A stretch of DNA of 33,177 bases from a virus. The number at the start of each line of letters is the position of its first letter. The first letter of the stretch is position 1. Where the stretch lies: IMG/VR virus record IMGVR_UViG_3300023115_000065, positions 1 through 33,177 of that record; one strand, written 5' to 3'. The notes under the pieces were generated by a model. The model saw only the letters and a list, made by a program, of their open reading frames with translations, was not told where the DNA came from and did not search any database. Positions 1-33,177 of the stretch are shown here, piece after piece. Both the position numbers and the translations under genes were made by a program.

Positions 1-177
1 TGGGGGTGTTCCTCGTCTGTCTGATGGGGTGCGTCCTGCTGGTGTGGATGATGTGTTGCGGGCGTATGTGTCTGGGGAGCGTGTGTTGGAGCCGTGTGGG
101 CGTGTTGCGCCTTGTGGGCGTGTGGATCGTGTGGTGGGGTCGTTTAGGTTTTGTGATGTGTGTGGGGTTCGTGTCGG
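1..177. other. Left edge, no gene assigned
   Basis: This stretch follows the WhiB stop on the minus strand. The plus strand is almost free of A and C, so stop codons are rare and several frames stay open by composition alone. On the minus strand two frames are open to the edge: one beginning with a GTG at 190 and one continuing in frame after the WhiB stop. Neither has an ATG, a ribosome-binding site or a recognisable protein. A downstream minus-strand gene may begin beyond the edge. Confidence 0.4.
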
Positions 178-495
178 CTAGTTTCCCCACATTTGGGAGA
201 GTGTTGGTCGTAGGGCTTTGATGCCGCGTCGTTTTTGTTCGTTTGCTAACTGTCGTGAGGTGAGTCCGGCCCATACGCCGTGCATGTCTGCTGGTGGGTA
301 TTCGAGGGCGTATTCGAGGCATTCTTTTTGTACGGTGCATTCTGAGCAGATTTGGCGTGCTTGTGTGATGTAGGTGATGTCTTTGTGTTCTTTGGGGAAC
401 ATGAGGTGGGTTTTGTGTTTGCAGTTTGCGTGGTCGAACCATGTGGTTTGGGGTTTATCGTGGGTGTTTGTTGGTTCGGGTTTTTGGTTTGCCAT
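178..495 (-). CDS. whiB: WhiB-family Fe-S transcription factor
   Basis: A 105-residue WhiB-like protein, a family of actinobacterial and actinophage regulators that bind a [4Fe-4S] cluster and usually act with the housekeeping sigma factor. The cluster cysteines are visible: Cys in WFDHANCKHKT near residue 26, the CSECTVQKEC block near 50-59, followed by the GVWAGL turn typical of the family and a basic tail (EQKRRG) of the DNA-binding kind. It starts 3 bases after the Ntn hydrolase gene and is the last confidently assigned gene of the leftward operon. Codons end nearly always in A or C, matching the odd composition of the first 1.3 kb. Phage WhiB proteins are known to interfere with host WhiB regulation; that this one does so is inference. 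Confidence 0.95.
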   Translation of the reverse strand: MANQKPEPTNTHDKPQTTWFDHANCKHKTHLMFPKEHKDITYITQARQICSECTVQKECLEYALEYPPADMHGVWAGLTSRQLANEQKRRGIKALRPTLSQMWGN

Positions 496-498
496 TTT

Positions 499-1107
499 TT
501 ATTTTGGGTTTCTGGTTTGGGTGTGTGTGGTGTATGGGGGTCCTGTGTGGGGGTCCCAGTGTGCTGCTGTTTCTAGGGCTCCTATGCAGGTTTGTTCGAG
601 GTGGTTGAGTTTGAGGTTTGGGATGGTGTGTCGTAACGTGTATAGGTGTCCTAGGGCGTATTGGGCTCCGCTTCCTATGGCGTAGATTCCTAGTTGTTCG
701 GTGAGTACGGAGTAGTCTCCGTCTATACAGAAGATTTGGCCTTTTGCGGCGATTAGTATCGTTGAGGAATGTTCGGCGACGTGTGTTGATTGTTCTCTTT
801 GGGGGAGGCTGTAGCCGTGTGTGTCGAAGGTGTTTCTGAGTTCTGGGATGAATTTGGTGATGATGTGTTTTTCGATGTTGTTGTGTGTTGGGGGTTTGGT
901 TGGTTTGTGGGCGTGTTGGAGTAGGTTGATTGCTCTGAGGTCTCCGCTGGTGCCGATGATCCAGCCGTTGTTTTTGATGACTTTGGTTTGGTTTTTGGGG
1001 AGTGTGTTGATTTGGGTGGTGTAGCCGTCTTGGTCGATGCTGGAGATGCGTCCGTCTGCGGCGATGCATGCGCCGTGTTTGTTGGTGATTCCGATGATGG
1101 TGCTCAT
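499..1107 (-). CDS. Proteasome-like Ntn hydrolase
   Basis: A 202-residue protein resembling HslV and proteasome beta subunits. After the initiator Met it reads STIIGI, then GACIAADGRIS, then WIIGTSGDLRAI, and a second sheet with STILIAAKGQIFCIDGD and YAIGSGAQYALG, the order found in this fold. The start at 1107 is chosen because the frame upstream is Pro/Thr low complexity, because ATG overlaps the TGA of the upstream gene (bases 1104-1107), and because an N-terminal nucleophile would then be exposed after Met removal. The first residue is Ser rather than the usual Thr, so either Ser1 is the nucleophile or the protein is not proteolytic. Related small Ntn proteins occur in actinophages; no ATPase partner is visible here. 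Protease activity is unproven. Confidence 0.8.
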   Translation of the reverse strand: MSTIIGITNKHGACIAADGRISSIDQDGYTTQINTLPKNQTKVIKNNGWIIGTSGDLRAINLLQHAHKPTKPPTHNNIEKHIITKFIPELRNTFDTHGYSLPQREQSTHVAEHSSTILIAAKGQIFCIDGDYSVLTEQLGIYAIGSGAQYALGHLYTLRHTIPNLKLNHLEQTCIGALETAAHWDPHTGPPYTTHTQTRNPK

Positions 1108-1316
1108 GTTTTGAGGTGTTTGGCGAGTTGTTGTAGGTAGTTGTTGGTTTGTTGTTGGTCCCACTGGTGGTGTGGGTATTTCCATTTGATGTGGTTTTGT
1201 AGGAATTCGTTTTGTTCTTTGAGTTGTTGGATGGTTTGGGCGGCTTGTTTGGCTTGGGTGGGGCTGATCATGATGGCGGTGTTGAGTGTGTGGATGATTT
1301 GGTCTACGTTTTCCAT
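1104..1316 (-). CDS. Small coiled-coil protein
   Basis: A 70-residue protein not assigned to a family. Residues about 20-43 are Gln/Lys/Glu/Leu-rich with heptad spacing (TIQQLKEQNEFLQNHIKW), suggesting a short coiled coil. Its TGA overlaps the ATG of the Ntn hydrolase by 4 bases, so the two are translationally coupled, and it is the first gene of the compositionally skewed block. No clear Shine-Dalgarno is seen before the ATG at 1316. Confidence 0.6.
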   Translation of the reverse strand: MENVDQIIHTLNTAIMISPTQAKQAAQTIQQLKEQNEFLQNHIKWKYPHHQWDQQQTNNYLQQLAKHLKT

Positions 1317-1348
1317 TTGCGTTTAGATTTATCTGTTTTAAGTGTGGT

Positions 1349-1465
1349 TTACATGACCACTGCGAGTGTTATATATAGGGAAATGAGACACAAAAGAACG
1401 ATACTTACCCCTTTGGTGAACCTTTTCGGGAAGTCATCGTTGAGATTCGGGAACGTGTCTTTCAT
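1349..1465 (-). CDS. 38-residue single-span membrane peptide
   Basis: A short open frame in the gap between the metallophosphoesterase and the coiled-coil gene. It has a polar N-terminus (MKDTFPNLNDDFPKRFTKG), then a continuous hydrophobic stretch (VSIVLLCLISLYITLAVVM) to the stop, the pattern of a one-span membrane peptide. AAAGG lies about 9 bases before the ATG. The start is 19 bases after the preceding stop, so it fits the operon. Function unknown; chance occurrence is possible but the ribosome site and membrane pattern argue for a real gene. Confidence 0.5.
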   Translation of the reverse strand: MKDTFPNLNDDFPKRFTKGVSIVLLCLISLYITLAVVM

Positions 1466-1484
1466 CTCTGACGCCTTTCCCTAC

Positions 1485-2723
1485 TTACAAGAGGTGGAGA
1501 TTGTTCCAGCCGTGTTCGTCAACAGTGAAGTTCAAGGTTCCGGCGCGCGTTGACACACCGTACGAATCTTGGAAATATTCCCCGACAGCAGTCAAAGACG
1601 GGCAAATAATGACCGCCCTGCCTTCTTGTTCCTTCACGTTCAAATGGTGATAATGGCCGGTGAGCAGAATGTCAGCGTCAGCCACACCTTCATGAGCCCT
1701 ACCCATCGACTGATCTTTCCACCAGTTCCATACCGCTTGAGCAGCATTCGCTCCCGGCTTGGAGAGATGTCCGTGCGTAAACGCAACAATCTTTCCGGAT
1801 AGATTTATCGATAGGGAGAGTTTCTCCAACGGGATCTTGAAACCAACATGTCCGTAGACATCAGGGTTCATTGAAAAAGTTTCCGCCAACTGCTCAAAGA
1901 TTGCGACGTCGTCGTTATCTCCTGTTGTGGTAAACGCCTTTCCGGATAATCCCCGGTTTTCGCCATGGTTTCCGCCCACCGCACATACCGTGAGTCGCTC
2001 CACAACCGGTGCTGTGGACTGAATGATGTCCCTGATTCCGCGCCGTACAAGTTTGATCTGTTCACGACGGTCGGCTTCGATTCGGAACTGTTGCGACGGA
2101 TAGTGGCCGCACGTTCCCTCAACCAAATCACCCAAACCGACAATAACAGCGTGGCCGATATCAACGCCGCCATCACGCAAATGAGCAATTCGCTCAGGGA
2201 TTGCGCTGACAAGGTCTGCAATTCTTTCCGCCTGTAACTCAATTCCGCCTCCATCGCGGTTTCCGGTCTGCCAGTCTGACAGTGCAACGACAAAATGGGT
2301 CTCACCAGAGGGGGCCTTTTTCTTCGGCTTTTTCGCCTTCAGAATGGACTGATATACATCCTCTGGAATCGGGTTATTGTTCTCGACAGCGGTTCGCTTT
2401 TTCCTGAGTTCCGCTTTGAACGAGTAACAAATTGTGCTGTAAGCCTCTTCGCCGGGGGCGTCACGCTTCCAGCCATCGAACGATGTCCAACGAATTGTGT
2501 CGCCGACAATCTCGTAAATCTCAGGATCCAAACCTCGAGCGGCCAACAAATCATCCCAGTCAGCATTCGGATCAAACGCCGGATCGGTCGTGATTTCGCC
2601 TTTTTCGCCGTCCCACACAACTCCGGGTTCCCAGCCGGAAGGCATGTTCCGCTGCTTGATAGCATCTTTATATTCGTCTTGTCCCTCAAGGGCAGCAAGC
2701 CGTTTCCGTAAACCTTCGTTCAT
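1485..2723 (-). CDS. Calcineurin-like metallophosphoesterase
   Basis: A 412-residue protein with the ordered motifs of the metallophosphoesterase superfamily: ALSDWQ (residues ~148-152), GLGDLVEG (~197-203), VGGNHGE (~250-256), FTHGH (~316-319) and TGHYHH (~355-360). The first motif is DxQ rather than the usual DxH, so one metal ligand is changed. Residues 1-140 form a separate N-terminal region without a recognised domain. ATG at 2723 is chosen over the upstream TTG because it overlaps the TGA of the preceding gene by 4 bases (2720-2723). Similar proteins are frequent in actinophages, where the substrate is not established; nucleic acid or nucleotide phosphoesters are plausible. Confidence 0.85.
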   Translation of the reverse strand: MNEGLRKRLAALEGQDEYKDAIKQRNMPSGWEPGVVWDGEKGEITTDPAFDPNADWDDLLAARGLDPEIYEIVGDTIRWTSFDGWKRDAPGEEAYSTICYSFKAELRKKRTAVENNNPIPEDVYQSILKAKKPKKKAPSGETHFVVALSDWQTGNRDGGGIELQAERIADLVSAIPERIAHLRDGGVDIGHAVIVGLGDLVEGTCGHYPSQQFRIEADRREQIKLVRRGIRDIIQSTAPVVERLTVCAVGGNHGENRGLSGKAFTTTGDNDDVAIFEQLAETFSMNPDVYGHVGFKIPLEKLSLSINLSGKIVAFTHGHLSKPGANAAQAVWNWWKDQSMGRAHEGVADADILLTGHYHHLNVKEQEGRAVIICPSLTAVGEYFQDSYGVSTRAGTLNFTVDEHGWNNLHLL

Positions 2724-2977
2724 GACAAAGAATCCCAATCACACTTGCAGGCGTCAGTTTTCATACATTTCCTTTGCTGTCCAAGGCTGTTTCGGTCCGG
2801 AGCAATCCCCTCCGACTGCAAAACCATATGCAGCCGTCGAGTCGACACATTTGATAGCAAGGTGTCAATGAACGATTTGCGTGTCTCGTCATCCAGAGAT
2901 GCAGCCAACTTGTACGTCGAACACGTGTTCCCCGTACCGCAAGCAATTTGGACAAAGTCCAACTTGTCTTTGAGCAT
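2720..2977 (-). CDS. Small HTH-like protein
   Basis: An 85-residue protein starting MLKDKLDFVQIACGTGN. The middle (SFIDTLLSNVSTRRLHMVLQ) is helical and ends in APDRNSLGQQRKC, an arrangement like small DNA-binding proteins of mycobacteriophages; a CMKTDACKCDW tail carries three cysteines. GGAGG lies 9 bases before the ATG, a strong ribosome site, and this start is better than the longer frame upstream. It is the first gene of the leftward operon and faces the winged-helix regulator across a 90-base divergent control region. DNA binding is inference from the helical pattern and position. Confidence 0.65.
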   Translation of the reverse strand: MLKDKLDFVQIACGTGNTCSTYKLAASLDDETRKSFIDTLLSNVSTRRLHMVLQSEGIAPDRNSLGQQRKCMKTDACKCDWDSLS

Positions 2978-3067
2978 TCGTGCTAACCTCCACGATATGA
3001 ATTGGCCGGTGTGCCACATGGCACTGTACTACATCGATGTAATTTGTGCACGAATGGTGATCAGGTG
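2978..3067. promoter_or_regulatory. Divergent control region with inverted repeats
   Basis: Ninety bases separate the divergently transcribed HTH-like gene (2977, minus) and winged-helix gene (3068, plus). Two dyads are seen: GTGCCA-CA-TGGCAC at 3011-3024 and the perfect palindrome ACATCGATGT at 3031-3040. TAATTT at 3040-3045 could be a -10 for the rightward gene. Such dyads between two presumed DNA-binding proteins suggest operators for mutual control; no -35 of good quality is visible. Confidence 0.45.
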
Positions 3068-3619
3068 ATGCCAAAGAATACCGATGACCTCGTATCCGCA
3101 GAGGAACTCAGGAAGTCACTCGCTATTGCCGTAGGCGCAGAGCCAGATTCAAAACTCGTTGAGGAATTGATGCGCACTCTCGACGAGAAGAAACTCTTCC
3201 GTTACCACCGAGATGAACCGGCGGCACTTATCTCTTTACAAGGACGTGTTCTCATCGCCATTCTCGAAGATCCAACCTTGACGCAACGTGCGATTTCGGT
3301 GTATCTCGATTGCAGCCTTGGCGCAGTAGAGAAAGCAATTCATGCGTTACTCGAAATGGGAATGATTACAAAGACAAAACTCAATCGCAAAAATATTTAC
3401 CGTGTCGTTCCAGAAAAAATCGAAGAACATTCCGACATGGAACACCTGCGAAGCGTGCTGAAAACACTCGACAAATTACGGGCGCCAAAAACGAGTGCTA
3501 TCACCACCCAAACACCCGTGAAACCCAATGAAATCAACGGTTCCATCGTTCCGACGGGCCCTCGTGCTGTGCCTCGGAAAGTCGAACAAAGAACGGTTTC
3601 TGGCGATTCGCCGTTCTGA
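3068..3619 (+). CDS. Winged helix-turn-helix regulator
   Basis: A 183-residue protein whose residues ~59-113 read as a winged helix: LIAILEDPTLTQRAIS, LDCSLGAVEKAIHALL, GMITKTKLNRKNIYRVV, which is helix, recognition helix and wing of the MarR/ArsR kind. A Lys/Pro/Thr-rich tail follows. ATG at 3068 is taken because upstream codons lie in the divergent control region and do not look coding; an AGG sits close before it. It is the first rightward gene and probably regulates one of the flanking transcripts. The precise family is not certain. Confidence 0.75.
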   Translation: MPKNTDDLVSAEELRKSLAIAVGAEPDSKLVEELMRTLDEKKLFRYHRDEPAALISLQGRVLIAILEDPTLTQRAISVYLDCSLGAVEKAIHALLEMGMITKTKLNRKNIYRVVPEKIEEHSDMEHLRSVLKTLDKLRAPKTSAITTQTPVKPNEINGSIVPTGPRAVPRKVEQRTVSGDSPF

Positions 3620-3631
3620 AATGGTCTGCTA

Positions 3632-3958
3632 TCAGACCCTGCTCTGCATCCAAGCGTAAAAAACTTCGTCTTTAATTGGGACGAACCAGAGTTGAGCGGC
3701 ATCAATGTCGTAATCGTCACCGACTAGCGCCCAACAGATTTCCATCACTTCCTCTGGGGCACATGCACCGATGTTGCATTCCAGCCCGTATCGGCTGACG
3801 AAGTATTTGACGACACACCCAGAACGACTACTGCATTCGTCTCCGCCCGGACACGAAACTTCAACAATCTCGATTTCTGATCGATTGATTCTCATCGTGA
3901 TCGTATGGCCGTCATTGTGCCATCGCATGTCGTGCTGAGCGGCGTTCGCGGTATTCAT
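3632..3958 (-). CDS. Cys-containing small actinophage protein
   Basis: A 108-residue protein starting MNTANAAQHDMRWHND. It has a sheet-like front half (TITMRINRSEIEIVEV) and a Cys-rich centre (CPGGDECSSRSGC, then GLECNIGACAPEE), followed by DIDAAQLWFVPIKDEVFYAW. This pattern resembles small proteins of unknown function in mycobacteriophages. The longer upstream frame is rejected because it is poor in coding character. It lies opposite to its neighbours, converging on the winged-helix gene. Cysteines may bind a metal or form a zinc knuckle; no function is assigned. Confidence 0.65.
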   Translation of the reverse strand: MNTANAAQHDMRWHNDGHTITMRINRSEIEIVEVSCPGGDECSSRSGCVVKYFVSRYGLECNIGACAPEEVMEICWALVGDDYDIDAAQLWFVPIKDEVFYAWMQSRV

Positions 3959-4253
3959 CTCATGAAGCGTAGTAGATAGATTTACAACTAACAGGTTGTT
4001 TTGGGCAAAGCGGAAAACCCGCTGTCCCCCATATTTTACACCACTTTCTCCTCTAATCCGGTTCTCCGTGCATGAACTTACGCACGAAGTGAACACCTCG
4101 CCAGTTTCCGGGTGGTTGACCACTTACACCACTTTGGACGGATTATTCACCGTGACCATTCGTAGCGCGTCTGCGACATGGGATCAATTGACCACTTGGG
4201 TCCATTCGGACCCGATGGGGCTAATTGAAGTGGTGTTACTGAGAGGAGAAAAA
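3959..4253 (+). promoter_or_regulatory. Intergenic region with repeated TTGACCACTT
   Basis: This stretch holds no convincing gene. The ten-base string TTGACCACTT occurs twice (near 4116 and 4188), each starting with a -35-like TTGACC. A weak -10-like ATTATT follows the first at about 17-base spacing. Rightward transcription of the 4254 gene probably starts here, and the minus-strand gene at 3958 must also have its promoter in this region. Confidence 0.35.
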
Positions 4254-4514
4254 ATGAACACTTGGCCAGAACATATCGAGAAGTGCACGAAGTGCGGCGC
4301 CATTGTCGGAGTCGTCTTCGCGTTGTGTGAGGTTTGCCATCACAAACGCCTGAAGTGGATGGCATCAATGCCGGAAAATGCACGAGAACGGACTCTCCGG
4401 CGACAACTGGAAGATGACGACAGCGGGATGAATACCGAAACCATGTCGGGCGAATCCAAACGGTACTTGTGGCGAGAAGTCGCAGATTTCAAAAAAACTT
4501 TGAAAAAGGCTTAA
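4254..4514 (+). CDS. Small zinc-ribbon-like protein
   Basis: An 86-residue protein with two CxxC pairs, CTKCG and CEVCH, 13 residues apart near the N-terminus, the look of a zinc ribbon, then a charged helical tail ending KKTLKKA. The ATG at 4254 follows GAGAGGAG, a strong ribosome site 6-8 bases upstream; the longer frame upstream crosses the repeated promoter-like region and is rejected. No family recognised. It is followed by a 266-base leader before the beta-helix gene. Confidence 0.7.
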   Translation: MNTWPEHIEKCTKCGAIVGVVFALCEVCHHKRLKWMASMPENARERTLRRQLEDDDSGMNTETMSGESKRYLWREVADFKKTLKKA

Positions 4515-4529
4515 CAAATCGTTAAAACC

Positions 4530-4647
4530 ACTTTCATTTTGAGGCCGACTGCACGTCATCTACAAAGTAACCAGTAGAGCCAAAACGGACCCGAAGGGAG
4601 AAATATCAGAAACGGAACTTTCATTCTGAGAGGTCCTGCCCGTCATA
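4530..4647. repeat. Imperfect direct repeat pair
   Basis: ACTTTCATTTTGAG at 4530 and ACTTTCATTCTGAG at 4617 begin two ~31-base units that also share CTGC-CGTCAT near their ends. Units are 87 bases apart. They could be binding sites or duplicated promoter parts. Confidence 0.6.
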
Positions 4648-4722
4648 AGCCTTCAGAGAAGAAAATTTTTTCAACTTTTTTCTCGAAACCCTTATGAAAG
4701 GGCTAATCACAATGATGTAAGG

Positions 4723-4741
4723 GCAGAGGACATTCCTCTGC
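4723..4741 (+). promoter_or_regulatory. RNA hairpin in leader
   Basis: GCAGAGGA and TCCTCTGC are perfectly complementary around a CAT loop. No U-run follows, so it is not a simple terminator. It lies 40 bases before the start codon at 4781. Confidence 0.5.
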
Positions 4742-4780
4742 AAAACAACCGGGCAAACGCCCAGAAGGAAATTGATAACC

Positions 4781-5617
4781 ATGATGTTTTCATCACACAT
4801 TGACCCACGCGGAGCAAACGTAATCGCGTTAATGCGGTTCAAGAAGGAACGCTCAGTTCACCCGGCAGCGAAGATTGCTGCTGGAGCAGTTATTTCTGTT
4901 GACGCAACGATTGGAGCAAATGCTGCAATCGGACCACGAGCAGAAGTAAGCGGAAACGCTTACGTTGACGGCTCACTGATGAACCGCGCACTTGTTAAGG
5001 ACAGCGCAATCGTTGACCGCAACGTAGCGCTTATTCAAGAAGCAATGGTTTCAGGCGAAGCGCATGTCTTTGGTTACACGCAAATCTCACAGAATGCCCA
5101 CGTTGGGGACTGCGCAATGATTTCCGGCGAAGTACGCCTCGAGGGTGGCTGTCGAGTTGGTGGACATGCCCGTGTTCGTGGAGACGTTGTTATCCGGGGA
5201 GCAACCTGCATTGCCGGCAACGCCAAGATTCATCAGCAAACAGACGAAACCTTGGATTACCAAGATTTGACCTTGCATGCCGGCGTGTTCACCCGAAACT
5301 GCGACATCACATCATCGCAGGATTTCACTCAGATCACATACCGAAACGTCGTGTGGACCTGTTACCGAACCAACAAGTTTGGTGTTTATGACATCACCTG
5401 CGATCACGACGCCTCAATGCTTGACGGCGGAGCGCCAGTGAGTGGCCACGACGGACCTTGCTATTTCCCGATCCCAGAATTTGTGGAACGTGTTTTCGAC
5501 CAATGGAAGTTGGAACATATGGAGATTGAGCGTGCGCGATGCGAACAAGCGGAACGCGACGAACTTGACTCAATTGTTCGCACCGAAGAAATGCTCGAAG
5601 CGGAAGGGGTGAAGTGA
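4781..5617 (+). CDS. Left-handed beta-helix (hexapeptide repeat) protein
   Basis: A 278-residue protein. Residues ~27-150 carry imperfect hexapeptide repeats of the left-handed beta-helix type (AAKIAAGAVIS, DATIGANAAIG, AEVSGNAYVDG, AHVGDCAMISG, ARVRGDVVIRG), the fold of many acyl- and acetyltransferases. A second domain (~155-235) has several Cys and His (RNCDIT, WTCYRT, ITCDHD), and a charged helical tail ends the protein. ATG at 4781 is preferred to TTG at 4772 because AAGGAA is better spaced. Left-handed helices also serve as structural scaffolds, so enzyme activity is not proven. It opens a compact rightward operon with the next two small genes. Confidence 0.75.
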   Translation: MMFSSHIDPRGANVIALMRFKKERSVHPAAKIAAGAVISVDATIGANAAIGPRAEVSGNAYVDGSLMNRALVKDSAIVDRNVALIQEAMVSGEAHVFGYTQISQNAHVGDCAMISGEVRLEGGCRVGGHARVRGDVVIRGATCIAGNAKIHQQTDETLDYQDLTLHAGVFTRNCDITSSQDFTQITYRNVVWTCYRTNKFGVYDITCDHDASMLDGGAPVSGHDGPCYFPIPEFVERVFDQWKLEHMEIERARCEQAERDELDSIVRTEEMLEAEGVK

Positions 5618-5618
5618 A

Positions 5619-5783
5619 ATGAGGGCAGTGTGCGGAAAGAATCCAGATACTGGAGAATGGTCGATGATCATCATGTATAGCCACAAGGGGAAAATCAACC
5701 TTGCCATCTGGGATACTTACTGTTGTGGCAAACATGCGATGGAAGCACGCAAATGGTTTAACGAGGTGATTGGCAATGCGTAA
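5619..5783 (+). CDS. Small 54-residue protein
   Basis: A short frame starting one base after the stop of the beta-helix gene. The protein (MRAVCGKNPDTGEWSMIIM..., with TYCCGKHAMEARKWFNEV near its end) has three cysteines and an aromatic-rich core. Its end overlaps the start of the next gene by 8 bases, so all three genes are one operon. No family recognised; close packing and absence of any gap support it being real. Confidence 0.65.
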   Translation: MRAVCGKNPDTGEWSMIIMYSHKGKINLAIWDTYCCGKHAMEARKWFNEVIGNA

Positions 5784-5997
5784 GCAGCGACCAAAGAAGC
5801 GATTGATGTCTCCCGGCTTAGACAGTAATGGCGTCTGTGAAACAACAGGAAAACATCAGTATTCAAAAAACGCTGCTGCCAAGCGTGCAAGTTATATGCG
5901 GCGAACAATGGATGGCGTTCTACGAGAGTACAAGTGTGAGTACTGTTCGTCTTGGCATATTGGCAACTCGATGCGGAGCGTATATACTCGAAACTGA
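5776..5997 (+). CDS. Small zinc-finger-like protein
   Basis: A 73-residue basic protein starting MRKQRPKKRL. It has CETTGKHQYS early and YKCEYCSSWHIGNS late, giving a C-x4-H plus CxxC-x3-H pattern seen in small zinc-binding phage proteins. ATG at 5776 is chosen over TTG at 5770. It overlaps the previous gene by 8 bases and is the last gene before the rightward terminator at 6052. Nucleic-acid binding is plausible from charge and Cys/His pattern. Confidence 0.7.
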   Translation: MRKQRPKKRLMSPGLDSNGVCETTGKHQYSKNAAAKRASYMRRTMDGVLREYKCEYCSSWHIGNSMRSVYTRN

Positions 5998-6051
5998 CAG
6001 TATTCAACATTCAATGGCAATATATTGAGCGCTGAAACTCGTCGCTGACGT

Positions 6052-6088
6052 GAGAACGGCCCCCTAGTGGGGTCGTTCTCTTTTATTT
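6052..6088 (+). terminator. Rho-independent terminator
   Basis: GAGAACGGCCCC (6052-6063) pairs with GGGGTCGTTCTC (6069-6080) as a 12-bp stem with one G-U pair and a five-base loop, followed by TTTTATTT. It ends the rightward operon. In the minus direction no T-run follows, so leftward transcripts are probably not stopped by it. Confidence 0.92.
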
Positions 6089-6219
6089 GGACAACAGTAA
6101 GAACATTCACAGCAGTTCTTGCACGATTCGGCGCAATCGTGTTGGACGCAAGTGCAGCAGTGGCTGCAAGAGGCACAGTAAAAATGGTGCCGCTGATGGT
6201 TCTGTGGCTCCCTATCTAT
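6064..6219 (-). CDS. Possible Cys-rich metal-binding peptide (non-standard start)
   Basis: An open frame downstream of the small membrane gene with twelve cysteines in about 30 codons: YCASCSHCCTC, then HDCAESCKNCCEC and SYCCPNKRERPH to a TAG in the terminator loop. A His-rich stretch (NHQRHH) precedes it. No ATG, GTG or TTG is in frame after the upstream stop; the only candidate with a ribosome site is ATA at 6219, preceded by GAGGT. The opposite strand reads an Ala-rich hydrophobic frame over the same bases, because GCA codons are TGC on the other strand, so the cysteines could be a shadow. Either reading is uncertain. Confidence 0.35.
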   Translation of the reverse strand: MDREPQNHQRHHFYCASCSHCCTCVQHDCAESCKNCCECSYCCPNKRERPH

Positions 6220-6229
6220 GGCCGCTACC

Positions 6230-6460
6230 TCAGTCGTCTTTCTTCATGCCTTTGGCACCGAAGTAGCCACCGATGATACCGATGACACCACCAAGAGCAG
6301 TCTGGACAAGAGTCATCACATCAGAAGAAACTTCAACTGCCTCACCAGTTGTCTGGGTCTCAATGGCAGCGACCACATAGTCGCCAACAATGGCAAACAG
6401 GATCGCCAGCATCACACCGACGGCCAGCACGTACATTGTCTTTTCTTTCATGTCGTTCAC
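6230..6460 (-). CDS. Small two-span membrane protein, holin-like
   Basis: A 76-residue protein with two hydrophobic segments, ~9-32 (YVLAVGVMLAILFAIVGDYV) and ~51-69 (VQTALGGVIGIIGGYFGAKG), joined by an acidic loop, and a charged KKDD end. GTG at 6460 overlaps the stop of the LPxTG gene by 4 bases; ATG at 6451 is an alternative start. The size, topology and place in the lysis region fit a holin or holin-like protein, but such short membrane proteins cannot be assigned with confidence. Confidence 0.65.
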   Translation of the reverse strand: MNDMKEKTMYVLAVGVMLAILFAIVGDYVVAAIETQTTGEAVEVSSDVMTLVQTALGGVIGIIGGYFGAKGMKKDD

Positions 6461-7914
6461 TTTGACACCGCCTTTCTGCGGATTGACGAGATTCCGATGA
6501 TAAGGATTCCAGCATTGATCATGATGATCGCCAAGAGGAATTTGCTATCAGTGGAGTTACCTGTTGATGGGAGTGTGCCGTGGTCATGGCTTGAATGATC
6601 GTGCTCTGTCGTGGTTGGAGCAACCTCAGGTGCTTCCGTCGTGGTTGGGGCCTCAGTCGTAGTTGGTGCCTCGGTTGTTGCCGGTACGGGAGCAGGCGCC
6701 TCAGTGGTGGGTGGCGCTTCGGTCGTCACTGGCACAGGGGCGGGCGCTTCGGTTGTGGTTGGCGCTTCGGTTGTGGTTGGCGCTTCGGTTGTGGTCGGAG
6801 CCTCGGTTGTGGTCGGAGCCTCAGTGGTCGTAGTTGGTGGGTTCCAAGACACCGTCGCAGACACCGTCTTTTCGACACCAGCGACCGTCGCGGTTGCCGT
6901 GTACACAGCGGAACCTTCACTCTCTGTTCGCACCGTGATCGTCGCAATTCCACTAGCGTCAGTGGTTGCCGTAAAGACCTGACCAGCATCAGGGCCAGAA
7001 CTCACCGTCACGGTCACCGTCACACCTTCTTGTGGCGTGCCATCGAGGGTTTGGGCTACCGCAGTGATCGTGAGATCTTCTCCAGCGTTTGGGTTCTCTG
7101 GAGAGATTGTCAACGTGAAAGAACTGGGAAGTGACACTTCGCCACCACCGATAGAAACAGCCACGATGGTTGACGATCCGGTCGGATACTCCCACTCGGC
7201 AAGAGTCTTCAAACCACCGAGATCCCCGGTGAAGTAGCCGTGCCAACAGGCGACAACGTCTGCGTTGGTGAGGCCAAAGTCGGTAGTGCCGTCAGTCGTG
7301 GCATCTGGTCCACCGTTGCATCCACCGTTGTTGAACACCGCATCTGGAAGAAGTGCGGTCAACCAGCCGTAAGTGTTGTAACTCGAAAACAAGCCGCCGC
7401 CAGAGTTGACAAAGTCAGCAAGTTTCTCAGCATTTGTCGTGAACTTCCCGTGGATGGCTGCGCTGCGCCCCCAGTCGTCGGGAATCCAAATCATACGTGG
7501 CGGGTCAGACACAATGTTTGTGGCAAAAAATGCGTCAATCTCTGCCTCTGTATTGAAAAACTCGGTCTCCGGAGCAGTCTCAAAAGAAGAAAGGAAGATA
7601 GGCAGTTGAGTAGCCCAGTCGCTCCCGCACCCGCCAACCGAAGAACCAACACCAAGAATGGCGATTTTTCCGTTGTTGCTGGGCATCAACGACTGCGAGT
7701 AAACACTATTTAGAACTTTTGAAATGTAGTTCTCTGTTCCCTCGCCATAAACCGCGTGACATGCTGGATCCATGCCGTCAAGAACGATTGGCCCACCACC
7801 GCTACCTGTAGCCAAAGCGATGTTACGAGGGGCAGACGGGAGTAGACCCAACCCCCCGATAAAGATTAGAGCAGCCCCAAAAATGTTGGCGAAATTTCTG
7901 CGTACCAATTTCAC
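6457..7914 (-). CDS. LPxTG-anchored surface protein with TTTEAP stalk
   Basis: A 485-residue secreted protein. Residues 1-36 are a signal peptide (basic start, hydrophobic core, LPSAP). Residues ~82-255 look like an alpha/beta domain (GKIAILGVG, PRMIWIPDDWG, LADFVNSGGGLFSSYN, ADVVACWHGYFTGD), somewhat like glutamine-amidotransferase-fold domains. Residues ~262-357 are an Ig-like domain of the bacterial Big type. Residues ~359-445 are TTTEAP repeats, then LPSTG at 448-452, a membrane span and IRRKAVSK: a complete sortase signal. GTG at 7914 overlaps the upstream stop by 4 bases. A host sortase would anchor it to the cell wall. Roles such as superinfection exclusion or adhesion are inference. 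Confidence 0.88.
   Translation of the reverse strand: MKLVRRNFANIFGAALIFIGGLGLLPSAPRNIALATGSGGGPIVLDGMDPACHAVYGEGTENYISKVLNSVYSQSLMPSNNGKIAILGVGSSVGGCGSDWATQLPIFLSSFETAPETEFFNTEAEIDAFFATNIVSDPPRMIWIPDDWGRSAAIHGKFTTNAEKLADFVNSGGGLFSSYNTYGWLTALLPDAVFNNGGCNGGPDATTDGTTDFGLTNADVVACWHGYFTGDLGGLKTLAEWEYPTGSSTIVAVSIGGGEVSLPSSFTLTISPENPNAGEDLTITAVAQTLDGTPQEGVTVTVTVSSGPDAGQVFTATTDASGIATITVRTESEGSAVYTATATVAGVEKTVSATVSWNPPTTTTEAPTTTEAPTTTEAPTTTEAPTTTEAPAPVPVTTEAPPTTEAPAPVPATTEAPTTTEAPTTTEAPEVAPTTTEHDHSSHDHGTLPSTGNSTDSKFLLAIIMINAGILIIGISSIRRKAVSK
6580..6840 (-). repeat. TTTEAP hexapeptide repeat tract
   Basis: Eighteen-base repeats coding for TTTEAP, with APVPVTTEAP variants, make the stalk of the surface protein. 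Open frames on the opposite strand over this tract are shadows of the repeat. Confidence 0.9.
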
Positions 7915-8165
7915 TTCGCCCCCGGCTTCTTTGTAGGCGCAGCGTTAAACACAGCATTCACTTCGTCTTCATCGAGTTCCCCGTCATTCAAGAATGCGCG
8001 AGCAAGACCCTCAACGACAGTGGCGACACCTGCAAGCCCGGCCACTGCCATGGACTGCATAATCGAGATTCCGGCAATCGCGCCAGCGCCAATCACACTT
8101 AGCGCAGAAGCCACAAATACTGCAATGATTCTCAGCCCAATGTTTTGCAGAAACTTGAGATTCAT
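7911..8165 (-). CDS. Small membrane protein, holin candidate
   Basis: An 84-residue protein with a hydrophobic region at ~8-52 (LRIIAVFVASALSVIGAGAI, then SMAVAGLAGVATVVEGLARA) that can form two spans, and an acidic C-terminus with EDEVNAVF and KKPGAK. GGGGGGA precedes the ATG at 8165. It lies directly downstream of the endolysin and of the gene at 8201. Proteins of this shape are common in actinophage lysis cassettes. Of the small membrane proteins here it is the best holin candidate together with the 8201 gene. Confidence 0.7.
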   Translation of the reverse strand: MNLKFLQNIGLRIIAVFVASALSVIGAGAIAGISIMQSMAVAGLAGVATVVEGLARAFLNDGELDEDEVNAVFNAAPTKKPGAK

Positions 8166-8200
8166 ATCGGTCCCCCCAGACCAGCAACGCTCGAAAGACG

Positions 8201-8434
8201 TTAGTCAAACGATCCTTTAGCATGCTCATTGATGTGATTGTCCAATTTCTCTTCAGCGCGATGAACGGACTCTTCAACGCGATCAATTGACTTTCCGAGA
8301 CTTTTCCCCATCATGTCAAGTTTCGTTGCCACAACACCGTGGTCACGCTTGTTCTCGCGGCGACCCTTTTCGGTGAGAGCAACCGCTACTGCACTTAGCG
8401 CTCCGATGCATGAAACAACAATTTCGACCATCAT
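8201..8434 (-). CDS. N-terminal membrane anchor with coiled coil (lysis cassette)
   Basis: A 77-residue protein with one membrane span at ~2-20 (VEIVVSCIGALSAVAVAL) and then a charged, heptad-like helix (MGKSLGKSIDRVEESVHRAEEKLDNHI). This resembles the small DUF2746-type proteins that neighbour endolysins in mycobacteriophages and the XhlA type of lysis protein. It starts 6 bases after the endolysin stop. It may assist holin or tether the lysin; function is inference. Confidence 0.7.
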   Translation of the reverse strand: MMVEIVVSCIGALSAVAVALTEKGRRENKRDHGVVATKLDMMGKSLGKSIDRVEESVHRAEEKLDNHINEHAKGSFD

Positions 8435-8440
8435 TGTCGG

Positions 8441-9430
8441 TCACCCAAACATGCATTTCCATGTTTTGGGGCCGACAACACCGTCGGCTGGCCCGCAACA
8501 AGCAGAATTTTTCTTCTGCCAATCCTTGACAGAGGCCTCGGTTTTTGCTCCAAAGTCGCCGTCGATGTGGGCGCCAATCTTTGACTGGACAGCCTTAACA
8601 GCGTCACCCTTCGAACCCTTCTTCAGAGATGAACCCGGATAAGCAGGCTTTTTGTCATCGACGGCTGGGAACATGACCCCCCAAGTCTTGGGCCCAACCA
8701 CACCATCGGCAGGGCCACACTCAGGATGCGCTTTCTGCCATTCAATGACTGCTGCCTTGGTTTTCGGCCCGAAATCACCGTCCTGCTTGGCGCCAATCGC
8801 GCCCTGCACCAACTTGACATGATCACCTTTGTCACCAAGGTTCACCGTCTCTCCGGGATACTGCAAACCGGCGAGACCAGAAATGTCAACAACTGAAGGC
8901 TGACTGGTTTTCGGAGCAGGAGGAGCGGCAGGAACGGCCGGCGCAGGCTTCGAACCTTTGATGCTCTCGAATGCGTCAATGAAGAACTGTTCATTATCTG
9001 CAACAGCGGGAGACACCTCCACATGGAACCAATCTCCGCCGGGAGCCGAACCAATCGTGGGTTTGTCATAGACCCTCCACGACTCGCGGTCACAGCGCCA
9101 CCCGCGACCATAGGGCTTGGGGTAGTAGTCGTGTAGTTCCATAATTTGGAACAACTCTGCATTTTCGGCGAGAAACTCGACAACCTTGACGGCCTGTTCG
9201 TAGTTCCCGTATCCGCCGTATTTACCTCCACGCCAAGAAATGTCGAAAGCGCGGCCCGTTCCGTGGACCGACCAAGCGTTGACCCGTGGGTTGTTCATCT
9301 TGCGAACACCCCATGAGCCATTACACCAGACACCCCCACCAAAGTATTCCTTTAGGAGTTTGTGAAATTTTTCGGTACCTGCACGCCTTCCAGCAGAGTT
9401 ACCATCCCAACCGATATATGGACGACCCAT
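8441..9430 (-). CDS. Endolysin: M15 peptidase plus two peptidoglycan-binding domains
   Basis: A 329-residue lysin. The N-terminal domain (~1-150) has the M15/VanY D-Ala-D-Ala peptidase signature: SVHGTGRAFDI gives zinc ligands His56 and Asp63, and GGDWFHVEV gives Asp133 as likely base and His136 as third ligand. After a Pro/Ala linker (~160-180) come two PG_binding_1 repeats (~193-255 and ~266-328), each ending in CGPADGVVGPKTW. AGGAG lies 6 bases before the ATG. It cleaves peptidoglycan stem or cross-link peptides at the end of infection. Downstream genes are small membrane proteins, the expected lysis neighbourhood. Confidence 0.93.
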   Translation of the reverse strand: MGRPYIGWDGNSAGRRAGTEKFHKLLKEYFGGGVWCNGSWGVRKMNNPRVNAWSVHGTGRAFDISWRGGKYGGYGNYEQAVKVVEFLAENAELFQIMELHDYYPKPYGRGWRCDRESWRVYDKPTIGSAPGGDWFHVEVSPAVADNEQFFIDAFESIKGSKPAPAVPAAPPAPKTSQPSVVDISGLAGLQYPGETVNLGDKGDHVKLVQGAIGAKQDGDFGPKTKAAVIEWQKAHPECGPADGVVGPKTWGVMFPAVDDKKPAYPGSSLKKGSKGDAVKAVQSKIGAHIDGDFGAKTEASVKDWQKKNSACCGPADGVVGPKTWKCMFG

Positions 9431-9472
9431 TATTGCTCCTTAAAGCCTTGGCTACACCTACATTGTAACCCA

Positions 9473-9652
9473 TTAATCGCCGTCGGTCTTGAAGAATAAT
9501 GCCCCAATTAGATGCATGACAAGAGATGCCCCACTAATCCAAAGCCCCCATTTAAGCGTGTCGCCAGACAATGTGATTAGAACAAGACCGGTGCCGCCGA
9601 GAGTCCAAGATAAAGCAAGAATCTCATTGCGCATATTTCTGAAAAACCCCAT
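9473..9652 (-). CDS. 59-residue two-span membrane protein
   Basis: A short frame between the Thr-rich secreted protein and the endolysin. It begins MGFFRNMRNEILALSW and has two hydrophobic segments (LGGTGLVLITLSG and WGLWISGASLVMHLIGALFF), then a charged KTDGD end. AGGGG precedes the ATG. Size and place directly upstream of the endolysin fit a holin or antiholin; four small membrane proteins in this cassette compete for that role. Confidence 0.7.
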   Translation of the reverse strand: MGFFRNMRNEILALSWTLGGTGLVLITLSGDTLKWGLWISGASLVMHLIGALFFKTDGD

Positions 9653-9660
9653 ATGGACCC

Positions 9661-11871
9661 CTATTTCTTGCGCTTTCTGCCGGTGCCGCTATCTGATGAA
9701 CCCCCGCCACCAGAAGGCGCCGTTCCGCCAGTTCCGCCAGAACTCGGCGAGGCAGGCTTAGGTGCCGGCATTGGTGCCGCCATTACAACCGCAGTCGCCG
9801 CAACAATTATACGTCTTTCAGCAACACTGACGGCAGAACCAGAAGGGACATATTCGTCACTTGCGCCAGAAAAAATGTTTACCTCGGCCTCGAAAACCTC
9901 TTTCACTTCGTCTGCTTCGTCGTTAAGAGCATTAGCAATAACACCGATCTGCTCATCGTCAAGTGTGTCGAAATTGTCGTCATTTACGAGTTTTTCGATT
10001 TGCTCAACAGTCACCTCTTCTTCAGCGATGATTGTGAACACCTCACCCGCAAGTTCGTCATCCTCGATTTTTGTTGTGATTGCGATGGCTTCCGCAATTT
10101 TTTCTTGATTTTGGCTGACGATTTCTGGTTGACGTACCGGATTTGTTGTGGTTGTTGTTGTGGTTGTTCTGGGAATTGTTGTTGTTGGTGCAACTATGAC
10201 CTCCGTTGTAGTACTAACTGTTGTTGTTGGACGTAGAGGCACAGTCGACGTCGTGGTCGTCGGCGGAAGTGTGCTCGTAGTTGTTGATGTAGTCGTCGTT
10301 GTAGTACTCGTAGAGGTTGTCGACGTACTCGTGGTTGGGGGAACGGTAGACGTCGTAGATGTCGTTGTTGAGGAAGTCGAGGTTGGGGGTGGTGGTGTAG
10401 TCGTTGATGGCGGCGCCTCCGTTGTTGTGGTCGGCGGCAACGTCGTTGTTGTCGTCGAAGTGGTTGTTGTGGTTGTTGTGGTTGTTGTAGTAGAAGTTGT
10501 CGTGGTGGTTGGGGGTGCTGGCTCCTCAACCGTCAAGGTCACTTGGGTAGACCACCCGGAGTACACCGCAAGAGTGTCGTTATCGGCGCGAACATCAAAG
10601 ACGTACTCTTCCCCGAGACCACCAGTGCTTTCAAAGAGACTGAATGGCAGCGTGTATTCGGTGTTTAAGGCGTTTTCGTCACCGACGTTTCCGGTTGCTA
10701 CACCCCAGCCTGCGTCGGGCGGGATTCTGAATGAGATTGCGTAACGCTCTGGCTGCACGTTGCCAGTGTTTGGTGCGTCCCAGTCAAGGTAGACGCCATC
10801 TGAGGTAATTTCCCCGGTCAGGTTCATTGGAGGGCCAATGGTCTGAGGGACAGTTGTCGTTGTGGTGCTAGTAGTTGTCGTAGTAGTGGTAGCAGGCGTT
10901 GCCCAAGTCCAAGTGTTCCGCACAAATCCACATAATGTTGAAGATGTCAAGCCTTGACAAGTGTCCCAAGAGGCGTCAGATGACCAGCCATCGGGAGGCG
11001 AATTGCTGTTGATTGAATTGAAGTACGGGTTAGTGAGCAGGTTAGTTAGGTCTGTCCATTCGGTGCTTCCGTCAAGTTTTGCCTTGAAAGCGACTTCTTT
11101 AATTTCGGTGCCGTAGTTGCCGCCCCAACCTTCGCCATCTTTTGCCCAGATGCGAATCTTCACGGTGTCCCACGATGTCGAATCTTGGACATTCGTAGAG
11201 GTAGACGCTGAGAACCAGAAGGAAGGAACCTCAACCCAAGATGTTGGAGCGGATGAAGTTATGTTGCCTTGCAGCAGGTTCCCAGCAGAGTCATATGCGG
11301 CATATTGTGTCGCAACGTAATCATTTACATCGTAGGAACGTTTAACGAGCGGCGTGACAACGATTGAATCAATCTCCCCTGCATAAGAAGAAACGTCAAT
11401 TGTTTGCTCAATGTACGCAGCGTCATACGAGAACCTGACACCGTTGTATGTGCTGAAGTTTGTTGCGAGAGTTAGATCGGTGACGAGTGTGTACTCTCCG
11501 CCGTCGAAGCCGTTTCCTCTTTGATTACAGCAGTACCCAGCATGGAGGCGATAGACGCCAGCATCCAGCGTGGTGTCAATTTTTGACGAAACGCACTGGT
11601 TTGTGCCGTTGTGGTTGCCGTCATCATTGCCAGTTATCAATGTGCCGGACAAGTCATATAGCCACAAGTACGGATCAGACGTTAGTTCCTCACAGGAACT
11701 GTTGGAGTTACCGTAGATAACAACATCAGTGGCGTCCTGCTCGATCTCGAAGTACCAGTCGGACTCCTCGGTGACCGTGTATGAGGACGCGTTCGCAGAG
11801 GCCGGTGTAAAGAAAACAAAAACCGCAGTAACCCAAAAGATCCACGAACCACGCCGATTCCGCCGGTTCAT
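9661..11871 (-). CDS. Secreted multidomain Thr-rich surface protein
   Basis: A 736-residue protein. A signal peptide (~1-29, cut near ANASS) precedes a sheet domain like the bacterial pre-peptidase C-terminal (PPC) domain (DPYLWLYDLSG, DAGVYRLHAGY, GGEYTLVT), a second domain of unknown type (~130-330), a fibronectin III domain (~345-452), a long mucin-like Thr/Ser/Pro tract (~453-595), and a helical C-terminal part with VTVEQIEKLVND and DDEQIGVIANAL, then AERRIIVAATAVVM and a Gly/Ser tail ending GRKRKK. The C-terminal part resembles secreted proteins of aquatic actinobacteria, suggesting host origin. Placed between tail-fibre and lysis genes, it may be a virion decoration or a host-surface protein made during infection; not decided. 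Confidence 0.85.
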   Translation of the reverse strand: MNRRNRRGSWIFWVTAVFVFFTPASANASSYTVTEESDWYFEIEQDATDVVIYGNSNSSCEELTSDPYLWLYDLSGTLITGNDDGNHNGTNQCVSSKIDTTLDAGVYRLHAGYCCNQRGNGFDGGEYTLVTDLTLATNFSTYNGVRFSYDAAYIEQTIDVSSYAGEIDSIVVTPLVKRSYDVNDYVATQYAAYDSAGNLLQGNITSSAPTSWVEVPSFWFSASTSTNVQDSTSWDTVKIRIWAKDGEGWGGNYGTEIKEVAFKAKLDGSTEWTDLTNLLTNPYFNSINSNSPPDGWSSDASWDTCQGLTSSTLCGFVRNTWTWATPATTTTTTTSTTTTTVPQTIGPPMNLTGEITSDGVYLDWDAPNTGNVQPERYAISFRIPPDAGWGVATGNVGDENALNTEYTLPFSLFESTGGLGEEYVFDVRADNDTLAVYSGWSTQVTLTVEEPAPPTTTTTSTTTTTTTTTTTSTTTTTLPPTTTTEAPPSTTTPPPPTSTSSTTTSTTSTVPPTTSTSTTSTSTTTTTTSTTTSTLPPTTTTSTVPLRPTTTVSTTTEVIVAPTTTIPRTTTTTTTTNPVRQPEIVSQNQEKIAEAIAITTKIEDDELAGEVFTIIAEEEVTVEQIEKLVNDDNFDTLDDEQIGVIANALNDEADEVKEVFEAEVNIFSGASDEYVPSGSAVSVAERRIIVAATAVVMAAPMPAPKPASPSSGGTGGTAPSGGGGSSDSGTGRKRKK
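10139..10520 (-). repeat. Low-complexity Thr-codon tract
   Basis: The plus strand is a run of GTT/GTA/GTC/GTG triplets, which on the minus strand are Thr codons broken by Ser and Pro. It encodes the mucin-like stalk of the 736-residue protein. The Val-rich plus-strand frame over it is a shadow. Confidence 0.9.
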
Positions 11872-11874
11872 GAA

Positions 11875-12159
11875 CTAAATTCTGTTCGGTCCCTCGAGTT
11901 TTTCCACAACCAGTTCAAGCCGATCAGCACAGGCGATCAACTTGTTGTAAATAGTATGCTCTGGAGAGGTTGGATCAATTCCCGGAAGGTCGGTTTCAGT
12001 GTCATGCCATAGCGCACCAATTAACGTCAGATCCTGAACTTCATCCGCGTCGACACCCAAAGATGCGGCAAGTGAATATATAGTCAACTCCAAGTCTTTT
12101 CGGACAGCCTGCAATGCTTTCCGACGTTGCTCGATAGTTAATGTGCTTTCAACTGGCAT
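11875..12159 (-). CDS. Small helical protein, GVD-motif family
   Basis: A 94-residue protein with two helices: KALQAVRKDLELTIYSLAAS followed by LGVDADEV, then a loop with WHDTETDLPGIDP and a second helix LIACADRLELVVEKLEG. The first helix plus G-[VLI]-D turn and the final RLE helix match the tandem small proteins at 23330-23998, suggesting a dispersed paralogue family. ATG at 12159 is preferred to GTG at 12168 since AAAGG is better spaced. A promoter-like motif lies just upstream. Function unknown; a chaperone or assembly factor for fibres is a guess from position. Confidence 0.65.
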   Translation of the reverse strand: MPVESTLTIEQRRKALQAVRKDLELTIYSLAASLGVDADEVQDLTLIGALWHDTETDLPGIDPTSPEHTIYNKLIACADRLELVVEKLEGPNRI

Positions 12160-12177
12160 TTGGATCACCCTTTCACT

Positions 12178-12188
12178 ATTTTACACTA
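12178..12188 (-). promoter_or_regulatory. Candidate -10 element
   Basis: On the minus strand the site reads TAGTGTAAAAT. The same eleven bases occur at 23250-23260 before another minus-strand gene. TAAAAT fits the actinobacterial -10 form TANNNT. It overlaps the end of the fibre gene and precedes the 12159 gene. Confidence 0.45.
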
Positions 12189-13766
12189 GGAGTTCAACAG
12201 CACGTTGCTCGTATGAGCGACAAGGGTAATGTTTTGATCAATTGAGTCACAGATGGCCATGATCCCGCCAGTAGCGCCGACGCTTCCCTGATTGCCTGTT
12301 CCGCCAGTTCCTTTAAGCCCTCTTGCTCCCGCCGCACCAGCGTTTCCACGCGCACCAGCATTTCCACGTGTGCCAGCAGCACCGCCGGGTACAGCCGCAA
12401 ATTGGATATCTGGGTTTCGGGTTCCGGGAGTGGTGCTGTAGACCGCATGACCCGGAGTGATGTTTGCAGGGTTTTCCACTGTATGAGTATTGCTCGGGTT
12501 GTGAGCCCCTGCCACATGATGATTGTGATTGGGGTTGTAGTTGTAATACGTGTAATAGGAATAAATAGCACCGGGCGCATGCAACACGTAATGGTGATTG
12601 GACCGCTTCGCAGTGTAGTGAACATGCTGCTGAGGAACACCGGTTTCATCAACGGCGTGACCGGTATTGTGATGGTAATTGCTTCGTTGATGGTGTGAAT
12701 ACGGTGGGTGACGATTTTCGACTGTAATCGTTTCAGCGACCTGCGCTCCACCGTGTGCGTGGTGATGGTCTTGATTACCCGGAACCGTCACGTTGTGCTG
12801 CTGATAGTTCTGAACATCGGGGTTCGTGCCAACGTAGTTTGTGACAGGAGGGTTATGGTTGCCTTGGGCGTGGTGACCGGCATGACTGTTCCCAGCAGTT
12901 CCAGCGTTGCCAACGGTCCCAGCAGTTCCAGCAGTTCCAGCGTTGCCCGGATTTCCGTCAATCCCGTCAGCGCCTTTTTGTCCCAAATACCCGGTGCGGC
13001 CTTCACTCACAATTGAACCACTACCAACAATATGTTTAGCCACTACGAGAACAAGCCCGCCACCATCCCCACCTAAACCGGCAGCACCTGTAGCACCCGG
13101 ATTCCCCGGGTTCCCCGGATTACCATCAGTGCCGGGGTTGCCGGGATTTCCCGGATTCCCTGGGTTACCGGGGTTCGATGAATATTCCGGAGAATTGCTA
13201 TTGGCAGGGACGGTTCCACCCGCGTTACCAGCGCCACCCGCGCCACCTAGACCTGCTGTCCCACCGGCACCACCAGAGGTTCCTAATGTTCCAGCAACGT
13301 CGGTGCCCAAATTACCGTCATCAGCATTTTCGACACGGACAAAACCGTTTTGAGGATCAAACCTCCAGCCTGAACGAACAAAGTTCAAGTCCTTCATAAG
13401 TGACTGAGGAACCTGTGTTCCGCTTGAAGAAGAACCAAGAACAAAGGCTTTGGTGACGCCAAGTCCAACTGCCTCAATATCGTTGACGCGGCCAACAACA
13501 GTTCCGAGACTCACTGTCTCATCAATTGCTGATGTCATGCCAATTTTTCCACCAGTGTTGATAGTGAGAGTGTCTCGCACGAACACACGGAAACCGTTAG
13601 TGAAAAGCGTACAGTTTTGATTAATGGTCAAGTTCTCGTAATACATGTCTCGAGAAATGAGGTGCGAAGAAGTTGCCACCGTGTAGTTGCCGTCGCGACC
13701 GGAACCATAGATCGAGTCGTTACCCAAACGCTGTTCACGCTTGCGCGTCCGAATGACGCCAGCCAT
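12186..13766 (-). CDS. Collagen-like, His-rich tail-fibre protein
   Basis: A 526-residue protein. The N-terminal ~70 residues (IYGSGRDGNYTV, DMYYENLTI, TNGFRVFVRDTLTI) form a domain shared with the next fibre gene and seen in phage fibres. Gly-rich segments follow, then collagen-like Gly-X-Y runs at ~198-231, ~256-294 and ~461-500; the first has eight Asn-Pro-Gly triplets. Residues ~298-440 are rich in His and Tyr (DHHHAHGG, NHNHHVAG). The C-terminus is a short non-repetitive cap. It probably trimerises and sits at the tail tip. Pro before Gly is the position hydroxylated in collagens, and prolyl-hydroxylase-like genes lie upstream. Overlaps the previous stop as TAATG. Confidence 0.85.
   Translation of the reverse strand: MAGVIRTRKREQRLGNDSIYGSGRDGNYTVATSSHLISRDMYYENLTINQNCTLFTNGFRVFVRDTLTINTGGKIGMTSAIDETVSLGTVVGRVNDIEAVGLGVTKAFVLGSSSSGTQVPQSLMKDLNFVRSGWRFDPQNGFVRVENADDGNLGTDVAGTLGTSGGAGGTAGLGGAGGAGNAGGTVPANSNSPEYSSNPGNPGNPGNPGNPGTDGNPGNPGNPGATGAAGLGGDGGGLVLVVAKHIVGSGSIVSEGRTGYLGQKGADGIDGNPGNAGTAGTAGTVGNAGTAGNSHAGHHAQGNHNPPVTNYVGTNPDVQNYQQHNVTVPGNQDHHHAHGGAQVAETITVENRHPPYSHHQRSNYHHNTGHAVDETGVPQQHVHYTAKRSNHHYVLHAPGAIYSYYTYYNYNPNHNHHVAGAHNPSNTHTVENPANITPGHAVYSTTPGTRNPDIQFAAVPGGAAGTRGNAGARGNAGAAGARGLKGTGGTGNQGSVGATGGIMAICDSIDQNITLVAHTSNVLLNS
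13095..13175 (-). repeat. Asn-Pro-Gly collagen-like tract
   Basis: Nine-base repeats on the minus strand code for NPG, eight in number with one TDG interruption. Synonymous changes among Pro and Gly codons show it is kept as protein. Confidence 0.85.
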
Positions 13767-14470
13767 TAGTCAACCTCTAAATAGATAGTAGTGCCGTCAC
13801 TTCCAGAGCCCTGTCCTCCAGCATTCAAAATAGGGTTGGCGTACGGGTAGGCGTTGTTAATCGGTGAAGGAGTTGAGACAAGAATCACCACCCCGCCGCC
13901 AGCATCCGCTCCTCCCGTCGCCACGATTTGTGAACCATTACCGGCATCCGCAATGATGTAGCGAGCAGCAACAATAACCACTCCGCCACCCTCACCAGTT
14001 CCCCCTGCTCCACCTTGTAGGTAGAGGGGACCGTTGGTTGCTGCGGTGACTTGATAGCCGAGAACAGCCTGAGATGCGTAGTGTGTATAGTAAACAGATC
14101 CGCCGTCCGCTGTAGTGATCTGAGTGGCGGTAGCGCTGGCACCGTTGCCACCAAGACTATTTGTTGTTCCGGTTCCCGCTGCGCCGCCACCAAGAAGCGT
14201 TCCTGACCCGTCAAATCCACCGGGTAAACCAATGATCGCATTGTCATGCAGGGTCAAATTATTCTTAACAAACAAGCGGTAACCATTTGTATTCAGAACA
14301 GAGTTTGCGCCGACCTCAAGGTCGTAGTAAAACATGTCGCTCTGGAGGGTATGAGTAGTGGAAGCGTTAACGGTGTAACTTCCATCAACGCCGCTACCAT
14401 AAATCTCGTCAGCGGAATCTAAGAATTCTTCCAGCGGACTGGGTGCGTTCAGTCGTACGATGCCGCCCAT
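13766..14470 (-). CDS. Glycine-rich tail-fibre/tip protein
   Basis: A 234-residue protein with the same N-terminal domain as the collagen-like fibre (IYGSGVDGSYTV, SDMFYYDLEV, LNTNGYRLFVKNNLTL), followed by Gly-rich loops and short strands (GGAGGTGEGGGVVIVAARYI, DAGGGVVILVST) and a GQGSGSDGTTIYLEVD end. Such alternation of Gly-rich turns and hydrophobic strands is common in phage tail-tip adhesins. It lacks the collagen and His parts, so it looks like a shorter paralogue from duplication. It lies 5 bases after the 14476 gene and overlaps the next by one base. Confidence 0.8.
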   Translation of the reverse strand: MGGIVRLNAPSPLEEFLDSADEIYGSGVDGSYTVNASTTHTLQSDMFYYDLEVGANSVLNTNGYRLFVKNNLTLHDNAIIGLPGGFDGSGTLLGGGAAGTGTTNSLGGNGASATATQITTADGGSVYYTHYASQAVLGYQVTAATNGPLYLQGGAGGTGEGGGVVIVAARYIIADAGNGSQIVATGGADAGGGVVILVSTPSPINNAYPYANPILNAGGQGSGSDGTTIYLEVD

Positions 14471-14475
14471 CGGTA

Positions 14476-14862
14476 TTACACCTCTTGGACTGCTGAGATT
14501 GTCACATTCAGGCTTGTTCCGTCACTTGCTCTCATGTAGATCGAGTCGCCCGCATTCACACTTTGTGCAACATATTCAATAACCAAAGACATGTTGATAA
14601 AAGTTGTCTCGTTTGCGTCAATCGTAAAGTTGTTGAACACCATGTGAGTATCATTGACGCTTCCCAGAGCGGTAGCGGCAGGCTTAATCCACATAGTGTA
14701 AGTCTTCGCGGAAGCAGCGGTGTTGGTAACAATAATCTGCTTAATAATGTCAGTTGCGTTGGTGGGCACCGTGTATAGGGCGTTCGCGGGCAGGGTTGAA
14801 GAACTTGCAGATGTTGGGACCCGGACAGGCCCCACGATGCGTTTCTGATAAAAGGCTGTCAT
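14476..14862 (-). CDS. Beta-rich virion/tail accessory protein
   Basis: A 128-residue protein with LYTVPTNATDIIKQIIVTNT and a series of strands (KTYTMWIKPA, HMVFNNFTID, TTFINMSLVIEYV, GDSIYMRASDG, NVTISAVQEV). This pattern is common in small phage structural proteins near fibres. GAGG lies about 11 bases before the ATG. It is the first of the three consecutive fibre-region genes. Structural role is inferred from pattern and neighbours. Confidence 0.7.
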   Translation of the reverse strand: MTAFYQKRIVGPVRVPTSASSSTLPANALYTVPTNATDIIKQIIVTNTAASAKTYTMWIKPAATALGSVNDTHMVFNNFTIDANETTFINMSLVIEYVAQSVNAGDSIYMRASDGTSLNVTISAVQEV

Positions 14863-14894
14863 TATCTTGAACCTCGCGAGTGTCGTCAGTTACC

Positions 14895-15734
14895 TTACAT
14901 CTTACCAGTAATACGTGACTTGAAGCGGCGAATAATGCCAGTTCTGGGCGCTTTCACATCACTCGAGGAGTAGGGGCACTTTTTGTCTTCAAGTCTTTGG
15001 CGGCGCCGATATCGACGCTTGATCGACATTGGCTCAAATGCCATTCCCCAAGGATGATTGCCTGTGAAGCGATGCATCGTCTCATCGCCCCATAAAACTT
15101 CTTGTTTAACGAACCTAGGAAACGTAATCATTGTACCAATTGGCGTCCCAGCAGGAAGTGTAAAGTCTTCATCTGTAAAAATATTGATAACCCAGTTCAT
15201 GTGATGGTAAAAATCTGTGTGAACAACCCCGGGAATCAATGTAAATCTTCTGTCTTCATCCCATGTACACGGAAAAAGCATTGAAGACCACCCGGGAGCA
15301 GTCATAACTTCCCATGGATTTACCAATTTCACAAAACTCGCCTCAGGGAGAGCCCTCTGGTCAGTAATTTTATGAGGACCGACGTCCTCGTAGCGGAATC
15401 CTTCAATCTTGAGATATCCGTTTTCGGTACTTTCCCAACGTGATTCCCAAGTTTTTCCATCAGGAGATTTTCTAAATTTAAGATCAGTGGGAAGAACCCA
15501 TGTCACACCAGACGTCAGAAAATCCTGCGTACCTTGACAACGCTTCAACCCTCTTTTTTCAGGATCGAGTTCCCTAAACCATTCAGGGAAACCTAAAGAG
15601 TTATCGACAGGCATTACTCCCGGAGTATAAAGACGGTTATCGCTAGGAACCAGCAAAATTTGTCCGGGTTCAGGAACCGGAATATCAGTAAATGCCCGAA
15701 CGGGGGGCAAAAGTTTCACAGAACTATGTGGCAT
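14895..15734 (-). CDS. DUF6065-like protein (copy 1)
   Basis: A 279-residue protein. Residues ~120-215 contain EVMTAPGWSSMLFPC, LIPGVVHTDFYHHMNWVINIF, LPAGTPIGTMITFPR, which match the layout of the protein at 30635-31363 (TFHTPPGIETWISG, PLTANIPSDWWPDEFNMNWKI, TFPAGSPFMFFQF). That layout fits the uncharacterised family DUF6065. The fold looks cupin-like, but no clear metal ligands are seen. The C-terminus is very basic (IKRRYRRRQRLEDKK). It lies between the methyltransferase-like gene and the fibre block. Function unknown. Confidence 0.65.
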   Translation of the reverse strand: MPHSSVKLLPPVRAFTDIPVPEPGQILLVPSDNRLYTPGVMPVDNSLGFPEWFRELDPEKRGLKRCQGTQDFLTSGVTWVLPTDLKFRKSPDGKTWESRWESTENGYLKIEGFRYEDVGPHKITDQRALPEASFVKLVNPWEVMTAPGWSSMLFPCTWDEDRRFTLIPGVVHTDFYHHMNWVINIFTDEDFTLPAGTPIGTMITFPRFVKQEVLWGDETMHRFTGNHPWGMAFEPMSIKRRYRRRQRLEDKKCPYSSSDVKAPRTGIIRRFKSRITGKM

Positions 15735-15755
15735 GGGTGAAGATTACTACAGCGA

Positions 15756-16457
15756 CTACGCCTTAGTGATCACATAAACCCCGAAGAGAAGTGGGATCGG
15801 GTAAATGTGGACATCGTCCAACAACTGCCATCGACGAAATGCCGAGTGATACTGGTGGGCCGACCGGTATCGATACAAATTCCCCGAATTTGAGAAATTC
15901 GTGACAACGATGGATGCGCCGGAAGGCATCGAGTTGTACAACCTGTCGACAATCTCAAAATTGTGAGAAATATATGACGCGTTTACCAACGCCATCTCGA
16001 AGCCAACAGGCAAATTGCCGTCATCTACCTGCTGCATCATAACAACATTGAAATCGAAATCTTCTGGAATCAACCCGTGCCGTTGGGCATAGTCCAAATG
16101 AATTGAGTTCCCCACCCAAACGTTCTGTGCGGGAAATTGGTGAATCATGGGTAGGAGTTCTGGCGCCAAAACAAGCAGGTCGGCTGGCTTTGCTACACGG
16201 ACATAGGATTCCACGATCGTTTTGAGAGAATTTAAACTGACCTTGTAGCGCAGGGAGTTGGCTGCACCCATGTCGTACATAACGATTTCATCAACGAAGG
16301 ACACCCGAGCACGGGAACGATCCATTCCATGCGCACTTTCCTCGGCCAGAACGGACTCGCAAAAAGTCTTGTAATCGTCGGAGGATAGATTGGCGTGCTC
16401 CGTTACAGCCATTTCCTCTGCGTAACTGACAGTCTGGATTGGGTCGGGATCAGGCAT
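15756..16457 (-). CDS. Methyltransferase-like protein (copy 1)
   Basis: A 233-residue protein with a Rossmann-type pattern in its second half: ADLLVLAPEL, FDFNVVMMQQ, FEMALVNASYISHN, IVDRLYNSMPSGASIVVTNF. This is the late part of a class I SAM methyltransferase fold, but no GxGxG motif is seen, so activity is unsure. A paralogue with the same order of segments is at 24555 on the other strand, and both follow a small protein of the same family. Overlaps the upstream gene by 8 bases. Confidence 0.6.
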   Translation of the reverse strand: MPDPDPIQTVSYAEEMAVTEHANLSSDDYKTFCESVLAEESAHGMDRSRARVSFVDEIVMYDMGAANSLRYKVSLNSLKTIVESYVRVAKPADLLVLAPELLPMIHQFPAQNVWVGNSIHLDYAQRHGLIPEDFDFNVVMMQQVDDGNLPVGFEMALVNASYISHNFEIVDRLYNSMPSGASIVVTNFSNSGNLYRYRSAHQYHSAFRRWQLLDDVHIYPIPLLFGVYVITKA

Positions 16458-16740
16458 CTTCTTGAGACCTTGCTAGATACAAGTCGCGGAAATGGGTAAA
16501 CCGTTTTGCATCGAAAGAACAACGATAGTTCTGCCGTCGGATAATCCGCTCCGCTTCCGACATATCCTCAACAACGGTTCCATCCGCCACTTCGTTTGGA
16601 TATGCAACATTGATCAGACTGTACAATTCGTCGAGCGTAATAGTCTCGACTTGCTCTTCGTCACCACCGACCAATGAGATAAGGCGAGCGAGATTGGTGA
16701 GGACGTAGTTGTAGTCCTCTTCCGAATTGAAATTACTCAT
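16450..16740 (-). CDS. Small acidic helical protein paired with methyltransferase-like gene
   Basis: A 96-residue protein. LTNLARLISLVGGDEEQVETITLDELYSLIN aligns with the 24230 protein (LATVMYIAGLDPEQTLNTVTIDEIIDAI), and the tails AERIIRRQNYRC and AEQIFGKDRQTN also match. Both precede a methyltransferase-like gene, so a two-gene unit has been duplicated. It overlaps both neighbours (4 bases upstream as ATGA, 8 bases downstream). Possibly a partner or chaperone of the enzyme. Confidence 0.7.
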   Translation of the reverse strand: MSNFNSEEDYNYVLTNLARLISLVGGDEEQVETITLDELYSLINVAYPNEVADGTVVEDMSEAERIIRRQNYRCSFDAKRFTHFRDLYLARSQEDA

Positions 16741-16889
16741 TGAAAACCTTCCTGATCTTCGATTTCAACGACGCTCATGGTCCACATCCAGCAGGTCAAA
16801 ACGACAGATTCCTCTCCACGAGACTCGACAAAACGGTCCGTGTCAACGTCATACAGATCTGGAATATATGGCAACTGGATTTCAGGCAT
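16737..16889 (-). CDS. 50-residue protein
   Basis: A short frame starting MPEIQLPYIPDLYDV and ending VVEIEDQEGFQ. AGGGAG lies 7 bases before the ATG and its TGA overlaps the next ATG (16737-16740), so it is the first gene of the leftward unit that follows. Its position before the small acidic gene parallels the 76-residue protein at 23998. A short strand segment (ESVVLTCWMWTMSVVEI) is the only visible structure. Function unknown. Confidence 0.6.
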   Translation of the reverse strand: MPEIQLPYIPDLYDVDTDRFVESRGEESVVLTCWMWTMSVVEIEDQEGFQ

Positions 16890-16908
16890 GGCAAACTCCC
16901 TGCCCTAT

Positions 16909-16918
16909 AGATTACACC
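16909..16918 (-). promoter_or_regulatory. Candidate -10 element
   Basis: On the minus strand GGTGTAATCT lies right after the stop of the 16920 oxygenase and 19 bases before the 50-residue gene. TAATCT fits TANNNT and the preceding GTG matches the other candidate sites. Confidence 0.4.
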
Positions 16919-16919
16919 A

Positions 16920-17633
16920 TTATTCTTCGTTATCTAAAGACGGATCGTGGCTGCTCTCGTCAACATCAGTCATCTGGTCGAACGGCACAATTTCTTGACG
17001 GACGCATGTCATGAAGGTACTGATCATCCATTTATCTTCACTTATCGGGGTTGAACCAGAATGCGGGTGCGTCCAATTCGTTGGAAATAGAACGATGCGT
17101 CCTGCCCGGGCAGAAACTTTACAGTTGTGGGCGGGAAATGCTGTTTCGCCACCAACAGCAACATCGTTAAGGTAAATAACGGCACCCAAAACACGTGTGC
17201 CGACAGCGTTACCACCTTCCCATGGTGTTCCATCAACATGGGTTCTGTAGTAACCGACTGCTTTCCTGTATTTCTGAAGACGAAAGCCGGTGTCTTGAAT
17301 GCCGGGCCATGCCCACAGGTCGCTGAACTCATTAATGTATTTCCCTACAGCCGCAGCCAAGGATTCTCGGATTATCTCTTCGCAATACCCGAAGATGACT
17401 GGATCTACACCGGAGTTCAAAACTGCTTGAACGCTGAGGTTGCAATCCATTGAACTTTTCACTCGTGGATCCACCCCTCCAATCGTGGGACCCGGGGTGA
17501 AGAGCATCTCGTAGTAGGCCTTGCACTCGTCAATCAATTGAGTGCCGAGCGACTTTGGGAACATGTTGTCAGCAATCATGATTTGGGTGTCTTTATTATC
17601 TTTTGCCCAATTAAATGTTGGAAGTTTGGACAT
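16920..17633 (-). CDS. 2OG/Fe(II) oxygenase, prolyl-4-hydroxylase-like
   Basis: A 237-residue protein. The double-stranded beta-helix core shows LQKYRKAVGYYRTHVDG with His132 and Asp134, VIYLNDVAVGGETAFP, then AGRIVLFPTNWTHPHSG with His189 as distal ligand, and Lys201 in place of the usual Lys/Arg that binds 2-oxoglutarate. The YLND-GGET-FP order is that of prolyl-4-hydroxylases. It uses Fe(II), O2 and 2-oxoglutarate. Its start overlaps the halogenase end by 23 bases. It is the oxygenase gene nearest to the collagen-like fibre gene, which makes it the first candidate for proline hydroxylation there; that is inference. Confidence 0.85.
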   Translation of the reverse strand: MSKLPTFNWAKDNKDTQIMIADNMFPKSLGTQLIDECKAYYEMLFTPGPTIGGVDPRVKSSMDCNLSVQAVLNSGVDPVIFGYCEEIIRESLAAAVGKYINEFSDLWAWPGIQDTGFRLQKYRKAVGYYRTHVDGTPWEGGNAVGTRVLGAVIYLNDVAVGGETAFPAHNCKVSARAGRIVLFPTNWTHPHSGSTPISEDKWMISTFMTCVRQEIVPFDQMTDVDESSHDPSLDNEE

Positions 17634-19095
17634 TTCCGATACCTCTCATGAGTGCATCCCTGTGCGGGATCAATGTTGTGTTGCTGTTTTCAGCCTTGAT
17701 ACTAGCCAGTACCTCTTGTGCTCGCACAACTAGGTTTCTTGCTTGCAGGCTTCGCTGAGCACTATCGCTTTTAATCAAACCCTGCCCTTGTGCCACGAAT
17801 AGGAAATGATTTGCTGAAAATAGTTCGCAACCGTTGGTTGGGATGTCGACCTGTTCGAGGGGTCGATTTTTAACAATATCCAGAATGTATGTAAGAAAAT
17901 CTGGTTTTTTTCTCAATTTCTGATCTCGCCAAAGGTCGGTATCATCACGGTCCGATACGTAATGTAAACAAATCATCGTTAGTAGATTCTCCACCATCCG
18001 ATCGTATTTTTTGTTGTACGAATCTCGTGCCCATTGACGATCATTGGTGTAGTGCGGCAAATATGAAGTAAGAAGGAAACCTTGGAGTACCGATGCGCTG
18101 ATCGATGTTGCTTCGAGTGGTTCTACAAAGTTTGACGAAAGGCCAATTGCCACACAGTTGGCAACCCATGGTCTTTCTACTGTTCCGGGTGAAAAATCAA
18201 TAAATCGCGGATCGTCGATAATTCTGTCAAGGCGTTGCTCGAATTGTTTGTGGACTTGTTCTTGTGTAGCATACTCCGATCCGTAAACATAACCATTCCC
18301 GATACGCGACTGTGTAGGTATTTCCCAACGCCAACCAGCAGGCATTGCCTCAGCAATCGTGTAGCCACGTAAATCTTTTTCGTTTTCATGCTGGCTTTGA
18401 AAAACCATCGCAGAATCACAAGGGAGATAATCCGAAAACGAAACCCACTTTTGATTTTCAAGCGCGCTAATTATTTTCCGCTTGAATCCAGAGCAGTCAA
18501 TAACGAAGTCAGTTTCATAAGAACGCTTGGAACCCAAAAGGCTGGTGATTTCCCCAGATTCAGATATGTTCACATTGATGATTTCATCATCAGAAAACGA
18601 AACACCTATTGATTCGCAAACTCTACGGAGAAAAGAATTCAATTTGTGTGTGTCGAAATGTAGTTGGTTAGATTGCGCAAGCAACTGCTCAAGATCGTCA
18701 TTGTCTGCGACATAGCCATCAGGTAAACCGGGATGTGTAAATGCTGGAGTTAACTGCTTTCCTTGAGCAATTACAGAACTAAACAGGGAATACGCTGTGA
18801 AGTGTTCCGTCTGCCCTCCAGCAATACTGTGAAAATAATCAGGGACAGCCGTTGTCCAGTCAAGAAACCTGATACCAAACTTAAATGTTGCGTCAGTCTC
18901 TCTGATCACATCAGAGCGCTGTATGCCAACGAGAGTTTCAAACATTCTCCAATGTTCGGTACTTCCTTCACCAACCCCAATAATTCCTATCGTGTCAGAT
19001 GAAATAACCTCAACGTCATATAGCGGGAAGCAGGACTTCAGTAGAGCAGCGGAGATCATTCCGGCTGTGCCTGATCCAACTACATGTACTTTCAT
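17611..19095 (-). CDS. FAD-dependent tryptophan-halogenase-like enzyme
   Basis: A 494-residue flavin halogenase. It shows the FAD motif GSGTAG (7-12), GVGEGST (40-46), catalytic Lys72 in TFKFGIRFLDW, the WxWxIP signature as WRWEIP (255-260), and the NFVEPLE segment with Glu328. In PrnA the glutamate is followed by Ser; here it is Ala (EAT), a notable change. Such enzymes put Cl, Br or I on electron-rich substrates using reduced FAD. A separate flavin reductase is not visible. Viral halogenases are known from cyanophages. It lies 3 bases after the ligand-less oxygenase and overlaps the prolyl-hydroxylase-like gene. Substrate unknown. Confidence 0.9.
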   Translation of the reverse strand: MKVHVVGSGTAGMISAALLKSCFPLYDVEVISSDTIGIIGVGEGSTEHWRMFETLVGIQRSDVIRETDATFKFGIRFLDWTTAVPDYFHSIAGGQTEHFTAYSLFSSVIAQGKQLTPAFTHPGLPDGYVADNDDLEQLLAQSNQLHFDTHKLNSFLRRVCESIGVSFSDDEIINVNISESGEITSLLGSKRSYETDFVIDCSGFKRKIISALENQKWVSFSDYLPCDSAMVFQSQHENEKDLRGYTIAEAMPAGWRWEIPTQSRIGNGYVYGSEYATQEQVHKQFEQRLDRIIDDPRFIDFSPGTVERPWVANCVAIGLSSNFVEPLEATSISASVLQGFLLTSYLPHYTNDRQWARDSYNKKYDRMVENLLTMICLHYVSDRDDTDLWRDQKLRKKPDFLTYILDIVKNRPLEQVDIPTNGCELFSANHFLFVAQGQGLIKSDSAQRSLQARNLVVRAQEVLASIKAENSNTTLIPHRDALMRGIGNVQTSNI

Positions 19096-19098
19096 GGT

Positions 19099-19668
19099 TT
19101 AACCAAAAAAACCCTGCAAGACGAAACAGTGAGGAGATTCGAAGGAAAAAAGTTGCTCAAACGGGAATCCGGTAGGACCAACAAGCACATCTCCAATGTC
19201 CAAAACGAATTCCCTCTCAAGCAAAGGAAATGAGACGTTTGCCGATGAAGACAACGGTGCAAGGATCGAAAAAGGAAAACGTGGATCACCAGAAACTGGG
19301 CCTGAAGCAGGGGACCACTCCGCATTTTTCTCAAACAACATTATAGAATATAGGCTCTTTTCGACGTTGGGGTGGTCATAACGCATTCCATAATCGCGAA
19401 CACACTCAGAGACAAGTTCGTCAACAACAGAAAAAACTTCCTTGATGGGATTCAGTCTTTTGTTATCGCGGCTTTGTCCCACCGGATTCAAGTCGATCAA
19501 ACTTGAAGCAATTATTTCGTTACTCCCGGGATTGATCTTTCTTGGCTCGAGATATGACCAATCGCGTTTAACTTCTGCGTCTACCAAAGAAAAGAAGTCA
19601 CCGACAGAAATTCTATTACGGAAAATTGAAGTGAAATTGTATTCTTCCGGAACAAATGCGTGACTCAT
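19099..19668 (-). CDS. Ligand-less 2OG-oxygenase homologue (pseudoenzyme)
   Basis: A 189-residue protein of the same length as its upstream neighbour and alignable to it. Where the neighbour has AEYQPHFD this one has AEWSPASG, so the HxD iron ligands become Ala121 and Gly123. Where the neighbour has PSSTPFLHHATPV this one has PTGFPFEQLFSFE, losing the distal His, and the Lys for 2-oxoglutarate becomes Cys. Strand segments (SILAPLSSSANVSFP, FVLDIGDVLVGPTGFPFE, VLQGFF) remain. The frame is intact, so it is maintained, perhaps as a partner, carrier or substrate-binding subunit. One base separates it from its intact paralogue. Confidence 0.65.
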   Translation of the reverse strand: MSHAFVPEEYNFTSIFRNRISVGDFFSLVDAEVKRDWSYLEPRKINPGSNEIIASSLIDLNPVGQSRDNKRLNPIKEVFSVVDELVSECVRDYGMRYDHPNVEKSLYSIMLFEKNAEWSPASGPVSGDPRFPFSILAPLSSSANVSFPLLEREFVLDIGDVLVGPTGFPFEQLFSFESPHCFVLQGFFG

Positions 19669-19669
19669 A

Positions 19670-20239
19670 TCAGGCCAACCAAGTCACAAGGGAATATTTC
19701 ATGCCAGCATTGACTGGAGTTGCATGATGAAGAAATGGTGTACTTGAAGGGAAAATAACCACGGTTCCATTTTCTGCGGGAACGCTAAGACCAATGTGAC
19801 TAAAGTCAAGGTCCCCACCATCTTCAGGAGTGCTCAAGAAAGCGACAACGCTCAAAATACGTGGGACCGAAGGGTGAGCATCGAAATGAGGTTGATACTC
19901 TGCGCCGCTCCCATACTTATTAATACTCCAACCTTCATCACGTGTGAGTTCAAGACGAAAATGATCTCGATACTGATGAATCAAGGGATTAATATTGTTA
20001 TGAACAGCCTTGAAAGCAAGCGAAACTGGATGATCGTCATAACTCTCAAAGCCAATCATGTGGTTCAGTTCACATTGTTGATTTGAGCGAAAATTAGACA
20101 CAGTCCCAAATCCAGTCGATGCCTGTTTCCAGAACAGTGGAGAGTTTGGAATGTTCGCCCAATTTTCAACCTCTTCGACAAGGTCAGTTCCATCGAAGAT
20201 GTTTTTATGGATGCGAATAAATTTTGACTCATCAAGCAT
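19670..20239 (-). CDS. 2OG/Fe(II) oxygenase
   Basis: A 189-residue protein with INKYGSGAEYQPHFDAH (His118, Asp120), VVAFLSTPEDGGDLDF, GTVVIFPSSTPFLHHATPV (His171 or His172) and Lys181 in GMKYSLV. The order and spacing fit the prolyl-4-hydroxylase-like double-stranded beta-helix. Its start overlaps the preceding gene by 8 bases, and the next gene is a paralogue that has lost every ligand. A hetero-pair of active and inactive subunits is a possible reading. Confidence 0.85.
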   Translation of the reverse strand: MLDESKFIRIHKNIFDGTDLVEEVENWANIPNSPLFWKQASTGFGTVSNFRSNQQCELNHMIGFESYDDHPVSLAFKAVHNNINPLIHQYRDHFRLELTRDEGWSINKYGSGAEYQPHFDAHPSVPRILSVVAFLSTPEDGGDLDFSHIGLSVPAENGTVVIFPSSTPFLHHATPVNAGMKYSLVTWLA

Positions 20240-20660
20240 GAGGCTCTACAACTTTCACTTCAGCATCAGCAATAATCCCTGACTCATCGTGTAGTTCTAT
20301 GGTTGTAATCCCACAATCGACGAGACGGAAACGGAAAATAGCCTGATGTTTCGTGCTTCGCGTAGTGTGAGCAACAGTGAAACGATTTACTGGAGTGGCA
20401 ACTTCAACCCATGTCTCCCGACAGTCCATCCAATCGTCATTGTACGTTACTAATAGAAAACGGCCGGCCTTAATTGCCGTTGAAGAAAGTTGAAATGACT
20501 GCTCAACGGGAATCTCAAGAATTTGCACCAGAGTTTCATCAAACTCCAAGTCTTCCATTGCGCCGCTGCGGCCGACAACAATGGGTAGCGACCATTCAGT
20601 GGCAAGTTTTTCAGCCTCTGCCATCACTTCACTGGATGGGCAAAAAACTACCCTATCCAT
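20232..20660 (-). CDS. Uncharacterised protein in oxygenase operon
   Basis: A 142-residue protein, not recognised. Residues ~1-35 contain SSEVMAEAEKLATEWSLPIVV; the rest is strand-rich (SFQLSSTAIKAGRFLLVTYN, TWVEVATPVNRFTVAHT, QAIFRFRLVDCG, TTIELHDESG, DAEVKVVE), like an Ig or jelly-roll sandwich. It starts as TAATG on the coiled-coil gene stop and overlaps the oxygenase start by 8 bases, so production is coupled. It could be a carrier or binding partner of the neighbouring enzymes. Confidence 0.65.
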   Translation of the reverse strand: MDRVVFCPSSEVMAEAEKLATEWSLPIVVGRSGAMEDLEFDETLVQILEIPVEQSFQLSSTAIKAGRFLLVTYNDDWMDCRETWVEVATPVNRFTVAHTTRSTKHQAIFRFRLVDCGITTIELHDESGIIADAEVKVVEPHA

Positions 20661-20851
20661 TACTGTTCCTCTTCTGAGACCTCTGCCTCTTGTGCGGGAA
20701 ATGGAGGGACAGCAGGCGCTGTCAGTTTCTCGTTAAGGGCGTTCGCCTGCTTGAGCATTTGCCGGAGAATTGTGTTGTTTAAGGACAATTGTTTGTTTTG
20801 CTCAGAAAGATCTTCAATCACAGCCCTGAGGTCAACTTGTTCGTTACTCAT
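20660..20851 (-). CDS. Small coiled-coil protein
   Basis: A 63-residue protein; residues ~5-45 have a clear heptad pattern (VDLRAVIEDLSEQNKQL, then NNTILRQMLKQANALNEKL), followed by a Pro/Glu tail. It starts 9 bases after the PhyH-like gene stop and shares one base with the next start. Small coiled coils in fibre regions can act as trimerisation chaperones (as T4 gp57A does), but that is only an analogy. Confidence 0.7.
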   Translation of the reverse strand: MSNEQVDLRAVIEDLSEQNKQLSLNNTILRQMLKQANALNEKLTAPAVPPFPAQEAEVSEEEQ

Positions 20852-20860
20852 GGCTGGATC

Positions 20861-21619
20861 TTACCACTCAACTTCACGGAAATACATTACGCCGCCTTCA
20901 CCATGCCGGGCATAACGTTCAGTCTGCTTCTGCATCTCAGCCACACGTGTCTGATACTCCGGGAGTGGACCTTTGTGCAGGTCATGAGAGTAATTACCAC
21001 AGTAGTGCCCAATAACGGTCTTGCGTCGCTCTTTACCTGAGACTGGAGAACCACGATGGGCCAGTTGGCTATGCCAAATCAAAACATCACCCTTCTTGCC
21101 TAGAAAAGTGAAAACATCAGAGTTGCGCTTCTCTGCTTCTTCCAAAATCAACGTTTCCATCAATTCTTCGCCAATATTCGGCTGTTCGATAATTTCGCGA
21201 GTCATCAGCGGAACAAGATTGTCCCACTTGTGCGAACCCGGAATCACCTCGAAAGGACCCGACGAAGGATCGATGTCTTCTAAACAGACAAAAACACCGA
21301 TGTATGTGGACGCAGCGAATGGATCCTGTAAAACCGAATCTTTATGCCACTTGCATTCAGTCGACTTTTGCATCGTCATTTCAATGTGTAGTGCAGCAGC
21401 CATCTCAATCTGAGAGAAAGCGTCCTCAATCGATGGATGGCACAACACATCTTTGATTTCAACATGCTTGTTGTACTGCTCGGATCGACCCCAACCCGCC
21501 AAGGAGTCACCATGCTCTGCCTGATACATGTCAAGATATGCGTCAACGACATGCTCTGGGATCGATTTCTCCAAAATGAAGAAACCGTCACGTTCATACT
21601 TCTCAGCAACTGTTGTCAT
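20861..21619 (-). CDS. Phytanoyl-CoA dioxygenase-like (PhyH) oxygenase
   Basis: A 252-residue protein with the PhyH arrangement: N-terminal YERDGFFILEKSIPEHVVDAY cut here as YERDGFFILE, then KWHKDS (His92, Asp94), IDPSSGPFEVIPGSHKW, GDVLIWHSQLAHRGSP (His188) and Arg198 or Arg199 in KERRKTVIGHY. PhyH enzymes hydroxylate lipids and small molecules rather than peptides, so this member may have a different substrate from the prolyl-hydroxylase-like ones. It starts 2 bases after the TauD-like gene. Confidence 0.88.
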   Translation of the reverse strand: MTTVAEKYERDGFFILEKSIPEHVVDAYLDMYQAEHGDSLAGWGRSEQYNKHVEIKDVLCHPSIEDAFSQIEMAAALHIEMTMQKSTECKWHKDSVLQDPFAASTYIGVFVCLEDIDPSSGPFEVIPGSHKWDNLVPLMTREIIEQPNIGEELMETLILEEAEKRNSDVFTFLGKKGDVLIWHSQLAHRGSPVSGKERRKTVIGHYCGNYSHDLHKGPLPEYQTRVAEMQKQTERYARHGEGGVMYFREVEW

Positions 21620-21621
21620 GA

Positions 21622-22593
21622 TCAGAAACCTACCATTTGTTTATATTCTTCGCGCGAAAGATATTCCGTCGGCTCCACTTCGGAACCTTGAGCGAAAGTC
21701 CAGTACCCTTCAAATTTTCTTTGACCAGCCGAAAACCCACCCTTAACGCCATGAGCCATCCGGAACAAATCTGGAATAAGGAAATCGTTCTCTTGCCATT
21801 CCCACCAGATTTGGTTTTCCTTGACTGCGCAAATTTGACTTTGAACCCAGTCGATTATTTCACGGAAAAGAACATGTTCTTTCCCTGTCGGTAATCCATT
21901 CTGGACCAACAGCAGATAGTCCTGAACCCCCCAAGCGGCCGCACATGGACATAGTCGCAGAACTGGGAAGCCGAAATCTGGGTGATTCTCAATGGCTGGT
22001 CGAGCAAACGAAGAGACGTAACGGTCTCCGTCCAGAGTCCAGATCTTACGCACACCTTGATTAACTTTTCTCATGAATCGCGTTTTGAAATCATCTACTG
22101 ATTCCGGTTCGGTCGACCAATTTGGCATATGGATAATCGTTGCTTCCGAAAGAAGTTTTACGTAATGAGAAGGCATCTTTGAAATAAGGTTTGCCATGTC
22201 CACAAAGCCGGTCTGTCCAGTTCCAGCAGGAGCAGAGAAGGTGTCCATGTTCCATCCCGCAGCCCGCTGTGGTGACCTCAACGACGCGCCCTCGACATGC
22301 CACTCAATGATCGTGTCGTCCGGAGCGTTGCGCCCCTCGCCATTCAACTGTGTGACCATTGAGTCATACTGTTGGGTATAGTGCCAGTGAAAAACACCGT
22401 CATTCGCATACGGCGTCCACGATAAGGATGAGCCGATAGCGGTGAGGATTTGAAGAACATCTGACTCGGAGTATTCGACACCACGAAAAGCGAGTACGCC
22501 GGTTTTTTTGAATTGATCAATAAAAGCCGAAGGGTTATTTTGTATCTCTTCTACCGATACGCCTCGGAAGACAGAGAAGTTCGACTCATGCAT
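21622..22593 (-). CDS. TauD/TfdA-like oxygenase with HxE
   Basis: A 323-residue protein. The TauD-like core has KKTGVLAFRGV, then DTIIEWHVEGAS giving His99 and Glu101 (an HxE instead of HxD), and late DLFRMAHGVKGGFSAGQRKFEG with His281 and Arg292. The internal part (LRLCPCAAAW) has adjacent cysteines. ATG at 22593 is preferred because it overlaps the preceding gene end by 8 bases; the longer frame adds a stretch without coding support. HxE occurs in a minority of the superfamily and is compatible with iron binding. Confidence 0.82.
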   Translation of the reverse strand: MHESNFSVFRGVSVEEIQNNPSAFIDQFKKTGVLAFRGVEYSESDVLQILTAIGSSLSWTPYANDGVFHWHYTQQYDSMVTQLNGEGRNAPDDTIIEWHVEGASLRSPQRAAGWNMDTFSAPAGTGQTGFVDMANLISKMPSHYVKLLSEATIIHMPNWSTEPESVDDFKTRFMRKVNQGVRKIWTLDGDRYVSSFARPAIENHPDFGFPVLRLCPCAAAWGVQDYLLLVQNGLPTGKEHVLFREIIDWVQSQICAVKENQIWWEWQENDFLIPDLFRMAHGVKGGFSAGQRKFEGYWTFAQGSEVEPTEYLSREEYKQMVGF

Positions 22594-23242
22594 CGTAGGG
22601 CTCTGAGAGGAAATGCTCAATTGCAGCACGAATCCTCAGCAACGCCTCTTCTGGAGAATAAGCGTCCTTGCCCATTTCGAAGTTTGCAGGGAGTAGGCAC
22701 CCGTTGGTGAACCGAGCGCGACGTTTGCCGTCTCTGGAAACCACGAATTTTTCAAAGTTTCCGAGAATTGGACCATCGTCTACACCAAGTCGTTTGTACA
22801 GCGGGTGCGGTGCGAAGGTTTCGTCATCGTCATCACGGCTGTAACGCGAGGCCACAAGTTCAGTGAATGGCATTCGAACTCGGTAATGGGAGTATGCAAA
22901 GCGCTCACACTCCTCAGCGGTGCTTCGAGAATCTTTGAAGTCGCCATAACCAAACTCGCAATAGTCATTCGTAGGTACGCACACAATTTTAAATCCGAGA
23001 TGCGCATAGTCGTATTGGAGAACCTGCAAAATTGGGTACTGCATAGAGTTACCACATTCACCAGTGACATTGACAATCATCGTGACCTCCCCGTGCCGGT
23101 CGGCTAGGGCCTCTACATCACCGGTGACACTTTTTACGCTGATGTCATAGATGCTTTCCCCGTCAACAGTTGGACCCAAGTCGTGATCCCGCTGAAGAGT
23201 TTCAAGCATGTCGGAGGTGATTGCTGATTCCATGATCGTCAT
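22586..23242 (-). CDS. Glutathione-peroxidase-like protein
   Basis: A 218-residue thioredoxin-fold protein that follows glutathione peroxidase: MIVNVTGECGNSMQYPIL (peroxidatic Cys63), IVCVPTNDYCEFGYGDF where others have NQFG, RFAYSHYRVRMPFTELV, PHPLYKRLG and GNFEKFVVSRDGK where others have WNF. The classic Cys-Gln-Trp-Asn set is thus Cys63, Asp93, Gly161 and Asn162, so reactivity is likely altered. It is the first gene of the oxygenase operon. No ribosome site is seen; a -10-like TAAAAT ends 7 bases before ATG, suggesting a leaderless message. ATG at 23233 is an alternative start. Confidence 0.8.
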   Translation of the reverse strand: MTIMESAITSDMLETLQRDHDLGPTVDGESIYDISVKSVTGDVEALADRHGEVTMIVNVTGECGNSMQYPILQVLQYDYAHLGFKIVCVPTNDYCEFGYGDFKDSRSTAEECERFAYSHYRVRMPFTELVASRYSRDDDDETFAPHPLYKRLGVDDGPILGNFEKFVVSRDGKRRARFTNGCLLPANFEMGKDAYSPEEALLRIRAAIEHFLSEPYDA

Positions 23243-23249
23243 ATCGTCG

Positions 23250-23260
23250 ATTTTACACTA
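23250..23260 (-). promoter_or_regulatory. Candidate -10 element for leaderless start
   Basis: On the minus strand TAGTGTAAAAT, identical to 12178-12188. TAAAAT ends 7 bases before the ATG at 23242, the distance from a -10 to a transcription start, and no Shine-Dalgarno is present. Confidence 0.5.
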
Positions 23261-23329
23261 CTGTCATCAGGTGATTTCGAAACTCTGGTACACTTGAGAG
23301 CGGTAGTCCCACCACGATCGGAGTCTAAA
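23261..23329 (+). promoter_or_regulatory. Probable promoter of plus-strand island
   Basis: A divergent gap between the peroxidase-like gene and the rightward island. TACACT at 23289-23294 is -10-like, without a good -35. GGAG at 23320-23323 is the ribosome site for the first gene. Confidence 0.35.
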
Positions 23330-23560
23330 ATGGTTGCACTGAATAGTGTTTCTGACGAGTATAAGGCAGCACAAAAAGCCGAAGTCATTGCTACTCTCGA
23401 ATCTGCTGTTTGGGCTTCTGCCGTGGCCTGCGGTGTGGATCCTGCCGAATTGACGGCAGACTGGCAAATTCCTGCCGAAGATACCTTGCCGCCTCCGGGC
23501 GACCTTGAAGATCGCCTGTTTAGTCTTATCACCCGTCTTGAAGGGGCACGAGGAGTCTGA
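23330..23560 (+). CDS. Small GVD-motif protein, tandem copy 1
   Basis: A 76-residue protein: KAEVIATLESAVWASAVACGVDPAEL in two helices, ADWQIPAEDTLPPPG loop, then LEDRLFSLITRLEGA. The start at 23330 has GGAGTC seven bases upstream; the same GGAGTC stands before the next copy. It aligns with the two following genes and with the 12159 protein. Acidic, helical, no known domain. It opens the rightward island. Confidence 0.7.
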   Translation: MVALNSVSDEYKAAQKAEVIATLESAVWASAVACGVDPAELTADWQIPAEDTLPPPGDLEDRLFSLITRLEGARGV

Positions 23561-23561
23561 A

Positions 23562-23774
23562 ATGGTTTTTAGCGACGGATTTGACGCAGCAGCAAAGGCT
23601 GAAGCGAAGGCAGAAGCAATCAGGATGATTGAAGAAAAAGTGTACACGTACGGCCTTATTTGTGGTCTAGACGTGTCCTCACTGCCAGCAGACTGGACGC
23701 CAACTGAGGGCGTAGACTACGAAGAGGCACTCAAAGTGCTTATTGATCGACTAGCATGGGCTAACACTCTCTAG
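23562..23774 (+). CDS. Small GVD-motif protein, tandem copy 2
   Basis: A 70-residue protein: FDAAAKAEAKAEAIRMIEEK, then YTYGLICGLDVSSLPADW, a short loop and ALKVLIDRLAWANTL. It has the same helix - GLD - ADW - helix plan as copy 1, one base after its stop and with the same ribosome site. The longer upstream frame overlaps copy 1 and is rejected. Confidence 0.7.
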   Translation: MVFSDGFDAAAKAEAKAEAIRMIEEKVYTYGLICGLDVSSLPADWTPTEGVDYEEALKVLIDRLAWANTL

Positions 23775-23791
23775 TCTGACGGAGGAACGTA

Positions 23792-23998
23792 ATGAACGCG
23801 GCACAAATTGCAGCAGCAAAATCAGAAGCAATTGATTTTCTTGAGTATTCAATCTTTGTTCTCTGTTCACTGCTTGATATCGATTCTGCCGGAGTCTCGC
23901 ACCCATATGTGATCCCGGTCCCTGAGGACGACCCGCAGTATGATCAACATCTTTCGCTTCAGAGGCAAGTTTCCGCCCACGCAACTGTTACGGCATAA
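23792..23998 (+). CDS. Small GVD-motif protein, tandem copy 3
   Basis: A 68-residue, more divergent copy: AAAKSEAIDFLEYSIFVLCS, LLDIDSAGV, then VIPVPEDDPQYDQHLSLQRQ. GGAGG lies 6 bases before the ATG. Its TAA shares one base with the next ATG. The first helix keeps the pattern of copies 1 and 2; the ADW motif is lost. Confidence 0.65.
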   Translation: MNAAQIAAAKSEAIDFLEYSIFVLCSLLDIDSAGVSHPYVIPVPEDDPQYDQHLSLQRQVSAHATVTA

Positions 23999-24228
23999 TG
24001 GAATTTCGGGCCGAATCCCTTCGCGGCCAAAGACCAAAAAACTGGTCGGATCGCATTAAAGAGGCAAACCTCTCAGAGGCTGAACTGTATCCAGACAACG
24101 ATTCAAGTACTCGAGATCAAGCAATTTTCTGGTCAAAAGAGTCCGGTACCGCAATGAACACAGAAACTGGACAAGTGTTTATTTGCGGTACGGTAGCGCT
24201 CGATCCACTGGAAGTAACGGAAAACTAA
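23998..24228 (+). CDS. 76-residue protein of plus-strand island
   Basis: Not recognised. It begins MEFRAESLRGQRPKNW and ends in strands (TGQVFICGTVALDPLEV). It is coupled to the gene before (TAATG) and one base from the next. Its place before the small acidic protein parallels the 50-residue gene at 16737, and the ends are weakly alike. Confidence 0.6.
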   Translation: MEFRAESLRGQRPKNWSDRIKEANLSEAELYPDNDSSTRDQAIFWSKESGTAMNTETGQVFICGTVALDPLEVTEN

Positions 24229-24229
24229 A

Positions 24230-24565
24230 ATGCCAAAATTCACGAATGTTGATACTGCGCCGTTTTACGACAACACGGCAAACCTTGAATGGGTTGAACA
24301 GGAACTTGCAACCGTTATGTACATCGCTGGTCTAGACCCAGAACAAACGCTGAACACGGTAACGATTGATGAAATCATTGACGCTATCGAGTCAACATTT
24401 GTTATCGGAGACCTACAGATCGCAGAGCAGATCTTCGGGAAAGATCGCCAAACTAACGGTGCTCAAGCCTACATCCGGAAATGCAACAACAAACTGGCCA
24501 ACGTCGCTAGACGCCACTGGCGGGAACGGCACGTAGCGAAATGGTTGAGTGAAAATGAGTATTAA
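24230..24565 (+). CDS. Small acidic helical protein paired with methyltransferase-like gene (copy 2)
   Basis: A 111-residue protein: LEWVEQELATVMYIAGLD, NTVTIDEIIDAIES, LQIAEQIFGKDRQTNG and a basic tail RHWRERHVAKW. It aligns with the 16450 protein across most of its length. It overlaps the start of the methyltransferase-like gene by 11 bases, as the other pair overlaps by 8. A conserved two-gene unit is likely. Confidence 0.7.
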   Translation: MPKFTNVDTAPFYDNTANLEWVEQELATVMYIAGLDPEQTLNTVTIDEIIDAIESTFVIGDLQIAEQIFGKDRQTNGAQAYIRKCNNKLANVARRHWRERHVAKWLSENEY

Positions 24566-25334
24566 TCCTGCAATCTCCAGAGCGCGAGTAGCGCGTATGC
24601 TTTCGTCTGATCAGACCGGTGAACAGTTTGATCACAAGATCCAAGTGATGTCCGACTATGGTGAAACTGGACAGAACCTGATTGAAGCAACTTCACCGGA
24701 CAAGCGAAGTATCGCAACTGGTGATGATCATTACTTTTTCCGCCACACCTCATATGTCGATATGAGCCCTGAGTGGAAAGAATCTGCGTGGGCAATGGGT
24801 GCAGGGTCAACGACGTTTACGGAATTGTACCAAGACTATTGTTTCGTTAACGGGCCGGTAAAAGAACTTACGTGCGGCCTGCCACCAATCTGGCCAATCC
24901 CGGAGAACCTTCGAACCGGCAACGTCGAGACGTACATCCTCAACGAGGTCGAAGCGAAGATTTTTGAGCAATACATTCGCAACTCACCCGATTTTGCTGA
25001 CTATGCCGACTTTAAGTATGGATTAGTTACATATCAGGAGATTATGGATGGATCCCTGAATGAGACTTTCGACGTCATTCGTCTGGGTGTGCACCAGTTC
25101 GTAACCAGCACGAATACGCTGATTGATCGCCTATTCGACTGTCTGAAACCAAACGGGTTGTTTTTCGGTCGCGGCATGGCTCACGGAACAGGCATGTATC
25201 TTGACGACATGACTGTGCATCAATCCTTCTGGGCGGACGTCAGCCGCTATATTGCTAATAAAGAAAATGTGATGTCTCGACACGTTCCACTGCAAAATGG
25301 ATTCGTTCTAGCGCGCAAACTACCAACAACGTAA
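24555..25334 (+). CDS. Methyltransferase-like protein (copy 2)
   Basis: A 259-residue protein. The second half has YADFKYGLVTYQEIMDG, TFDVIRLGVHQFVTSTN, LIDRLFDCLKPNGLFFGRG, the late strands of a class I methyltransferase fold (a DVI strand and a LKPNG turn). The usual glycine motif for SAM is not seen; GPVKELTCGLPP stands where it would be. It aligns with the 15756 protein. ATG at 24555 is used; GTG at 24549 is an alternative. Activity is uncertain. Confidence 0.6.
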   Translation: MSINPAISRARVARMLSSDQTGEQFDHKIQVMSDYGETGQNLIEATSPDKRSIATGDDHYFFRHTSYVDMSPEWKESAWAMGAGSTTFTELYQDYCFVNGPVKELTCGLPPIWPIPENLRTGNVETYILNEVEAKIFEQYIRNSPDFADYADFKYGLVTYQEIMDGSLNETFDVIRLGVHQFVTSTNTLIDRLFDCLKPNGLFFGRGMAHGTGMYLDDMTVHQSFWADVSRYIANKENVMSRHVPLQNGFVLARKLPTT

Positions 25335-25346
25335 GAGGTAAATAAG

Positions 25347-26363
25347 ATGGCTCGGCTCTACGGACCAGAGGATGCAGTTAAGCACGCCTACCACAAGGTG
25401 ACAGAATCTGATTTCAAGATCATCTCCGACATGGAGTACACCAACCACCCGGGTGGCGTGATGCATTTCCATCAGGCTATTGATGTCAATAAAGAAGAAC
25501 TGCTTCCCTATATTGACATGATGGCCTATGTCCCCTCTTGCGGTCTTGAGATTATCAAAGACGACGACGGCAACATGTTGCACGGACAAACGTTTGACGG
25601 GAAGATCATCGACATGTCAGATCTTCTGCAACTGCCAATGCGTGTCGGTGGCATGGGAATGCCCGAGCCAGTAAACCCCACCACCCCGGAAAACATCCGA
25701 GAAATTTTTGAGCACATTGAAGAAATGATGTACTTCGGGCTGGTTCGCTACTGCGACATTTACCCGCTCGTCATCAACACCCTTTGGTGGAGAGCACGCG
25801 GGCACTGTCTGAAATACGTTCCCGGCGCAACTTTGGGTCTTCATAACGACAACGACACGAACTCGATCACGAAGAACGGTCAGCGTTTCTACTCCGAGCG
25901 AGAAATCGCAATGTATCAAACCACCAATTGTCTCGTTTATCTAAATGATGATTACGAGGGCGGAGAGATGCATTTCCCTTATCTCGATGTGACCATCAAA
26001 CCGAAGACGGGAGACATCATCTTCTTCCCCGGAAATTATATTGGCACTCATGGGGTGGCCCCAGTGAAGTCAGGTGAGCGCTACACCTATCTTGCACAGT
26101 ACGGTCATGGTGGACTGCACAAGTATGAGGTCGTTGAAGCGAACGAGAGCACCAACTGGCTTGCCCCAGTGTTCATGCCATTCCTTTATCAGGACGCGAC
26201 ACGATTCCAGATGTCCGAATTCTCAGATTTTGACAACAGCAAAGACATCGCGCTGGGGTTCCACTCTTCGACAATCTTCACTCAGGACAGATCAACCGAG
26301 GGGCCCCCAGTCGGAGAATACATTGAATACGGCGAGGAGTGGCGCGAAGCGATGCGTCACTGA
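25347..26363 (+). CDS. 2OG/Fe(II) oxygenase, WW-motif subgroup
   Basis: A 338-residue protein. NTLWWRARGHCLKYVPG leads into LGLHNDND (His166, Asp168), then VYLNDDYEGGEMHFP, KPKTGDIIFFPGNYIGTHGV (His235) and Arg245 in SGERYTYL. The N-terminal ~150 residues resemble those of the 27581 protein (GGVMHFHQAIDVN against GGIVHYKNVFDLD). It is the only oxygenase on the plus strand; its end overlaps the 26357 oxygenase tail to tail by 7 bases. GAGG lies 9 bases before ATG. Confidence 0.88.
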   Translation: MARLYGPEDAVKHAYHKVTESDFKIISDMEYTNHPGGVMHFHQAIDVNKEELLPYIDMMAYVPSCGLEIIKDDDGNMLHGQTFDGKIIDMSDLLQLPMRVGGMGMPEPVNPTTPENIREIFEHIEEMMYFGLVRYCDIYPLVINTLWWRARGHCLKYVPGATLGLHNDNDTNSITKNGQRFYSEREIAMYQTTNCLVYLNDDYEGGEMHFPYLDVTIKPKTGDIIFFPGNYIGTHGVAPVKSGERYTYLAQYGHGGLHKYEVVEANESTNWLAPVFMPFLYQDATRFQMSEFSDFDNSKDIALGFHSSTIFTQDRSTEGPPVGEYIEYGEEWREAMRH

Positions 26364-27010
26364 AAAGGATCAGCGCCCGGCTGATTGCCTTGACCAAAAA
26401 ACTCAAGATATGACACCCTGTGGCCAGATGTAATGTCAGTCACTGCGTGAGTTCCTAGATAGCCGGCTGAATAAATAAATGCTGATCCGGTTTTTGGCTT
26501 AAAGTCGAGATTCGGGTATTTGAATTGTAGGTTTCCACCTTCGCACGTGTCGCGAAGAATGAGAGATCCTGTCAAAACGGTCATGAGAGACGTTTCGCTC
26601 GCTTCACCATCACCTATGAGATTGTCATGGTGAAAACCCATTCCAGCGGTAACACCATAGGTCGCAACATGCGGTTGAGTTCTCCACCAAATACAAGGCC
26701 CCACTTCGGGGAAATGACTGATGTATCGGCGAACGCATTCACCCATTCCCTCATACATCGTATGAAAAAACTTTAAATCTTCGTCGTTTACTTCATGATC
26801 TAGACGAAGAAGTCTTCCCGGTGACATCTCGACTTCTTCAGCGGTGAATCTGTATCCACCTCTGTTTAGGTACGTCCCATCGTCTTGAAGAATATAGTCG
26901 TCAGGCTGTTGCGCTTTGCGTCGTTCAATCCATCCACTAAGAAAGTCTTGATCGACTTCGATTACGTCATTAAACTCCATGACTCCGAAGCCATGAACGA
27001 TCTCTTTCAC
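26357..27010 (-). CDS. 2OG/Fe(II) oxygenase, WW-motif subgroup
   Basis: A 217-residue protein. CIWWRTQPHVATY leads to GMGFHHDN (His127, Asp129), then RDTCEGGNLQFKYP, KPKTGSAFIYSAGYLGTHAV (His188) and Arg198 in SGHRVSYL. GTG at 27010 overlaps the stop of the dehydrogenase-like gene as GTGA. It shares the WW[KR] motif before the core with the 25347 and 27581 proteins. It is the last gene of the second oxygenase operon. Confidence 0.88.
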   Translation of the reverse strand: MKEIVHGFGVMEFNDVIEVDQDFLSGWIERRKAQQPDDYILQDDGTYLNRGGYRFTAEEVEMSPGRLLRLDHEVNDEDLKFFHTMYEGMGECVRRYISHFPEVGPCIWWRTQPHVATYGVTAGMGFHHDNLIGDGEASETSLMTVLTGSLILRDTCEGGNLQFKYPNLDFKPKTGSAFIYSAGYLGTHAVTDITSGHRVSYLEFFGQGNQPGADPFQ

Positions 27011-27579
27011 TCCGGATGACCAGCCGCTAAGTTCTCGGCGCGTTCACGCTCGTTGCGTAAACGTTTGAATGTTTTTGCTGACATGTCGTCACGGACATCC
27101 GTTAAAATTTTGTCCCAGTAGGCTGAAGTGAACAATTCACTTACCTCACTGGCATGTTCTCCCGAAAGGTACATCGTATGTTCATCCGTGTAGCCATCTC
27201 GTCCGGGATGAGGCCAACCGTACAATCCCATTTCGACGTACTTGATTCCGGCGTCCGAAAGAATTGATGCAACTTCATGCTCGGATTCTTCGCCCCAAAG
27301 GCCATTTGCGTCACAGTAAATCCCGGAATAATTCAGGCTGGCGAACTTGCGAGCGATATCAAGACACGCTCCACCGTTGACGATGCAAATAACCACGTCT
27401 GCTTCGGCAGCAACTTTATCGAGTGTCTCAAGGTCTTCGATTGAATACTCTTCTGCTCGCGCCTTTGTTTCATCGCTGCGCTCTTCCGATGCCCATACGA
27501 GACGATGTCCGCTGTCAATCAGGGAATGTGCCAGAGTTCCTCCCATTTTTCCGGGATGAAGAATCGCAATGGTACTCAT
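27007..27579 (-). CDS. Truncated beta-hydroxyacid-dehydrogenase-like NAD(P) protein
   Basis: A 190-residue protein with the N-terminal Rossmann domain of the 6-phosphogluconate/3-hydroxyisobutyrate dehydrogenase family: STIAILHPGKMGGTLAHSL, EADVVICIVNGGA, GIYCDANGLWG, GLYGWPHPGRDG, TMYLSGEHA. The C-terminal all-helical domain that carries the catalytic Lys in this family is missing; only a short charged helix follows. ATG at 27579 is one base after the previous stop. It may bind cofactor or work with a partner. It is the only dehydrogenase in the oxygenase block. Confidence 0.78.
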   Translation of the reverse strand: MSTIAILHPGKMGGTLAHSLIDSGHRLVWASEERSDETKARAEEYSIEDLETLDKVAAEADVVICIVNGGACLDIARKFASLNYSGIYCDANGLWGEESEHEVASILSDAGIKYVEMGLYGWPHPGRDGYTDEHTMYLSGEHASEVSELFTSAYWDKILTDVRDDMSAKTFKRLRNERERAENLAAGHPE

Positions 27580-27580
27580 G

Positions 27581-28396
27581 TCAGTTGAATCCAATCGGTG
27601 GGAGGATGGAATATCCTTCGGTCATGTAAACGTTAGATGCTGTGGCAGCAACGTCAGGTTCCGTAACCGGGTCTGCTACTGCTTCAAGATAATTCGCATT
27701 TGGAGAACCTTGACAATACCAGCCAAGGTATGAATATCTCCACCCCCCTGTCACCGTCTTGACTTCATGTGCCGCAAGATAATTTGCTGGGAAGAAAATC
27801 ATATCTCCACGCTTCGGTTTGATGCTGATGTCGTAGTAAGAGAAACTATGCTCGCCACCAGTGAAATTTGTTCCGTCGAGTTCTTCCTCAGTTTCAACAT
27901 GATCGTTGATGTAGGCAACGACGGATACAGATGAGCGTGTGGCAAGTTGGTCGCGCGGATGAGGTTTTCCGTACTCGTAATCAGTACTCACATCTGAGTG
28001 AGGACCAAGAAATGCACCTTTAGGGTAGGCGACGATATGCCCGCGAATTTTCCACCAGATGGTTTTCCCGGCCATCGGGAATCGCTCAAGGTAATCCAGT
28101 AAGCAAGCATCGCGACGTGCCTCGATGTAATCAAGGGTTTCGATTACTTTCGGATCTGGATTCTGGTGGACCAAACTTCCTCTCCATGGCATTTCGTCGA
28201 GGGTGCCTTTTTCAAAAAAGAACTTGCTTCGATTGATGTAACCCTCTTTGCCAGTGATCGGATCAACACCTTCGGTGTATGACTCTGCACGTTCACGTTC
28301 GAGGGTCGTTTTGCAGAATTCGCGCATCCAATCCCAATCAAGGTCGAATACGTTTTTGTAGTGCACGATGCCGCCACCCAAATGTTCGCCATGCAT
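27581..28396 (-). CDS. 2OG/Fe(II) oxygenase, WW-motif subgroup
   Basis: A 271-residue protein. TIWWKIRGHIVAYPKG leads to FLGPHSDVS (His133, Asp135), then VAYINDHVE, FTGGEHSFSYY, KPKRGDMIFFPANYLAAHEV (His210) and Arg220 in GGWRYSYL. An insert (about 163-178) lengthens the loop before the GGE motif. It starts 2 bases after the 28399 gene stop and is one base from the dehydrogenase-like start. Confidence 0.88.
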   Translation of the reverse strand: MHGEHLGGGIVHYKNVFDLDWDWMREFCKTTLERERAESYTEGVDPITGKEGYINRSKFFFEKGTLDEMPWRGSLVHQNPDPKVIETLDYIEARRDACLLDYLERFPMAGKTIWWKIRGHIVAYPKGAFLGPHSDVSTDYEYGKPHPRDQLATRSSVSVVAYINDHVETEEELDGTNFTGGEHSFSYYDISIKPKRGDMIFFPANYLAAHEVKTVTGGWRYSYLGWYCQGSPNANYLEAVADPVTEPDVAATASNVYMTEGYSILPPIGFN

Positions 28397-28398
28397 GT

Positions 28399-29070
28399 TT
28401 ATGCCTCCTCAGGAAAAATACTACTCAAATATCTCATCGAGCCACGTATGGTATTTGCAAAAGTTTCGTCATGAGCGGCAATTCTTAATGTTCTCACCCG
28501 TGCCCAAAATTTTGACATACGTAAACGCGGAGCACCACCAGTAACCGGCAGAACTTCGTGCTGGTACTGGTGCCCGCATGGAAATACGACAAGCATTCCG
28601 GCCGTCGGTTTAACTGTCACGTTTATCTTGTTGAATGATATTTGACCACCATGGTAATTATCGTTGAAATACAAGAGAGTGACGAATTCATTGAATGCTC
28701 TGGGTAGTCGCGTTCCATTGGGTCCAAAGTCAAGATCACCTCGTCCTGTGAGATGATCCCAGTGTCTGCCCATCACAAAGTTGTCAGCGCAACGCTCAAG
28801 AAATAGCCCGTGATCAGTTGCTACATCTTCACCACAAGTTTTCGCAAGAAGGTCACGCATACGATCAACGAGCAAAGTCTCATTATTGAGAACGTTATTG
28901 TCGATTGCGACGATTGTAGGATCGGTAATGTCAATTGCCTCAACATCATTCTGGAGTTCGGCCCGATCCCAAAAATGATCTTCACGCATCAAACCATTCC
29001 AGTATGCGACTTCTTCTAGAGATAAGAAGTCTTTAACTATTCGCATGCCATCAATAGATTGAATATCCAT
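28399..29070 (-). CDS. 2OG/Fe(II) oxygenase, prolyl-4-hydroxylase-like
   Basis: A 223-residue protein with NFVMGRHWDH (His103, Asp105), TLLYFNDNYHGGQISF, KPTAGMLVVFPCGHQYQHEV (His171) and Arg182 or Arg184. The core fits the prolyl-4-hydroxylase-like type. The C-terminus adds a helical stretch with ANTIRGSMRYLSSIF. It starts 2 bases after the large TauD-like gene. Confidence 0.85.
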   Translation of the reverse strand: MDIQSIDGMRIVKDFLSLEEVAYWNGLMREDHFWDRAELQNDVEAIDITDPTIVAIDNNVLNNETLLVDRMRDLLAKTCGEDVATDHGLFLERCADNFVMGRHWDHLTGRGDLDFGPNGTRLPRAFNEFVTLLYFNDNYHGGQISFNKINVTVKPTAGMLVVFPCGHQYQHEVLPVTGGAPRLRMSKFWARVRTLRIAAHDETFANTIRGSMRYLSSIFPEEA

Positions 29071-29072
29071 TT

Positions 29073-30638
29073 TTAACGAGATGCCTCGTGTTCATTTAGT
29101 TCAAGCATGTAGCCGATGTAATCGTGAACGCGCTCGATAATTCGCTTGCGAGAATCATCATCCTTCATGTGATTAAAACACCCGTAAAGAGTATCTATGG
29201 CAAACTGCACCAAAAAATCTTCAGGAGGCTCTTTGCCGCCGAAGTTCTCATACTGCATGAAAGACAAGTTGTGGTAGTTCCAAGGACGATACTTGAGAGG
29301 TTGGTGTGGGAACCAATCTGGGTAATGCCAAGAGTGTCCAGCATGTCGCATGTCGGGGTGCCAACCCAGAAAACCCCGAATCTGATTAGGGATGCAGCGA
29401 GTCGGATCAGGGTCATCATTCATGAACAGATCCCGGTCCGGGGAAAGGAACTGATGGAAATCTCCATTTCGTGATGAAATGAATACACACCCCGGAATTG
29501 GGGCGTGCGGAAGTTGATGATTTTTATATCGCATTAAATTCGCGAATACTCGGTTGTCCCAATTCCAAGGAACCCTATAAAGAATAAAGTCCTCATCGTC
29601 AATGAACGAGTGAAATCGTTCTACTTGATCAGGGATTCCTCCATCGGTATCTTCAATGACGAACATTGTGACTTTCTGGAATAGGTGCTCGAGATCGGGT
29701 AGAGCATAGATTCCTTTCGTGAAAACCAATGGGATGTGGTCCGGATTCGGACCCATGCTGGTGTCTCGTTGATGATCATCATCAATAACTATGTCACCAA
29801 AGTTCTCATTCACCGAGGAGCGAAATTCAGGGTCGTAAAAAGGTCGGTCTGCGCCTGCTTCAACTCGTTGAAATATGCGGTCTTCTCGCTCCCATCCCGG
29901 ATAGAAACCATGCATTACGGCTCTGTTGTCCCAAACAACAACATCGCCGACACTCCACTCCCACTTGTACCGGTTTGCTTTATTCTTTTGATATTGCTCA
30001 ACGAAGTCTTTTAGTTCGTCAAACCACGGCTGATTGCCACCATGAAGTTGTGTCCCCGGACCAGTCCAGTACAGCATCGTTTCACCCGTATCGGGGTGTG
30101 TGCGTAAAGCAGGGTGGGGCGTGACATCTCTATCTTCCGCTCCGGTACCGGAAGAGAACATCGCGGTCTGGAGGTGCTCTTTCAAGTTCGCAGGGCATTC
30201 GTCGTACATGTTACGAAGGCTAAGCCAGAACGTGTGACCGTATTCAGGCTCAACGTTGTATGTAGTCATGTGCATTGAGATCAATGCTGGAGGTTCTTCG
30301 AAAAACGGATTATCTGCGTGCCAGTTTTGGTGCAGGAAAGTTTCGGGGTCATCCTTGTTTTCTACATCTCTGATGGTCGGATGGTTGGCGTCCTTCATGA
30401 TTCCATCCGGCACAGGCGTCGCATCTGGGTCGTGGTACCCAGAGTAAAGAGCCTTAACCACCGCGACATGCTCGGCATCAGTCGGGTTCATTCCGATAAA
30501 CCCAATCATTTTATTCTTTTTGAGAATCTCTTTAAAGTATTCAGGCTCTGCCAGAACCTGATCAGCGGTAATCCCTTTTATTTTAAAACCAAGATTACCT
30601 AGTGTGAGTCCGATTGCGATTCCGCCTACGCCCTTCAT
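29073..30638 (-). CDS. TauD/TfdA oxygenase with extra C-terminal domain
   Basis: A 521-residue protein. Residues ~20-265 are TauD-like: FLHQNWHADNPFFEEPPAL (His107, Asp109), GETMLYWTGPGTQLHGG, GDVVVWDNRAVMHGFYPGW (His243) and Arg254 or Arg258. The remaining ~230 residues are not part of the usual family (normal length near 280) and contain VTMFVIEDTDGG, DEDFILYRVPWNWDNR, PGCVFISSRNGDFHQFL and FLGWHPDMRHAGHSWH, an aromatic- and His-rich region of unknown type. ATG overlaps the previous stop by 4 bases, and GAAGGAG lies upstream. Confidence 0.87.
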   Translation of the reverse strand: MKGVGGIAIGLTLGNLGFKIKGITADQVLAEPEYFKEILKKNKMIGFIGMNPTDAEHVAVVKALYSGYHDPDATPVPDGIMKDANHPTIRDVENKDDPETFLHQNWHADNPFFEEPPALISMHMTTYNVEPEYGHTFWLSLRNMYDECPANLKEHLQTAMFSSGTGAEDRDVTPHPALRTHPDTGETMLYWTGPGTQLHGGNQPWFDELKDFVEQYQKNKANRYKWEWSVGDVVVWDNRAVMHGFYPGWEREDRIFQRVEAGADRPFYDPEFRSSVNENFGDIVIDDDHQRDTSMGPNPDHIPLVFTKGIYALPDLEHLFQKVTMFVIEDTDGGIPDQVERFHSFIDDEDFILYRVPWNWDNRVFANLMRYKNHQLPHAPIPGCVFISSRNGDFHQFLSPDRDLFMNDDPDPTRCIPNQIRGFLGWHPDMRHAGHSWHYPDWFPHQPLKYRPWNYHNLSFMQYENFGGKEPPEDFLVQFAIDTLYGCFNHMKDDDSRKRIIERVHDYIGYMLELNEHEASR

Positions 30639-31363
30639 TGATCAGGCTCCTTCAGTTTTGGGTGACCAGAAAACTCTGGCCCAATTCGTTGTCCGTCAGC
30701 ATCCAGACCAGTTCGGATTCCACCCATCCAAGTCCATGGTTGCTCTCGAAGTTTTGTCATTTTCGCATCGCTATAACGTTGACGTGAATCATTTAATTCC
30801 TTTTGGTCGTCATCCCACATGTTGTTCACAGTGAAATCAACTGAAGGCATTAAATCTTTCTTGTAAAACTGGAAGAACATAAATGGGCTGCCAGCAGGAA
30901 ACGTGACCGGAGATCCGACTTTCGTAATTTTCCAGTTCATATTGAACTCATCGGGCCACCAGTCAGATGGAATGTTTGCCGTGAGTGGAACCGCTCCATC
31001 GATAAACAAATTCGGAGATCCAGAGATCCATGTTTCAATACCCGGAGGGGTATGAAATGTCCACCCGACACAAAAAGACATTATTCCGACGATGCTGGGC
31101 ATGACGATGTCTCGCTCGTAAGAGTGCCCGTCGATCTCAAATGACATGGTTTGACCGGAAAGAACTTGAGGAACACCGACTCCATCCCATTGAACAACTA
31201 CATCTTGTTGCAGTACGAGTTCCCAACCATTCACGTTTGCTTCCGTGAGCGGCAAACACTTATACGCGTGCTTGTTGTAGGTGTCGTCCATCCAGTCGCG
31301 ACGCGGAGTTGCTTGCCGAATGGTGGGCGGGTTCTGATGGCTTCGCGTAAGCGTCACATCCAT
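30635..31363 (-). CDS. DUF6065-like protein (copy 2)
   Basis: A 242-residue protein. It reads WELVLQQDVVVQWDG, GIMSFCVGWTFHTPPG, NLFIDGAVPLTANIPSDWW, MNWKITKVGSPVTFPAGSPF, the layout of DUF6065, an uncharacterised family. The start at 31363 is one base after the previous stop; the longer frame of 313 residues runs back antisense-like through the neighbour and is rejected. The 14895 protein is a distant copy. Sitting inside an oxygenase operon it may bind substrate or shape it; no role is known. Confidence 0.78.
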   Translation of the reverse strand: MDVTLTRSHQNPPTIRQATPRRDWMDDTYNKHAYKCLPLTEANVNGWELVLQQDVVVQWDGVGVPQVLSGQTMSFEIDGHSYERDIVMPSIVGIMSFCVGWTFHTPPGIETWISGSPNLFIDGAVPLTANIPSDWWPDEFNMNWKITKVGSPVTFPAGSPFMFFQFYKKDLMPSVDFTVNNMWDDDQKELNDSRQRYSDAKMTKLREQPWTWMGGIRTGLDADGQRIGPEFSGHPKLKEPDQ

Positions 31364-31364
31364 T

Positions 31365-32072
31365 TCAGGAACCAAGCATTGTGACTTGCGAATTTGCGTC
31401 TGGCAGACCCAGACCCGGCATACCGGCAGACGCATACCCGCCAGACCCGCCATGTTCTTTGTGGTTTCTATCGTTGTAGTCGTACATGGTGACGGCAGAA
31501 TATTTGGTGCCTGACGAAACCGGCATTGAGGCGTGCGCATAAATGAAGTCGCTTGGATGCACGATGACATCACCAAATTCTGGCTTGAACTTGATGTTCT
31601 TGTACGGCATCATGTACTCGCCACCCTCGTAATCGTCATTGATGTATCCAATTGCGGACACTGCACACGAGTATGAAAAGCCGGAATCTGGATGCACGGC
31701 AAAGTGTTGGCCCGGACCGTATTTAACGAAGTTGGTTGCTTCTTCGTAGTCAAGAGACAGATTAAACATTGACGAGTAGTGCTTAACGCATGAACGCACA
31801 CCAGCAATGACTTCCTCGTAGACCTTTCCAAGATCAGCAAATTCTTCAGGAACCGGCATGTCACCCTGTCGCAACTTGAAGTCGAAACAGTCGCGATAAT
31901 CCTTCATGATCTCATTGTCGCCAACCATGGCCTGCTTCCACGTGAAGTAGTCGGTTGCACTTCCTTCGAGACCACGTTCCAGTCGGCCAGTGAAATTAGA
32001 GTCGACCGGCCAGACGTCCTTATAAAGGATGATCCCGTCTGTTGGGGTTCCCAGAGTGCCTGCTACGCGCAT
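31365..32072 (-). CDS. 2OG/Fe(II) oxygenase, prolyl-4-hydroxylase-like
   Basis: A 235-residue protein with FVKYGPGQHFAVHPDS (His127, Asp129), IGYINDDYEGGEYMMP, KPEFGDVIVHPSDFIYAHASMPV (His180) and Lys190 in SGTKYSAV. The last ~35 residues are a Gly/Ser/Ala-rich tail without core function. It starts on the stop of the previous gene as TAATG, so the two are coupled. Confidence 0.88.
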   Translation of the reverse strand: MRVAGTLGTPTDGIILYKDVWPVDSNFTGRLERGLEGSATDYFTWKQAMVGDNEIMKDYRDCFDFKLRQGDMPVPEEFADLGKVYEEVIAGVRSCVKHYSSMFNLSLDYEEATNFVKYGPGQHFAVHPDSGFSYSCAVSAIGYINDDYEGGEYMMPYKNIKFKPEFGDVIVHPSDFIYAHASMPVSSGTKYSAVTMYDYNDRNHKEHGGSGGYASAGMPGLGLPDANSQVTMLGS

Positions 32073-32707
32073 TATTTCCTCAATTCAGTAATCGTGTAAA
32101 AAGATGGAGTGGTCCAGCGTTCGCCGGAGATTATTTGCTTCACGCCATGAAGGTAGTGTACGTCGCCGGGGTGAGCAACTGCAAGGCCCGGTTTGATCTC
32201 AAGTTCGATATCAAATTCTGGATAATAGAACTGGCCGCCCTCAAATTCGTCATTCCAATAAATAATCGAATTAATATCGTATGTTGGGAACGGGTTGGGT
32301 TTCCCATCATTGAGTTGCTTGTCGGCGTGTGGCTGCTGCTCGTTTCCGGGCAACCAGCGGATCAGGACGGGTGGCCGGCAGTAAACAGATACGTTGAACT
32401 TATCTTCAATTACTGACTGCATTTTGAAAATATACTTATTGATCAAGTCAAACATGTCTGGCGCTGTGCGTTGCAGAATTTGACCGCTGCACATCCTATC
32501 CCACCAGTATGAAGCATCGTAGATGCAGGTGCCGTCCTCGTCGAATTCGTCACCTTTCGGATTTTCCCATTCCTGAATTGTCGGAAAAAAGTCCTGAAGT
32601 CTACGAAGATCTTCGGGTTCAACGAAATCTTCAATAATTACAATGTTCTCTACACCTGTGCCGAAGTGTCCGGGGTCAATAAGAGAACGCTCCTCAGCGG
32701 TATCCAT
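32072..32707 (-). CDS. 2OG/Fe(II) oxygenase, prolyl-4-hydroxylase-like
   Basis: A 211-residue protein with IRWLPGNEQQPHADKQ (His127, Asp129), IIYWNDEFEGGQFYYP, KPGLAVAHPGDVHYLHGV (His187) and Arg197 in SGERWTTPS. It is the first gene of the second oxygenase operon. No ribosome site stands before the ATG; a -10-like TAATCT ends 6 bases upstream, which suggests a leaderless message. Confidence 0.88.
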   Translation of the reverse strand: MDTAEERSLIDPGHFGTGVENIVIIEDFVEPEDLRRLQDFFPTIQEWENPKGDEFDEDGTCIYDASYWWDRMCSGQILQRTAPDMFDLINKYIFKMQSVIEDKFNVSVYCRPPVLIRWLPGNEQQPHADKQLNDGKPNPFPTYDINSIIYWNDEFEGGQFYYPEFDIELEIKPGLAVAHPGDVHYLHGVKQIISGERWTTPSFYTITELRK

Positions 32708-32713
32708 GAGATG

Positions 32714-32723
32714 AGATTATCAC
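32714..32723 (-). promoter_or_regulatory. Candidate -10 element for leaderless start
   Basis: On the minus strand GTGATAATCT. TAATCT fits TANNNT and ends 6 bases before the ATG at 32707. It shares GTG-TAA-T with the other three candidate sites. Confidence 0.45.
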
Positions 32724-32739
32724 AACAGCCGCAGTAGAC

Positions 32740-33009
32740 CTACTTATTCATATATCTACGCACGCGATGTTCGCCGATGAGATGGAATGTGGCGATCATC
32801 CATGCGATATGAACAAAAACAGAACGTGTCGGGTGGACCGCATTCCGCCAGTAACTACGTGTCAGGGTTTCGATCTTTTGCGTTCGTATCGCGTACAGAT
32901 CGAAAAGACATATGTACAAGGCGAGAAAGGCCCACCCGAGCGCTCCTGACTTCCTGCCGTTCCGTTCAAGGCTGATAGGGCCCCAAAAACGCTTGACTAG
33001 AGAAGCCAC
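32740..33009 (-). CDS. Small membrane protein near tail genes
   Basis: An 89-residue protein. A hydrophobic segment at ~25-42 (LGWAFLALYICLFDLYAI) is followed by RTQKIETLTRSYWRNAVHP and a second segment at ~67-80 (VFVHIAWMIATFHLIG), ending in basic residues. Similar small membrane proteins occur in actinophages next to minor tail genes. GTG at 33009 is 15 bases after the previous stop; AAGGAG precedes it. Function unknown. Confidence 0.75.
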   Translation of the reverse strand: MASLVKRFWGPISLERNGRKSGALGWAFLALYICLFDLYAIRTQKIETLTRSYWRNAVHPTRSVFVHIAWMIATFHLIGEHRVRRYMNK

Positions 33010-33024
33010 CTTCCGCCACGCTCC

Positions 33025-33177
33025 TTACTTGAAGCGTGGCGGGAAGAATGGCGGGAAGTGCGGCGGGAAGTGCGGTGGGAACCACGGAGGGAACCACGGC
33101 GGGAAGAACGGTGGGAAGTGAGGCGGGAAGTGTGGCGGGAAGAATGGCGGGAAGTGAGGCGGGAAATGCGGCGGGAA
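33025..33177 (-). CDS. Partial protein: FPP-repeat C-terminus (likely minor tail protein)
   Basis: Only the last 50 codons are in the window. They read FPPHFPPHFPPFFPPH and so on, with tetrapeptides FPP[HFW], ending FPPRFK and TAA. Pro codons vary (CCG, CCA, CCT) while the protein repeat stays, which shows this strand and frame are coding; the opposite strand reads Gly-Gly-Lys with a stop. Similar FPP tails end minor tail proteins of actinophages. The 5' part lies beyond the right edge. Confidence 0.75.
   Translation of the reverse strand, partial: FPPHFPPHFPPFFPPHFPPHFPPFFPPWFPPWFPPHFPPHFPPFFPPRFK
33039..33177 (-). repeat. 12-bp tandem repeat array
   Basis: About 11.6 units of a 12-base repeat (plus strand near GCGGGAAGTGCG) run to the window edge. 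They encode the FPP[HFW] tetrapeptides of the partial protein. Confidence 0.95.

Follow-up and report, generated by a model that had tools for sequence, protein, structure and literature searches.

A predicted sortase-anchored surface protein in the lysis cassette of a family of apparently lytic freshwater actinophages

The window analysed here is the whole stretch of 33,177 bases of a viral record. On its minus strand it carries a gene for an LPXTG surface protein, which lies between small membrane-protein genes and close to an endolysin gene and to a second gene for a surface protein. The features of this region, with the elements of the LPXTG protein given under its gene, are as follows.

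6230..6460 (-): small membrane protein, with closest relatives in L002, L005 and L006
6457..7914 (-): LPXTG surface-protein gene, 485 aa, GTG start
7807..7914 (-): predicted signal peptide, residues 1 to about 36 (from the sequence; hydrophobic N terminus)
7132..7791 (-): domain 1, alpha/beta, 220 residues (42-261); predicted class I GATase-like fold lacking the nucleophile (AlphaFold, fold search, conservation)
6844..7131 (-): Ig-like domain of the Big_1/invasin type (Pfam, below cut-off; fold match to invasin)
6604..6843 (-): Thr/Pro stalk of TTTEAP repeats, residues about 358-437 (from the sequence; tandem repeats)
6577..6603 (-): His motif HDHSSHDHG, residues 438-446, in 42/48 relatives
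6559..6573 (-): LPSTG sorting motif, residues 448-452, with LPx[TSA]G in 48/48 relatives and strict LPxTG in 45
6481-6540 (-): membrane span, residues 459-478, in 48/48 relatives
6460-6480 (-): basic tail RRKAVSK, with a basic tail in 44/48 relatives
7911..8165 (-): holin-like gene, 84 aa (phrog_443, E = 1e-6; Pfam r1t holin, 0.016)
8201..8434 (-): tm77, a recurrent neighbour; small protein, one predicted membrane span, C-terminal part charged
8441..9430 (-): endolysin with two PG_binding_1 domains (Pfam and PHROG)
9473..9652 (-): 59-aa ORF for a membrane protein, homologous to the membrane piece at the C terminus of other versions of the second surface protein
9661..11871 (-): second secreted surface protein, with a Thr-rich stalk and a conserved C-terminal domain

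An earlier note, made from the sequence alone, had described the product of 6457-7914 as a signal peptide, a globular and an Ig-like domain, a TTTEAP stalk, LPSTG, a membrane span and a basic tail, and every one of these elements is present in the 485-aa ORF. It had overlooked the histidine-rich element HDHSSHDHG, which stands immediately N-terminal of LPSTG. At the DNA level the stalk is an 18-bp tandem repeat. The LPXTG models place the window protein slightly under the cut-off of NCBIfam (TIGR01167, 15.6 against 15.9 bits) and also under that of Pfam (PF00746, 15.4 against 20), and the best relative in the family matches the LPXTG model at E = 7e-5.

The LPXTG gene overlaps both of its neighbours by 4 bp, the holin-like gene at 7911-7914 and the downstream small membrane-protein gene at 6457-6460. 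Overlaps on both sides show that it belongs to an operon and is neither an insertion nor an assembly join. The note had singled out a join with host sequence as the artefact that would undo its reading, and the resemblance of the protein to a bacterial surface protein is what one would expect if host DNA had been fused to a phage contig. Such a join is ruled out by the two overlaps and by the fact that dozens of viral contigs, up to 194 kb long, share the arrangement; nor did we find a close homologue in 84,980 genomes, and the probability left to this artefact is negligible. The holin-like protein also matches phrog_26427 (E = 3e-22), labelled 'nuclease', which seems mistaken for a membrane protein of 84 aa. 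The N-terminal part of the endolysin, where Pfam gives no match, contains an HxxxxxxD...H pattern that looks like that of an M15-type peptidase. On the other strand, a strong terminator-like hairpin (6052-6080, plus strand) ends the genes that converge on the lysis operon.

Searches of viral contigs with the single protein as query retrieved 32 relatives, and a scan with the alignment of domain 1 revealed at least 103 viral stretches encoding relatives, of which the best 80 were retained. IMG/VR contains near-identical contigs, and for this reason we counted each distinct sequence once. Every one of the 48 distinct complete members has an LPx[T/S/A]G motif with a membrane span after it, and in 45 the motif is a strict LPxTG; 44 have a basic tail, and 42 have HxHxxHxH directly before the sorting motif. 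A hydrophobic N-terminal stretch, identified by hydropathy only, is found in 45/45 relatives with a complete N terminus. Of the other ORFs in the same loci, about 1,130 with a length of 100 aa or more, none combines LPx[TSA]G with a membrane span, and the sorting signal is thus not a product of chance. Domain 1 has a dN/dS of 0.03-0.06 relative to its three nearest relatives; these values are approximate because synonymous sites are close to saturation, but the selection on the domain is clearly purifying. A search of viral contigs for the His motif followed by LPxTG returned 16 stretches; 14 come from contigs in which the family had already been detected, and the remaining two also encode members of it. 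That the motif, HDHSxHxHG, might bind metal is a guess. The stalk region looks exchangeable as judged from the members compared: in L006 (7932-9494) a different domain of roughly 90 residues replaces most of the Thr stalk, and L057 (7851-9515) has an unusual insert ahead of the His motif.

A tblastn search of the protein against 50,697 GenBank phages gave no match. The UniProt entry A0A6J5NDS9, from an uncultured Caudovirales phage, is a family member by its predicted structure (TMq 0.93, 57% identity); it is entered as a fragment under the title 'Big-1 domain-containing protein', with no function given. We found no report of this LPXTG family in the literature searched, the coverage of which was incomplete.

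The lysis setting is shared by most relatives. Of 47 distinct loci, 35 have a holin-like gene at most 4 kb from the family gene; the corresponding numbers are 33 for the second surface protein and 32 each for an endolysin-like gene and for tm77. All of these are lower bounds because several contigs end early. The same set of genes recurs among relatives in differing order, and the 4-bp overlap with the holin-like gene is also present in seven distinct relatives. The position between small membrane proteins and the endolysin, as first described for the window, is therefore borne out by the neighbours there and recurs in most of the family. In four loci (L070, L084, L091, L105) the endolysin-like match is more distant and on the opposite strand, which makes the link to lysis common, not universal.

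We then considered where the protein would be displayed. No Pfam sortase was found in 20 family records of up to 194 kb, which implies that a host sortase would have to act on the LPXTG protein. Sortases are present in 72 of 80 genomes of the actinobacterial class in which the remote homologues described below occur. Display by the host sortase is the natural reading because the sorting signal is family-wide in phages without a sortase of their own. On these grounds, the protein is very probably displayed on the host wall, and what the earlier note had expected in this respect is now strongly supported as a prediction by the family-wide signal, the lack of a recognisable phage sortase and the frequency of sortases in the homologues' class. 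One might instead place the protein in or on the virion, with an incidental sorting signal, since tail-fibre-like genes are nearby (12186-14470) and the virion proteins of phages often contain Ig-like domains. This family, however, keeps both a signal peptide and a complete sorting signal, whereas proteins of the virion normally stay in the cytoplasm, and we regard a virion component as very unlikely.

The predicted host group is freshwater actinobacteria. The window encodes a WhiB protein (Pfam, E = 1e-14), and WhiB is a marker for assigning phages to actinobacteria (PMC6802176, PMC10914622). A search for a host with a WhiB-like DNA pattern gave 14 scattered matches and no host. The phages of the family are apparently lytic, as judged from their gene content: no tyrosine integrase was found in the 20 family records of up to 194 kb, which are possibly incomplete and were searched for the tyrosine type only. 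Without such an integrase, lysogenic conversion is unlikely and a role in lytic growth is indicated.

Phage-borne LPXTG proteins are known as prophage cargo. The gene for SasX lies on a Phi-SP-beta-like prophage of Staphylococcus aureus (PMC10232760, PMC6400870), and SasX is, as the protein studied here is predicted to be, a phage-borne, cell-wall-anchored LPXTG protein displayed by the host sortase. SasX helps the living host, whereas the present gene is in a lysis cassette of phages without a recognised integrase; the two were compared by description only. This precedent (PMC10232760) is what speaks for cargo that benefits a living lysogen. The coupling of the gene to lysis genes in phages that look lytic makes such a benefit unlikely, and a scan of 84,980 genomes with conserved peptides found no close copy; together with the integrase result, this makes lysogenic cargo highly improbable.

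We modelled the head of the protein with AlphaFold. Domain 1 was poorly predicted from 16 sequences, and an alignment of 48 was used instead (pLDDT 82.8, pTM 0.84). Nearly all of the top 24 structural matches of this model are class I GATase-like proteins (Z at most 8.8); peptidase E, ThuA-like proteins and the GIFT domain of IFT52 match the predicted fold with Z from 8.8 to 6.9. Foldseek against the PDB returned nothing at E <= 0.001, the sequence profile of the domain gave only a chance match in the PDB, and Pfam gave no meaningful family match for the 48 sequences. Class I GATase-like enzymes have a catalytic Cys or Ser at the nucleophile elbow, whereas domain 1 has neither residue conserved at this place (domain positions 136-140) in the 48 sequences. 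The catalytic residue is not defining for non-enzymatic members of the fold. Four other residues, D8, H12, W143 and H184 in domain numbering, do not vary within the phage set and also occur in both aligned cellular sequences, which suggests that domain 1 may have a ligand- or metal-binding site. The strong conservation of these residues, the fold similarity to peptidase E and ThuA-like proteins and the close coupling to lysis genes could also fit a wall-fixed enzyme or lysis helper, in which domain 1 would have a polymer of the wall or surface layer as its substrate and would aid the release of progeny together with the endolysin. Given an elbow without a nucleophile, fold matches as weak as those above and the oddity of covalent fixation for a lysis tool, we find this enzymatic role rather improbable. 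The Ig domain matches Pfam Big_1 at E = 3e-6, below the curated cut-off, and a Big_1 match at E <= 0.1 occurs in 15 of 16 members. Its model superposes on invasin with Z = 12.9 (rmsd 2.0, 89 aligned). The predicted fold is similar to that of the invasin/intimin Ig domains; here it forms a single module behind domain 1, with no autotransporter barrel. PADLOC gave no defence match for the protein.

When 396 genomes of the actinobacterial phylum were searched with the profile of domain 1, two had remote homologues (E = 3e-19 and 4e-13); 296 genomes of the class of one of these homologues gave one more strong and one weak match. The strong homologues are secreted multi-domain proteins. In the three secreted actinobacterial surface proteins L124, L125 and L126, domain 1 has about 30% identity to that of the window. 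L125 has domain 1, Big_1, fn3 repeats and CW_binding_2 (CWB2), so at least one cellular domain 1-Ig protein is predicted to be wall-bound through CWB2; in L126, Ig-like domains come after domain 1, and the junction resembles the one in the phage protein. The architectures of the three differ from that of the phage protein, with no combination of Thr stalk, His motif and LPXTG seen. When the 84,980 genomes were scanned with conserved domain 1 peptides, 36 stretches fitted a pattern and none was confirmed. The pattern of His motif and LPxTG is absent from the 296 genomes of the class with remote homologues, and the copying of this element from that class is thus not supported. The proposal that the gene was taken from a host consequently holds for the domains only, an alpha/beta-Ig module shared with rare secreted actinobacterial proteins, and fails for recent cargo; the search for host homologues that the note had called for gave remote relatives among actinobacterial surface proteins and no close copy. 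The latter points to an old, phage-maintained family, and the domain 1-Ig head appears to be an old module common to the phage protein and to actinobacterial surface proteins.

These relatives bear on another possible function. The cellular homologues are large multi-domain adhesin-like proteins, and the long stalked architecture with an invasin-type Ig domain would suit an adhesin whose anchored head attaches infected cells to one another, to particles or to fresh hosts, which would free progeny near new targets. The prophage protein SasX, for its part, promotes aggregation (PMC6400870). Expression just before lysis would leave little time for adhesion, there is no known ligand and architecture alone is no proof of adhesion. 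We consider an adhesin unlikely.

The second surface protein (9661-11871) has a variable front, and its gene is upstream of the LPXTG gene in most relatives. Of the 296 genomes of the class with remote homologues, four have matches to the profile of its C-terminal domain (E down to 3e-34), while 94 genomes from a different class gave none. Three of these four genomic counterparts were examined in their surroundings, which look chromosomal, with metabolic genes as neighbours in two. A membrane piece like that encoded at 9473-9652 is fused in one chain with the surface protein in some relatives and actinobacterial genomes and split from it in others. Since both 6457-7914 and 9661-11871 have cellular homologues, the phage has a pair of surface proteins that are related to actinobacterial ones.

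In the explanation that we prefer as a whole, to which we give an even chance, the LPXTG protein would be a late, sortase-anchored surface protein that masks the infected cell. It would be made late, together with the holin and the endolysin, exported by the Sec pathway of the host and joined to the host peptidoglycan by the host's own sortase. The Thr stalk would keep the domain 1-Ig head at a distance from the wall, where the head may bind to, or cover, some conserved component of the infected cell's surface; the masking would then keep rival phages and the phage's own progeny from adsorbing to doomed cells or to wall debris. The sorting signal (48/48 against 0/about 1,130), the purifying selection, the overlaps with the holin-like gene, the secreted cellular homologues of domain 1-Ig and the adjoining second surface protein of host type all favour this explanation; a C terminus under the LPXTG cut-offs of NCBIfam and Pfam and the four loci with distant, opposite-strand endolysin-like matches weigh against it. 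The specific function, blocking the adsorption of rivals or progeny, is a tentative proposal that we favour over adhesion and over a wall-fixed enzyme. Its main counterpoint is the high conservation of domain 1, since a simple arms-race exclusion protein would be expected to change fast. Moreover, the early phase of infection is when exclusion usually pays, and this gene is grouped with late genes. A precedent for a phage surface protein that stops adsorption is Llp of phage T5 (PMC9586334). Like the LPXTG protein, the superinfection exclusion proteins T5 Llp and Cor are phage proteins in the host envelope, and the loss of adsorption is the same as that proposed here (PMC9586334); unlike it, they are small periplasmic lipoproteins of Gram-negative hosts and have no domain in common with it.

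The presence of the same gene in more than a hundred related viral fragments suggests that these viruses re-decorate infected cells. It is quite conceivable, at somewhat less than even chances, that freshwater actinophages of a large, apparently lytic group give their host a new surface late in infection, using two proteins built of host-type parts, one fixed by sortase and the other held by a membrane piece, and that this is a regular element of the lysis programme. What is new is that many apparently lytic actinophages have, within the lysis cassette, a conserved predicted sortase substrate with an uncharacterised head and a His motif. If the proposal is true, viruses routinely employ the host sortase to alter the surface of the infected cell. 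It would provide a testable handle on the competition of abundant, mostly uncultured freshwater actinobacteria and their phages, and one on the ligand of a widespread, uncharacterised surface domain.

Other genes of the window merit mention. The gene at 12186-13766 (minus strand) encodes a collagen-like protein of the tail-fibre type in which Gly-Asn-Pro and Gly-rich repeats are numerous. Genes for 2OG-Fe(II) oxygenases from several Pfam families are densely clustered at 16920-30638, together with one for a tryptophan halogenase (17611-19095, E = 2e-97), a chemistry that is unusual for a phage.
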